Source: an uncultured Methylocystaceae bacterium
GTDB taxonomy: Bacteria; Pseudomonadota; Alphaproteobacteria; Rhizobiales; Beijerinckiaceae
NCBI GenBank assembly: GCA_903870245.1
Contig: CAIQCB010000052.1
Location: 186,001-250,000, forward strand
Length of the DNA: 64,000 nt
Direction: 5' to 3'
Shown here: positions 1 through 64,000 of the stretch, in pieces
Layout of the letters: each line of letters begins with the position of its first letter
Numbering within the stretch: the first letter of the stretch is position 1
Notes under the pieces: model-generated
Seen by the model: the letters and a program-made list of their open reading frames with translations, nothing else
What the model was told of the DNA's origin: nothing
Databases searched by the model: none
Made by a program: the position numbers and the translations under genes

Positions 1-12
1 CTCACGACTGCG

Positions 13-2694
13 GTGGAGAAGGACTCCTATCTGCGCACGGTGCAGGACTGGATTATCCGTCCGCAGTTGCGCACCGTGCCGGGCGTCGCCGGAGTGGATT
101 CTCTCGGCGGTTTCGTCAAGGAATATCACATTCAGCCCGACCCGGCGAAGCTGACGGCGCTGGGCCTGTCTTTCGACGATCTTGCGAACACGGTCGCCAA
201 AAACAACGTCAGTCGCGGCGCAGGCTATGTCGAACGCAATGGCGAAGGGCTGGTTGTGCGCAGCGGCGGGCGGCTCGAAAATCTCAACGACATCCGCATG
301 GTCGTCGCCACAACGCGCAATGGCGTGCCGGTGCGGGTCGGGGAAATCGCCACCGTCGGCATCGGCAAGGAGCTGCGCGTCGGCAGCGCCAGCATGAATG
401 GCGAGGAGGTGGTGATCGGCACCGCGCTGATGCTGATCGGCGCCAATAGTCGCACCGTTTCTCAGGCTGTCGACGCGAGCATGGCGCGCATCGAGAAAAC
501 GCTCCCGCCAGGAATCGAGGTTCGCACGATCCTGAATCGTACGCTTCTGGTCGAAGCCACCATCAAAACGGTGGCGAAAAATCTGCTCGAAGGCGCTGCG
601 CTGGTCATTCTGGTGCTGTTCGTCATGCTCAGCGATTTTCGCGCCGCGCTGGTGACGGCGACGGTCATTCCTGTGACGATGCTTTGTCTGGCGATCGGCA
701 TGTATCTCGGCAAGATCAGCGCCAATCTGATGAGCCTTGGCGCCCTTGATTTCGGTCTGATCGCCGATGGCGCCATCATCGTCGCGGAAAACAGTCTGCG
801 TCGTTTGTCCGAACGACATCACGCCCTTGGTCGCCCCCTGACCAAGGAAGAGCGCTACGACACCGTGATCTCCTCCGCCGTCGAAATGCGCCGACCGACC
901 GTTTACGGACAGTCGATCATCATCCTTGTTTATTTGCCGATCCTGAGCTTCTCCGGCGTCGAAGGCAAAATGTTTCATCCGATGGCGATGACGGTGATTA
1001 TCGCGCTGCTCTCGGAATTCCTGCTGTCCTTGACCTTCTTTCCCGCGATGATCGCGCTCTTCGTCTCCGGTCACGGCGAAGAGTCGGAAAACGCGCTGGT
1101 GCGCGGATTGAAAAAATTCTATCGCCCTGCGCTCGCATGGGCGATGGAGCAACCGTTCAAGGTGATGGCCATCGGCCTTGGCTCCTTCGCGTTCGCGGCG
1201 ATCGTCTATTCCGGTCTGGGTCAGGAGTTCATCCCGACGCTGGACGAAAAAAACATCGCCATGCAGGCCAACAGAATTCCGAGCGCATCGCTTGGACAAT
1301 CGCAGGCGATGCAAATCGAGATCGAAAATGTCGTTCGCGCCTTCCCTCAGGTCGCCTATGTGTTTTCGAAAACGGGCACGGCGGAAGTGGCGACTGACCC
1401 AATGCCGCCCAATCTCACCGATACGTTCATCATGCTTAAACCGCAGGAGGAATGGCCCGATCCGCACCTGCCAAAAAACGAATTGATCGAGCAGATCGGC
1501 GATCGTCTTTCCCGGCTTCCCGGCAACGCCTACGAATTCACCCAGCCAATCCAGCTGCGTTTCAACGAGCTTCTGGCCGGCGTGCGCGGCGACATCGCCG
1601 TGAAGGTCTTCGGAGAAGATTACGACGCGATGCTGCGCACGGCGAACCACATCGCCGCCATAATGCGCAAGACGCGCGGCGCGGCGGACGTCAAGGTCGA
1701 ACAGGTCTCCGGACTGCCCTTGCTCGATATCCAGATCGACAAGGCGGCCATCGCCCGATACGGTCTCAGCCTGTCGAACGTTCAGGACGCCATCGGCGCG
1801 GCGATTGGCGGCCAGCGCGCCGGCGTCATCTTCGAAGGCGATCGGCGCTTTCCGATCTTCGTTCGCCTCGGCGATAATCTGCGCGAGAACGCGGCGGCGC
1901 TCGAAACCATCCCTGTGTCCCTGCCGCCCGACGCCGCCGGCCGCGTCTCGACCGTGCAACTCAAACAACTGGCGAAATTCATAACCATAGACGGACAGAA
2001 CCAGGTGTCGCGCGAAAACGGCAAACGCCGGGTCGTTGTCAGCGCCAATGTCCGCGGACGCGATATCGCCTCGGTGGTGAAGGAGGCGCGCGCCAAAATC
2101 GAATCGGATGTCAGCGTGCCGGCTGGCTACTGGATCGTCTGGGGCGGACAGTTCGAAAATCTCGCCGCCGCGCGCGAGCGGCTGATGATTGTGGTGCCGA
2201 TCTGCTTTTTCATGATTTTTCTGCTGCTCTATTCGGCGCTGGGCGCGGCGCTGGACGCCCTGCTCGTGTTCACTGCGGTGCCGCTGGCGCTGTCTGGCGG
2301 CGTGGTGGCGCTGTGGTTGCGCGGCATGCCGATGTCGGTGTCGGCGGCGGTGGGCTTCATTGCGCTCTCGGGCGTCGCCGTTCTCAACGGCCTGGTGATG
2401 CGCACCTACATTCATCAGCTTGAGTCTGAAGGCATGCCCGAACGCGAGGCGATCTACACTGGCGCAATGACTCGTCTGCGGCCCGTCATCATGACAGCGC
2501 TGGTCGCTTCGCTCGGATTCGTGCCAATGGCTCTGGCGACCAGCACCGGCGCCGAAGTGCAACGACCCATCGCCACCGTCGTGATCGGCGGACTGATCAG
2601 CGCAACCGCGCTAACGCTGATCGTTCTACCGGCGCTCTACGCCTATTTTGCGAGAAGGAAACGGATCGCGCCGCCTGTCGGGGCGCGCGAATGA
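13..2694 (+). CDS. CusA/CzcA-family heavy-metal efflux RND transporter, 5' end probably outside window
   Basis: RND motifs and TM segments (GALDFGLIADGAIIVAENSLRRL; final LPALYAYFARRK); ORF enters from the window edge and lacks the normal N-terminus. Confidence 0.93.
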   Translation: MEKDSYLRTVQDWIIRPQLRTVPGVAGVDSLGGFVKEYHIQPDPAKLTALGLSFDDLANTVAKNNVSRGAGYVERNGEGLVVRSGGRLENLNDIRMVVATTRNGVPVRVGEIATVGIGKELRVGSASMNGEEVVIGTALMLIGANSRTVSQAVDASMARIEKTLPPGIEVRTILNRTLLVEATIKTVAKNLLEGAALVILVLFVMLSDFRAALVTATVIPVTMLCLAIGMYLGKISANLMSLGALDFGLIADGAIIVAENSLRRLSERHHALGRPLTKEERYDTVISSAVEMRRPTVYGQSIIILVYLPILSFSGVEGKMFHPMAMTVIIALLSEFLLSLTFFPAMIALFVSGHGEESENALVRGLKKFYRPALAWAMEQPFKVMAIGLGSFAFAAIVYSGLGQEFIPTLDEKNIAMQANRIPSASLGQSQAMQIEIENVVRAFPQVAYVFSKTGTAEVATDPMPPNLTDTFIMLKPQEEWPDPHLPKNELIEQIGDRLSRLPGNAYEFTQPIQLRFNELLAGVRGDIAVKVFGEDYDAMLRTANHIAAIMRKTRGAADVKVEQVSGLPLLDIQIDKAAIARYGLSLSNVQDAIGAAIGGQRAGVIFEGDRRFPIFVRLGDNLRENAAALETIPVSLPPDAAGRVSTVQLKQLAKFITIDGQNQVSRENGKRRVVVSANVRGRDIASVVKEARAKIESDVSVPAGYWIVWGGQFENLAAARERLMIVVPICFFMIFLLLYSALGAALDALLVFTAVPLALSGGVVALWLRGMPMSVSAAVGFIALSGVAVLNGLVMRTYIHQLESEGMPEREAIYTGAMTRLRPVIMTALVASLGFVPMALATSTGAEVQRPIATVVIGGLISATALTLIVLPALYAYFARRKRIAPPVGARE

Positions 2695-4175
2695 CAAAGT
2701 TTCTGCAGATTTCACTTGCGCCGATTTCACTTGCGCCGATTTCACTTGCGCCAATTTCACTTGCGCCGATTTTACTCGCGCTGGTTTTACTCGCCATGAA
2801 CGGCGTCGGCTTCGCGCCGCCCGCCATCGGCGAGACTCTTGGCGACGCGCTCAGAAACGCCTACAGCAACAACCCGAGCCTCAATTCCGGCCGCGCCAAT
2901 CTGCGCGCGGTCGACGAGGGCGTGCCCATCGCCAGAGCCGGAATGCGCCCGCGCGTTTCGGTGAACAGTTACCTTGGCGCGCAACAGAACCGTTTCGTAC
3001 AGCGACAGGAAGATCTGGGAATCCCTGACGATCCCAATCGCACGACGGTCTGGAACTTGCAGGAGGGCCGGAGCGTCGCGCGTTCGGCTGGCGTCACCAT
3101 CGAACAACCGATTTTCGACGGTTTTAAAGCCAAAAACACCATGAGCGCGGCGGAGTCGGCGGTGTTCGCCGAACGACAACGACTGCGCTTTCTTGAACAA
3201 AAGGTGTTATTCGACACCGCTGCGGCCTATATGAATGTCTTGCGCGACACGGCGGCGCTTAAACTGCAAGAGAACAACGTCTCGGTGCTGACCGAGCAAC
3301 TCCGCCAAACCAAAGAACGTTTCGAGGCAGGTCAAATCACCCTGACCGACACCGCCCAGGCGCAATCGCGTCTGGCCGGCGGTCAGGCGCAAGAGAGCGC
3401 GTCGCGCGCGATGCTGGAGGCGAGCATCGGCGTTTTTCGGCAACTGGTCGGCCAATTGCCAAAGAAACTGGCGGCGGCCGCGCCCCTCGACAAATTATTG
3501 CCGCGCACACTCGATGAGGCGGAGAGAATTGCTGTCAGCGAACATCCGATGATCCTCGCCGCGCTGCATGATGCGGACGCCTCGGATTTCGATATCAAAT
3601 CCATTGAATCGGATTTTCTGCCAAAACTGTCCATCGTCGCCGATGTGTTCACCCAGACCAACATCAATACAATCTACGACCGCAACATCGCCGGCATGAT
3701 CGGTGGACGTCTGAACATCCCGCTCTACGATGGCGGCAGCACCTCGGCGCAACTGCGACAGGCGAAAGAGATCGCCGGCAAAAAGAAGCTCGACGCTGAT
3801 GTGGCTCGGGCCGAAATCGCTTCCTTGACGCGTGCGACATGGGCGAACCTTCAGTCCGCCAAGACACGCATCGGCACGGCGCAAACCCAGATCGCCGCCG
3901 CCGAACGAGCGCTCTACGGCGTCCGTGAAGAAGCCAAGGCGGGTCTGCGCACAACTCTTGAAATCCTCAATGCGCAGCAAGAGTTGCTCAATGCGCGCAT
4001 CGCCCTGATCGTCGCCCAGCGCGAAAGGGTCGTCGCCTCTTATGGCCTCATGGCGTCGATCGGCCGTCTCTCGATTGAAAATCTCGGCGTCGCCTCGGAT
4101 TATTACGAGCCTACCCATCACTTCAATCAGGTGAAGGACTCCTGGGGCGGCGGCGCCACGTCGACCGGTCGTTGA
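2691..4175 (+). CDS. tolC-like: TolC-family outer membrane efflux protein
   Basis: Signal peptide, ETLGDALRNAYSNNPSL, ATG overlaps the RND stop (ATGA). Confidence 0.93.
   Translation: MTKFLQISLAPISLAPISLAPISLAPILLALVLLAMNGVGFAPPAIGETLGDALRNAYSNNPSLNSGRANLRAVDEGVPIARAGMRPRVSVNSYLGAQQNRFVQRQEDLGIPDDPNRTTVWNLQEGRSVARSAGVTIEQPIFDGFKAKNTMSAAESAVFAERQRLRFLEQKVLFDTAAAYMNVLRDTAALKLQENNVSVLTEQLRQTKERFEAGQITLTDTAQAQSRLAGGQAQESASRAMLEASIGVFRQLVGQLPKKLAAAAPLDKLLPRTLDEAERIAVSEHPMILAALHDADASDFDIKSIESDFLPKLSIVADVFTQTNINTIYDRNIAGMIGGRLNIPLYDGGSTSAQLRQAKEIAGKKKLDADVARAEIASLTRATWANLQSAKTRIGTAQTQIAAAERALYGVREEAKAGLRTTLEILNAQQELLNARIALIVAQRERVVASYGLMASIGRLSIENLGVASDYYEPTHHFNQVKDSWGGGATSTGR
2709..2795 (+). repeat. 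15-bp in-frame tandem repeat (atttcacttgcgccg, 4 near-identical plus degenerate copies) encoding ISLAP repeats in the TolC signal peptide
   Basis: Direct reading: units at 2709, 2724, 2739, 2754, 2769. Confidence 0.95.
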
Positions 4176-4297
4176 CCTCCTTTCCAGTATCGGGCGCTGC
4201 GGACGGGCGCTGGTCCGCGGATTTCCTCTTTGCACGAAACAGCCTAGAATGCCGGGCAACCGCCGGGCGGGCGGGCGCAACGAACAAGAGGAAAGAC

Positions 4298-4774
4298 ATG
4301 AAAGTCGCCATTAATGTTTTTTTTGCTTCCGCGCTCGCGGCGGCGTCTCTCGCCGCCAATCCGGCGCAAGCCTATTGCATGTTTGGTTGCGATCCGACGG
4401 AAGAACACGCCAGACAGATTTTCGATAATCTGATCAAGCAACGTTTCGACAAACCCGGCAAGGTGCTTGAATTCAAGCAAACCATGTCCGAACGCCTCGA
4501 AATGCACGCAACGGGCGAAAAGGGCTACGAGATTTTTTTCAATGCGCGGGTCCAGTTCCCCGACGGCGCCAATCTCGACTGCAAACCGGAAGGAACGACT
4601 TACAAGGACGGATGTTCGCCGAGCAAACACTACGTCACAGCGCCGCGCAGCGCTGATCCCAAGGGGCGGCAATATATCGCGCCCGGTGGAACCGTAACCT
4701 TCGACGAGGAATATCGTTTCTACGAGGACCCGAAAGGCTGGAAGGGTCCAGACGGGAATATCTATACGCAATAA
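4298..4774 (+). CDS. Small secreted protein of unknown function
   Basis: ATG at 4298 after AG-rich RBS; signal peptide MKVAINVFFASALAAASLAANPAQA-YC. Confidence 0.75.
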   Translation: MKVAINVFFASALAAASLAANPAQAYCMFGCDPTEEHARQIFDNLIKQRFDKPGKVLEFKQTMSERLEMHATGEKGYEIFFNARVQFPDGANLDCKPEGTTYKDGCSPSKHYVTAPRSADPKGRQYIAPGGTVTFDEEYRFYEDPKGWKGPDGNIYTQ

Positions 4775-4793
4775 GCGATCGGCGAAAAATTAT

Positions 4794-4822
4794 GGGCGCG
4801 CAACATTTGCGCGCCCTCTTTT
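4794..4822 (+). terminator. Rho-independent terminator
   Basis: GGGCGCGC-AACATTT-GCGCGCCC followed by TCTTTTC. Confidence 0.8.
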
Positions 4823-4860
4823 CGAAAATCTCTCCTTGAAGATGGAGAGGTGTGCGGGAA

Positions 4861-5103
4861 TTATTTCAGCAGTTCAGAATTCTGCGGGCAGCCGGCCTTC
4901 GCGTTACAGGCGTCGAAGTTTGCTCTGAGCTCGGCCTTGTCAGCGCCGTAATTCTGCTTGCGGGAGAGATATTCGTCGTAGCACTTCGACGCAGCCGAAG
5001 CCTGCTTGTCTTCGTCGGCCTTGCGCGTATCGCAGTCGGCGAAAGCCGGGGTGATCATGCCGGCGAGCAGCGCAACGGCCGAGACAATGGCGAACTTCTT
5101 CAT
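4861..5103 (-). CDS. Small secreted cysteine-containing protein (paralog A)
   Basis: Signal peptide MKKFAIVSAVALLAGMITPAFA then DCDTRK...CPQNSELLK; RBS ggaaac. Confidence 0.8.
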   Translation of the reverse strand: MKKFAIVSAVALLAGMITPAFADCDTRKADEDKQASAASKCYDEYLSRKQNYGADKAELRANFDACNAKAGCPQNSELLK

Positions 5104-5469
5104 TCTGACGTTTCCTTTTCATTGATTGAAGCTTGACCTTACCTCGTCCGACCCCTGATCGGAACGGGACCCCCTCCCGTCGCATGCCCGCGACAGCCTA
5201 CAAGACGCCAAGCGTGGCGACGATGTCGGAAGAATGATCGGGAGTCAATCACACAGGACAGGGGCTGGATGAGATAAATTCAGGATAAGATTCGACGGCG
5301 CATGAAGGCTGCTTGCGCATCATCCGAATCAATGCGCTTCAGCCTATTGGTCCGAGTAAGCATTATTGGTCCGCACAGAGCCTCAATGCTGCGACGCAGC
5401 AAGCTTGGCTGATTGATGTCCGCACCGCAGATAACAGGACGCGGAAATACCGCGCCCTGTCCTGTAAAG

Positions 5470-5490
5470 AGGCTCCTGAGACCGGGAGCT
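5470..5490 (-). terminator. Probable terminator hairpin downstream of paralog B
   Basis: On the - strand GCTCC-N8-GGAGC followed by CTCTTT, just after the stop at 5496. Confidence 0.5.
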
Positions 5491-5495
5491 ATTCT

Positions 5496-5726
5496 TTACT
5501 TCAGATCCTTGGAATTCTGCGGGCAGCCGCACTTCTCGTCGCAGGCCAGGCGATCCGCTCTCAGCTTGGCGTGATCGGCCATCATGTCCTGCTTGTGCCG
5601 GACATATTCATCCTCGCACTTGCCAGCGCAGAGGGCCTGTTCGTCTTCCTTGCGCGTGTCGCAATCTGCAAACGCCGGCGCAGCCATGGTGGCGAACATG
5701 ACGGCGGCAATGGCTAAGGTTTTCAT
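5496..5726 (-). CDS. Small secreted cysteine-containing protein (paralog B)
   Basis: Signal peptide then DCDTRKEDEQ...CGCPQNSKDLK; same start and end motifs as 4861..5103; RBS ggagg. Confidence 0.8.
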   Translation of the reverse strand: MKTLAIAAVMFATMAAPAFADCDTRKEDEQALCAGKCEDEYVRHKQDMMADHAKLRADRLACDEKCGCPQNSKDLK

Positions 5727-5919
5727 GTCTTCGTTTCCTCCAGATTTTTTTGGCCGGGACTATTTGCCCTCTGCAGCGTTCACATGCGTCCGATCATTGA
5801 TCGACGAACCGGACATTCGTGTCCCGTCATCGCCAAAGCGGAAGCGCGCGTGAAACGGCCGAACGATGTCGCAGGACATTAATCGAGTCAATTAGACACG
5901 AGAGTTTTCAACGCCGGCG

Positions 5920-8628
5920 CTAAGGGGCAAGTTGTCGCAGCACGTAAGGCAGGATGCCGCCATTTTTGAAATATTCCAGTTCGTCGAGCGTATCGATGCG
6001 CAAGAGCAACGGTATGGTCGCCACTGAGCCATCCGTAAACCCAATTTGCGCATTGATTGTCTGGCGCGGCGTCAAACCTGCGCCGAGGCCGTGAATGACG
6101 ACAGTCTCCTCGCCGGTCAGACCCAGCGACGACCAGCTCGCGCCATTCATGAAGGTGAGCGGGAGCACGCCCATGCCGACAAGATTGGAGCGATGGATGC
6201 GCTCGAAGCTCTGGGCGATGACCGCGCGCACGCCGAGCAAGGCCGCGCCTTTCGCCGCCCAGTCGCGTGATGAACCATTGCCATATTCGGCGCCGGCGAA
6301 AACCACCAGAGGGGTCCTCTGCTGCGCGTAACGCATGGCGGCGTCATAAATCGGGAGCGTCTCGCCGCCGGGATAAAATCTGGTCAGTCCGCCTTCCGGC
6401 ACGAATCCAGCGGGGTCCTTCATCATGTGATTTTTGATGCGGATATTCGCGAAGGTGCCGCGCATCATCACTTCATGATTGCCGCGCCGCGTGCCGTACT
6501 GATTGAAATCAGCAGGGGAGACGCCGTTCTCGATCAGCCATTTTCCGGCCGGCGACGCCGCCTTGATCGACCCCGCCGGCGAGATGTGATCGGTCGTGAT
6601 CTTGTCGCCGAACAGAGCAAGAATTCGCGCGCCCTCAATGTCGGCGATCGGTTGCGGCGTCTTCGTCAGACCGGCGAAATAGGGCGGATTGCGCACATAG
6701 GTAGAGTGGTCGTCCCATTGATAGGTTTCGCCCTCCGGCGCCGCGACCGCCTGCCAATGCGCGTCGCCGGCGAAGACATTGGCGTAGGCGTCGCGGAAAA
6801 GCTCGCGCGTCACATTCTCATGGATGAAACGATCAATCTCGGCGTTTGACGGCCAGATGTCGCGCAGATAGACGGCGGCGCCCGACGGGTCATGGCCGAT
6901 CGGCTCCCGCGTCAGATCGATCGCTATCGTTCCGGCAAGCGCGAAGGCGACGACCAGCGGCGGCGAAGCGAGATAATTCGCTTGTACGTCCGGATTGACG
7001 CGACCCTCGAAATTGCGATTGCCCGACAACACCGAGGCGACGACAAGATCATGGGCGTTGATGGTTTTCGACACCGGGGCGGGTAAGGGACCAGAATTGC
7101 CGATGCAGGTCGTGCAGCCGTAGCCGACGAGATTGAAGCCAAGCGCATCGAGCGATTTTTGCAAGCCCGATGTTTCGAGATAGCGGCCGACGACCTGACT
7201 GCCCGGCGCGAGCGAGGTCTTCACCCAGGGCTTGACCTTCAGTCCGCGAGCGATGGCGTTGCGCGCCAGCAGGCCGGCGCCGATCAGGACGCCGGGATTG
7301 GAGGTGTTGGTGCAGGAGGTGATGGCCGCGATGGCGACATCGCCATGGCCAAGATCGAAATCCGTTCCCTCGACCTTGCGCCGCGCGCCCAGGCCCTCCT
7401 TTTTGTATTCCTCCGTCAAAGCTGTCCCGAAGGCCTCGCCGACCGCCTCCAGGGTAACGCGGCCCTCCGGCCGCTTCGGCCCGGCGAGGGATGGCGCGAC
7501 GCTCGCCAGATCGAGTTCGATAATGTCGGTGAAGTCCGGATCGGGCGACGCCGCCTCGCGCAACATGCCCTGGGCGGCCGCATAGGCTTCGACCAGCGCG
7601 ATACGATCAGCGGCGCGGCCAGTCATGTGCAGGTAGGACAGGGTCTCTCTGTCAATCGGAAAGAAGCCGCAGGTGGCGCCATATTCCGGCGCCATATTGG
7701 CGATGGTGGCGCGGTCGGCGAGCGTGAGATGCGCCAGCCCGTCGCCGAAAAATTCGACGAATTTGCCGACGACGCCTTTCTTGCGCAGCATCTGGGTCAC
7801 GGTCAGCACAACATCGGTCGCCGTTACGCCCTCCTTCGGCGCGCCGGTCAGCCGAAAACCGACCACTTCCGGCGCCAGCATGGAGAGCGGCTGACCCAGC
7901 ATGGCCGCCTCCGCCTCAATGCCCCCGACGCCCCAGCCGAGGACGGCGAGGCCGTTGACCATGGTGGTGTGCGAGTCTGTGCCGACGAGCGAATCGGGAT
8001 AGGCGACCTCGACCGTCGCCCCCTCGTGGCGCTCGGCGCGCGTCCACACCGTCTGGGCGAGATATTCGAGGTTGACCTGATGGCAAATACCCGTGCCCGG
8101 CGGCACGACGCGGAAATTGTCGAAGGCCGACTGGCCCCATTTCAGGAAGCGGTAACGCTCGCCATTGCGTTGATATTCAAGCTCGACATTTTGCGCGAAA
8201 GCTTTTGGCGTACCGAATTCGTCAACGATCACGGAGTGGTCGATCACCAGATCGACCGGCGCCAGGGGATTGATCAGTTGCGGGTCGCCGCCCAGAGACT
8301 TCATGGCGTCGCGCATCGCCGCAAGATCGACGACGGCCGGCACGCCGGTGAAATCCTGCATCAAAACGCGGGCCGGACGAAAGGCGATCTCGCGCTCGGT
8401 CTTTCCCTTTTCGCTCAGCCACAGCGCGAAGGACTGTATCGTCTCCTTGTTGACCCAGCGGCCATCCTCGTTGCGCAGCAGATTTTCGAGCACCACCTTC
8501 AACGAATAGGGCAGTCGCGATACGTCTTTCAGGCCATTGGCCTCGGCGGCCTTCAACGAAAAATAGTCGTAGCTTCGATCTCCGACGACGAGCGTCTGGC
8601 GGCATTTGAAACTGTCGAGAGAAGTCAT
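5920..8628 (-). CDS. acnA: Aconitate hydratase A
   Basis: Full-length aconitase motifs ([51 protein letters not shown]). Confidence 0.98.
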
Positions 8629-8723
8629 GGGAATTCCTTGGAGACGATCCCGGAAGCCGGGATGCGCGCGATCTTTCTAGAAAATTCCGTGCCAACGGCA
8701 AACACAAAAGCGGACCGGAGCGA

Positions 8724-10172
8724 TCAAGCCTGCGCCGGATCCGCGGAGCGTCCGCGCAGCGGCAGCTCCTCCATCCGCGCGAGAAACAGAAAGGACAGGC
8801 CCGTGCAGACGGCGAGAGTCATAAAAACCTGGCGGTAACTCGCCGCCATCGCCTCGACGACGAGGACCGAGCCGGGCGTAGTCTCCAGCAGAGCCCCCCG
8901 GCCGCCGCCGATCGCCAGGGCGCCGAATACAGCCACCAGCGTCGCCGCGCCGAGTTGTCGAAAAAATTGCGTTGAGGCCGTCGCCGTGCCGAGATCGCGG
9001 CGATCGACGGCGTTCTGGACGGCGACCGTGGCGATCGGCAGCAAGCTGCCGACGCCAAAGGTCGTTATCGACAGTAACGCGTTGAGCCAGAAGAACGACA
9101 GCGTCTCAAGGCGGGCGGCGGCGTAAACCGAGGCGAGCGTCCCGAGTCCCAGTCCGACCAGCGGAACCAGCTTGTAGCGCGGCAGGCGCGACATCAGTCG
9201 GCCCGAGACGAAGGCGCCGAACACGGTGGCGATCATCACGGGGATCAGCGCCAGTCCGGAATCGCGGGCGCTGAGGCCAACCGAGGCCTCGAAATAGATC
9301 GGCATGACCACCGACAGCGCGATGAAGCCGCCGAGGGCAAAGGCGCTGGAGAGGGTGGCGTTGCGCACTATGGGCAGGCTGAGAATGCGGGTCGGGATCA
9401 AGGGTTCGTCGAAAACATGGGTCCGCCACGCGAAGAGCGCCCAGAACAGCAAGGATATGCCGATAAGCGCGAGGATCGGCGGAGAGGCCCAGGGATAACG
9501 TCCGCCGCCCCAGCCCAGAGCCAGCACCAGCGCGCCGGAAGCGCAGACCAGCAAAAGCGCGCCGGGATAATCGATGTGATGCGGATGGCGACGTTCCGGC
9601 AGCCGCTTTAACCGGGAGTTGGTGATCAGCAGCGCGGCGACGCCCAGCGGCAGGTTGATCCAGAAAATCAGCGACCAGTGCAGATATTGCGCAAACAGGC
9701 CGCCGAGCACCGGTCCAGCAATGCTGGAGGTGGCGAAAACGGCGGCGAAATAGGCCTGAAATCGGCCGCGCTCGAGCGGCGACACAAGATCGGCGATAAT
9801 CGTTTGCGCCAGCGCAATCAGCCCGCCGCCGCCAAGGCCCTGAAAAAACCGGGCGACCGCCAGCGCGCCCATGGTCGGAGCCAAGGCGCAAAAAATCGAG
9901 CCGAGGATGAAAATCGTCAGCGCCATGGTCAACACGCGGCGACGGCCATAGACATCGGCGAATTTGCCGTAGAGCGGCGTTACGATCGTCGAGGCGACCA
10001 GATAGGCGGTGACGATGGAGGGCAAATTCTGCGGATCGCCCAGCTCGGCCCCAATCGTCGGCATGGCGGTGACGACGATGGTCTGATCGAGCGCCGACAG
10101 CAGCATGGCGAGGCCAAGACCAACCATGACCTGCCGGAAATCGGCGGCGGCGGGCGGTAGGTCGGTGTCCAT
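8724..10172 (-). CDS. MFS multidrug transporter, DHA2/EmrB-QacA type
   Basis: LSALDQTIVVTAMPTIGAEL and multi-TM pattern; start placed at MDTDLPP, ORF open to 10244. Confidence 0.92.
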   Translation of the reverse strand: MDTDLPPAAADFRQVMVGLGLAMLLSALDQTIVVTAMPTIGAELGDPQNLPSIVTAYLVASTIVTPLYGKFADVYGRRRVLTMALTIFILGSIFCALAPTMGALAVARFFQGLGGGGLIALAQTIIADLVSPLERGRFQAYFAAVFATSSIAGPVLGGLFAQYLHWSLIFWINLPLGVAALLITNSRLKRLPERRHPHHIDYPGALLLVCASGALVLALGWGGGRYPWASPPILALIGISLLFWALFAWRTHVFDEPLIPTRILSLPIVRNATLSSAFALGGFIALSVVMPIYFEASVGLSARDSGLALIPVMIATVFGAFVSGRLMSRLPRYKLVPLVGLGLGTLASVYAAARLETLSFFWLNALLSITTFGVGSLLPIATVAVQNAVDRRDLGTATASTQFFRQLGAATLVAVFGALAIGGGRGALLETTPGSVLVVEAMAASYRQVFMTLAVCTGLSFLFLARMEELPLRGRSADPAQA

Positions 10173-10240
10173 GAGGCGGCGCTTTCGATGGCAAGGGAGC
10201 GTGTCGTGCTTAACGCATGGCGATCGCAAAACGAAATGCG

Positions 10241-11848
10241 TCACAGAGAAGCTGAGAGAATCCTCAGAAAAGCCTCAGGCGCTGTCATCTCGGCCAGCAG
10301 CGGGTCGTCGGGCCGTCGCGGCCGCTCGATGGCGAGGCGCCGAAGCTGGACGTCGGTGGCGACTTGACGCGGGGCAATCCCGAGACGCCGCGCAACAGCC
10401 CGACGCTCGTTTTTCAGCGCCTGCAACAGCCGTGCGTCATCGACGCGAAGCGGCGGCTCCGCGATGGCCGGCGCGCCGGGAGCGTAAGCCGTAAAAGACT
10501 CGGCGACACAGTCCGTCGCTTCGATCGCCTCAGCGGCGTCTTGAACGAACAGGCGACTGCGCGCCGCAACCCGCCAGGACTGGACCAGCGTCCCGGCGCG
10601 ACGCAGCCAGCGCAACGGCCCCCGGCAATGGTCGCACATCCCGCAAGGCGCGCTCTCCTCGCCAAAACTTTGCAGCAGCGCCTGAAAGCGGCAGCCCGGC
10701 GCGACGCACAGCGCCGCCATTGCCTGCCGTCGAGCGTCCTCGGCGGCGACGACGGGTTCGGGAATCGGGCGGTCGGGCGGACGCCAGCGCCGCGCCAGCT
10801 CCTCGGGCGTAAACAGCGTCAAAGCCCGCGCCGGGGCGCCGTCGCGACCGGCCCGGCCAATCTCCTGATAATAATTTTCGACCGAGAGCGGCGGATCGAC
10901 ATGCAGGACAAACCGCACATCGGGCTTGTCGACGCCCATGCCAAAAGCGATCGTCGCCACCATGGCGACCCCCCTGCGGGCAAAAAATGCGTCCTGGTGG
11001 GCGCCGCGCGTCCAGGCGTCGAGACCAGCGTGGTAGGGCAACGCATCGAAACCCTGCCGGGCCAGACCCGTCGCCAGCGCGTCCGCCATTCGTCGGGAAT
11101 TGACGTAAATCACTCCGCTATCGCCCCGACGGCCAATGAAGCCGGCGATTTGCCGCAATCCCGGCCGGCGTCGCGCAAAACGAAGCGACAGATTGGGACG
11201 GGCGAAAGAGGACAGAAAAATCTCCGGCGGGCGCGGAAACAGCAGCCGCGCAATTTCAGCGCGGGTGCGCGGCCCGGCGGTGGCTGTGACCGCCAGAACC
11301 GGCGCGCCAAGGCCGGCGGCGATCTCGCGCAGGGCCAGGTAATCAGGACGAAAATCATGACCCCAATGCGAGACGCAATGCGCCTCGTCGACCGCGAATA
11401 ATTTGATCCGGTTTTTGCGCAACAATTCCTGCGTGGAGGGCTGGGCCAGGCGCTCTGGCGCAAGATAGAGCAACCGCGCCTGGCCCCGGGCGTGGCTAGC
11501 GACGAGGCTGGCGATGGCCGCTCTCGCCTCGTCGTCGTCCTGCATCGAATGCAAGGCCGCCGCCGCAATTCCTCTGCCCGCCAACGCCCGGAGCTGGTCG
11601 CGCATCAGGGCGATCAGCGGCGAGACGACCACCGCCAGACCGGGCTCCAGCCCCTCGTCCATCACCGCTGGCAACTGATAAAGCAGGGATTTTCCCGAGC
11701 CGGTGGGCATCACGGCGAGCGTGTCGCGGCCAGCGAGAATCGCCGCAAGCGGCGCCGACTGGCCGGGTAGAAAATCGTCAAAGCGGAAACGAGCGCGCAA
11801 CGTCTCCCGCGCCCGAACCATAAGCGCGTCAGAATCGGACGCAATCAC
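10241..11848 (-). CDS. recQ: RecQ-family ATP-dependent DNA helicase
   Basis: MPTGSGKSLLYQLPA, DEAHCVSHWGHDFR, QEIGRAGRDG; GTG at 11848 overlaps the upstream stop (GTGA), alternative ATG at 11821. Confidence 0.92.
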   Translation of the reverse strand: MIASDSDALMVRARETLRARFRFDDFLPGQSAPLAAILAGRDTLAVMPTGSGKSLLYQLPAVMDEGLEPGLAVVVSPLIALMRDQLRALAGRGIAAAALHSMQDDDEARAAIASLVASHARGQARLLYLAPERLAQPSTQELLRKNRIKLFAVDEAHCVSHWGHDFRPDYLALREIAAGLGAPVLAVTATAGPRTRAEIARLLFPRPPEIFLSSFARPNLSLRFARRRPGLRQIAGFIGRRGDSGVIYVNSRRMADALATGLARQGFDALPYHAGLDAWTRGAHQDAFFARRGVAMVATIAFGMGVDKPDVRFVLHVDPPLSVENYYQEIGRAGRDGAPARALTLFTPEELARRWRPPDRPIPEPVVAAEDARRQAMAALCVAPGCRFQALLQSFGEESAPCGMCDHCRGPLRWLRRAGTLVQSWRVAARSRLFVQDAAEAIEATDCVAESFTAYAPGAPAIAEPPLRVDDARLLQALKNERRAVARRLGIAPRQVATDVQLRRLAIERPRRPDDPLLAEMTAPEAFLRILSASL

Positions 11849-12162
11849 GCCTGTTTCGCCAGCAGCGCCGCGGCGATGGCGCGCCACTCTGCGGCGAGAC
11901 CGCCAGCGGCGACCGGACGCCCGGCGCGGCGATACCATTGGTCGGCGTTCTCCGCATCGCCCTCCTTGCGATGCAGATAGGCGTGCACCCACATGGCGTC
12001 GGCGTCGACCCCCGGGCGATCGAGTTCGTCGACGCATTTATGCGCGGCGCTCCAGTCGCCGCGAGCGTCGAGCCAAAGGGCGCGCAAGGGGGCGCAGAGA
12101 TTTTCCGGCGGCGCGCCGCCGGCAATGGCCTTTTCGAAGGATTCAAGCGCTGACGTTATCAT
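11845..12162 (-). CDS. Conserved hypothetical protein, possibly TPR-like
   Basis: 105 aa ORF, 4-nt overlap with the recQ start. Confidence 0.7.
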   Translation of the reverse strand: MITSALESFEKAIAGGAPPENLCAPLRALWLDARGDWSAAHKCVDELDRPGVDADAMWVHAYLHRKEGDAENADQWYRRAGRPVAAGGLAAEWRAIAAALLAKQA

Positions 12163-12285
12163 GCCCGTCGATCTTCAAATCATGGCTGCATTCGCGCTTG
12201 GCGCTGCGCCGCATTCGGCTTAAAGAGATGGCGTGTTGCGCCGCAGCGCAAACGTCGCCATAGCTATAATTATCGTCACGCCCCG

Positions 12286-12489
12286 ATGGTAGAGAGTCCT
12301 TGCAAGAAATCATGCGCCCTGAACGAGCGGGACATCTGCTCGGGCTGCGGTCGCACCCGCGCCGAGATCGGCGGTTGGACCTCAATGTCCGACTCCATGC
12401 AGGAAGCGGTCAAGAGTCGCGCCCGCCGCCGTATCGCCGAGGGCCTCGCCGCGCCGGCGAAGATTGACTCCCGGGCGCGGCGCGCCTAA
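12286..12489 (+). CDS. DUF1289 small cysteine-rich protein
   Basis: SPCKKSCALNERDICSGCGRTRAEIGGWTSMSD signature. Confidence 0.9.
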   Translation: MVESPCKKSCALNERDICSGCGRTRAEIGGWTSMSDSMQEAVKSRARRRIAEGLAAPAKIDSRARRA

Positions 12490-12637
12490 AGCGACTTCGC
12501 AATCTCGAAAGAGAGTCCCAATTAAAGCCTGTTCGTCCCGCGAGGCGGAAGGCCAACGCCCGGCAGCGCGATGCGCCCCCGGGCGCGTTTTGCTTTGGAG
12601 CGGGCGTCATGGCCCCGACTCCACAGGAGAGATGACA

Positions 12638-14182
12638 ATGTTCGAGAGCCTTTCCGATAAGCTCTCCGGCGTATTCGACCGGCTGACGCGGCGCGGCTCG
12701 CTTACCGAAGCCGACGTTAACGAGGCGCTGCGCGAAATACGACGCGCCCTGCTGGAAGCCGACGTCGCGCTTGATGTGGTGCGCTCCTTCATCGACAAGG
12801 TGCGGGACCGCGCCGTTGGCGCCAATGTCATCAAATCGGTCTCGCCCGGCCAGATGGTCGTCAAGATCGTCAACGACGTTCTGATCGAGACTCTTGGCCA
12901 GACAGCCGAACCGATCGATCTCGCGGCGCGTCCGCCTGTCGCAATTATGATGGTCGGCCTCCAGGGCGCCGGTAAAACCACAACGACCGCCAAGATCGGC
13001 AAACGTTTGAAAGAGCGCCACGGCAAGCGTGTGCTGATGGCCTCGCTCGACGTGAAACGCCCGGCGGCGCAGGAGCAGCTCGCCGTGCTCGGTCGTCAGG
13101 TCGAGGTCGACACGCTGCCGATCGTTCCCAACCAGACGCCGGTGCAAATCGCAAGGCGCGCGATGGAGACGGCGCGTATCGAGGGCTACGACGCGGTTCT
13201 GCTCGACACGGCCGGCCGCACACATATCGATGAGCCGTTGATGCAGGAGATGGCGGACATCAAGTCCTACGCCAGCCCGCACGAAATCCTGCTGGTCGCC
13301 GATGCGCTCACCGGACAGGACGCTGTCAACCTCGCCCGCAATTTCGACGAGCGGGTCGGCGTCACCGGCATCGTATTGACCCGGATGGACGGCGATGGAC
13401 GCGGCGGCGCGGCGCTCTCCATGCGCTTTGTCACCGGCAAGCCGATCAAGTTGATCGGCGTCGGCGAAAAGATGGACGCCCTCGACGAATTCTCGCCGGC
13501 GCGTATCGCAAACCGCATTCTCGGCATGGGCGATATCGTCGCGCTCGTCGAAAAAGCCGCCGCCGCCATCGACGCCGAGCAGGCCCGCAAGGCCGCCGAG
13601 CGAATCGCCAAGGGCAAATTCGATCTTCAGGATCTCTGCGACCAGCTTGCCCAGATGGAGAAGATCGGCGGCATAGGCGGAATTATGGGCCTTTTGCCCG
13701 GCGTCGCCAAAATGAAGGACCAGATCGCCAAGGCCAACCTCGACGACGGCATGATCAAGCGCCAGCGCGCCATTATTTTGTCGATGACCCCGAAAGAGCG
13801 TCGCAATCCCGACCTCCTCAAGGCGTCGCGCAAGAAGCGCATCGCCGCCGGCTCCGGCGCAAAGGTCGAGGAAGTCAATCGCCTGCTCAAGCAGCATCGG
13901 CAGATGGCCGATCTGATGAAATCCTTCGGCGCCGGCAAACGCGGCGGCCTGATGGGCAAGGCGGCGCAAATGATGGGCCTTGGCGGCGGCGGTATGGAGA
14001 TGCCCTCCGAGGAGGAATTGAAGAAATTGCAGGAGAAGCTGGGCGGCGCGCCTCCCGACGCTGGCGGAGGCGGCGGCCTGCCGGCCGCGCCGCCCGCCGA
14101 TCTCCTTGCGAAAAAGCCAGGCCTTCCGGGGCTCGGCGGCGGTATGCTGGGCGGGCTCAACCCGTTCGGAAAGAAGAAGTAA
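12638..14182 (+). CDS. ffh: Signal recognition particle protein Ffh
   Basis: MFESLSDKLSGVFDRL, GLQGAGKTTTTAKIG, Met/Gly-rich M domain. Confidence 0.98.
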   Translation: MFESLSDKLSGVFDRLTRRGSLTEADVNEALREIRRALLEADVALDVVRSFIDKVRDRAVGANVIKSVSPGQMVVKIVNDVLIETLGQTAEPIDLAARPPVAIMMVGLQGAGKTTTTAKIGKRLKERHGKRVLMASLDVKRPAAQEQLAVLGRQVEVDTLPIVPNQTPVQIARRAMETARIEGYDAVLLDTAGRTHIDEPLMQEMADIKSYASPHEILLVADALTGQDAVNLARNFDERVGVTGIVLTRMDGDGRGGAALSMRFVTGKPIKLIGVGEKMDALDEFSPARIANRILGMGDIVALVEKAAAAIDAEQARKAAERIAKGKFDLQDLCDQLAQMEKIGGIGGIMGLLPGVAKMKDQIAKANLDDGMIKRQRAIILSMTPKERRNPDLLKASRKKRIAAGSGAKVEEVNRLLKQHRQMADLMKSFGAGKRGGLMGKAAQMMGLGGGGMEMPSEEELKKLQEKLGGAPPDAGGGGGLPAAPPADLLAKKPGLPGLGGGMLGGLNPFGKKK

Positions 14183-14230
14183 GCCGTCGATCACAGACGA
14201 CGGCGCGAGTCACCAACAGGAAGCAAACAT

Positions 14231-14626
14231 ATGTCTCTTAAAATTCGTCTCGCCCGCGGCGGCGCAAAGAAGCGTCCGTTCTATCGCATCGTTGTCGCCG
14301 ACGCGCGCAGCCCGCGGGACGGGCGTTACATCGAGAAGCTCGGCACCTTCGATCCGCTGAAGGCGAAGGACGCCGCCGACCGCGTCGTGCTCGATATCGA
14401 AAAGGCCAAAGCCTGGCTCGGCAAGGGCGCGCAGCCGACCGACCGTGTCGCCCGCATCCTCGACGCCGCTGGCGCGATCAAGCGCGAGGCGCGCAACAAC
14501 CCCGAAAAGGCGCAGCCGAAGAAGAAGGCGCAGGAGCGCGCCGCCGCCGCCGCCGAGGCGGAAAAGGCCGCGAGGGAAGCCGCCGCCGCGCCAGCGCCGG
14601 TCGCCGAAGAAGCGTCCGCAGAATAA
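14231..14626 (+). CDS. rpsP: 30S ribosomal protein S16
   Basis: [31 protein letters not shown]. Confidence 0.98.
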
Positions 14627-14677
14627 TGCTCCCTGGCGCCCGGCGGCTCAACCGCCGGGCCGCCGCTTGACGCCGGC

Positions 14678-15214
14678 ATGACCGACTCTCGCGCCACGTC
14701 GCTGGTCTTGATGGGCCGTTTCGGCGCGCCGCATGGCGTGCGTGGCGAAATCAGGCTGCAAAGCTTCGCCGGCGATCCGCTGGCCATCGCTGATTATGGT
14801 CCGCTCACCGACAGAAGCGGCCGGAAATCCATCGTGATTCTCGACCTGCGCCCGCAGGGCAAGGATATGCTGGTCGCGCGTGTTGACGGCGTCCGCGATC
14901 GCGATGGCGCGCAGGCGTTGAACGGCGTCGAACTTTTTCTTGCGCGCGACAGATTGCCGGCGCCGGAAGCGGATGAATTCTATCTCGCCGATCTCGAAGG
15001 CCTGCGCGCCGAAAGCGCCGTAGGCGAGGAGATTGGACGCGTCGTCGCTGTGCGCAACTTTGGCGCCGGCGACATTCTTGAAATCGCGCCCGTGGGCGGC
15101 GGCGAGACCCTGATGTTTCCGTTTACGAAAGCCGTGGCGCCCATCATCGATCTCGCAGGCGGACGCATTGTTGTGGAGCCGCCGACGCAAACGGAGGGCG
15201 AGAGCGAGGACTAG
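14678..15214 (+). CDS. rimM: Ribosome maturation factor RimM
   Basis: GRFGAPHGVRGEIRLQSF; gene order. Confidence 0.97.
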   Translation: MTDSRATSLVLMGRFGAPHGVRGEIRLQSFAGDPLAIADYGPLTDRSGRKSIVILDLRPQGKDMLVARVDGVRDRDGAQALNGVELFLARDRLPAPEADEFYLADLEGLRAESAVGEEIGRVVAVRNFGAGDILEIAPVGGGETLMFPFTKAVAPIIDLAGGRIVVEPPTQTEGESED

Positions 15215-15247
15215 CCGCCTTTTTCTCTCGGTGCCATAACTCTTTTC

Positions 15248-15964
15248 ATGTTCCGCGCGACGGTCCTGACCCTCTTTCCCGAAATGTTTCCGGGGCCCCT
15301 CGGCCTGTCACTCGCCGGCGACGCGCTGGCGCGGCATGTCTGGTCGCTCGAAACAAAGCAAATCCGCGACCACGGGATCGGCCGTCACCGCGCCGTCGAC
15401 GACACGCCAGCGGGCGGCGGTCCCGGCATGGTGATGCGCGCCGATGTGCTGGCGGCGGCGCTCGATGCGGCGGCGCCAGCCGACGATCCGCGTCCGCGCC
15501 TGTTGATGAGTCCGCGGGGCGCGCCGCTCACGCAATCGCGCGTGCGCAATCTTTCGCAAGGCCCCGGCGCAATTATCCTGTGCGCTCGGTTTGAAGGCGT
15601 GGATGAGCGCATCATCGCGGCGCGGCGGCTCGAAGAAATTTCGATCGGCGATTATATTTTGTCAGGCGGCGAAATCGCCGCGCTCGCGCTGATCGACGCC
15701 TGCGTGAGACTCCTGCCGGGCGTGATGGGCGAAAAAGCGTCGGGCGAAGAGGAAAGTTTCGAAACCGGCTCTTGTGAACACCCTTTGCTCGAATATCCGC
15801 AATATACGCGCCCGCGCGATTTCGAGGGCCATGCGATTCCCGACATTCTGCTTTCTGGCGATCACGCGAAAATCGCAACGTGGCGATCTGAGAAAGCGTT
15901 CAGGCTGACGCAGGCGCGCCGCCCGGACCTGTTGTCGCGCAATAAGTCGACGGCGGACAATTGA
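15248..15964 (+). CDS. trmD: tRNA (guanine-N1)-methyltransferase
   Basis: [31 protein letters not shown]. Confidence 0.98.
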
Positions 15965-16010
15965 AACGACGCGCATGAATGAACCAACGCGCGTCGCCTA
16001 GATTTCCATA

Positions 16011-17420
16011 TCAGGCGTTGGGCGACAACATTTTTTCTGGACGCACGATGGCGTCGAACTCCGCTTCCGTCACCTTGCCGGAGGCGAGCGCCTCCTCTTT
16101 CAGGCTTGTGCCGTTTTTGTGCGCGGCGCGCGCGATTTTTGACGCCGCGTCATAACCGATCTTCGGCGCCAGAGCGGTGACAAGCATCAGCGAGCGTTCG
16201 AGGAAGCGCGCGATGTTGGCCTCGTCCGCCTCAATGCCATCGAGACAGCGGAGGATGAAGCTGTCAATGCCGGTCGCCATCAGATCGATCGACTCCAACA
16301 TGGCGAAAGCGATCACCGGCTTCATCACATTCAATTCGAGATGGCCCTGCGAGGCGGCGAAGGTGATCGTCTGCTGATTTCCGAAGACGCGCGCGCAGAC
16401 CATGGTGATCGCCTCGACCTGCGTCGGATTGACCTTGCCGGGCATGATCGAGGAACCTGGTTCGTTCTCCGGCAGACGCAATTCGGCAAGGCCAGCGCGC
16501 GGACCGCAGCCCATCAGGCGAATGTCGCAAGCGATTTTATAGAGACCCGCGGCGAGGGCGTTGATTGCCCCATGCGCAAAGACAAGCGCGTCATGCGCGG
16601 CGAGCGCCTCGAATTTATTGGGCGCCGTGACGAACGGCAGGCCGGTTTGCCTCGCGATATTGGCGGCGACCGCAACATCGAAGCCCGGCGCGGTATTGAC
16701 GCCGGTGCCGACCGCCGTGCCGCCCTGCGCCAAAGCCAGCACATCCGGAAGACTCGCGTGCAGGCGCGCGGCCGCATATTTCGCCTGCGCGGCATAGCCG
16801 GAAAATTCCTGTCCGAGCGTTACAGGCGTCGCATCCTGCAAATGGGTGCGGCCAATTTTCACGATCTTTTCGAATTGCGACGATTTGCGCTCGAACGCCG
16901 CCTGCAACCGCTCCACCGCCGGCGACAAACGACCGGCAATCGCCAATGCGCAGGCGATGTGGATGGCGGTAGGAAAACTGTCGTTGGAGGACTGACCAAA
17001 ATTGACGTGATCATTGGGATGCACCGGCGTTTTCGAGCCGCGCGGCGCGCCAAGCTGTTCGTTGGCGCGATTGGCGATCACCTCATTGACGTTCATGTTC
17101 GACTGCGTGCCGGAGCCTGTCTGCCAGACAACCAGCGGAAAATGCGCATCGAGTTTGCCGTCAATGACCTCCTGCGCAGCGTCGACGATGGCTTTCGCCA
17201 CCTCTTGCGGGATCAGACCCTTTTCCGCGTTGACCTGCGCCGCCGCCAGCTTCACCCGCGCCAGCGCATGAACAACGTCGATCGGCATATGTTGGCCGCC
17301 AATCGGAAAATTCTCTTTGGAGCGCTGGGTCTGCGCTCCCCAATAGGCCCAGGAGGGCACGGCGATGTCGCCGAAGGAATCGCGTTCGATGCGGTGATCG
17401 TCGGTCATGTTGTCGCTCAT
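16011..17420 (-). CDS. fumC: Fumarate hydratase class II
   Basis: [13 protein letters not shown] signature; start at [17 protein letters not shown]. Confidence 0.97.
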
Positions 17421-17494
17421 CGGGTCTGATTTTTTCTTTGCGGAAGGAGGCTGTTCGTCTTGTCGCGAGGCTATGGGGTATTTTGCGACGACGA

Positions 17495-18049
17495 TCAATC
17501 GCGCGGCGCGGCGACAGGGCGCGCGCCGCCTGATTTTTCCGCCGGGGCCGCCATCAATTCGGCAAGACGATTCCGAGCGCGATTGACGCGGCTTTTCATG
17601 GTGCCCGGCGCGCAACCGCAAATCTCGGCGGCTTCCTCATAGGACATGCCCGAGGCCGCAACGAGAATAATCGCCTCGCGCTGGTCGAGCGGCAATTTCT
17701 GCAAGGCCGCGCGAAAATCCTGAAACTCCATGTGGGAGTCTTGCGAGTCCGGGGCGACCAGACCTGCGGCGTATTCCCCGTCGGGATCGGCGGCCTCGCG
17801 ACGACGCTTGCGAAATTCGCTGTAATAAATGTTGCGCAGGATGGTGAACAGCCAAGCGGTGAGATTCGTGCCTTCTTCGAAGGACTCCAGACTGCTCCAC
17901 GCCTTGACAAGCGTTTCCTGGACGAGATCGTCCGCACGATCCGGGTTGCCGCAAACGGAAACGGCGAAGGCGCGCAGACTGGGGATTGCCGGGATGAGGT
18001 CGACCTTCGGGCTCTGGCGGCCAGAGCTGGCTGATCCTTCGTCGGTCAC
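17495..18049 (-). CDS. ecfG: EcfG-type ECF sigma factor (general stress response)
   Basis: Sigma-70 regions 2 and 4 ([31 protein letters not shown]); adjacent to NepR and PhyR. Confidence 0.93.
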
Positions 18050-18405
18050 TCTCTCTCCCTTGGCGCGCGCGACGACGCGTCCAAGGATACAGCACTTTTT
18101 TCAAGCTGATTCAAGAGACTGAGAAAACGGTCGGGGACTGGCTGGGCCACCACGTCGTCGTAGAGATTTTGCAATTCCTTGCCGATTACGTCGCCGAAAT
18201 CGACGCCGCCGCGGCGCGAGCCTTGCAAGCCAGAACCTTGCAAGCCCGATCCCTGGAGGCCCACATCCGCGCCACAAAGGGCGCGTCGCTCGGTCATGGC
18301 TGCGAAGCGCTTGTCAGCGCCGAAGGGCGCCCGCTCCGCGCTCAGCCGCGAGAAGAGGTTCTCCGGATTGTTTTTTCCCATAAATCCCTCAGTAGTCGAA
18401 AACAT
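18046..18405 (-). CDS. nepR: NepR-type anti-sigma factor (start at 18405 or 18381)
   Basis: IGKELQNLYDDVVAQPVPDRFLSLLNQLE; 4-nt overlap with ecfG. Confidence 0.9.
   Translation of the reverse strand: MFSTTEGFMGKNNPENLFSRLSAERAPFGADKRFAAMTERRALCGADVGLQGSGLQGSGLQGSRRGGVDFGDVIGKELQNLYDDVVAQPVPDRFLSLLNQLEKSAVSLDASSRAPRERE
18217..18261 (-). repeat. 15-bp in-frame tandem repeat encoding (GLQGS)x3 within NepR
   Basis: GLQGSGLQGSGLQGS in translation; cttgcaagc units on + strand. Confidence 0.9.
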
Positions 18406-18461
18406 GTTCCCTCTAGCGCGCCCGGATGGCGACGTTATAGTGCGCTGCAGGACGGTGGTTA

Positions 18462-18486
18462 AACGTCCTTGATGCGGAATGGTTCC
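18462..18486 (-). promoter_or_regulatory. Putative EcfG promoter of nepR-ecfG: GGAAC-N16-CGTT
   Basis: - strand reads GGAAC CATTCCGCATCAAGGA CGTT; GSR consensus is GGAAC-N16/17-CGTT. Confidence 0.8.
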
Positions 18487-18581
18487 GTAAAATTGCGAGT
18501 TGTTTTGTCACGGGCGGCGCACAAGCTGCTCGCGCCAGCGCGGCGCAGGTTCGGGCGGCGGCGGCGCCGAGGTTGGTTAAC

Positions 18582-19373
18582 ATGTCGATATCTCAGGATG
18601 TTGCTGGGCATATTCCTTACCTGCGCCGATTTGGCCGGGCGCTGGTCGGCGACCGGGAAGGCGGGGACTCCTGCGTCATGGCCATGCTTGAGGCGTTGGT
18701 TGCCAATCCCCAGCAGGCGGCGACCGCAGCGGATCTGCGAGTGGCGCTCTATCGCCTTCTTCTTGACGTCTGGGCCGCTGCTCCCGCGACTGCTCACGGG
18801 GAGCCTCTGGAGGGGTCGCTAGGCGCGCAACGTCGGCTCGAGGCGGTGTCGCTGCGACCCCGCATCGCTTTCCTCCTTCACGCCCTGGAGGGTTTCGAAC
18901 CCGCGCAGGTCGGCGTCATTCTTGGCGTGACGGAAACGGAGGCGATCGAACTGATGAACGACGCCAACGCAGAAATCGCCGACCAGATCGCCACGGATGT
19001 GCTGATTATCGAGGACGAACCTCTGATCGCCCATGATTTGCGCAGCATTGTCGAGGAGCTGGGTCACCGCGTGTGCGGCATGGCGCGCACCCATCGCGAG
19101 GCGGTGACCGCCATCGGCGAAGCCAAACCGGGATTGATTCTGGCCGACATCCAGCTTGCTGACGGCAGCTCTGGCCTCGAGGCCGTCAACGAAATCCTCG
19201 GGACCCTGTCAACGCCTGTGATTTTCATCACGGCCTATCCGGAACGGTTCCTCACCGGGGCGCCGCCTGAGCCGGCGTTCCTCGTCACCAAACCCTTCAG
19301 CGTCGAAAGTCTGAAAGCGGTGATCAGCCAGGCGCTTTTTTTCGACCGCCGCTCACGCCCCCGAGACGCCTGA
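18582..19373 (+). CDS. phyR: PhyR response regulator (sigma-like domain plus receiver)
   Basis: MSISQDVAGHIPYLRRFGRAL; receiver DVLIIEDEPLIAHDLRSIVEELGH; divergent from nepR-ecfG. Confidence 0.95.
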   Translation: MSISQDVAGHIPYLRRFGRALVGDREGGDSCVMAMLEALVANPQQAATAADLRVALYRLLLDVWAAAPATAHGEPLEGSLGAQRRLEAVSLRPRIAFLLHALEGFEPAQVGVILGVTETEAIELMNDANAEIADQIATDVLIIEDEPLIAHDLRSIVEELGHRVCGMARTHREAVTAIGEAKPGLILADIQLADGSSGLEAVNEILGTLSTPVIFITAYPERFLTGAPPEPAFLVTKPFSVESLKAVISQALFFDRRSRPRDA

Positions 19374-19549
19374 AGCGCTCGTTCCTTTTTACCTTGCATG
19401 TTGAACTTGCATGTCCGATGGAGTCGGCCTTCTCGATCGGCTGCCGGACCCGACAACGACAGTAATTGTTGATCGGATTGTTGATCGCTTCTAACCCCTC
19501 CGGACGCTTCGTCGCATTTGGGTGCTTAATCCTGCCCAATATCCCGGCA

Positions 19550-19572
19550 TGATATGTTAAAAAAACATATCA
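19550..19572. repeat. Perfect inverted repeat TGATATGTT-AAAAA-AACATATCA
   Basis: Direct reading, in AT-rich leader upstream of the KGG-protein gene. Confidence 0.9.
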
Positions 19573-19642
19573 AACACGGTTGCATTATGCCTGTGTTTAA
19601 GTAACATTATAGATGATATTTATTCATGATCGGTGCTCCGCA

Positions 19643-19924
19643 ATGAGCGAACAAAAAAAATCCAAGCGCGGCTTTGCGTCCATGGACCCTGAAAAGCGTC
19701 GCGAAATCGCTCGCAAGGGCGGATTGAGCGTTCCCAACGAAAAGCGGATATTTTCCAAGAATCCGGAACTTGCGGCGAGCGCCGGGCGGACTGGCGGGAA
19801 AAACGTGAAATCTGCCAATCGCAGCTTTTCGCGCGACCCGGCTCTTGCTGCGGCCGCAGGTCGGAAGGGCGGACAGGCGTCGCCCCGCGCTGATCGCGTC
19901 CAGTCTGTCGACGCCGCGGAATAG
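19643..19924 (+). CDS. KGG-repeat (stress-induced, YciG-like) small protein
   Basis: ARKGGLSVPNEKRIFSKNPELAASAGRTGGKNV...DPALAAAAGRKGGQAS. Confidence 0.85.
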   Translation: MSEQKKSKRGFASMDPEKRREIARKGGLSVPNEKRIFSKNPELAASAGRTGGKNVKSANRSFSRDPALAAAAGRKGGQASPRADRVQSVDAAE

Positions 19925-20000
19925 AGCCGCCCCAACGTCGGTTGATCGCTGCTGGCTCGCCATTGGCGGGCATGAACTCTGGAAACGCCGTCCAGAGCGC

Positions 20001-20465
20001 TCAGGCCGCGTGCGGCTTCGACTGCTCCGCCATCATGGAATAGAGAGCCTCGCTATTACCCGTAGCGCGAAGAGCCGCGACAAGTCCCGGATCGCGCAAG
20101 AGCCTGGCGACGCAGGCCAGAGCCTTCAGATGATCGGCGCCGGAAGCCTCCGGGGCGAGCAAAAGAAAAACCAGATCAACCGGGGCGCCATCCAGGGAAT
20201 CGAATTCAATCGGACGCTCCAGACGAGCGAAGACCCCGAAGATCGACTTCACTTTCGTTAATTTGCCATGCGGAATGGCGAGGCCTTCGCCGATCCCGGT
20301 GGAGCCGAGACGTTCGCGGTGGAGAAGCGCATCGAAGATTTCGCGCGCGGAAACCCCCGACAATTTCGCGGCGCGCTCACTCAGCTCCAGCAGCAGCTGC
20401 TTTTTATTAGACGCCTTGAGATTGGCGATCACCGCTTCCGGCGAGACAAAATCCGTAAGCCGCAT
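20001..20465 (-). CDS. ptsN: PTS IIA-like nitrogen regulatory protein
   Basis: MRLTDFVSPEAVIANL; LGSTGIGEGLAIPHGKL. Confidence 0.95.
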   Translation of the reverse strand: MRLTDFVSPEAVIANLKASNKKQLLLELSERAAKLSGVSAREIFDALLHRERLGSTGIGEGLAIPHGKLTKVKSIFGVFARLERPIEFDSLDGAPVDLVFLLLAPEASGADHLKALACVARLLRDPGLVAALRATGNSEALYSMMAEQSKPHAA

Positions 20466-20597
20466 CGATATCCTGCCTGATCCGTTGTTCTTGACGTTTT
20501 CGCCTTGATCCGGGCGCGTTGGGAATGAACCACGCAAGGCTCGTGCCGAAGATGTTTCTCACATCGACAAAGCCAAAATATGACGCGTTCGGGACTT

Positions 20598-21173
20598 TTA
20601 CGACGTTTGTTCGCCGGTTGGGGGATCGACCCAGCCGACGTTCCCGTCGCTGCGTCGGTAAACAATGTTTACCCGCCCGTTCTGGGCATGGCGGAAAACC
20701 ACCACTGGCGCGCCGGTCATATCGAGGTCCAGAACCGCGTCGGACACCGACAAACGACGCAGACGCGTCGTCGACTCGGCGATGATCGGGGCGCTGAATT
20801 CGACTGGCGCCTCCTGCTCCTGATCCGGCGCCTCGATCACATAGCTGGGCGCGATCTCATGCTCATGATGATGGCCGTCATGATGGCTTTTGAGCCGACC
20901 ATGATAACGACGCAGGCGTTTTTCGATGCGTTCGGCGGCCTGATCGAAGGTGACGTAGGGGTCATGGCCACGTCCATCGGACTGGAGCACGACGCCAGAG
21001 CTGAGATGAAGATTGCAATCAGCGCGATAGCCGGACCCTTCCGGCGCAATGGTGACATGGCCGCTGACGCCGCCATCGAAAAATTTCGCCGCCGCCTGTT
21101 CGAGCCGCTGCGTCACATGTGCGCGCAACGCCTCGCCAATGCTCATGTTTTTGCCCGAAACTCTCAGTGTCAT
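20598..21173 (-). CDS. hpf: Long-form ribosome hibernation promoting factor
   Basis: MTLRVSGKNMSIGEALRAHVTQRLEQ; C-terminal VVFRHAQNGRVNIVYRRSDGNVGWVDPP. Confidence 0.95.
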   Translation of the reverse strand: MTLRVSGKNMSIGEALRAHVTQRLEQAAAKFFDGGVSGHVTIAPEGSGYRADCNLHLSSGVVLQSDGRGHDPYVTFDQAAERIEKRLRRYHGRLKSHHDGHHHEHEIAPSYVIEAPDQEQEAPVEFSAPIIAESTTRLRRLSVSDAVLDLDMTGAPVVVFRHAQNGRVNIVYRRSDGNVGWVDPPTGEQTS

Positions 21174-21259
21174 CAGGTCGCGCCTTTTATTGTCATCCGC
21201 CTAGCAGGCGTCCAACCTATTGCCGCCGCCGCATTCGAGCGACCGGGATTTGCCCTCGA

Positions 21260-22837
21260 TTAGAAGGCTCTAGCCGCCAAGTCAATGTTTGCGGCGACAC
21301 CGCCGACGCCCACCGCAGACATGCGTTTGACGCGTCGTCGATCGACCGAAGAGGGAATGCGCAGACTGTCGCGATATTTGGCGACGGTGCGGCGGGCAAT
21401 ATCGATATTGGCCGCTTTCAGCCTGGCGACGATCGCGTCGTCGGAGAGGATCGCGTCCGGCGTTTCGAGATCGATCATCTGTTTGATGCGGTAGCGCACC
21501 GCCTCGGCGGAATGGGCCTCGCCGCCGGCGGCGGTCGGGATCGAGGCCGAGAAGAAATATTTCAGTTCGAAAACGCCACGCGGGGTCATGATGTATTTGT
21601 TCGATGTCACTCGCGAGACAGTCGATTCGTGCATGCCGATGGCGTCGGCGATAGCGCGCAAATTGAGCGGGCGCAGATGTTCGACGCCGCTTGATAAAAA
21701 TGCGTCCTGACGCCGGACAATTTCAGCGGCGACCTTGAGAATGGTGCGGCTGCGCTGTTCAAGACTTTTAGTTAGCCAGTTGGCGTTCTGCAAACAACCG
21801 GAAATGAAACTCTTGTCGGCGCCGCGCGCCGTGACGGCGATCTTCGTCGCGTAGCTCTGGTTGACGAGAACCCGGGGCAGCGCGTCACTGTTCAGCTCCA
21901 CCAGCCAGGAGCCGTCCGGCGCGGCGCGCACGATCACGTCGGCGACGACCGGCTGCAGCGGCGCGTCGGCGAAGGCGCGGCCCGGCCTTGGTTCGAGCAA
22001 TCTGATTTCCGACATCATATCGACGATGTCGGCCGCCTCGACGCCGCACAGGCGCGACAATTGCGCGATATCGCGACGGGCGACGAGCGGCAGATTCGCT
22101 ATGAAGACCCGCATAGCCGGATCAAGGCGATCGCGTTCGAGCAACTGGATCGCCATACATTCAGCAAGGTCGCGTGCGCCAACGCCGGACGGGTCGAAGC
22201 CCTGAACGAGCGTCAGCGCTTCGGCGGCCAGGTCCGCCGGAGCCCCGAGCCGATCAGCGATAAGTGAGAGGTCTTCGCGCAAATAGCCATTCTCGTCGAG
22301 CGCGTCGATGATCGCGCGAGCCATCAATTTGCTCGGCGGCGTCGCGCCTGCGATGGCCAGTTGGTCGAGCAGATGGTCGCGCAGGGTCGGCCGCGCCGCC
22401 ACATAGGCTTCGAGGTTGGGCGCGTCCTCGCCTCCCCCGCCGGCCCCGCCGACGCCGGTCCAGCTGGTCGCAGAGAGTCCGCCCGCGTCATAGGAGAAGG
22501 CCGGACCCTCGGCAGACGGCGATGTCTGGATGGCGTCCGCCGATCCCGATGACGACGAGGGTTCGGGGGCGGAGGGCGCATCGTTTTCCTGCGCTTCCAG
22601 CAGCGGGTTGCGCTCGATTTCTTCTTGAAGAAAAGCGGCGAGTTCGAGATTTGAAAATTGCAGGAGCTTGATCGCCTGCAAAAGCTGCGGCGTCATCACC
22701 AGGGATTGTCCCTGACGCATCATTAGTCTTGTCGACATCGCCATTGACAAGGGCTCTCGAAACAGCGCGCTGACCATTTGGTCCGCTTTTTGCTCGAGCG
22801 TAGTGTTACCACAGCCCTGCCGGTTCGAGAGGGCCAA
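21260..22837 (-). CDS. rpoN: RNA polymerase sigma-54 factor (start may be an internal Met at MAMSTRLMMRQGQ)
   Basis: LVMTPQLLQAIKLLQ; RpoN box-like ARRTVAKYRDSLRIPSS. Confidence 0.97.
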   Translation of the reverse strand: MALSNRQGCGNTTLEQKADQMVSALFREPLSMAMSTRLMMRQGQSLVMTPQLLQAIKLLQFSNLELAAFLQEEIERNPLLEAQENDAPSAPEPSSSSGSADAIQTSPSAEGPAFSYDAGGLSATSWTGVGGAGGGGEDAPNLEAYVAARPTLRDHLLDQLAIAGATPPSKLMARAIIDALDENGYLREDLSLIADRLGAPADLAAEALTLVQGFDPSGVGARDLAECMAIQLLERDRLDPAMRVFIANLPLVARRDIAQLSRLCGVEAADIVDMMSEIRLLEPRPGRAFADAPLQPVVADVIVRAAPDGSWLVELNSDALPRVLVNQSYATKIAVTARGADKSFISGCLQNANWLTKSLEQRSRTILKVAAEIVRRQDAFLSSGVEHLRPLNLRAIADAIGMHESTVSRVTSNKYIMTPRGVFELKYFFSASIPTAAGGEAHSAEAVRYRIKQMIDLETPDAILSDDAIVARLKAANIDIARRTVAKYRDSLRIPSSVDRRRVKRMSAVGVGGVAANIDLAARAF

Positions 22838-22885
22838 AGATTTGGCGAATATGCCTAAAATATAATCAGGACTAATTTTTGGGCT

Positions 22886-23827
22886 CTACATTTTGAAATC
22901 TTCGCCCAGATAGATGCGTCGGACGTCCGGGTTGGCGACAATCTCTTCCGGCGGCCCCTCGGTCAGGACATGCCCGCTGTAAATAATATAGGCCCGATCA
23001 GTCAGACCGAGCGTTTCGCGAACACTGTGATCTGTGATCAAAACGCCGATGCCGCGCGCCTTGAGGTGGCGAACCAGGTCCTGAATATCCCCCACCGCAA
23101 TCGGATCGATGCCTGCGAACGGCTCGTCGAGCAACATAAACGAGGGATGTCCGGCGAGGGCGCGCGCGATTTCGCAGCGCCGACGCTCGCCGCCAGAGAG
23201 CGCAATCGCCGGAGACTCCCGGAGACGGGTGAGACGAAATTCGTCAAGCAGGGCGTCGAGTTCCTCCTCGCGCCTCTTTTCGTCGGGCTGGGTGATCTCC
23301 AGCACCGCCCGGATATTGTCCTCCACCGACAGGCCGCGGAAAATCGACGCCTCCTGCGGTAAATAGCCGATGCCCAGCCGCGCCCGACGATACATCGGGA
23401 GGGCGGTGACGTCGTAACCGTCCAGAGAGATCAAGCCTTTATCCGGCTTCACCAGCCCGGTGATCATGTAGAAAACGGTGGTCTTCCCGGCCCCGTTTGG
23501 ACCCAGCAGGCCGACCGCCTCGCCGCGCCGGACGTGCAGACTGACGTCCTCGACGACGCGGCGAGCCTTGTAGGACTTCGCAAGATTATGGATGGACAGC
23601 AGGCCCTTGCCGTCTTCTCCGTATTCCTCCTGCAGATAGCCGGCGACAGAGAAGCCCTCGGATGAGGCGGCCGTTGCCGTCTCCTCCGCAAAGATCCGGT
23701 CTTCGGCAAGATCGTCGGCCTTTCGCGACCGGCGCACGCCCCAGGTCGTTTGCGCCGCCTCGATCGCCTGCGTCAGAGGCGCGGCGGCCTCACGAAGTCG
23801 CATCGATAAATCGCCGAAAAACTTCAC
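22886..23827 (-). CDS. lptB: LPS export ABC transporter ATP-binding protein LptB, with N-terminal extension
   Basis: GPNGAGKTTVFYMITGLV, LSGGERRRCEIARAL; adjacent to rpoN. Confidence 0.94.
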   Translation of the reverse strand: MKFFGDLSMRLREAAAPLTQAIEAAQTTWGVRRSRKADDLAEDRIFAEETATAASSEGFSVAGYLQEEYGEDGKGLLSIHNLAKSYKARRVVEDVSLHVRRGEAVGLLGPNGAGKTTVFYMITGLVKPDKGLISLDGYDVTALPMYRRARLGIGYLPQEASIFRGLSVEDNIRAVLEITQPDEKRREEELDALLDEFRLTRLRESPAIALSGGERRRCEIARALAGHPSFMLLDEPFAGIDPIAVGDIQDLVRHLKARGIGVLITDHSVRETLGLTDRAYIIYSGHVLTEGPPEEIVANPDVRRIYLGEDFKM

Positions 23828-23865
23828 ATCAAACCGCCCGGCCTGGATGCAGCGCCCGCCTCAGG

Positions 23866-24471
23866 TTAAGCCCAGGGCCGGGTCTGCGCCACGCTTTTTT
23901 CATAGGCGTCGATTCGTTCGGCTTTCTCCAGGGTCAGTCCGATATCGTCGAGGCCGTTCAGCAGACAATGCTTGCGGAACGGATCGATCTCAAAGGCGAT
24001 CGCGCCGCCCTCGGCGCCGCGAATTTCCTGAGCGGCGAGGTCCACGGTCAGTGTGAGGCCCCCCGCACGTTGCGCCTGCGACATCAACCGGTCGAGCTCG
24101 TCCTGTTCGACCTTGACCGGCAAAATCCCGTTCTTGAAACAGTTGTTGTAGAAAATATCGGCAAAACTCGTGGAAACAACGCAGCGCAGGCCAAAGTCGA
24201 GAAGCGCCCAGGGGGCATGTTCGCGAGAGGACCCGCAGCCGAAGTTGTCGCCAGCAACGAGAATGCGCGCCTCGCGCCAGTCGGATTTGTTCAGCACGAA
24301 ATCCGGGTTTTCGGAGCCGTCTTCACGATAGCGCATCTCCGAAAACAATCCTTTGCCCAGCCCGGTGCGGGCGATGGTTTTGAGATATTGTTTCGGGATA
24401 ATCATATCCGTGTCGATGTTCATGATCGGCAGCGGCGCGGCGATCCCGGTCAATACTGTGAATTTCTGCAT
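23866..24471 (-). CDS. leuD: 3-isopropylmalate dehydratase small subunit
   Basis: [46 protein letters not shown]. Confidence 0.97.
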
Positions 24472-24699
24472 TTTTCGACCCTGACGTGGGCGCGGACGGG
24501 GGGTGGGATGCGCCGGACAGGAGGCCGTTTACCAAATCGATCCGCAAGGCGCAAAGGAGCCGTCAGGGGACCACCGGCGCCGGCGATCTGTTCGGGGCCG
24601 CTGGAATCTGGTTTAGTCGCCTGATATCCGCCCTGTCGGCGAGGCGCCAGGATTACTCGCGCATCGCAGATCCTCACGCTCCAGAGCCCGCCGCCGCGC

Positions 24700-25363
24700 A
24701 TGAACCCGATCGCAATCGAGACCATCGGCTATCTGGCGGCGGCGGCGAACGTCTTCGTATTCGTCTCCAACACGATGATACCGCTGCGTATTGCCGCAAT
24801 CGTCGCCAATGCATTGTTCGCGATTTATTTTTTTATCGATGGTTTTTACGGTCTGTGCGCGCTGAACGCCTTTCTGCTGCCGGTCAACCTGATGCGACTG
24901 AAGCAAATGCGCGATCTGGTCGACCACATGCGTCGGGCTAACAGCGATGGAGCCGACACTTCGTTCGATTACGAATGGCTGCGCCCCTACATGCGAACCA
25001 TTAAATTGCCGGCGGGTTTCACCCTGCATTACCGGGGCGATCTGGCCGATGAGGCCTATGTGTTGTTGCGCGGCGACGTGCGTTTGTTCGAGCCGGGAGT
25101 CGTTTTGAAATCAGTCGCCTTTTTTGGCGAAATGGGCATGTTCACCGATGAAAACCGCCGCACCGCCACCGCCATCGCTGAAACCGCCGTCGAGCTGCTG
25201 GCCATCCGTTACGAGGATCTCCTGCAACTGGCCGCGCAAGACCCGGAGTTCAGTTTCTATCTGATGCGTCTGATGATGCGGCGCATGCAGCATAATCTCG
25301 AAATCGCTGAAAACGCCGGCGCATGGCGGACCCATGTCGAGCCGCCCGCGTCAAGGGAAAGCC

Positions 25364-25374
<11 letters not shown>
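24700..25374 (+). CDS. Membrane protein with N-terminal TM helices and C-terminal cyclic-nucleotide-binding (cupin-like) domain
   Basis: Three hydrophobic segments then [55 protein letters not shown]. Confidence 0.85.
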
Positions 25375-27313
<1,939 letters not shown>

Positions 27314-27437
27314 CGCCCGGGCGTTCTCGCGCAAGCTCGCGGCGGCCTCATGGGCGACCTCATGGGCGGCCTTGACAGGCCTGCCGCAGCGGTTCAATCG
27401 CGGCGGCGACGTCAAACAGCGAGCAGCGGGGTTGATC

Positions 27438-28385
27438 ATGACGCGTGCGTTTATATTTCCGGGACAGGGATCGCAGGCGGTCGGCATGGGCAAGGCGCTC
27501 GCCGAAAATTTCGAGCCCGCCCGCTACGTCTTTCAGGAGGTCGACGAGGCCCTGCTGCAACCGCTCTCGCGGCTGATGTTCGAGGGGCCGGAGGCGGAGT
27601 TGACGCTGACCGCCAACGCCCAGCCGGCGTTGATGGCGGTCTCGCTCGCCGTTGTCCGGGTGCTGGAGGCCGAATGCGGCCTTGATCTCAAACGCGACGC
27701 GGCGTTTGTCGCCGGCCATTCGCTCGGCGAATATTCGGCGCTCGCCGCCGCCGGCGCGCTGTCAATCTGGGATACGGCGCGCTTGCTGCAACGGCGCGGT
27801 CAGGCGATGCAGGCGGCCGTGCCAGTGGGCGAGGGCGCGATGGCGGCGCTGCTCGGCGCCGACCTTGATCAGGCCCGCGCCATCGCTGCCGAAGCGGCGG
27901 CCGAGGCGGGGGGCGTCTGCGAAGTCGCCAATGATAACGGCGGCGGTCAGGTAGTCGTCTCCGGCGCCAGGACGGCGGTCGAAAAGGCGATCGACGTGGC
28001 CAAAGACAAGGGCGTCAAGCGCGCCGTGCTGCTGCCGGTGTCCGCGCCCTTCCATTGCGCGCTGATGGAGCCGGCCGCCCACGCCATGGCCGACGCGCTC
28101 TCCAAAACCGCCGTCAAAATCCCGGTCGTCCCGGTTGTCGCCAATGTCACGGCGGCCCCGGTGACGGACCCAGAAACCATCCGCGAACTGCTGGTCCGGC
28201 AGGTCACCGGCTCGGTGCGCTGGCGCGAATGCGTCGCCTTCATGGCCGGTCAGGGCGTGACGAAATTCGTCGAATGCGGATCGGGTAAGGTTCTTGCCGG
28301 CCTGCTCAAGCGAATCGCAGCTGAGACAAGCGGGATTTCTGTCGGGGTCCCTGCCGACCTCGACGCCTATCGCGCTTTCGTATGA
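27438..28385 (+). CDS. fabD: Malonyl-CoA-ACP transacylase
   Basis: FIFPGQGSQAVGMG, GHSLGEYSAL. Confidence 0.97.
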   Translation: MTRAFIFPGQGSQAVGMGKALAENFEPARYVFQEVDEALLQPLSRLMFEGPEAELTLTANAQPALMAVSLAVVRVLEAECGLDLKRDAAFVAGHSLGEYSALAAAGALSIWDTARLLQRRGQAMQAAVPVGEGAMAALLGADLDQARAIAAEAAAEAGGVCEVANDNGGGQVVVSGARTAVEKAIDVAKDKGVKRAVLLPVSAPFHCALMEPAAHAMADALSKTAVKIPVVPVVANVTAAPVTDPETIRELLVRQVTGSVRWRECVAFMAGQGVTKFVECGSGKVLAGLLKRIAAETSGISVGVPADLDAYRAFV

Positions 28386-28435
28386 ATGAAATAGATCAAT
28401 TGATTCAATATTTATAATCGAAAGGAAACGTCTCA

Positions 28436-29176
28436 ATGTTCGATCTTACGGGCAAGACCGCGCTGGTGACCGGCGCGACCGGCGGCATTGGCAAGGACAT
28501 CGCCAGGAGCCTTCACGCCGCCGGCGCGACCGTCGCGCTTTCGGGCACGCGGCTTGAGGCCTTGGAGGCGCTCGCCGCCGAGATTGGACCGGGCGTCCAC
28601 GTCCTGCCTTGCAATCTCTCGGATCGCGCCGACGCCGACCGGCTGATCCCGGCGGCGGAAGAGGCGCTGAATGGCCTGGATATCCTCGTCAACAACGCCG
28701 GCGTCACCCGCGACATGCTGACGATAGCCCTTAAAGACAAAAATTGGGACGAGGTGATCGAAGTTAACTTGACCACCGCTTTCCGTCTCAGTCGCGCCGC
28801 GCTGCGCGGCATGATCAAAAAGCGCTTCGGCCGCATCATCGGAATCACCTCTATCGTCGGAGTCACCGGCGGAGTCGGCGGTCAGGCGAATTACGCAGCC
28901 TCCAAGGCTGGCATGATCGGCATGTCGAAATCGCTGGCCGCCGAGGTCGCCGCGCGGGGAGTCACCGTGAATTGCGTCGCGCCGGGCTTCATCGAAAGCC
29001 CGATGACCGACAAGCTGACGGACGACTTAAGGAAGGAATTCCTGAAACGTATTCCGGCCGGCCGCTTTGGCGTCGGCGCCGACGTGGCGGGGGCGGTCGT
29101 CTATCTCGCCAGCGCCGAAGCGTCCTATGTCACTGGCCAGACCCTGCACGTCAACGGCGGCATGGCCATGATTTGA
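28436..29176 (+). CDS. fabG: 3-oxoacyl-ACP reductase
   Basis: TGATGGIGKDIARSLH, YAASKAGMIG. Confidence 0.97.
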   Translation: MFDLTGKTALVTGATGGIGKDIARSLHAAGATVALSGTRLEALEALAAEIGPGVHVLPCNLSDRADADRLIPAAEEALNGLDILVNNAGVTRDMLTIALKDKNWDEVIEVNLTTAFRLSRAALRGMIKKRFGRIIGITSIVGVTGGVGGQANYAASKAGMIGMSKSLAAEVAARGVTVNCVAPGFIESPMTDKLTDDLRKEFLKRIPAGRFGVGADVAGAVVYLASAEASYVTGQTLHVNGGMAMI

Positions 29177-29482
29177 TCCCCGCCACGGTCGAGGCAAGGT
29201 CCCCGTGCGGCGCCGGTGCTTCTTGACGCGACCGGCGATCCGGGACATGAGGGTCGCCGGGACCCGCCGGTCTCGCCACGCCCGCCGGATTGTGTTATCC
29301 GGGCGACGCTGTCGAAGACCGGTGTCTTGACCGACAAAGGTCACGTTTCGGGCCTCCGCACGAGTTGTCCGGACCGCCGCGAACGCGGGGACGGCGTGAG
29401 GATTTTGAAGCAGACGACGAACCGCATGGCGCGCCCACGCACGTCGTCAAAAGGCAAGCATTACAGACAGGGACGGATAATC

Positions 29483-29722
29483 ATGAGCGATGTCGCCGAG
29501 CGCGTAAAAAAAATCGTTATCGAGCATCTCGGCGTCGAGCCTGAGAAAGTCGTCACCAACGCCAATTTCATCGACGATCTCGGCGCCGATTCGCTCGACA
29601 CCGTCGAACTGGTTATGGCTTTTGAAGAAGAATTCGGCGTCGAGATTCCAGACGACGCCGCGGAAAAGATCGCCACCTTCGGCGACGCCGTCGATTTCCT
29701 CGTCAAGGCCCAGGCCGCCTGA
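29483..29722 (+). CDS. acpP: Acyl carrier protein
   Basis: [30 protein letters not shown]. Confidence 0.99.
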
Positions 29723-29826
29723 GGTCCCGGAGAGGGACGCGCGGCCGAAGCGCCGCGCTGTTCCGACCTGCGGGACGCATCTCTTCGCCACATCTCTTCA
29801 CCAAATAATTTTCTTGAGAGTTGACC

Positions 29827-31089
29827 ATGCGCAGGGTCGTCGTGACCGGTCTTGGCGTCGTTTCGCCGCTCGGGTGCGGCGTTGAAACCAACTGGCGGCG
29901 TCTTGCCGCCGGCGAACATGGTTTCCGGCGCATCGACATGTTCGAGGTGAACGATCTCGCCTGTCAGATCGCAGCGGTCGTTCCGCGCGGCGACGGAGCC
30001 AATGGAACCTTCAATCCCGACGACTGGTTCGACCCCAAGGAACAACGCAAGGTCGATGATTTCATCATCTATGGCGTCTGCGCCGCGACACAGGCGCTGA
30101 AAGACGCCAACTGGACCGCCGACACGCCCGAGAAACAGGAAACCACGGGCGTCCTGATCGGCTCCGGCATCGGCGGACTGGGCGGTATTTACGAAACCTC
30201 CGTCACCCTTCTTGAAAAGGGGCCGCGTCGGGTGTCGCCTTTCTTCGTCTCGGGACGAATCATCAATCTTGTCGCCGGCTATGTCTCGATCCTGCACGGG
30301 CTGAAAGGCCCCAATCATGCGGTCGTCACGGCCTGCGCGACCGGCACCCACGCCATTGGCGACGCCGCCCGCATCATCGCCATGGGCGACGCCGATGTGA
30401 TGGTCGCCGGCGGCGCCGAATCTCCGGTCAACCGCATTGGCGTCGCGGGATTCGCCGCCTGCCGGGCGCTGACGACGGGCTTCAATGATCGCCCCGAAGC
30501 CGCCTCGCGCCCCTACGACCGCAACCGCGACGGCTTTGTGCTGGGGGAGGGCGCCGGCTGCGTCGTTCTTGAGGACTATGAACACGCCAGAGCGCGCGGC
30601 GCGAAGATTTACGCCGAGCTGATCGGTTACGGCATGTCGGGCGACGCCTATCATATCACCGCGCCGACTCCAGACGGCGACGGCGCCTATCGTTGCATGA
30701 AGATGGCGCTCAAACGCTCGAACACATCGGTCTCGGACATCGATTACGTCAACGCCCATGGCACCTCGACCCCGCTGGGGGACGAGATCGAATTGCGCGC
30801 CGTTGAGCGGCTGCTCGGCAACGCCGGCGCCAATCTGTCGATGTCGTCGACGAAATCCGCCATTGGCCATTTGCTTGGCGCCGCTGGCGCGGTCGAAGCG
30901 GTCTACACCATTCTGGCGATGACCCATGGCGTCGCGCCGCCGACCCGCAATCTCGACAACCCTTCCGTCGAGACAGCCATTGATCTGGTGCCGCATCATG
31001 CGCGTACCCGCGAGATCAATCTGGCGCTGTCCAACTCCTTCGGCTTTGGCGGGACCAATGCCTCGCTGCTGTTCCGCAAGCCGTCATGA
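29827..31089 (+). CDS. fabF: Beta-ketoacyl-ACP synthase II
   Basis: RRVVVTGLGVVSPLG, TACATGTHAIGDA, NSFGFGGTNASL. Confidence 0.98.
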   Translation: MRRVVVTGLGVVSPLGCGVETNWRRLAAGEHGFRRIDMFEVNDLACQIAAVVPRGDGANGTFNPDDWFDPKEQRKVDDFIIYGVCAATQALKDANWTADTPEKQETTGVLIGSGIGGLGGIYETSVTLLEKGPRRVSPFFVSGRIINLVAGYVSILHGLKGPNHAVVTACATGTHAIGDAARIIAMGDADVMVAGGAESPVNRIGVAGFAACRALTTGFNDRPEAASRPYDRNRDGFVLGEGAGCVVLEDYEHARARGAKIYAELIGYGMSGDAYHITAPTPDGDGAYRCMKMALKRSNTSVSDIDYVNAHGTSTPLGDEIELRAVERLLGNAGANLSMSSTKSAIGHLLGAAGAVEAVYTILAMTHGVAPPTRNLDNPSVETAIDLVPHHARTREINLALSNSFGFGGTNASLLFRKPS

Positions 31090-31316
31090 GGAGCGCCTCT
31101 GAGGCTTTTCGGCAACACTTCTGAAAAAACGCCGCAAACATTGTCGTTTGCGCGTTAGTAAATCGTTAACCTTTCCTCTCGTTCCTGAATTCGCCACAAT
31201 CCAGCCTAGTCTGCGTCAGCCATGGGATGTCTGCGACAACCATGGGGCGCATATTTATCGCGTCGGACATCGGTGAAGTCTCGCGCCCGGGCGCGAAGGG
31301 ATTTGGCGTAACGACG

Positions 31317-33470
31317 ATGAGCGAGCCGGAGCAAAAGGACGAGAAGACGACGGACGAAACCATCGTCCAGAAGGACAAGCCGGTCGACGCCGCGATGGAG
31401 GCCGCCGCACCGCCCTCCGTCGATGAAAAGGCCAATAACGCCGTCGCCTCAGAGCTCAAGCAAGACAGTCAAGAAGCTCAAGTCATCCAAGAGGCCAAGG
31501 GGTCGGCAAACTCTCCGGGCGAGGTCCGGGAGGCCGTCCGAGAGTCAGAGACGCCCAAGCCCACGCCCACGCCCACGTCCAAGACTGCGCCTGCGCCTGC
31601 GCCCAGGCGCGAGGAGGCGCCGGTCGCCGCTCCGCGCCCGCCGGTTGTCGAAACTCCGCCGCCTGCTGCCCGCAAGCCGGTCGCCGCCCCGAAGCAAACC
31701 ACGCAACCCAAGACCCCGCCGGCGCCGCCAAGGAAAAAACGCCGCGACGGCACGCTCTCGGCGATGAGCGGCTTCCTCAGTTTCCTGCTCGTTGTCCTTG
31801 TCGCCGGCGCCTTCGGCGTGATCGCAATGATGCATAAACTCAAGGAGCCTGGCCCGCTGGCTCAAGACAAGATCGTCTATTTGCCGCCCGGCGGCGAGAC
31901 ATCGGAGATGATTGCGCAGCTACAGCGCGAAGGCGTCATCGATAATCCCTCGCTGATGTATTACACGCTGCTCGTCACCGGAGCCCGAAACAAAATCAAG
32001 CCCGGCGAATATCTCTTCAAGACGCGGGTCAGCCTGCGCGAAGCCATCGACGAGATGATCGCGGGGCGGCAAGTGATGCACAGTTTCACGGCGCCGGAAG
32101 GGTTGACCAGCGAACAGATTCTCCAACGTCTTCGTGAAAACGACATGCTCGCCGGCGACATCGCCGAAACGCCCAAAGAGGGCGCTCTGCTTCCCGACAC
32201 CTACAAATTCCCGCGCGGCTTCCCCCGCGCCCGTCTGATCTCGAAAATGCAGGAGGATCAGCGCAAGCTTGTCGAACAGATCTGGGCGAAGCGCGACGCC
32301 GATTTGCCGGTGCGTTCGCCCCGCGAACTTGTGACCCTCGCATCGATCGTCGAGAAGGAGACCGGCAAGGCGGAAGAGCGTCCGCGCGTCGCCGCCGTGT
32401 TCGTCAACCGACTGCGCAAACACATGCGGTTACAATCCGATCCGACGATCATATACGGTCTCGTCGGCGGCAAGGGATCGCTGGGACGCGGCATTCTGCG
32501 TTCGGAGATCGAGAAATACACGCCCTACAACACCTACGCCATCGACGGCCTGCCGCCGGGACCGATCGCCAATCCGGGCCGCGCGGCTCTGGAGGCCGTC
32601 GCCCACCCCGCCGCGACCGACGATCTCTACTTCGTGGCTGACGGCACAGGCGGGCATGTATTCGCCAATTCGCTGGCCAACCATTCGCGCAATGTTCAGC
32701 AATGGCGCCGCATCGAGCAAGACAACAAGAGCAAGTCGGGCGAAACGCCTGATCACGCCCCGCCGGGCGCGACGGCGCCGGCAGCGCCGAAAAACGACAG
32801 GCGCACCCAGGCGCCGATTGGACGATTGCTTGATTTCGCCCGCGCGCCGGAGGACTATCCGGTCGGTCGCATTATGGCCGCTGACGGCGGCGCCACGCAC
32901 AGAATTGGCGTCTACGGTCCAGCGATGGCCGCCTTCGTGCTGGGCGGTTATGACGATCCCAGCGAGCCTGCCGCGTCCGACCTTATCGTTTTTCGCCGGG
33001 TGCGTCCCTTCTTCAGCGAAGACGTTGCGCAACCGCTTAATCATCCCTCGCGCTTCGAGGCCGATATGCTCGCTTCAGCCAATGCCGGCGGGGGCGGCGA
33101 GGATGATCGCGCCGATATGGCCCAGGAAAGCGCCGATGGGCGAGCGCTGCCGGACGAACCGCCGGCGGTCGACGCCTATCCGGTTTCGCCGGCCCGTCGC
33201 GCCGAGCAGAAAGCCCGCGCCGCGCGTCTCGGCCTCGCCGCCGGCTCCGACGAGATGCCGACAGACGCGCTTGCCGAAAAGGACGAGTCGGCGCGGCCCG
33301 GCGCCGCAACCCTTTCCTCAGCCGCGCCTCTGGCGCTGTCGCCGGGCGACAAGCCCCTGAGGCCCCGTGCTTTCGACGCCTCCGAGGGCACCGCGCTGGA
33401 TCCACTGAAGGACAGGAGCTGGGATCTCTCTTCGGCCAAGACTGTTCCCGCGACCACCAGCCTTCGTTGA
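31317..33470 (+). CDS. mltG: Endolytic murein transglycosylase MltG with low-complexity N-terminus and long C-terminal extension
   Basis: VTLASIVEKETGKAEERPRVAAVFVNRLR, LQSDPTIIYG, YNTYAIDGLPPGPIANPG. Confidence 0.95.
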   Translation: MSEPEQKDEKTTDETIVQKDKPVDAAMEAAAPPSVDEKANNAVASELKQDSQEAQVIQEAKGSANSPGEVREAVRESETPKPTPTPTSKTAPAPAPRREEAPVAAPRPPVVETPPPAARKPVAAPKQTTQPKTPPAPPRKKRRDGTLSAMSGFLSFLLVVLVAGAFGVIAMMHKLKEPGPLAQDKIVYLPPGGETSEMIAQLQREGVIDNPSLMYYTLLVTGARNKIKPGEYLFKTRVSLREAIDEMIAGRQVMHSFTAPEGLTSEQILQRLRENDMLAGDIAETPKEGALLPDTYKFPRGFPRARLISKMQEDQRKLVEQIWAKRDADLPVRSPRELVTLASIVEKETGKAEERPRVAAVFVNRLRKHMRLQSDPTIIYGLVGGKGSLGRGILRSEIEKYTPYNTYAIDGLPPGPIANPGRAALEAVAHPAATDDLYFVADGTGGHVFANSLANHSRNVQQWRRIEQDNKSKSGETPDHAPPGATAPAAPKNDRRTQAPIGRLLDFARAPEDYPVGRIMAADGGATHRIGVYGPAMAAFVLGGYDDPSEPAASDLIVFRRVRPFFSEDVAQPLNHPSRFEADMLASANAGGGGEDDRADMAQESADGRALPDEPPAVDAYPVSPARRAEQKARAARLGLAAGSDEMPTDALAEKDESARPGAATLSSAAPLALSPGDKPLRPRAFDASEGTALDPLKDRSWDLSSAKTVPATTSLR

Positions 33471-33516
33471 CGGCCGCGCCCATCGCCGCGCTTAAGCAGG
33501 TCGCAAAGGAGCAGGC

Positions 33517-34404
33517 ATGACCGTCGCCAGCATGACAGGCTTCTCCCGCGCCCATGGCGCCTTCGGCGCCTGGGCCTACGCCTGGGAGCTTAAAAGCGTC
33601 AACGCCCGGGGACTGGACCTGCGGCTGCGGGTCCCGCCCGCATTCGACGCGGTGGAGATCAAGTCGCGCGGCGCAATAGCGGCGCGTCTGACGCGCGGAT
33701 CGGTAGCCGCCAATCTGTCCGCCAAACGCGTGGATGAGACGGCGCCCGCGCGAATCAACCGCGCCGCGCTCGATCGGCTGCTCATGGCGCTGGACGACGT
33801 GCCCCTGCACGCCAATCTTCGGCCGGCCGCCCTCGACGGGCTGCTGAGCATTCCTGGAATAGTCGAAATTGCGCAGCCGGAAGAAGACGAGGCGCAGCGG
33901 GCCGCACTGGAAAGCCATGTTCTGCGGGCGCTGGACACGGCGCTGGACGCGCTGCTCGCCGCGCGTCGGGAGGAAGGCGCGGCCTTGACGCGCGTCTTGC
34001 GCGCGCGGCTTGATCGTATCAGCGAACTCGCGTCGCAGGCTGACGCTTTGCCCGCCCGTCAGCCCGAGGCGATTCGCGAGCGGCTCGCCCAGCAGATCGC
34101 CAGATTGATGGAGAGCGCCGAGGGGCTCGATCCGGCGAGGCTGCATCAGGAAGCGGTGCTGATCGCCGTAAAAAGCGACATCCGCGAGGAGCTGGACCGG
34201 CTCAAGGCGCATGTCGCGAGCGCCCGGGACCTGCTTGAGAAGGGCGGCCCCATTGGCCGGCGCCTCGATTTTTTCGCTCAGGAGCTGGGGCGCGAAAGTA
34301 ATACGCTATGCGCCAAATCCGGCGACGCCGCGCTCACTGCGTTGGGTCTCGACATGAAAATCGAGATCGAACAATGGCGCGAACAGGTCCAAAACATCGA
34401 ATAG
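33517..34404 (+). CDS. yicC: YicC-family endoribonuclease-like protein
   Basis: MTGFSRAHG, KSVNARGLDLRLRVPP, GRRLDFFAQELGRESNTLCAKSGD. Confidence 0.96.
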   Translation: MTVASMTGFSRAHGAFGAWAYAWELKSVNARGLDLRLRVPPAFDAVEIKSRGAIAARLTRGSVAANLSAKRVDETAPARINRAALDRLLMALDDVPLHANLRPAALDGLLSIPGIVEIAQPEEDEAQRAALESHVLRALDTALDALLAARREEGAALTRVLRARLDRISELASQADALPARQPEAIRERLAQQIARLMESAEGLDPARLHQEAVLIAVKSDIREELDRLKAHVASARDLLEKGGPIGRRLDFFAQELGRESNTLCAKSGDAALTALGLDMKIEIEQWREQVQNIE

Positions 34405-34429
34405 GTTCATGAGCGCCTCGGCGGCAAAG

Positions 34430-34491
34430 GCCCATGCGGAAGGCCCATGCGGAAGGCCCATGCGGAGAGCCCACGGGGAGAGCCCATGCGG
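34430..34491. repeat. 13-bp intergenic tandem repeat (gcccatgcggaag, about 5 copies)
   Basis: Direct reading: units at 34430, 34443, 34456, 34469, 34482. Confidence 0.92.
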
Positions 34492-34513
34492 TTGTCAGCC
34501 CGTCATCCCTCGC

Positions 34514-34618
34514 CTAGAGCATTTCCCGGTCTGAATGAATCAGAGCGGGGCTCTGGTCCTTTTGTTTTAACGCGATTTCCTTCGCCAAACCGGTTTCAGC
34601 TTCGGCGGAAAACGCTCC
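34514..34618. repeat. Dispersed intergenic repeat-like element (ctagagcattt...ccttttgttttaacgcgatttcc...aaaccggttt...gaaaacgctc)
   Basis: Resembles repeats I recall from many Hyphomicrobiales genomes; not verified by search. Confidence 0.65.
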
Positions 34619-34655
34619 TGGGCGAAGGTCGAGAAATTTCCGGAACGCAAAATCG

Positions 34656-35297
34656 ATGGACAACACTTTTCCCGCCCGGCGCGGCGTCGTCCTGATCCTG
34701 TCGTCGCCCTCCGGCGCCGGCAAGACAACGCTGACGCGCATGATGCTTCAGGATCGCGATCTCGATCTGACGCTGTCGATCTCGGTGACGACGCGGGCGC
34801 GGCGTTCGAGCGAAGTCGACGGCATCCATTACCGCTTCATCGGCGAGAAACAGTTCATCGCGGCGCGCGACGCCGGCGAGTTGCTGGAGTGGGCGGAGGT
34901 GCATGGCAATTATTACGGCACGCCGCGCGCGCCGGTTGAGGCGATTCTCGCGCAGGGACGCGATTGTCTGTTCGACATCGACTATCAGGGCACGCGTCAG
35001 GTGCGCGAGAAGCTGAGCGCCGACACGGTCAGCGTGTTTATTCTGCCGCCGTCGATGAAGGAATTGCGCGCGCGTCTCGAACGGCGCGCCGAAGATTCCC
35101 GTGACGTGATCGAAAAACGGCTTGAGAACGCCCGCCGGGAAATCGCCCGCTGGAAGGAGTATGATTATGTCATCGTCAACGACGATCTGCAGCGCTCCTT
35201 CGACGATCTGATCGCCATCCTGCGCGCCGAACGCCAGCGCCGGCCGCGGCGGGAAGACGGCATGGAGGCCTTTGTCGAAAAATTACTCAGCGAATAA
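34656..35297 (+). CDS. gmk: Guanylate kinase
   Basis: LSSPSGAGKTTLTRMML, SVTTRARRSSEVDGIHY. Confidence 0.97.
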   Translation: MDNTFPARRGVVLILSSPSGAGKTTLTRMMLQDRDLDLTLSISVTTRARRSSEVDGIHYRFIGEKQFIAARDAGELLEWAEVHGNYYGTPRAPVEAILAQGRDCLFDIDYQGTRQVREKLSADTVSVFILPPSMKELRARLERRAEDSRDVIEKRLENARREIARWKEYDYVIVNDDLQRSFDDLIAILRAERQRRPRREDGMEAFVEKLLSE

Positions 35298-35319
35298 GCT
35301 CCGCCTCGCCTTTACGCCT

Positions 35320-36204
35320 TCAGGCGTTGGACATGTCGTTGGACATGTCGTTGGACATGGCGTTGGACATGGCGTTGGCGAGCGCCACAAAACCCGCGAC
35401 ATCGATTTCTTCGGCGCGTTTTGTTTCATCGATCCCCGCCGCCGCCAGCAAAGGCGACGGCGCGACGCCCAGCGACTTCAGGCTTTGACGCAACATCTTG
35501 CGGCGCTGGCCGAACGCCGCCTGCGTCATCCGCGCCAGCGTTTTCGCGTCGCAGGACAGGGGCGCCGGATCGGGCACAATCTCCACCACCGAGGAGACGA
35601 CTTTCGGCGGCGGCGTGAACGCCGAGGGCGAGACGTCGAAGAGAATCCGCGCTCGGGTTCGCCAGCCGCACAGGACGGCGAGGCGGCCATAATCGACGCG
35701 CTGCGCGGGCGTCGCGACAATGCGCAACGCCACCTCCTTTTGAAACATCAGAACATAGCGATCGAACACGGAAGGCCAGGGCTCGGTTTCGATCCAGCGC
35801 GTCAGCAAGGCCGTTGCGATATTGTAGGGGAGATTGGCGCAGATGCGCGCCGGCGTCGTCACGCCTTCGCGCGCCAGCAGATTCGGCAAATCGATTTCCA
35901 GCGCGTCGTCCGCCACCACGGTCAGACGACCGGGATAATGCGCGGCGATCTCTTCCAGCGCCGGCAGACATCGCGCATCGCGCTCGATGACGATGACGCG
36001 CGCGCCTTGCGCCAGCAAAGCGCGAGTCAGTCCGCCGGGACCGGGACCGATTTCGATGATTGTCGTCTCAGGCGCCGCGCCGGCGGCCCGCGCGATCCGC
36101 GAGGTTAAATTGAGATCGAACAGGAAATTCTGGCCGAGCGCTTTTCTGGCGTCGAGACCATGGCGCGCGACGATCTCGCGCAGCGGCGGCAGATCGTCGA
36201 TCAC
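35320..36204 (-). CDS. rsmA: 16S rRNA dimethyladenosine transferase
   Basis: [36 protein letters not shown]. Confidence 0.97.
35325..35375 (-). repeat. 12-bp in-frame tandem repeat (gttggacatgtc/gttggacatggc) at the RsmA C-terminus
   Basis: Encodes ...[19 protein letters not shown]. Confidence 0.95.
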
Positions 36205-37202
36205 GACGTCATCCGGTCCGCAAGTCGGATCGCCTCGATCAGGCTTGTTGGATCGGCGACGCCTTTATCGGCGATATCGAACGCTGTGCCATGATCGGGC
36301 GAGGTGCGCACGAAGGGGAGGCCGAGCGTGACGTTCACGCCGCGCTCGAAGGCCAGCGTCTTGATCGGTATCAACGCCTGATCGTGGGTTGGACACAGCG
36401 CGACATCGTAGCCGGCGCGCGCCGCAGCGTGAAACAGCGTGTCGGCGGGAAACGGACCGCGCGCGTCGATCCCTGTTTCGCGTAAAACGGCAAGGGCCGG
36501 CGCCATGACGTCGATCTCCTCGCGCCCCAGCGCGCCATCCTCGCCGGCGTGAGGGTTCAGGCCCGAAAAAGCCAGGCGAGGCTGCGCTATTCCAAAACGC
36601 CCGGCCATATCGCGGGCGACGATCGTGGCCGTTTCAATGATCAGTTCGCGCGTCAGTTTTCGAGGCGCCTCGCTCAACGGAATGTGGATCGTGATGGGAA
36701 CGACGGCGAGTTCTCTCGCCCACAACATCATCACGGCGCGACAGGGCGCTCCGTAATTTTGTCGCGCCAGTTCGCCCAGAAATTCGGTATGGCCGGGGTG
36801 CGCGAAGCCTGCTGCGTAAAGAACGGATTTGGCGATCGGGTTGGTCACCACGGCGCGCGCCGAACCATTGGCCACGCAGGCGACGGCGCGTTCGATGGAC
36901 TCGATGATCGCCGGCGCATTCGAGACATCGGGCCGGCCTGCTGCGACTGGCTGGGTTGTGCGCGTCAGCGGCGTCACCGGCAGGGCCCGCTCGAAGATCG
37001 CCGATGCTGACTCAGGCGTCGAGGTTTCTATTGCGATCCCGAGACCAAGCGCCTGCGCGCGATGCGAGAGCAAGGTTGGGTCGGCGACGGCGAAAAACGC
37101 CGGCAATCGTTTTGTTTCACGCGCCCGCCAGGCCTTGAGCAACAGTTCGGGCCCGATGCCGGCGGGATCGCCCAGAGTGATGGCGAGAGGCGCAATGGTC
37201 AT
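36201..37202 (-). CDS. pdxA: 4-hydroxythreonine-4-phosphate dehydrogenase
   Basis: [34 protein letters not shown]; stop overlaps the rsmA start. Confidence 0.97.
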
Positions 37203-37245
37203 GCGAACAAGGCTTGCAACGGAACTCTCCACCCGTCAAACGGCA

Positions 37246-37277
37246 AAAACAAAAACGCCGGCGTTGCAACGCCGGCG
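37246..37277 (-). terminator. Rho-independent terminator downstream of grxD
   Basis: On - strand CGCCGGCG-TTGCAA-CGCCGGCG followed by TTTTTGTTTTT. Confidence 0.88.
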
Positions 37278-37309
37278 CTTGTTCCCACCCTTCCTGCGGA
37301 AGTCGCCGG

Positions 37310-37639
37310 TCAACTATGCGATACGCCTTCCTTGTCCAGCAATTCGACAAGTTCGCCGCTCTGGAACATTTCCCGCGTAATATCGCAGCCGCCGATGAAT
37401 TCGTTTTTCACATAAAGCTGCGGAATGGTCGGCCAGTTCGAATAGGCCTTGATGCCCTCGCGAATGTCGCCGTCGGCAAGAACATTGATCGCCTTGTAGG
37501 GCACGCCAAGATGATTGAGCATTTGCACGACCTGCATGGAGAAACCGCATTGCGGGGCCTGGGGCGTGCCTTTCATGAACAGCACGACGTCGCTGCTCTC
37601 GATTTCACTTTTGATCCGTTGGTGAATTGCGTCCGACAT
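37310..37639 (-). CDS. grxD: Monothiol glutaredoxin
   Basis: VVLFMKGTPQAPQCGFSMQVVQML (CGFS). Confidence 0.97.
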   Translation of the reverse strand: MSDAIHQRIKSEIESSDVVLFMKGTPQAPQCGFSMQVVQMLNHLGVPYKAINVLADGDIREGIKAYSNWPTIPQLYVKNEFIGGCDITREMFQSGELVELLDKEGVSHS

Positions 37640-37705
37640 TTTTCTTCCTTCCATTCGGCGGTCAAGGCGCCGACGATCATGCGTTGCCGCAATGAATGAA
37701 AAAGC

Positions 37706-37936
37706 CTAGGGCGCGCGCGTGGTCAAGGCCAGCGCATGAAGCTCCGTGCCCAGCCGCCCGCCGAAGGCGGCGTTGACGAGTTGATGCTGTTTAACGCGCG
37801 AGAGATCGCGAAAGCGTTCAGAAATCACCGTGGCGGCCCAGTGATCGTCGTCCCCGGCGAGCGCCGTGAGTTCGACGATTGCGTCGGGAAGCGCCTGTTT
37901 GATCAGCCGTTCGATTTCGGCGGCGGGCATAGGCAT
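37706..37936 (-). CDS. bolA: BolA family protein
   Basis: ISERFRDLSRVKQHQLVNAAFGGRLGTELHALALTT; adjacent to grxD. Confidence 0.94.
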   Translation of the reverse strand: MPMPAAEIERLIKQALPDAIVELTALAGDDDHWAATVISERFRDLSRVKQHQLVNAAFGGRLGTELHALALTTRAP

Positions 37937-37962
37937 GGGCGGTTTTCCTAAAAAACCAGAGG

Positions 37963-40239
37963 TCAGCGCCCGAAGGCGTTGTCGTCTCCCGACATATAGG
38001 CCGGCAAAGACGTTTCGAAAGCCGTTTTTAAAGCCGACAACTCGATCGGTTGTTCCCCCGGCAAGACGAGCGCCGCGCCGCCGGTTGTCCCCAGCGCGAG
38101 AAACGGAACGCCCTTTGCGAGCGCTTCTGTGGCGACTTCGCCGGCCTCTTCGGGATCGAGGGCGACGAGATAGCGCGACTGATCCTCGCCAAATAGCGCC
38201 GCATGCGCGGGACCATCGGGTAACTGAGCGATCTGTGCGCCGACGCCGTTTTCCAGCGCCATCTCGGCGAGCGCGACCGCGAGTCCGCCATCGGACAGAT
38301 CATGAGCGGCGGTGACGCGGCCGGCAAGGATAAGTTCGCGGACGAAATCGCCATTTCGACGCTCGGCGTCGAGATCGACGGGCGGGGGCGCGCCCTCCGC
38401 GCGGCCCAGGATATCGCGCAGCCACGCCGATTGACCCAGCCACCCCCCGGTGTCTCCAATCAGCGCGACGACGTCGTTTTCGCGTGTGAAACCGCTATGC
38501 GCCGCTTTGCGCACATCGGCGATCACTCCGACGCCGCCTATCGCCGGCGTCGGCAAAATGCCGGCGCCCTGCGTTTCATTGTAGAGCGAGACATTGCCCG
38601 ACACGATCGGGAAATCGAGCGCGCGCGCCGCCGCGCCGATGCCTTCGAGACAGCCGACGAACTGGCCCATGATTTCGGGCCGTTCGGGATTGCCGAAATT
38701 GAGATTGTCGGTAAGGGCCAAGGGCGTCGCGCCGCGCACGGTGATATTGCGCCAGGCTTCGGCGACCGCCTGTTTGCCGCCCTCGACGGGGTCCGCGACG
38801 CAATAGCGCGCCGTGACGTCGGTCGTCAGCGCAAGGCCTTTGGGACCATCCTTGACCCGAATCACCGCAGCGTCTCCGCCCGGCCGTCGCACGCTGTTGC
38901 CGAGAATGAGATGGTCGTATTGTTCCCAGATCCAGCGTTTGGCGCAAAGATTGGGCGTCGACAGCAGCTTCAGGAGAGCCTCGCGCGCCGGGATTGGCGC
39001 AACAATGCTGCTTGCGTCCAGCACCGGCTTCTTCGGCGTAGGGACATAAGGGCGGTCGTAAACGGGCGCTTCGTCGCCCAGCTCCTTAATCGGCAAATCC
39101 GCCTTCACCTCGCCGCGATGCTTCACAACAAAGCGCAGCGTGTCGGTGGTCTTGCCGACAATCGCGAAATCCAACCCCCATTTACGGAAGATACCCTCGG
39201 CCTTTGGCTCAAGTTCGGGCTTGAGCACCATGAGCATGCGCTCCTGGCTTTCCGACAGCATCATCTCATAAGCGCTCATGCCGGTCTCGCGACAGGGCAC
39301 GGCGTCAAGATCGAGTTCGACGCCGAGGTTGCCCTTGGCGCCCATTTCGACCGCCGAAGAGGTCAGACCAGCGGCTCCCATATCCTGAATGGCGATGACG
39401 GCGCCTGAAGCCATCAATTCCAGACAGGCTTCCAGCAACAGTTTTTCGGAAAAGGGATCGCCGACCTGAACCGTCGGACGTTTCTCCTCCGCGTCCGCCT
39501 CGAACGAGGCCGAGGCCATGGTCGCGCCGTGTATGCCGTCGCGGCCCGTCTTCGAGCCGAGGTAGACGATCGGATTCCCGACGCCCGCCGCCGCCGAATA
39601 GAAAATCGAATCGGCGCGCGCCAGACCGACCGCCATGGCGTTGACGAGAATATTGCCGTCATAGGCGGCGTCGAATTCCGTCGAGCCGCCGACGGTCGGC
39701 ACGCCGAAGCTGTTGCCGTAACCGCCGATGCCGGCGACGACCCCCGCGATCAGATGCCGGGTTTTTGGATGCGCGGGCTGACCGAATCGCAGAAGATTCA
39801 AACAAGCGACGGGGCGCGCCCCCATGGTGAAGACATCGCGGAGAATCCCGCCCACCCCCGTCGTCGCGCCCTGATAGGGCTCGATGAACGACGGGTGATT
39901 ATGGCTTTCCATTTTGAAAACGCAGGCGTCGCCGTCGCCGATGTCGATCACGCCGGCGTTTTCGCCGGGGCCGCGAATCACCCAGGGCGCCGTGGTCGGC
40001 AATTTGCGCAAATGAATGCGTGAGGATTTGTAGGAACAATGCTCGTTCCACATTGCCGAGAAAATGCCGAGCTCGGTATAGGTGGGCGTCCGCCCGATCA
40101 GCGAGAGAATTCGGGCATATTCGTCGGACTTGAGCCCATGGGCCGCCGCGAGCTCGACGGAAACCGCCGGTTCGGCGGCGACGGCGGGTGAAGGCACTTT
40201 GAACGCTCCGGCGCGGGTCGATGCTCCCGCTTTGCGCAT
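37963..40239 (-). CDS. purL: Phosphoribosylformylglycinamidine synthase II
   Basis: [40 protein letters not shown]. Confidence 0.98.
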
Positions 40240-40361
40240 AGTCTACGAATTTCAGGACGGAATCCGTATTTCGCTTAGCTCCGCCCCGTCCTCAAGGCAA
40301 TGCCCAAAAATGTTGCCGATTGGTCACATTCACAGAGAATGAAACAAGCCCTCCCTAATTA

Positions 40362-40375
40362 TTGACTTACATCAA
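40362..40375. promoter_or_regulatory. Putative FNR/FixK-type box TTGACTTACATCAA
   Basis: Matches TTGA-N6-TCAA; upstream of ompW. Confidence 0.55.
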
Positions 40376-40470
40376 ATCATTTTTGCGAAATCCATAGCAA
40401 CGTCCTCTCGACCCGGCGCGACGCGTCGTCGTCGTGTCCGAAGCGAAATTTCTTTTGACGGGGGTTCCAC

Positions 40471-41403
40471 ATGAAAACGTTAGTTCGCGGCGCCATAGCC
40501 GCCATCGCGATGGGGGCCTCTGCGGTCTCCGCTTTCGCGGCCGATTTGCCGACCCGCAAGGAAGCGCCCGTCGTCGTTGACGATTTCCAGCGTTTCCAGG
40601 TCCGCCTGCTCGCTTCAGCCGTTGTGCCGCTGGACGGCACTGCGACGATCTATGATCGCGGAACCGGTTCGCTGATCCCGAATCTCTGGGGCGTCGGCCC
40701 TAACCCCACCACTGTTCTGAACAGCACCGGCTACAGCCTCGGACCGGGCAGCGTTTTCTCTGGCGCCGGAACGACGATCTCCTGGTCAGCAGTGCCGTCG
40801 CTGAGCCTCGGCTATTATCTGAACAAGAACTGGTCGGTTGAGGCGATCTGCTGCGTGACGCCGCATCACGTTCAGGGCACCGGCTCGATCTTCGGCTCCA
40901 GCGTCATCAAGACCTGGGTTTTCCCGCCGTCCCTGACCCTGGTTTATCACTTCACCAATTTCGGTGGTTTCCAGCCCTACCTCGGCGCCGGCGTGAACTT
41001 CACCGCCTTCTGGGGCACCCGCGGCGGCAATCAGCCCTTCCAGTTCCAGTTGCCGGTCGCGCCGACCGCCGTGACCTGGAATACGGCGACCGCCGCCAGC
41101 ATCACCCCGTCGTGGGGCGTGGTCGGCCAGGCTGGCTTCGACTACATGCTGAACCAGAACTGGGGTTGGAACTTCGATCTGAAATACATCATGATGGAGC
41201 CGAACGCGCATGTGTGGGCGACCAACACCGGAACGCCCTTTGGTCCGCTCAGCGTTCCGCTGAATCTGCAGGTCAAGATCAACCCGCTGGTGATGTCGAC
41301 CGGTCTGACCTACCGCTTCGGTGGCAGCAAGGAGCCGGGCATCATAAATACAGCAACGGGCGGCGTTCTCGCCAAGGCCGGCTCGCTCCTGCCGCAGTTC
41401 TGA
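40471..41403 (+). CDS. ompW: OmpW-family outer membrane protein
   Basis: Signal peptide; NWSVEAICCVTPHHV, YHFTNFGGFQPYLGAGVNFTAFW; C-terminal F. Confidence 0.92.
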   Translation: MKTLVRGAIAAIAMGASAVSAFAADLPTRKEAPVVVDDFQRFQVRLLASAVVPLDGTATIYDRGTGSLIPNLWGVGPNPTTVLNSTGYSLGPGSVFSGAGTTISWSAVPSLSLGYYLNKNWSVEAICCVTPHHVQGTGSIFGSSVIKTWVFPPSLTLVYHFTNFGGFQPYLGAGVNFTAFWGTRGGNQPFQFQLPVAPTAVTWNTATAASITPSWGVVGQAGFDYMLNQNWGWNFDLKYIMMEPNAHVWATNTGTPFGPLSVPLNLQVKINPLVMSTGLTYRFGGSKEPGIINTATGGVLAKAGSLLPQF

Positions 41404-41425
41404 TCTTCAATCGCCAACGACAAAG

Positions 41426-41455
41426 AAACCGGCCCCACGCGGGCCGGTTTTTTTT
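41426..41455 (+). terminator. Rho-independent terminator after ompW
   Basis: AAACCGGCCC-CACGC-GGGCCGGTTT TTTTT. Confidence 0.93.
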
Positions 41456-41479
41456 ATTGTCCGATGTCAAAAAATTCCG

Positions 41480-42355
41480 TCAGGCGCTCAATAACTGGCA
41501 CAGGGCGTCGAGTTGATCGAGCGTTTCATAACGCACGCTGATCTCGCCGCCTTCGCCCCGATGACGGATCGAAACCCGCATGCCGAGCGCATCGGACAAT
41601 AATTTTTCCATCGCCCGCGTGTCGGCGTCCGTCCCCGCTCCCGGTTGCGTGGACGATTTGGCGTTTTTCGTGCCCGGCGCCCGCGGGGCCTTGCCGAGCG
41701 ACTCCACGTCGCGCACCGTCAGGCCTTCCTCGACAATCCGTCGCGCCACCGCGTCGGGATGATCGACGGCAAGCAGGGCGCGGCCATGGCCGGCCGAGAT
41801 CGCTCCTTCGCTCAGTAATTTGCGGGTCGCCTCCGGAAGATTGAGCAGACGCAGGGTATTGGCGACATGGGCGCGGCTTTTGCCGATAATCTTGGCGATC
41901 TCGCTTTGCGAATAACCAAACTCCGCCGCCAGCCGCTCATAGCCCTTCGCCTCTTCGATGGCGTTGAGATCGGCGCGCTGGACGTTTTCGATGATCGCGA
42001 GTTCAAGCGCTTCCTTATCGTCGGCCTCCTGAATCACTACCGGCACATCGATCAGTCCGGCGGCCTGCGCCGCGCGCCAGCGACGCTCCCCGGCGATGAT
42101 CTCATAGACGTTTTCGACGCCGATGATCGTGCGCACGAGAATCGGCTGAATAATGCCTTTTTCTCGAATGGAGGCGGTCAATTCAGCGAGATCGGCTTCC
42201 CGGAACTGGGTTCGCGGGTTACGCGGATTGGGCCTGAGAAATTCGATTGGCGCGCGTCTCGGCCCGCGGGCGCGGGCGGGCGCGGGATCGGACGCGACGT
42301 CGCCGAGCAAGGTCGCGAGGCCCCGGCCCAGTCGCCGGCGCGAGTCGTCAGCCAT
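41480..42355 (-). CDS. parB: Chromosome partitioning protein ParB
   Basis: RRRLGRGLATLLGD, YEIIAGERRWRAAQAAG, GHGRALL. Confidence 0.98.
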   Translation of the reverse strand: MADDSRRRLGRGLATLLGDVASDPAPARARGPRRAPIEFLRPNPRNPRTQFREADLAELTASIREKGIIQPILVRTIIGVENVYEIIAGERRWRAAQAAGLIDVPVVIQEADDKEALELAIIENVQRADLNAIEEAKGYERLAAEFGYSQSEIAKIIGKSRAHVANTLRLLNLPEATRKLLSEGAISAGHGRALLAVDHPDAVARRIVEEGLTVRDVESLGKAPRAPGTKNAKSSTQPGAGTDADTRAMEKLLSDALGMRVSIRHRGEGGEISVRYETLDQLDALCQLLSA

Positions 42356-42374
42356 TCCACTCTCCATGCATGAG

Positions 42375-43241
42375 TCAGGCGGCGCGCAGGCGTTTTTCGC
42401 GCTGGATCACTTCCGACGCGAGCTTGAGATAAGCCTGACTGCCAGAACATTTGAGATCGTAAAGCAGCACCGGCTTGCCATGCGACGGAGCCTCCGAAAC
42501 CCGCACATTACGCGGGATCATCGTCTCATAGACCTTGTCGCCCATAAAACGCCGCACGTCCGCAGCGACCTGATTGGCCAGATTGTTGCGCGGATCATAC
42601 ATGGTCAGCACGACGCCATGGATCGACAGATCAGGATTAAGGGATTGCGACACCTGATCGACGGTGGACAGCAATTGCGACAGGCCCTCAAGCGCAAAAA
42701 ATTCACATTGCAAGGGCACCAATACCGCGTCAGCGCTTGCCAGCGCATTGATTGTCAGCAAATTGAGCGAAGGCGGGCAATCGATCAATACATAATCGAA
42801 TCTCGTTCCAGTCCGACCGCCGCCGGCGGCGAGCTCGGCGACAGCGCGTCGCAGGCGGAATGCGCGGTCCTTCTCACCGGAAATCTCCAGTTCAACGCCC
42901 AGCAAATCGAGGGTGGAGGGCGCAATCGACAGACGCGGGACCGCCGTTGGAACGATGGCGTCGGCGAGACTGCTGTCGCCAAGCATAACGTCATAGGTCG
43001 AAATCTTGCGATCCTTGCGGTCGACGCCCAGACCGGTCGAGGCGTTGCCCTGCGGATCGAGATCGACGACCAGCACTTCTTCCCCGACAGCGGCCAGCGC
43101 GGTGCCGAGGTTGATGGCCGTTGTCGTTTTACCGACGCCGCCCTTCTGGTTGGCGAGGACAAGAGTCCGCGGTCCGGTTTTTTGAGAGGTCACGTTTGGT
43201 CCCGGGGACACGCCGCTCCCGGTTTCAGGACCGGCCGACAA
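42375..43241 (-). CDS. parA: Chromosome partitioning ATPase ParA
   Basis: LANQKGGVGKTTTAINLGTAL. Confidence 0.98.
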   Translation of the reverse strand: MSAGPETGSGVSPGPNVTSQKTGPRTLVLANQKGGVGKTTTAINLGTALAAVGEEVLVVDLDPQGNASTGLGVDRKDRKISTYDVMLGDSSLADAIVPTAVPRLSIAPSTLDLLGVELEISGEKDRAFRLRRAVAELAAGGGRTGTRFDYVLIDCPPSLNLLTINALASADAVLVPLQCEFFALEGLSQLLSTVDQVSQSLNPDLSIHGVVLTMYDPRNNLANQVAADVRRFMGDKVYETMIPRNVRVSEAPSHGKPVLLYDLKCSGSQAYLKLASEVIQREKRLRAA

Positions 43242-43860
43242 TGATCAATCGGGCGTCCGGGTCGGTGCGGCTATCAATAGTACGATAAGTGACGTTATCT
43301 TTCGCGCTGGCGAGGGTCAATTCGTTTCGCCAGTCAGCCCCTTTCAAAAAGACGCCAATCGCCCGCTTTTCCAGAGAAAGCCGCATCATATCCACAAGGC
43401 CCGTCAGCGGCGCCAGGGCGCGGGCGCTGATCGCCTCGGGAGCCGGAGACAAATCCGCAAGAATATCCTCGATTCGGCCGACGTGAATTTGCGCCGGCGC
43501 CGCTGTTTCACGTGAAACAGCTCGCAAGAACGCAGCCTTGCGCTGATCGCTCTCGATCAAATGAACAACCACGCCGGGAGCGTCCTTGAGAAGCAGGGCC
43601 GTCACCAGGCCAGGAAAACCGGCGCCCGATCCAAGATCCGCCCATAAACGCGCCTCGGGAGCGACCGCCTGGACTTGCGCCGAGTCGGCGAAATGGCGCG
43701 TCCAGATCTGATCGAGCGTCCCGGGCGCTATGAGGTTGATGGTTTTCTGCCAGCGACGCAGCAACTGCTCATAGAGCCGCAATTCCGGGAGGATGGCGGC
43801 AAGAGACGGGCACATAGCCAGGGCCCGTTCGCAGTCGCCGGGTTTGGGAGCTGACGTCAC
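43225..43860 (-). CDS. rsmG: 16S rRNA (guanine527-N7)-methyltransferase
   Basis: [19 protein letters not shown]; between parA and mnmG. Confidence 0.97.
43504..43519. promoter_or_regulatory. parS: parS site, perfect TGTTTCACGTGAAACA, inside rsmG
   Basis: 16-bp palindrome identical to the canonical parS consensus. Confidence 0.95.
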
Positions 43861-45755
43861 GCCCGACGGGCCCGCGCCGCCAGCAACGTCAAAGCCGAAG
43901 GGGTCATGCCGTCGATCCGCTGCGCCTGACCAATGGTGCGCGGCCGCAGAAAAGCGAGTTTACCGCGCAGTTCCGCCGAAAGACCGGCGATGGCGTCGTA
44001 ATCCAGCGTATCCGGCAGTTTCAGCTCCTCGTCGCGGCGAAAGGAGTCAATATCGGCCTGCTGCCGATCCAGATAAACCGCGTAGCGCGCATCTGTTTCG
44101 AGCCGCGCGGCGGTTTTGGCGTCAATCGCCGACAATTCCGGCCAGATCGTCGTAAGCCGCTTCAGCGTGATGTCCGGAAAAGCGAGAAGCGTAAAGGCGC
44201 TGCGCCGCTGACCGTCCTGATTGATCGGCAGGCCCTGACGCGCCGCCGCCGAGGACGTGAGGGAAAGGCTGTCGAGCAGCGTCCGGGCCCGCCGCTTTTT
44301 CTCGGATTGATCGGCGTAGTGCGCGGCGCGTATCGCGCCAATGCACCCGATCGACATCCCGCGGGGCGTCAATCGTTCGTCGGCGTTATCGGCGCGCAGC
44401 GACAGCCGGTATTCAGCGCGCGAGGTGAACATACGATAGGGCTCGCTGACGCCGCGCGTCACCAGATCGTCGATCATGACGCCAAGATAGGCTTCGGCGC
44501 GATCGAAGATCTCTGGCCCCTTGCCGGCGGCATGCCGCGCCGCGTTCAGCCCGGCGACGAGACCCTGGGCGGCCGCCTCCTCGTAGCCGGTGGTGCCATT
44601 GATCTGACCAGCGAAAAACAGGCCGGCGAAAATTTTGGTTTCAAGGCTCGGAAGAAGCGCCCTTGGATCGATATAGTCGTATTCGATGGCGTAGCCGGGC
44701 TGGAGAATGGCGACGGACTCAAGACCGGGAATGGCGCGAACGAAGGCTTCCTGCGTGGCGCGCGGCAGCGAGGTTGATATGCCGTTGGGATAGACGGTGT
44801 CGTCGTCCAGCCCCTCCGGTTCAAGAAAAATCTGATGTCCGTCACGGTCGCCGAACCGGATGATCTTGTCCTCAATGGAGGGACAATAGCGGGGACCTGA
44901 ACCGGTGATCGCCCCGGTATGGAGCGGGGAGTTGTGCAGATTGGCGCGGATCGCGGCATGAACCGCCCCGGTCGTGCGGGTGATGGCGCAGGCGATCTGA
45001 CGATTGACGATCCGGGTCGTCAGCGCCGAGAAGGGCTCCGGCTCGTCGTCACCCCATTGCGGCTCCAGATCCTCCCAGCGAATCGTCCGACCATCGAGCC
45101 GCGGCGGCGTGCCGGTCTTCAGCCGGCCCAGCGGAAATCCTGCGGCGCGCAAGCGCCGTGACAATCCCTGCGCCGGCGGATCGCCCATGCGGCCGGCCGG
45201 AAAACGCTCTTCGCCAATGTGAATCACGCCGCCAAGAAATGTGCCGGTGGTCAACACCACAGCGGCGGCGCGGATCGTCTCGCCGCTGGCGGTGACGACG
45301 CCTGCGATACGATCGTCCTCGACGATCAGATCCTCGACCGACGTTTCAACAACCTGAAGGTTTTCCTGCTCTGCGATCGCGCTTTGCATCGCCACGCGGT
45401 AAAGCTTGCGGTCGGCCTGGGCGCGGGGACCCCGCACGGCCGGTCCCTTGGATCGGTTGAGCAGGCGAAACTGGATACCGGCGGCGTCGGCGACCCGACC
45501 CATCAGACCGTCGAGGGCGTCGATTTCGCGTACGAGCTGACCTTTTCCAAGCCCGCCAATCGCCGGATTGCAGGACATGACGCCGATGCTGGCGCGCGAA
45601 TGAGTAACAAGCGCTGTGCGGGCGCCGAGCCGGGCGGCCGCCGCCGCCGCTTCACAGCCGGCGTGTCCGCCGCCGACGACGATCACATCGTAATTATCCC
45701 CCGGAAGCGAATTTGGCATTGGATGAGGTTTCGGCGTCTGTTTCACGTGAAACAT
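43857..45755 (-). CDS. mnmG: tRNA uridine 5-carboxymethylaminomethyl modification enzyme MnmG (GidA)
   Basis: [46 protein letters not shown]. Confidence 0.98.
45739..45754. promoter_or_regulatory. parS: parS site, perfect TGTTTCACGTGAAACA, overlapping the mnmG start
   Basis: 16-bp palindrome; on - strand contributes to ATG TTT CAC GTG AAA CAG (MFHVKQ). Confidence 0.96.
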
Positions 45756-45761
45756 TCATAC

Positions 45762-47075
45762 TCATTTTCCGATGCAGAAACGAGAAAAAACAGCGTCCAG
45801 AATATCCTCGACATCGACCGAGCCGACAATCCGACCCAGAGCCCAGGCGGCGCGCCGCAAATCTTCTGCGACCAATTCGAGCGGCTTGTCCTGTAGGGAG
45901 GCCGCCGTTATCGCAGCATGGGCCGCCTGCGTCGCGGCGCGGTGCCTGACGCGCGCGAACAGCGCGCTATCGCCATCGCCCAGCCGCGCGCGCGCCCGTG
46001 CGCCAATCTCGGCGAGCAGCGCCTCCAGTCCCATGCCCGTTGGAGCGCTCAGCGGCAGCCACCCCGGCGGGGGGCGTGCGAGATCGCATTTGGAGGCGAC
46101 GCGCAAAATGTCGGTCGCAGCGGCGATCGTCTCCGGCGGCCCCCGTCCCTCGGGCGACAGCCAAATCGCCAGATCGGCCGCATCAACCGCGTCGAACACC
46201 CGTGCGACGCCGAGCTTCTCGATTTCGTCCAGGGCGTCGCGCAGGCCAGCCGTGTCGACCACGGTCACCGGCATCCCCTCCAGGTCGAGATGCGCCTCAA
46301 TCATGTCGCGGGTGGTGCCGGCGTGCGGCGACACAATCGCCAGATCGCGCTGCGTCAAAGCGTTGATCAGGGTGGATTTTCCGGCGTTCGGCGGCCCCAG
46401 GATCATGACCCGGAAACCGTCGCGCATGCGTTCGCTGGCTGGATTGTCTTGCAGGGCGACGGCGATCTCGTCACAAATCGTCGCCAGCAAAGGATCGAGC
46501 CGGCGCCGGTCGAAAACATCGACATCGGCTTCGTCGGAAAAATCCAGTTCAGCTTCCACCAGCGAGAGCGCCTCGATCAAGAGCTCGCGCCAATGTTCGA
46601 CCTTGCGTCGCAACGCGCCGCCCGCAAGGCGCAACGCCTGTCGCCGCTGGGCTTCGGTCTGCGCCTCGATCAGATCGGCGAGCGCTTCCGCCTGCGAGAG
46701 ATCGAGCTTGCCGTTAATAAAGCCGCGTCGGACAAATTCTCCGGGATCGGCGGGGCGTAGACCGGACTGGCGCGCGAGGGACGCCAGAACCCCCTCGACC
46801 ACGGCCCGTCCGCCATGGATTTGAAACTCGGCGTAGTCTTCGCCGGTCGCGCTCGTTGGGGCCGGGAAATACAGAACGATGCATCGATCCAACAACTCGC
46901 CGCTGCCGGGATCGCGCAGCGCAGCGTAACGGGCGACGCGCGGCGCCGGCAATTCTCCGGCCATTTTCTCGACGATGCTCGATGTCTGTGGCCCGGACAA
47001 CCGGACAATCGCGATAGCGGCCTTGCCGATCCCGGCGCCGGGCGCATAGATGGTGGCCGAGGTCGCCTCAGACAT
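45762..47075 (-). CDS. mnmE: tRNA modification GTPase MnmE
   Basis: ATIYAPGAGIGKAAIAIVRLSG, GPPNAGKSTLINALTQRD, C-terminal FCIGK. Confidence 0.98.
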   Translation of the reverse strand: MSEATSATIYAPGAGIGKAAIAIVRLSGPQTSSIVEKMAGELPAPRVARYAALRDPGSGELLDRCIVLYFPAPTSATGEDYAEFQIHGGRAVVEGVLASLARQSGLRPADPGEFVRRGFINGKLDLSQAEALADLIEAQTEAQRRQALRLAGGALRRKVEHWRELLIEALSLVEAELDFSDEADVDVFDRRRLDPLLATICDEIAVALQDNPASERMRDGFRVMILGPPNAGKSTLINALTQRDLAIVSPHAGTTRDMIEAHLDLEGMPVTVVDTAGLRDALDEIEKLGVARVFDAVDAADLAIWLSPEGRGPPETIAAATDILRVASKCDLARPPPGWLPLSAPTGMGLEALLAEIGARARARLGDGDSALFARVRHRAATQAAHAAITAASLQDKPLELVAEDLRRAAWALGRIVGSVDVEDILDAVFSRFCIGK

Positions 47076-48048
47076 CACCCGACCCCGTCGGCTCGCTGCG
47101 CGCCGGCGCAACGACGGTCCCGCCGAGCAGTTTTTGACGGTAGATGCGCCGGAAGGCCAGTGTCGGCGCATCAGTGCGCACCGAGGCCTCCTGTCCCCCC
47201 AATGGAATCACGGCTGGCAGCGACGACTCGACGATCTGCTGGTCTTCGCGCGCAATACGTCGGTTCATCCAGCGAAACACGGGATCGAGCAGGGAGGATC
47301 GGGCGAAATTACGCGCCGTCAGCAGCACCAGCCGGGTCGTCGCCTCGTCCTCCGGAATGCAAATCGCCGAGAGTCTCAATAATTTGCCGGGCGGATCGAT
47401 AAACAGCTCCATGGCGTTGGGATAACGATATTCGAGGTGGCTCGGGCGCGGCGCGCCATCGACCTTGCCCCAAACCCTCGCGCCGAAAGGCTGTTCCTCC
47501 CACGCGAGGTCCATCCGTCGCCCGCCCGCAGGACCGACCTGTTTGCCAATCGTTTTGCGGTGCACAAAAGGCAGATGCGGCATATCGAGCATATTCTCCA
47601 TGACTCGCGTCCAATGCGCCCGCCAGGTCACGCATTGACCGCACACAACTGCGTTACGAAGCAAAAACGTATCGGAAACAGACGGTTCCAGGGTGGGCTC
47701 GAAACCGGTGAAGAGCCACAGCAAACCGCCGGCCTCGCGAACCGGCAGCGCATGAGCGCCGAGATGATCGGTTTTGGCGTCCGGATTCCAGGGCACATGA
47801 CAATTGCGCCCGGCGCCGTCGAAGCGCCAGCCATGGAAGGGGCATTCGATTTCGCCGTGGCTGACGCGCCCGAGCGAAAGGGCGACGCCGCGATGGGGGC
47901 ATTGATCCATCAGCGCCACGGCCTTACCAGCGCCGTCGCGGAAAAACACGACGCGTTCGCCGGCCACACGCATCGCCAGCGGCTTGCCAGCGATCACATC
48001 GCTGGCAAGACCAACGATGGTCCAGACATTGGCGAAGTTTTCGAACAT
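47068..48048 (-). CDS. Rieske [2Fe-2S] oxygenase, vanillate demethylase/ring-hydroxylating-like
   Basis: Rieske motif CPHRGVALSLGRVSHGEIECPFHGW; 8-nt overlap with the mnmE start. Confidence 0.9.
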   Translation of the reverse strand: MFENFANVWTIVGLASDVIAGKPLAMRVAGERVVFFRDGAGKAVALMDQCPHRGVALSLGRVSHGEIECPFHGWRFDGAGRNCHVPWNPDAKTDHLGAHALPVREAGGLLWLFTGFEPTLEPSVSDTFLLRNAVVCGQCVTWRAHWTRVMENMLDMPHLPFVHRKTIGKQVGPAGGRRMDLAWEEQPFGARVWGKVDGAPRPSHLEYRYPNAMELFIDPPGKLLRLSAICIPEDEATTRLVLLTARNFARSSLLDPVFRWMNRRIAREDQQIVESSLPAVIPLGGQEASVRTDAPTLAFRRIYRQKLLGGTVVAPARSEPTGSGDV

Positions 48049-48059
48049 CGAGCCTCCTT

Positions 48060-48720
48060 GCCATCGCGCCGAATGAGTCGCAATCCGGGATCGTTTTCGA
48101 CGACGACCTTTCGATGACCGCGCCCTCTCAGCAACGCGTCGCCGAGCGCCGGACAAAAAAACCACGCCGAGGTCGAGGCGGCGAAAAAGCGCTGGAAGAC
48201 GCGACGACCATCGGCGCCGTAAACGCCCAATCTTAAACGCATGCGACTTACGACGCACTGCGCGACGAATTCACCAAAATCATTCCCGACGGCGCGGCAA
48301 CAAATCGAAAGGCTGGACTGCAATAAAACGAGCCCTGAAAAACGACTGCAAGAAAGATATATCGCACCCGGAAGTCGCAGAAGTCGCGGATCAACTCTAT
48401 AGGGGCGCGCTGGCCGCAATATTCAAAAAAACTGCTGTGCAATAAAGATGAAAACCCGATCTATATTCTTCACGGGCTTGATGGCCAGGTAATGACTTAC
48501 CGGCAACCTCTGCCCGTCTTTATAAAACGCGCGACAACGCCTCAAGGCCCATCGAAGAGATGCTGGAACCTCGAAACAAACCGGACTGTTCCGTCTCCGC
48601 CGTTCACACGGCGGCGTACAAGGGCCTTATCCTCGAAATCAACCAAGAGGCGAAGAAATACCACCAGCCGAAGAGCGCGAAGAGCGAAGCCTACAAGACG
48701 AAATAAACTTCGCAGCCTGC
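48060..48720 (+). pseudogene. Probable decayed ORF region with several frame-broken coding-like fragments
   Basis: Fragments such as KGWTAIKRALKNDCKKDISHPEVAEVADQLYRGALAAIFKKTAVQ* and RPIEEMLEPRNKPDCSVSAVHTAAYKGLILEINQEAKKYHQPKSAKSEAYKTK* in different frames. Confidence 0.4.
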
Positions 48721-48721
48721 G

Positions 48722-49990
48722 TTAGGTATTCATCGAGTCGAAGAACGCCTGATTGCCCTTCGGCGTCTCGCGCAGCTTGCCGAGCAGGAATTCGATGGCG
48801 TCGACGGTGCCCATCGGATTGAGGATACGGCGCAGCACGTACATTTTCTTCAAAATGTCCGGCGCCACCAGCAAATCTTCCTTGCGGGTGCCGGAGCGGG
48901 TGATGTCCAGCGCCGGGAAAACGCGCTTGTCGGCGACCTTGCGGTCGAGAATGATCTCGCTGTTGCCGGTGCCCTTGAACTCTTCGAAAATCACTTCGTC
49001 CATGCGCGAACCGGTGTCGATCAGCGCGGTGGCGATGATGGTGAGCGAGCCGCCTTCCTCGATATTGCGCGCGGCGCCGAAGAAGCGCTTGGGCCGCTGC
49101 AAGGCGTTGGCGTCGACGCCGCCGGTCAGCACCTTGCCGGAAGAGGGCACCACGGTGTTGTAGGCGCGCCCCAGTCGCGTGATCGAATCCAGCAGGATCA
49201 CCACGTCGCGGCGATGTTCGACGAGGCGCTTGGCCTTCTCGATCACCATTTCGGCGACCTGCACATGGCGCACGGCCGGCTCGTCGAAGGTCGACGACAC
49301 GACCTCGCCGCGCACCGAGCGCTGCATGTCGGTGACTTCCTCCGGCCGCTCGTCGATCAGCAGCACGATCAGATAGCATTCCGGATGATTGGTGGTGATC
49401 GATTGCGCGATGTTTTGCAGCAACACGGTTTTACCGGTGCGCGGCGGCGCCACGACCAGCGCGCGCTGGCCCTTGCCGATGGGCGCGACGAGATCGATGA
49501 TGCGGGACGACAAATCCTTACGGGTCGGATCGTCGATTTCGAGCTTCAGCCGTTCGTCGGGATAGAGCGGCGTTAAGTTGTCGAAGGGCACCTTGTGGCG
49601 CACCTTCTCCGGGTCCTCGAAATTGATCGTATTGACCTTGAGCAGCGCAAAATAGCGCTCGCCCTCCTTCGGACTGCGGATCATGCCCTCGACGGTGTCG
49701 CCGGTGCGCAAGCCGAATTTACGAATTTGCGACGGCGAGACGTAGATATCGTCCGGCCCGGCGAGATAATTGGCGTCCGACGAGCGCAGGAAACCAAAAC
49801 CGTCCTGCAACACCTCGACCACCCCCTCGCCGACGATCTCGACGTCGCGGCTGGCGAATTGCTTCAAAATGGCGAAGAGCAACTCCTGCTTGCGTAACAG
49901 CGAGGCGTTTTCGACCTCGTGTTCTTCGGCGAAAGCGAGAAGTTCGGCGGCGGATTTAGACTTTAAATCCGAAAGTTTGATTTCCGGCAT
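48722..49990 (-). CDS. rho: Transcription termination factor Rho
   Basis: [42 protein letters not shown]. Confidence 0.98.
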
Positions 49991-50152
49991 TAGCGCCTTC
50001 GGCAGACAAGGTTGAGGATGGGAAATTGCAGAGACGGGAGAAGCCCATGCGCCGAAAATACACGGCGGTCGCTGGAAACGACGGTCTGCGATCAGGTAAG
50101 GAGGGGAGCAATATACGCTTTCTGGACGCCACGCAAGCGTCCGGCGGCAGGA

Positions 50153-50575
50153 TCAAAAAGGCTTCACGATCACCAAAATGACGATGCCAATCATCAGCAG
50201 GGTGGGCGCTTCGTTAATCACCCTGTAATAACGCGATCCGTGACGGTTCGAATCTTCGGCGAAGCTGCGTAGCAGGAAACCGTCGTGGACATGCGCGGCG
50301 GTCATCGCCAAAACCAGCAACGCCTTGCCATGGAACCAGCCAGCGGAAAAAGCGCCGCTATCCCAGGCCAGATACAGACCGGTCAGCCAGGAGACGGTCA
50401 TTGCCGGATTCATAATGTAACGATAGAGGCGGCGCTCCATGATCTTGAAGGTCGCGGATGGCGGCCCCGCCGGACCGCATTCGGCATGATACACGAAAAG
50501 TCTTGGTAAATATAACAGACCCGCCATCCAGGAGATGATGGCGATCACATGCAGGGACTTAATCCAGAGATACAT
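50153..50575 (-). CDS. hemJ: Protoporphyrinogen oxidase HemJ (CopD-like)
   Basis: LWIKSLHVIAIISWMAGLLYLPRLFVYHAE, RYYRVINEAPTLLMIGIVILVIVKPF; adjacent to hemE. Confidence 0.95.
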   Translation of the reverse strand: MYLWIKSLHVIAIISWMAGLLYLPRLFVYHAECGPAGPPSATFKIMERRLYRYIMNPAMTVSWLTGLYLAWDSGAFSAGWFHGKALLVLAMTAAHVHDGFLLRSFAEDSNRHGSRYYRVINEAPTLLMIGIVILVIVKPF

Positions 50576-50585
50576 GTCGCGCGCC

Positions 50586-51620
50586 TCAGGATCGACTGGC
50601 GCGCACGCGCGCCAGCAAACGCTCGACATGTTCGATTGGCGTTTGCTGCAAGATGCCGTGGCCGAGATTAAAAATATGCGGCCGGCCGGCGAAGGCGCCG
50701 AGGATATAATCGATTTCCCGATCCAGCGCCGCACCGCCGGCGACCAGCGCCAGCGGATCGAGATTGCCTTGCAATACGGTTGATGGCGAGGTCTGCGCCA
50801 CAGCCCATACGGGGTCGAGAGCCGTATCCAGCCCATAGGCTTCAGCCCCGAGAGTGCGGGTCAGATGCGGCAGTTGCGCGTCGGCCCCGCGCACAAAAGC
50901 GATGACCGGCGTTTGCGGGCGTTGCTGCTTGAGGGCCGCAACGATCCGGGCGATGGGTCCCGACGACCAGCTGGCGAATTCATTGGCCGGCAATACGCCG
51001 GCCCAGCTATCAAAAATCTGCACCGCTTCGACGCCGGCGTCGATCTGCCGAACAAGATAGCTCACCGAGGCGTCAATCAACCGCTCGATGAGCCGTTCGA
51101 ATGCCTGCGGATGGCGGAAGGCGAAAAGCCGCGCCGGTGCCTGGTCCGGCGTGCCCTGACCGGCGATCATATAGCTCGCCACTGTCCATGGCGCCCCGCA
51201 AAAACCGATGAGGGCGACATCCGCCGGCAACGCCGATTTCACCCGGTCGATGGTTTCGAACACCGGGTCGAGCTTTCCAAGATCGAAGGAATTCAACCGA
51301 TCGACAGCTTCCGGCGTCTCGATCGGATCGAGCCTCGGACCATGCCCGGTTTCGAAAGAGACTGTCTGTCCCATGGCGTCGGGAACAACGAGAATGTCGG
51401 AAAACAGGATCGCCGCGTCGAAGTGATACCGCCGGATCGGCTGCAGGGTTACCTCCGCCGCCATTGCCGGATTGTAGCAAAAGTCCAGAAAACTTGTCGC
51501 CTTAGACCGCAAGGCTCTGTATTCCGGCAGATAACGACCTGCCTGACGCATCAGCCAGATCGGCGGAATATCCTGAGACTGTCCCCGCAGGGTGGCGATC
51601 AGCGGCTTCGACCCGGACAT
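50586..51620 (-). CDS. hemE: Uroporphyrinogen decarboxylase
   Basis: PPIWLMRQAGRYLPEYR, FCGAPWTVASYMI, NLGHGILQQTP. Confidence 0.98.
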   Translation of the reverse strand: MSGSKPLIATLRGQSQDIPPIWLMRQAGRYLPEYRALRSKATSFLDFCYNPAMAAEVTLQPIRRYHFDAAILFSDILVVPDAMGQTVSFETGHGPRLDPIETPEAVDRLNSFDLGKLDPVFETIDRVKSALPADVALIGFCGAPWTVASYMIAGQGTPDQAPARLFAFRHPQAFERLIERLIDASVSYLVRQIDAGVEAVQIFDSWAGVLPANEFASWSSGPIARIVAALKQQRPQTPVIAFVRGADAQLPHLTRTLGAEAYGLDTALDPVWAVAQTSPSTVLQGNLDPLALVAGGAALDREIDYILGAFAGRPHIFNLGHGILQQTPIEHVERLLARVRASRS

Positions 51621-51744
51621 TTCCAACCAGCTCCCAGACGTTCGATACGATTGGCAGTAACGCGAAACCCCAAAAAACAAAAATTTGAAATTAAAAATTG
51701 ATTCTTATGTTTCTGTACGCCCCAAAAACGTGGGCGCATAGTCG

Positions 51745-51759
51745 TTAACAGTTTGTTAA
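51745..51759. promoter_or_regulatory. CtrA box TTAACAGTTTGTTAA (TTAA-N7-TTAA)
   Basis: Exact full-length CtrA consensus. Confidence 0.8.
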
Positions 51760-51858
51760 CACCCCTGCCTTGCGGGACAGCTTGTCGCCGAAACGATCCG
51801 CATGGGTGGGATTGTTCGGAAAATTCCTTTTGAATCATTATCATAGCTAATTTTATTC

Positions 51859-51867
51859 TGTGTAAAA
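51859..51867 (-). promoter_or_regulatory. DnaA box TTTTACACA (fits TTWTNCACA)
   Basis: + strand tgtgtaaaa. Confidence 0.6.
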
Positions 51868-51894
51868 ACGGTGGGTAAGTTTCTCGTCCGATGG

Positions 51895-51903
51895 TGATTC
51901 ACA
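51895..51903 (+). promoter_or_regulatory. DnaA G-box-like site TGATTCACA, includes a GANTC site
   Basis: One mismatch to the Caulobacter G-box TGATCCACA. Confidence 0.4.
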
Positions 51904-52061
51904 TGCTGGATCGCTAGAGAGGGAGAAACGGCGACATCGAGTTTCCTGTTGATGGCGAGGTCGGCTTATCACCCCTCGTTCACAGGCCCATCGGATTATC
52001 GATCAATCTATCCCCACTGTTCGATTTTGTGCGCAAGGCTCCACAAGGTTCCGGGACGAAA

Positions 52062-52697
52062 ATGAAGGACAGGGCCAATCCGCTCCGCAGCTCATTCTGG
52101 ACAGGCGGCGCCCCGCTGATTCTCGCCTCGGCGAGTCTCGGGCGCCAGATAGTCTTGCGGCAGGCGGGTCTGCCCTTCGAGGCGCGACCGGCGCAAATCG
52201 ATGAACGCGCGATTGAAGCCTCGCTTGGAAATGTCGCCGCAGATGTCGTCGCCGCCGCTCTGGCTCGCGCCAAGGCGTTGGCGGTTTCCGATCTGTCCGG
52301 CGACCGATGGGTCATCGGCGCCGATCAGGTCGCGAGCTGCGAGCGACGCATGTTCGGCAAATCCCCGAATCGGGAAGCCGCCGCCGAGCTTTTGCGTTTT
52401 CTGTCTGGTCGCACCCATCGGCTGCACAGCGCGGTTGCGCTTGTTCGATCCGGCGAGGTTGTGTTCGAGACAGTGGCGCACGCGGATCTGGAAATGCGCG
52501 TCCTGAGCGAAAGCTTCATCAACGCCTATCTCGACGCGATGGGAGATGCAGCGTTGTCCAGCGCTGGCGCCTATCAGGTCGAGGGTCTGGGCGCACAGCT
52601 GTTTTGCCAGGTTCGCGGCGATCATTGGACGATCATGGGATTGCCTGTCTTGCCCTTGTTGGAGGCCATGCGACAGGCGGGAGTTGCGCTGACGTGA
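52062..52697 (+). CDS. maf: Maf-like nucleotide pyrophosphatase
   Basis: [41 protein letters not shown]. Confidence 0.95.
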
Positions 52698-53311
52698 GAG
52701 CTGAAAAAATCCTGCGCGTCGGACTGACGGGTTCGATTGGCATGGGCAAGTCAACCACGGCGCAACTATTTCGCGACCAGGGGATCGCGGTGCTCGATTC
52801 GGATCGCGTGGTGCATGATCTCTATTGCGGCGCCGCCGTCGCGCCCATCGCCGCCGCCTTTCCCGGCGTGGTCGTCGACGGCGTCGTCGATCGCGGCCGG
52901 CTCGGCGCGCGCGTGCTTGGCGATCAGGCGGCGATGGAAAGGCTTGAGGCCATCGTTCATCCGCTCGTCTGGGCGGCGCGCGACGCTTTCATTGAAGAGC
53001 GCGCCAGCCGCGGCGACTGGATCGTCGTCTACGACGTCCCCCTGTTGTTTGAGACCCGGACGGACAAAAGCGTTGATGCGATCATCGTCGTCACGGCTTC
53101 GCCCGAAGAACAAAGAAAGCGCGTTCTGGCCCGACCGGGCATGACGACGGAAAAGTTCGAGGCGATCGTCGCCAAACAGACGCCCGACGCCGAGAAACGC
53201 GCCCGCGCCGATTTCGTTGTGGACACCGGCGCCGGTCTGGATGCGGCGAAAGCACAGGTGCGGCATATCATCGAAACACTGCGCGAGCGATCGCGCTGGG
53301 ATGGCCTTTAA
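52694..53311 (+). CDS. coaE: Dephospho-CoA kinase, GTG start overlapping the maf stop
   Basis: [30 protein letters not shown]. Confidence 0.96.
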
Positions 53312-54009
53312 TGCGCGCGATTGTCTTCGATACGGAAACCACGGGACTCGATCCTGCTCAGGGACATCGCATTGTCGAAATCGGCGCGATAGAAATCTCC
53401 AACCTCATCGCGACAGGGCGAGTGTTTCACGTCTATGTCGATCCCGAACGCGACATGCCTGAGGAAGCGTTTCGCGTGCATGGATTGTCCCGCGAATTTC
53501 TTGCCGATCACAGGAATTTTGCCGGCGTCGTCGATGACTTTTTGACGTTCATCGAAGATTTGCCGCTCATCGCGCATAACGCCGAATTTGATGTGCGTTT
53601 TCTCAACGCAGAATTCGCCAAACTCGATCGTCCGCCGCTCGATCCATCGCGGATCGTCGACACATTGGCGATGGCGCGGCGCCTGCATCCGGGCAGTCCG
53701 TCGTCTCTGGACGCGTTATGCCAGCGTTATGGAATCGATCTCTCGCGTCGCGATAAACATGGCGCCTTGCTTGACGCCGGTTTGTTGGCCGACGTTTACG
53801 CAGAGCTGATGGGCGGCCGTCAGGCGGCGCTTTCCTTGCAAACCGTCGCCGTTAACCGGCTGGCCGGGCAGTCAGACTTGCTCACCGCGCGCCCGTCTCC
53901 CTTGGCGACGCGCCTGAGCGACGCGGAGAGGGCGGCGCATCAGGAGTTCGTCGCCGGCATGTCAAAAGCGCCCCTCTGGGATCGTTACGGAGCCGCCGAC
54001 AAGTCGTAG
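53311..54009 (+). CDS. dnaQ: DNA polymerase III subunit epsilon
   Basis: [28 protein letters not shown]. Confidence 0.98.
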   Translation: MRAIVFDTETTGLDPAQGHRIVEIGAIEISNLIATGRVFHVYVDPERDMPEEAFRVHGLSREFLADHRNFAGVVDDFLTFIEDLPLIAHNAEFDVRFLNAEFAKLDRPPLDPSRIVDTLAMARRLHPGSPSSLDALCQRYGIDLSRRDKHGALLDAGLLADVYAELMGGRQAALSLQTVAVNRLAGQSDLLTARPSPLATRLSDAERAAHQEFVAGMSKAPLWDRYGAADKS

Positions 54010-54042
54010 CGTCGCCCGGGCGTGTATCGGGGCCGCGAAGGA

Positions 54043-54528
54043 TCAGTTGGCGCGGGCGACGTTCGCTTCGCCGCTGGCTGCGCGCTGCTGATACAAGGAA
54101 AGAAAATCGATCGGATCGATGAACAGCGGCGGGAAACCGCCGTCGCGCGTCGCATCGGCGACAATCTGGCGAACGAAGGGAAACAAAAGCCGCGGACACT
54201 CGATGAGAACGATCGGCTGAATCTGATCTGCTGGAATGTTGATCAGGCGAAAGATGCCCCTGTAGTCGAGATCGAGTTTGAACAGGAGCGACTCGTTCTC
54301 GCCCGCCTTGACGTCAACGGTCAGGGAGACTTCGTAATCGGACTGGGCGATCTGCGTCGCGCCGACATTTACTTGTAAGGAAATGTTGGGCTGTTTCTCC
54401 TGCGGTCCGAGCGAGCGGGGCGCGTTTGGATTTTCGAACGACAGGTCCTTTACGAACTGGACCAGCCCGTTCAGGGCCGGGGCGCCATTCGATCCGACCT
54501 GGCCGCCGTTCGATTGTGTGTCGCTCAT
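54043..54528 (-). CDS. secB: Protein-export chaperone SecB
   Basis: QFVKDLSFENPNAP, ECPRLLFPFVRQIVADATRDGGFPPLFIDPIDFLSLY. Confidence 0.98.
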   Translation of the reverse strand: MSDTQSNGGQVGSNGAPALNGLVQFVKDLSFENPNAPRSLGPQEKQPNISLQVNVGATQIAQSDYEVSLTVDVKAGENESLLFKLDLDYRGIFRLINIPADQIQPIVLIECPRLLFPFVRQIVADATRDGGFPPLFIDPIDFLSLYQQRAASGEANVARAN

Positions 54529-54642
54529 CAAATCTCTCCGTAGAATCTCGCGGCGGTTTCGTCCGCGCAAGCGTTGGGGCCCGCCTAACACGTCTCGCCC
54601 GCCCTCACAAGAACGCCGCGCTCGCCTGCGTCGCGCCGATAA

Positions 54643-55203
54643 TCAGACGGAACCCGCCCGCCTGCGTCGCGCCGGACGTTTGGGCTGATCGACGCTTCGA
54701 TAGTCGTGTGGCGTCAGATCGATCACGGACGGGTCGACCTGGTTGTCACGCGTGTCGCGCGCGCCGCCGATATTCGTCCATCGTCGCGCCAGCCCGTCCC
54801 GCACCGAGGGAGATTTCAGCGCGAGCCCGGCCAAATCGGTGACGAAACCCGGGAGAATCAGCAAGAACGCGCCCAGCGCCGACAGGCCGCTGTCATGGAG
54901 CGGGCCCTTGCGGTTTTCTCTCGTTTCGCCGCCGCCGCAGAAGACCAGCAGGCGTCGGATGTCGGAGAGACCTTGCAACGTCGTCGCCAGAGCCAGGACG
55001 AGGGTCGCAAGAAAGCCGAGCGTGTGCACCACGAGGAAGAAAGCCAGAAGTTCAAGGCCGATCCAGATGGCGACGTAATAGCCCAGCCGTCTGGGATCGA
55101 TGTTGAGCGCGCCAGTTGCTTGCGGCGCGCTCGCCCGCAGTAGTTTCAGGATCGTGTCAAACGGCGGTAGGGTCAAAATTCGGGGTCCGATGCTGAGGGT
55201 CAA
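54643..55203 (-). CDS. fxsA: FxsA family membrane protein
   Basis: FLLILPGFVTDLAGLAL and TM topology; opposite the Tim44-family gene. Confidence 0.85.
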   Translation of the reverse strand: MTLSIGPRILTLPPFDTILKLLRASAPQATGALNIDPRRLGYYVAIWIGLELLAFFLVVHTLGFLATLVLALATTLQGLSDIRRLLVFCGGGETRENRKGPLHDSGLSALGAFLLILPGFVTDLAGLALKSPSVRDGLARRWTNIGGARDTRDNQVDPSVIDLTPHDYRSVDQPKRPARRRRAGSV

Positions 55204-55290
55204 GAGACTGCGGCGAAAGGTCCCGCCCTTGATTCGTGACAGGGTCGGATCGACATGTTAGCCGACGGCAACAAATCAAGGGAACAAACA

Positions 55291-55983
55291 ATGGCCCCGA
55301 GTGGCGAAGTTTTCGATCCGTCGCTGATCGTGTTTGCGGCCCTGGCCGTGTTCATCATCTGGAAATTACGTTCCGTTCTTGGCGTGCGCATTGATCGTGA
55401 GACGCCGCCGCAGGCTCGGTTCGAGCCGTTTCAACCGCCGGCGCGCGCTGCCTCTGGCGGTTCAAATCCCGGCGCCGTCGCGCGCCCGGGTCAGAGCGAG
55501 CTTCCCGCGACATGGGAGGGCGTGGCGGATACAGACAGCGCGCGCGCCGGACTCGATGCCGTGGCCGCCGCTGATCGCCGTTTCGACGGCCTGCAGTTTC
55601 TCGACGGGGCGCGCCGCGCCTACGAAATGATCGTCGAAGCTTTCGCCCGCGGCGATCGCGAGGCCTTGCAGCCGTTGTTGTCGAAAGAGTCTTTTGAGGG
55701 ATTCGACGCTGAAATTTCCCGGCGCGAGGCGGCGGGCGAGAAGCTCGAAACCGCTGTTGTGGCTATGGACTCCGCCAAAATCGTCGAGGCCGCCGCCGCC
55801 CCGGGTCGCATTGAGGTGACGGTGCGTTTCGATGCGCGCGCGCAGATGACCCGCCGTAATCGTGAGGGCGAGGTGATCGACGGCGGCCGCACCTTGCCCA
55901 TCATCGAGTTGTGGACCTTCGCGCGTGATCCGCGCGCAACGGATCCGAACTGGAGACTGGTGGCCACGCGACCGGCGGAATGA
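55291..55983 (+). CDS. Tim44/TimA-domain protein
   Basis: Single TM then ARRAYEMIVEAFARGDREALQPLLSKESFEGFDAEISRREAAGEK. Confidence 0.93.
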   Translation: MAPSGEVFDPSLIVFAALAVFIIWKLRSVLGVRIDRETPPQARFEPFQPPARAASGGSNPGAVARPGQSELPATWEGVADTDSARAGLDAVAAADRRFDGLQFLDGARRAYEMIVEAFARGDREALQPLLSKESFEGFDAEISRREAAGEKLETAVVAMDSAKIVEAAAAPGRIEVTVRFDARAQMTRRNREGEVIDGGRTLPIIELWTFARDPRATDPNWRLVATRPAE

Positions 55984-55987
55984 CCTT

Positions 55988-57079
55988 GTGTCCTGTCCTG
56001 CGGCCGAACTGAGCCCCGTCGCTTTTGGATCGCTGACAGGATTTGACGCCGACGACCTTGATGAAGCCTTCGCCGTCTTTCGACGGTCGGCGGAGAGATT
56101 GATCGCCGGCCTTCCTGCGCAAAGGCCTGCTTGCCCGCCTTCTGCCGGACTGATCCGCGCCGCCAGAGCGGCAATGACCTGGCAGATGACGGGCGGCAGT
56201 TTTTTTCGTCATTGGTTCAGGCCATTCCGGATTTCGAAACCCGGCTTTGTCACAGCTTACTACGAACCGGTATTCGATGCCCGGTTGACACGGCAACCAG
56301 GATTCGAAACCCCGGCGCTGGCCCGGCCGGCGGATCTGGCGACGCTTAACGACAGGCCGTTGATCTTGCCGTCTGGCGAACGCCTGACCGCCGCGCGCCG
56401 CGCCGCCGATGGCGCGCTCAGCCCTTATCCGGACCGGCGCGCCATCGAAAACGAAGGCGCGGCGACCGGCGCCAAACCCATCGCCTATTTACGTGATCCG
56501 CTCGACGCTTTCCTGCTTCAGGTGCAGGGATCGGGGCGTCTGCGTTTGGCGGATGGCGCAACCTTGGCGCTTACCTATGACGGCCGAAATGGCTGGCCCT
56601 ACACGTCGATCGGCAGGCTGTTGATCGAACGCGGCCATGCGATGGCCGGGGAAATGACGCTCGACTGTCTCAAAGCGACGCTGAACCAGCTGGGTTTGGA
56701 AAATAATGCGCCGGGACGACAGCTGATGCAGGAGAATCGTTCATATGTTTTTTTCAAAATTGATGATTCGCCCGAGCGTTTGTTCGGCCCGATCGGCGGC
56801 GCCGGATGCCCTCTAACGCCATTGCGCTCCATCGCTATTGATCGCGGCCTGTGGTGTTATGGTCTCCCCTTCTGGATCTCTGCGCGCGTTCCATGGAAGA
56901 AGGAATCCGAAACGCGACTGGAGCGCATGATGATCGGACAGGACACGGGATCGGCGATCGTCGGGCCGGCGCGGGCCGATCTCTTTTTTGGCGCGGGCGA
57001 AATGGCCGGTCATCTGGCTGGCCGGGTGCGTCATGCGGCTGAAATGACCGTATTTTTGCCGGTGGATGATGCGTCATGA
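55988..57079 (+). CDS. mltA: Membrane-bound lytic transglycosylase A
   Basis: GFVTAYYEPVFDARL, FLLQVQGSGRLRLADG, GQDTGSAIVGPARADLFFG; GTG start inferred. Confidence 0.94.
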   Translation: MSCPAAELSPVAFGSLTGFDADDLDEAFAVFRRSAERLIAGLPAQRPACPPSAGLIRAARAAMTWQMTGGSFFRHWFRPFRISKPGFVTAYYEPVFDARLTRQPGFETPALARPADLATLNDRPLILPSGERLTAARRAADGALSPYPDRRAIENEGAATGAKPIAYLRDPLDAFLLQVQGSGRLRLADGATLALTYDGRNGWPYTSIGRLLIERGHAMAGEMTLDCLKATLNQLGLENNAPGRQLMQENRSYVFFKIDDSPERLFGPIGGAGCPLTPLRSIAIDRGLWCYGLPFWISARVPWKKESETRLERMMIGQDTGSAIVGPARADLFFGAGEMAGHLAGRVRHAAEMTVFLPVDDAS

Positions 57080-57651
57080 GCAACGGCGCGCGTCGTCCCC
57101 CGCGTCGGTTGACGCCGGGCGAAATTGAACTCTGGGGCGTTGTCACGGCGGATGTGCGTCCCATTGGTCCTATGCGTTTTCGGCCTGTAGCCGAACCTGT
57201 GACGCCGGCGCCCGAAACTTCTTCTCCCTCTCATCATGAGGTCGTCGAACGGCGACACGACCCCGCGCCGCTCCGATCGTCCTCGCCGGCTCCTGTCCCT
57301 GCGCCCCGCATCAGCGATCTCGATTACCGGACGCGGGCGAAAATCAAGCGTGGCCGGCTCGACGTCGACGCCAAACTTGATCTCCACGGCATGCGTCAGG
57401 ATGAGGCGCAACGCGCGCTATACGCTTTCCTGAGACGCTCGCAGGCGTCCGGCGCGAAAGTGGCCATCGTCGTCACCGGCAAGGGGCTTTCAAGGGAAGA
57501 TGGCGGCGTGTTGCGCCGGCAGGTCCCGATGTGGCTGCAGGCGCCGGCGCTGCGCGACGTCGTCGTTTCGTTCGGAGAGGCGGCGCGCCGCCACGGCGGC
57601 GAAGGCGCGCTTTATGTCCGCATCAGACGCGCCGATCGCGCGCGGGGATAG
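57076..57651 (+). CDS. Smr/MutS2-domain protein
   Basis: AKLDLHGMRQDEAQRALYAFLRRS, VVTGKGLSREDGGVLRRQVPMWL. Confidence 0.94.
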   Translation: MSNGARRPPRRLTPGEIELWGVVTADVRPIGPMRFRPVAEPVTPAPETSSPSHHEVVERRHDPAPLRSSSPAPVPAPRISDLDYRTRAKIKRGRLDVDAKLDLHGMRQDEAQRALYAFLRRSQASGAKVAIVVTGKGLSREDGGVLRRQVPMWLQAPALRDVVVSFGEAARRHGGEGALYVRIRRADRARG

Positions 57652-57730
57652 GAAATCGCCGATTCATTTCCCTGTTCGATCGATACAGCAAAAGGGAAAG
57701 CTTCTTATTTTGTCGCGCTCTTTTCGACGT

Positions 57731-57758
57731 CCCGTTTTCCGGATCGCTGGAAAACGGG
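57731..57758. terminator. Strong hairpin abutting the HemY stop codon
   Basis: Perfect 10-bp inverted repeat CCCGTTTTCC-N8-GGAAAACGGG; no clear U-tract. Confidence 0.55.
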
Positions 57759-59138
57759 TCAGGGTGTCGGACCAGCAATTTCCAACGTTTCGCCCGGAAT
57801 GGCCCTGACGGTTGAGGCAAGGGCGGGCTGCGACTCTTCCGCCACAAGCGGCGTCGAATCCGGCGGGGCCTTCCATTCGAAAGCGTCAAGGCGTCCGGTC
57901 GCAGGCGAGATCGGCAGCCAGTGTTTCGAGGCGACGTTATCGGCGAGCCAGACCGGATCGCGCGGCGCGCGGCTCGCGCGCGCCAGCCATTCGCGAACCG
58001 GTCCGCTGGCGCCGTTTTCCCCTTCCTCGATTTCGGCCATCAGCAGACAGGCCAGGGCGGTCGGATTTTGGCCGCTCGCCGTCATCGGCGCCAATGCGTC
58101 GCGCGCTTTGACGAAATCGCGCGCCGAGAGCGCCGCCTGCGCCAGCAGTAACCGGCTTTCCGGCGCGTTGGGGGCGAGGCGCGCGAGCTTTTCGACGCGG
58201 GCGAGACGCCCGCTGTTGGATTCGCCCGACAAGGCGTCGAGATAAAGCGCGCCGAGTTCGGGGTGTGGATGTTTCCCCCAGATCGATTCGATGAGCTTGA
58301 GAGCCTGCTTGACGTCGTTGTGGCGAATGAGCGCCCGTGTCGCCACCGCCGCCGCCGGGGGAAAGCCGGGACGGCGTTTCAACGCCTGACGCGCCAAATG
58401 CAAGGCGTCGTGCGGGTGATCGCGCTCTTTCTCCATAGCCAGAGCGGTTTCGATCACGGCCCGGTGCTTCTGAGCGGTTTCAAGATCGATCGCCTTCGCC
58501 AGCAGGCTAGCCTCGACCGACTCCCGCGCCTTTTCCCAGTCGCCCTGGACGGCGTGATGTTCGAGGATCGCTGCCCCGGCCCATGGCACTGGCGCCAGAT
58601 CGTGGGCGGTTTTTGCGAAATGGTGCGCCGCCTCCGGATCGCTTCGCCGCTTCGCCTCAATATGCAGGCCGCGCAGGCCCAGAAGCTTCGTGTCCGGTTG
58701 CAGCGTCATCTTGTGAAAGGCTTTGGCGGCTGCAAGCTGGTCGCCGCCGAGCTGCGCCGCCTGCGCGGTCAGCATGTGCGTCAACGGTTCTTCCGGAACG
58801 AGTTTTTGCGCAAGTTTGGCGGCTTTCCTGGCTTTCGCGAGATCGCCCGAACCCACCGCGACGAGACCCTGCGAGAGAACGTCGAGTCCGCGCGCGCGGC
58901 GGCGTTCGCGACTGTCGCCGATCACTCGACCAGGCAGACGCCAGACTGCGACGATGATGGCCCAAAGGACAATAATCGTCGCGACGGTGAGCAATAGACC
59001 GGCGATCGCCACCGGCAGCGAAGCCTCCATATGCCAGCGGCCGAATTCCAGCGTAATTCCGCCGGGCTGCTGGATCAGCCATTCGAGTCCGAAGGCGGCG
59101 ATAGCTAGTCCGAGGATAAAGATCAGGAGAAACCACAT
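57759..59138 (-). CDS. hemY: HemY N-terminal domain/TPR membrane protein
   Basis: MWFLLIFILGLAIAAFGLEWLIQQPGGITLEFGRWHMEASL; TPR-like body. Confidence 0.93.
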   Translation of the reverse strand: MWFLLIFILGLAIAAFGLEWLIQQPGGITLEFGRWHMEASLPVAIAGLLLTVATIIVLWAIIVAVWRLPGRVIGDSRERRRARGLDVLSQGLVAVGSGDLAKARKAAKLAQKLVPEEPLTHMLTAQAAQLGGDQLAAAKAFHKMTLQPDTKLLGLRGLHIEAKRRSDPEAAHHFAKTAHDLAPVPWAGAAILEHHAVQGDWEKARESVEASLLAKAIDLETAQKHRAVIETALAMEKERDHPHDALHLARQALKRRPGFPPAAAVATRALIRHNDVKQALKLIESIWGKHPHPELGALYLDALSGESNSGRLARVEKLARLAPNAPESRLLLAQAALSARDFVKARDALAPMTASGQNPTALACLLMAEIEEGENGASGPVREWLARASRAPRDPVWLADNVASKHWLPISPATGRLDAFEWKAPPDSTPLVAEESQPALASTVRAIPGETLEIAGPTP

Positions 59139-59166
59139 GGTTGATCGCTTTCGCTAGATCGCGCGA

Positions 59167-60525
59167 TTATTTCTTCACGCCGCCGAGTCCGGCGATGGCG
59201 CCGTGCAGCAAATCGTCCGCCGCCCGGGCGATGGCGAGGCGCTTGTCGAGCGCCTGGGCGAACTCGCCAGCCAGCGAACGCGCCCATTCCGGCAAGGATG
59301 CGAAAGCAGCGGCCGCAGCGACGAAATTGTCATGCGTCAGCGCCGAGTCGATTTTCGCGAGCGCGCCGTCGAGCGTTTCCGGTTGCTCGGTCCCGGTGGG
59401 ACGCACGCGCACCAGTTTGCTCGCGCCATGAATGAGATGCGACGCCAGATCCTGCTCTCCGGTCGGCTCCTCGGCGCGGATTTTTTTTGCCAGGGGTTTG
59501 AAAATTTCATGCAGCCGCGCGCCGGTCGGCGCGCCGGTTTCCGCCATTGTGGTCAAAACGCCCAACACCACCGGATCGGCTCCCGTGCGGGTCAGCGCGG
59601 CGATTTCGTCGGCGTAGGGGCGGCCGGCTTCGAGCTCTTTCTGAAGGGCGAAGGCGATCACCACCGTCGCCGCCTCGCTGGAGGCGCCGCCCGCAACCGG
59701 CGCCGCCCGCGTCTCGTTTTTGGGCTGATCCAGTTTTTCGCGCAGGCTTCTCACCTCTTCGCTCAACGCTTCGATCCGTCCCTCGAGAGCGTAGACCAGA
59801 TCCGTCGCCGTAAGCTCATCTTTCGCCGGCGAGACAGTCTTGACCTCCCCCGCCGCTGACGGCGCCGCGCTGTCGACGGCTTTGGGAGCCTCGATAACTT
59901 TTGATGTCTCGCTCGCGGCGCCCGGCAGAGTTTGCCCGACCGTTTCTCGCGCCACAGGTTGCGTTGCCCCCGCCGGCTTTTCCGGCTCTGACCCTATTGG
60001 TTGTTCGGCGGTTTTTTGGGGTTCCGGGTTTTCCGCTCTTTCGACCGGCGCTGACGTCGGTGGATTTTCGTTCGCCGGCGCCGGTTCTGCGACAGGCCTG
60101 TCCGTCGTCGTCGCTGGTTCCGCAGATGCGGCGGCGGCGGCGGGTTGTGAAGTTTCGTTCGCCGCCAAAGGGGTCGGCGTCTCGATTTTCTTTCCGTCCA
60201 ATAATGCGGCGAGGCGTTTCGGCGCCGTGTCGATGAGGTTTTGCGCCTCACCGAGTTCGCTTTCGATGTACTCTGCAGCGACTTTGACCCGTTCGTCCTT
60301 GTCGCGGAAAATCAAGGCGGCGTAGCCGGCGGCGCCGACAGCCGCCAGGAGAAGAACCAGCGCGGTGAAAAGTTTACCCAGCAGACCGCTTCGTCGACGG
60401 TTCGGGTTTGCGCTATCCGCATCGGCGGCGGCGGGGGTCGCCCCGCTCTTCCGCCCGGCGGCGGACCCGCTTGGTTTTTGAGTCGGTTGTTCCGGGTTCT
60501 TGTCGTCCTTAACCGGCTCGACCAT
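59167..60525 (-). CDS. Mitofilin/Mic60-like inner membrane protein (COG4223 type)
   Basis: Single TM, Pro/Ala-rich and coiled-coil region, C-terminal mitofilin-like helices; adjacent to hemY. Confidence 0.8.
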   Translation of the reverse strand: MVEPVKDDKNPEQPTQKPSGSAAGRKSGATPAAADADSANPNRRRSGLLGKLFTALVLLLAAVGAAGYAALIFRDKDERVKVAAEYIESELGEAQNLIDTAPKRLAALLDGKKIETPTPLAANETSQPAAAAASAEPATTTDRPVAEPAPANENPPTSAPVERAENPEPQKTAEQPIGSEPEKPAGATQPVARETVGQTLPGAASETSKVIEAPKAVDSAAPSAAGEVKTVSPAKDELTATDLVYALEGRIEALSEEVRSLREKLDQPKNETRAAPVAGGASSEAATVVIAFALQKELEAGRPYADEIAALTRTGADPVVLGVLTTMAETGAPTGARLHEIFKPLAKKIRAEEPTGEQDLASHLIHGASKLVRVRPTGTEQPETLDGALAKIDSALTHDNFVAAAAAFASLPEWARSLAGEFAQALDKRLAIARAADDLLHGAIAGLGGVKK

Positions 60526-60573
60526 TGCGTTTCCCCATCCTGTCCGTCGAGTATGTCCGCGAAGTCTCGTTTA

Positions 60574-61443
60574 TTAACTGGCCGCCCGGGTCAAGGCCAG
60601 CGTGCGCCGGGCGATATCGAGATGCAGCCGTTCGACCATCTGGCCGTCGATCTGGACAACCCCCTTGTCGGCGTTTTCCGGCAGGTCGAAGATGGCGATG
60701 ATCCGGCGTGCGAAGTCCACCTCCTCGGGGCTCGGCGCGAAGATCGCGTTAACCGGGCCGATCTGGTTGGGATGGATCAGCATTTTGCCGTCGAAGCCCA
60801 AGTCCCGGCCCTGTTGCGCCTCCCGCCGTAATCCTTCCTCATCATTGAAATCATTATAAATGCCATCGATGATCTCAATGCCGTGGACGCGCGCGGCCAG
60901 GACGCCGGCCGAAAGCCAGGAGACCAGCGCTGGCCGGCCGGGGGTCAAACGGGCGCGCGTCGATTTGGCGATGTCGTTGGGACCGAGCACCAGCGCCTCC
61001 AGACGCGCGGCGGAGTCGTCGGCGGCGCTGGCGATTTTTTCGATGTCGAAAATCGCCCGGGGCGTTTCGATCATTGCCCATATCCGGGTTTTGGGCGGCG
61101 CGCCGGCGGCGACAATATCCGCTGCGGCCTTGAGAATATCGTCGCGCGAATTGACTTTTGGAATGACGATGGCGTCGGGGCCCGTCGGCGCGATGGCGGC
61201 GACGTCGGGCTTGTACCATTCCGAGCCGCGGGCGTTGACGCGCACGACGATCTGCCGCGCCCCATAGCCGCCGCCCGTCACCGCGTCGGCGACCTGCTGG
61301 CGCGCCGTGGCCTTGGCGGTTTCGGCGACGCCATCTTCGAGCTCGAACATCAGAACGTCGGCGGCGAGCGTTTTACCCTTTTCCAGCGCCCGGGCGTTTG
61401 ATCCCGGCATGGCCAGAACGCTGCGCTTGAGTTTTGAAATCAT
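60574..61443 (-). CDS. CoA ester lyase, CitE/HpcH-HpaI family
   Basis: RSVLAMPGSNARALEKGKTLAADVLMFELEDGVAETAK, GKMLIHPNQIGPVNAIFAPS. Confidence 0.94.
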   Translation of the reverse strand: MISKLKRSVLAMPGSNARALEKGKTLAADVLMFELEDGVAETAKATARQQVADAVTGGGYGARQIVVRVNARGSEWYKPDVAAIAPTGPDAIVIPKVNSRDDILKAAADIVAAGAPPKTRIWAMIETPRAIFDIEKIASAADDSAARLEALVLGPNDIAKSTRARLTPGRPALVSWLSAGVLAARVHGIEIIDGIYNDFNDEEGLRREAQQGRDLGFDGKMLIHPNQIGPVNAIFAPSPEEVDFARRIIAIFDLPENADKGVVQIDGQMVERLHLDIARRTLALTRAAS

Positions 61444-61668
61444 CCCTAAGCTCCAAAAACCCGGCAGGGGGCGCCGCCGCCCCTGACCGGGACATCGCCG
61501 GGCTGTAAGCGCGAGTGAAGGCTCGGCATGCCTTCGCCGCTCTTGCCGGGGATGTTGCCGGGGCGTTTGACCGGACGATTGCCCGGACTCTTGCCTTAAA
61601 AGTTGGTCTACACAATAAGAGGAGACGCCGCCAACATTTTGGGCGGGTTAGAAACGCCGGGTTCATTG

Positions 61669-62379
61669 ATGATCGCGACAGACGAAGACGCGCCCGAACC
61701 GCCCGTTCACCTCGTCGAGGGCTATGAGATTTTCCTTTCCGGCCGGTTCCGCGCCGAACAGAACCGAATGAAGAAACTCGCCGAAAAGGGTCAGAAACCC
61801 AACACGATGATCATCGGGTGTTGCGATTCGCGCGTGGCCCCCGAGGCGATTTTCGACGCCCGCCCTGGCGAACTCTTTGTTTTGCGCAATGTCGCGGCGC
61901 TGGTTCCCCCCTATGAGCCCGACGATCATCATCATGGCTCGTCGGCGGCGCTGGAATATGCGGTAATGGCGCTCAAGGTCGAGCATATCGTCGTTCTGGG
62001 CCATGGCTTGTGCGGGGGCGTGCGCGCCTATGCGGAAAGCGTCGCCAATCCCGACACGCCGCGTCTGTCCCATGGCGATTTCATTGGCGACTGGATCCGC
62101 CTGCTGGCGCCTGCCGCCGGGCGCCTCGGCGTTCCGCCCGATCCTGACGATCCCAACTATGTCGAGCGGCTTGAATTTGAGTCGATCAACCAGACCCTGA
62201 AAAACCTGCGCACCTTTCCGATGATCCAGGTGCTTGAACACCATGGCCATCTCAAATTGCATGGGGCGCTGTTCCGGATTTCCGACGGACGATTGTTCTG
62301 GCTCAACGAGAAGACCGGCGCCTATCGTCCTGTCGCCCAGAGCGCCTACGCTGCAGCGCTGATGGAGGCGGAGGGTTGA
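61669..62379 (+). CDS. Beta-class carbonic anhydrase
   Basis: IIGCCDSRVAPEAIFDARPGELFVLRNVAALVPPYEP, VLGHGLCGGVRA. Confidence 0.97.
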   Translation: MIATDEDAPEPPVHLVEGYEIFLSGRFRAEQNRMKKLAEKGQKPNTMIIGCCDSRVAPEAIFDARPGELFVLRNVAALVPPYEPDDHHHGSSAALEYAVMALKVEHIVVLGHGLCGGVRAYAESVANPDTPRLSHGDFIGDWIRLLAPAAGRLGVPPDPDDPNYVERLEFESINQTLKNLRTFPMIQVLEHHGHLKLHGALFRISDGRLFWLNEKTGAYRPVAQSAYAAALMEAEG

Positions 62380-63284
62380 CCGGCGCGCCAGCGGCCTCGA
62401 CCCGGGATATTCCAGTCATCGCCGGACTTTCGGAAATCGCCGACCGCTACGACGCGATTTTATGCGACGTTTGGGGCGTGCTGATCGACGGTCGACGTCA
62501 TTTTCCCGATGCCGCAAACGCTTTGCGCCTGTTTCGCGCCAAAGGGGGGCGTGTCGCGCTGATCACCAATGCTTCGCGACCCGACGCCGAAGTTCGGCGC
62601 CAGCTCCTCGATCTGGGATTGCCAGAAGATTGTTTCGACGATCTCGTTTCGGCCGGAGAACTGACCCTGCGCGAGATCGTCGCTCGCGCCGGTCAGACCT
62701 GTCATCATCTGGGGCCGCCGCGCGATAACGGGCTTTTCGAAGAAGCCGGGCGAAGGCTTGGCGCGCCGGTTCGACGAGTCCCAGCGGACAGGGCGGATTA
62801 TGTCGTCTGCACCGGACTTATCGATGATCGGCAGGAGAAACCCGAGGATTACGATCCCCAATTGACGTTGATGGCGGCGCGCGGGCTGGACATGTTGTGC
62901 GCCAATCCTGACGTCGTCGTCGGCCATGGCGATGAAATTGTCTACTGCGCTGGAGCTCTGGCGGAACGCTATGCGCGCCTGGGAGGCCGTGTGTTGATGT
63001 ACGGCAAGCCGTATCCCCCGATTTTCGCCGCCGCCCGAGATCGGCTGGCGAAACTTTTCGGAGCCGCGCCGGACGCCGCCCGTATTCTCGCCATTGGCGA
63101 TGGCGCGCGTACGGACCTTGCCGGCGCCGGGCGGGCCGGTCTCGATTGTCTGTTCATTGTCGAGGGCGTTCACGCCGGCGAGCTTGCGGCAGCGGACGGG
63201 GGGATCGACGCCGGCGGACTCGCGCGTCTTTTCGACGTCGCCGGCGCCCGACCGGTCGCCGTTGCGCGACGACTTTTCTGGTAA
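62376..63284 (+). CDS. TIGR01459-family HAD hydrolase, TTG start likely
   Basis: YDAILCDVWGVLIDGRRHFPDAANAL, ILAIGDGARTDLAGAGRAGLDCLFI. Confidence 0.92.
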   Translation: MTGAPAASTRDIPVIAGLSEIADRYDAILCDVWGVLIDGRRHFPDAANALRLFRAKGGRVALITNASRPDAEVRRQLLDLGLPEDCFDDLVSAGELTLREIVARAGQTCHHLGPPRDNGLFEEAGRRLGAPVRRVPADRADYVVCTGLIDDRQEKPEDYDPQLTLMAARGLDMLCANPDVVVGHGDEIVYCAGALAERYARLGGRVLMYGKPYPPIFAAARDRLAKLFGAAPDAARILAIGDGARTDLAGAGRAGLDCLFIVEGVHAGELAAADGGIDAGGLARLFDVAGARPVAVARRLFW

Positions 63285-63357
63285 AGATGCTATAAGACCG
63301 CCGGTTGCGCGTTCGCCGGTCGGATGGCGCCGCCCCTCAAACACTGGTGATTTAACG

Positions 63358-63828
63358 ATGTCGACGCCGTTCAAAATCTATTATTTCGAAGATCTGAGCG
63401 TCGGCATGCGCGAAACGCTGATGAAGGCGGTGATGGATGACGACGTCATCGCCTTCGCCGACCTTTCCGGCGATCGCAATCCCATTCATCTCTCCGACCA
63501 TTTCGCTTCAAAAACCCGTTTTGGCGAACGCATCGTTCATGGCCTCTACACGGCGTCGCTGATCTCCACGATCATCGGCATGTATCTGCCCGGTCCCGGC
63601 GCGGTCTATTTGTCTCAAACCCTGAATTTTCGTGCGCCGGTGAAGATCGGCGACGTTATCACGGTCGTCGTCGAGGTCGTTGAACTCACCGAAAAAGGCC
63701 GACGGGCGAAATTGAAATGCGAATGTCTTGTCGACGGCAAGGTCGTTCTCGATGGCGAGGCGCTGGTCATGGTGCCAAGCCGGGAGCAGGCGTTGCGCTC
63801 GGCGGAGAAACCCGCTTCGGCCGGATAA
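63358..63828 (+). CDS. MaoC family (R)-hydratase-like protein
   Basis: FADLSGDRNPIHLSDHFASKTRFGERIVHGLYTASLIS. Confidence 0.95.
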   Translation: MSTPFKIYYFEDLSVGMRETLMKAVMDDDVIAFADLSGDRNPIHLSDHFASKTRFGERIVHGLYTASLISTIIGMYLPGPGAVYLSQTLNFRAPVKIGDVITVVVEVVELTEKGRRAKLKCECLVDGKVVLDGEALVMVPSREQALRSAEKPASAG

Positions 63829-63850
63829 AGCGACTCCCTTCGGAAAAGGC

Positions 63851-64000
63851 ATGTCCGAGTTCATCGTCGCGCGCGATCCCCTGACGCCCCCGGCCGGCCT
63901 GGTCGGCGCGGTGGCGGCGATTGGCAATTTCGATGGATTGCATCGCGGCCATCGCGGCGTCGTGGCGCGCGCGCAGTCTTTGGCCAAAAAAATTGGACGT
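63851..64000 (+). CDS. ribF: Bifunctional riboflavin kinase/FAD synthetase, truncated at window end
   Basis: AAIGNFDGLHRGHRGVVARAQSLAKK. Confidence 0.92.
   Translation, partial: MSEFIVARDPLTPPAGLVGAVAAIGNFDGLHRGHRGVVARAQSLAKKIGR

Follow-up and report, generated by a model that had tools for sequence, protein, structure and literature searches.

The 441-bp gap (51621-52061) from which hemE (-) and maf-coaE-dnaQ (+) diverge very probably contains the chromosomal origin of replication, oriC, and it holds a consensus site, TTAA-N7-TTAA, that the regulator CtrA probably binds. The window, the 64,000-nucleotide stretch of DNA analysed here, occupies bases 186001-250000 of a 261-kb contig (C52) that belongs to a 3.2-Mb draft genome. 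Because its HemE shares 79% identity with that of Methylocystis sp. Sn-Cys and 70% with that of a Methylosinus, we took the host to be a Methylocystis-like type II methanotroph and infer the genus name from these identities. The gap has a GC content of 46.7%, compared with approximately 62% around it, and its flanking genes matched NCBIfam models for hemE, a Maf-like protein, dephospho-CoA kinase and dnaQ. Farther left of hemE lie rho, hemJ, mnmE, mnmG, an rsmG-like frame, and ParA- and ParB-like frames; the names rsmG and parA come from sequence and position, without a model match, and the sole match of the ParB-like frame was to a related nucleoid-occlusion model, with a score below its cut-off. 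In most of the order, ppsR (PF03618, kinase-PPPase) sits between hemE and maf; it was absent in all 15 genomes of this genus that were tested, as it was in three more genomes whose hemE-maf gap is approximately 400 bp. An Rfam scan of window positions 40000-58000 returned no match, which leaves a CcnA-like RNA there without support.

The original prediction had placed oriC between hemE and maf, and this assignment is strongly supported by GC skew, parS sites, synteny and conserved blocks. The cumulative GC skew of the contig has its minimum at 234881 (window 48881), which puts it at a distance of 2.9 kb from the CtrA box. The genome contains exactly two parS sites, 6-8 kb from the gap, and ten relatives likewise have exactly two each, all less than 20 kb from hemE. 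Skew was also determined from 20-kb samples in two relatives: in G021 (one contig) the best origin fell at 2.11-2.18 Mb, with hemE at 2.23 Mb (permutation p at hemE of 0.0005), and in G009 (4.3-Mb main contig) it fell at 2.82-2.98 Mb, with hemE at 2.99 Mb (permutation p of 0.003). In these two genomes, the sign change of both GC skew and GGGNAGGG polarity falls at hemE and not at dnaA. Because this sampling gives a resolution of approximately 0.1 Mb, the placement of oriC in exactly the hemE-maf gap comes from the contig skew, parS, synteny and conserved elements. Both parS sites overlap genes, and the copy at the start of mnmG encodes part of MFHVKQ.

We consider it very improbable that the origin lies at dnaA or elsewhere and that the hemE-maf gap is merely an ordinary divergent promoter. 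Such an arrangement would suit the numbering of several relative assemblies, which starts at dnaA, and this lineage has a weak skew of approximately 0.01. However, an origin at dnaA was rejected in G021 and G009, where skew and GGGNAGGG polarity are zero or of the wrong (negative) sign at that gene, and all 11 genomes have parS close to hemE. In the two relatives measured, dnaA and hemE are approximately 1.3-1.5 Mb apart. Numbering starts at dnaA in four assemblies (G021:C1:2012, G009:C6:1949, G024:C1:1213 and G008:C1:1222), so base 1 in these is not the origin. The location at hemE is thus of use for methanotroph genetics (plasmids) and for reading dnaA-numbered assemblies, which do not begin at the origin.

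All of the motifs listed in the original prediction are present in the gap (Table 1). As a chance model we used 5,000 dinucleotide shuffles of the gap, in which TTAA-N7-TTAA arose in 1.1% and at least one TTWTNCACA in 5.1%; DnaA boxes alone are therefore weak evidence, and the CtrA box is the sole motif that stands out. GANTC is not enriched, and its count is uninformative because at least three sites arose in 35% of shuffles. Although the genome encodes a CcrM-type methylase, the predicted control through GANTC and CcrM thus gains nothing from a number of sites that is at chance level. Neither TTATCCACA nor its one-mismatch forms occur in the gap, which holds four two-mismatch sites of TTATCCACA and two conserved box-like blocks. 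The IHF consensus was not found in the gap.

Table 1 Features of the predicted origin and its flanks, in window coordinates
Feature	Position	Strand	Basis or remark
parS (TGTTTCACGTGAAACA)	43504..43519		One of two in the genome; inside the rsmG-like frame 43225-43860
parS	45739..45754		Overlaps the mnmG start
hemE, uroporphyrinogen decarboxylase, left flank	50586..51620	-	TIGR01464 above cut-off; ATG at 51618-51620
Predicted oriC-containing region between hemE and maf	51621..52061		Genes, contig skew minimum, parS, skew flips in two relatives
A/T-rich tract adjoining hemE, candidate DNA unwinding element	51671..51700		Sequence; A-rich block conserved in the genus
GANTC sites	51700, 51832, 51896		Sequence
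GGTTAATTTTCGTTAAC block of relatives (TTAA-N6-TTAA, N7 in two species)	51732..51751		First half-site lost here (GGGCGCATAGTCGTTAAC)
TTAACAGTTTGTTAA, CtrA consensus TTAA-N7-TTAA	51745..51759		First half-site conserved in the genus; second where relatives have TGCCCACAGG
TTTTACACA, putative weak DnaA box	51859..51867	-	Relatives carry TTCTCCACA / TCATCCACA there
TGATTCACA, putative DnaA box	51895..51903	+	Resembles the Caulobacter G-box TGATCCACA
CCTGTTGAT (reads ATCAACAGG), DnaA-box-like	51945..51953	-	98% conserved 8-mer; spacing to the next box constant across several families
CTATCCCCA, where Microvirga and others have the canonical DnaA box	52008..52016	+	Contains the Caulobacter W-box TCCCCA
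maf-like gene, right flank	52062..52697	+	NF002690 / TIGR00172 matches; ATG at 52062

To compare the origins within the group, we aligned 26 Methylocystis and Methylosinus hemE-maf gaps and scored conservation on 15 representatives. Few blocks are conserved in an otherwise diverged gap: an A-rich block (51674-51688), GGTTAATTTTCGTTAAC (51732-51751), TGCCCACAGG (51754-51764), CCTGTTGAT (51945-51953) and TATCCCC (52008-52018). Conservation was strongest in the CCTGTTGAT and TATCCCC blocks, both of which the original prediction had missed. The starts of the motifs TGTTGA and TATCC[AC] are separated by 59-62 bp in 14 further origins from several families (61-62 bp in the genus), and every other distance up to 200 bp occurred at most once. 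The second box takes the form (C/T)TATCCACA, a regular DnaA box, in Microvirga and others, and TATCCCC in Methylocystis/Methylosinus. TGTTGA and TATCC[AC] (window 51947-52014; L037, L056, L060-L070, L093, L186 and L197) are probably a DnaA-box pair.

The CtrA box is one of 23 copies of TTAA-N7-TTAA in the 3.2-Mb genome. Approximately 10 bp upstream of its position, 18 of the 26 aligned gaps carry TTAA-N6-TTAA and two species carry N7, and this TTAA block of the relatives is mostly followed by a DnaA-like box (TGCCCACAGG). In the species of the window, that block has lost its first half-site, and the place of the former DnaA-like box is taken by a new second half-site. A TTAA pair at this block is kept in 21 of 26 genus origins; the exact box of the window is species-specific, being found neither in the nearest relative nor in most of the genus among the 26 gaps aligned. 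Genome-wide, N6 pairs are rarer than N7 pairs (3 versus 18 in G021, 8 versus 25 in G009 and 15 versus 23 in the window's genome). The perfect CtrA box of the original prediction therefore stands as a real and rare consensus in a genome that encodes CtrA, but not as a site shared with sister species. That CtrA probably binds it is supported indirectly, because CtrA is present, the box is rare and the 7-bp spacing recurs upstream of hemE across families.

Outside the genus we compared 83 origins of the order, and in 27 of them TTAA-N7-TTAA lies no more than 450 bp upstream of hemE; spacings of 5, 6 and 8 occurred in 1, 6 and 1 of the same origins, and 1.15 Mb of flanking DNA contained no TTAA-N7-TTAA copy. 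Because the pattern was first noticed in these data, we put it to a second test with 40 additional genomes (one or two from each family), 38 of which were non-duplicates. The N7 form was upstream of hemE in 14 of the 38, from 14 families, and every other spacing in 0-4; as related genomes are not independent, neither 27/83 nor 14/38 is to be read as a probability. N7 is missing from all 24 origins named Rhizobium, Sinorhizobium, Ensifer, Shinella, Neorhizobium, Pararhizobium or Ciceribacter, in agreement with published work in which the origin of S. meliloti is free of CtrA (PMC4433202). According to a 2015 review, alphaproteobacterial origins beyond Caulobacter and possibly Rickettsia are without CtrA sites (PMC4468827), and the effect of CtrA on initiation in S. 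meliloti, whose origin has no sites, is open (PMC4433202, PMC11500502). A hemE-side origin with CtrA sites is already a known kind. That it recurs in many families of an order presumed to be without such sites appears to be unreported in the papers searched, which cover few subscription journals, and a search for literature on Methylocystis with CtrA or origins found nothing for this genus. A spacing-specific box in many families suggests that the well-studied rhizobia are possibly the exception, and the families that carry it are named targets for testing. We tentatively propose, as a possible but doubtful history, that a CtrA box beside the hemE-side origin dates far back in the order and was lost in Rhizobium, Sinorhizobium and close kin, the very group on which the view that it is absent was built; that Methylocystis remodelled it from N7 to N6; that this species came back to a new N7 over a former DnaA site; and that most of the order gates initiation directly by CtrA.

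Sinorhizobium meliloti belongs to the same order, and its oriC reportedly lies beside hemE, as does the origin described here. The S. meliloti origin has no CtrA sites and no CtrA binding (PMC4433202), whereas the window's origin has a CtrA consensus, and the relatives of S. meliloti keep strong DnaA boxes that the window's origin does not have. Caulobacter crescentus Cori also lies beside hemE and shares TTAA-N7-TTAA, an A/T tract and weak DnaA sites, namely the G-box-like TGATTCACA and the W-box TCCCCA (Caulobacter G-box and W-box sequences from PMC4285127). Cori has five CtrA boxes, whereas the window's origin has one, and the latter differs further in its right neighbour, maf, in that no IHF consensus was found and in the placement of dnaA, which is far from the origin in relatives. 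Hyphomonas neptunium belongs to a different order, and the CtrA site in the window is a predicted one. In Wolbachia, hemE is likewise the boundary gene of the origin; Rickettsia and Wolbachia origins share predicted CtrA and DnaA boxes with ours (PMC1914354), but these bacteria are intracellular and the neighbouring genes are others. A search of plasmids with HemE yielded no origin that could serve for comparison.

From the computed position of the origin, the presence of CtrA and the conservation of the elements, we infer DnaA and CtrA binding, a melting site and gating as follows. DnaA would assemble on weak, non-consensus boxes, those at 51859 and 51895 and the pair of CCTGTTGAT (51945) and CTATCCCCA (52008), and would melt the A/T tract beside hemE. 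Phosphorylated CtrA would occupy 51745-51759, with the A/T tract on one side and the DnaA boxes on the other, where the bound protein would hinder DnaA assembly and delay initiation until CtrA is removed. The CtrA-gated control put forward in the original prediction is plausible in that CtrA and the N7 box are both present, and weakened by the restriction of the exact box to one species; we give direct gating by CtrA at this origin slightly less than an even chance. The exclusion of DnaA by CtrA at the Caulobacter origin (PMC4468827) is a precedent, and ChIP-seq in Hyphomonas counts in favour of CtrA at the origin (PMC7200025). Counting against gating, the origin has a single box compared with the five of Caulobacter, removal of the CtrA sites from the Caulobacter origin disturbed the cell cycle only mildly (PMC4468827), and CtrA does not bind the origin in S. 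meliloti (PMC4433202) or Brucella (PMC2877005).

Two explanations, one without a role for CtrA and one in which it acts through hemE transcription, are close rivals to gating. If the TTAA pair were a by-product of an A/T-rich, fast-changing block, DnaA alone would set initiation at this oriC, as in Rhizobium. We regard this as rather unlikely: a TTAA pair persists at the block in most genus origins, as described above, and other families show a strong excess of the N7 spacing upstream of hemE, although the box is not common to sister species, half-site registers shift within the genus, the shuffles do yield such a pair at the low frequency given above and the S. meliloti origin is not CtrA-bound (PMC4433202). 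Alternatively, CtrA at oriC might mainly control the transcription of hemE (or maf), with an indirect effect on replication. The box lies 125 bp upstream of the hemE start, in the divergent promoter region, and repression of hemE transcription is among the functions of CtrA within the Caulobacter origin (PMC8959179); however, the box is placed among conserved DnaA-like elements and the TTAA block of relatives abuts a DnaA-like box, and we consider a mainly transcriptional role distinctly unlikely.

CtrA itself is encoded on the same contig as the window (NF045991, 422.9 bits against a cut-off of 350). Its DNA-binding part is identical at 88 of 102 residues to what we take to be the Caulobacter CtrA sequence, and the phospho-acceptor D51 is kept. 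The 600 bp before ctrA contain no TTAA pair at a spacing of 6, 7 or 8. Other N7 sites of the genome precede ftsK, a cell-wall amidase gene and a PBP1-type gene, positions that are in keeping with their being CtrA targets. The site upstream of the PBP1-type gene is TTAAGGGCCGGTTAA (G000:C52:122049-122063, L162); this 15-mer also occurs in G021, on the opposite strand, and G009 has a one-base variant or the same form. An autoinducer synthase gene has another TTAA-N7-TTAA immediately ahead of it (G000:C23:7450, L155), and a link between CtrA and quorum sensing through this box is possible. Triple arrays of the form TTAA-N6-TTAA-N6-TTAA, phased at 10 bp, recur in the genus, at L225:1455-1478 (near a flagellin gene), at L224 and in the origin of G012 (L005).
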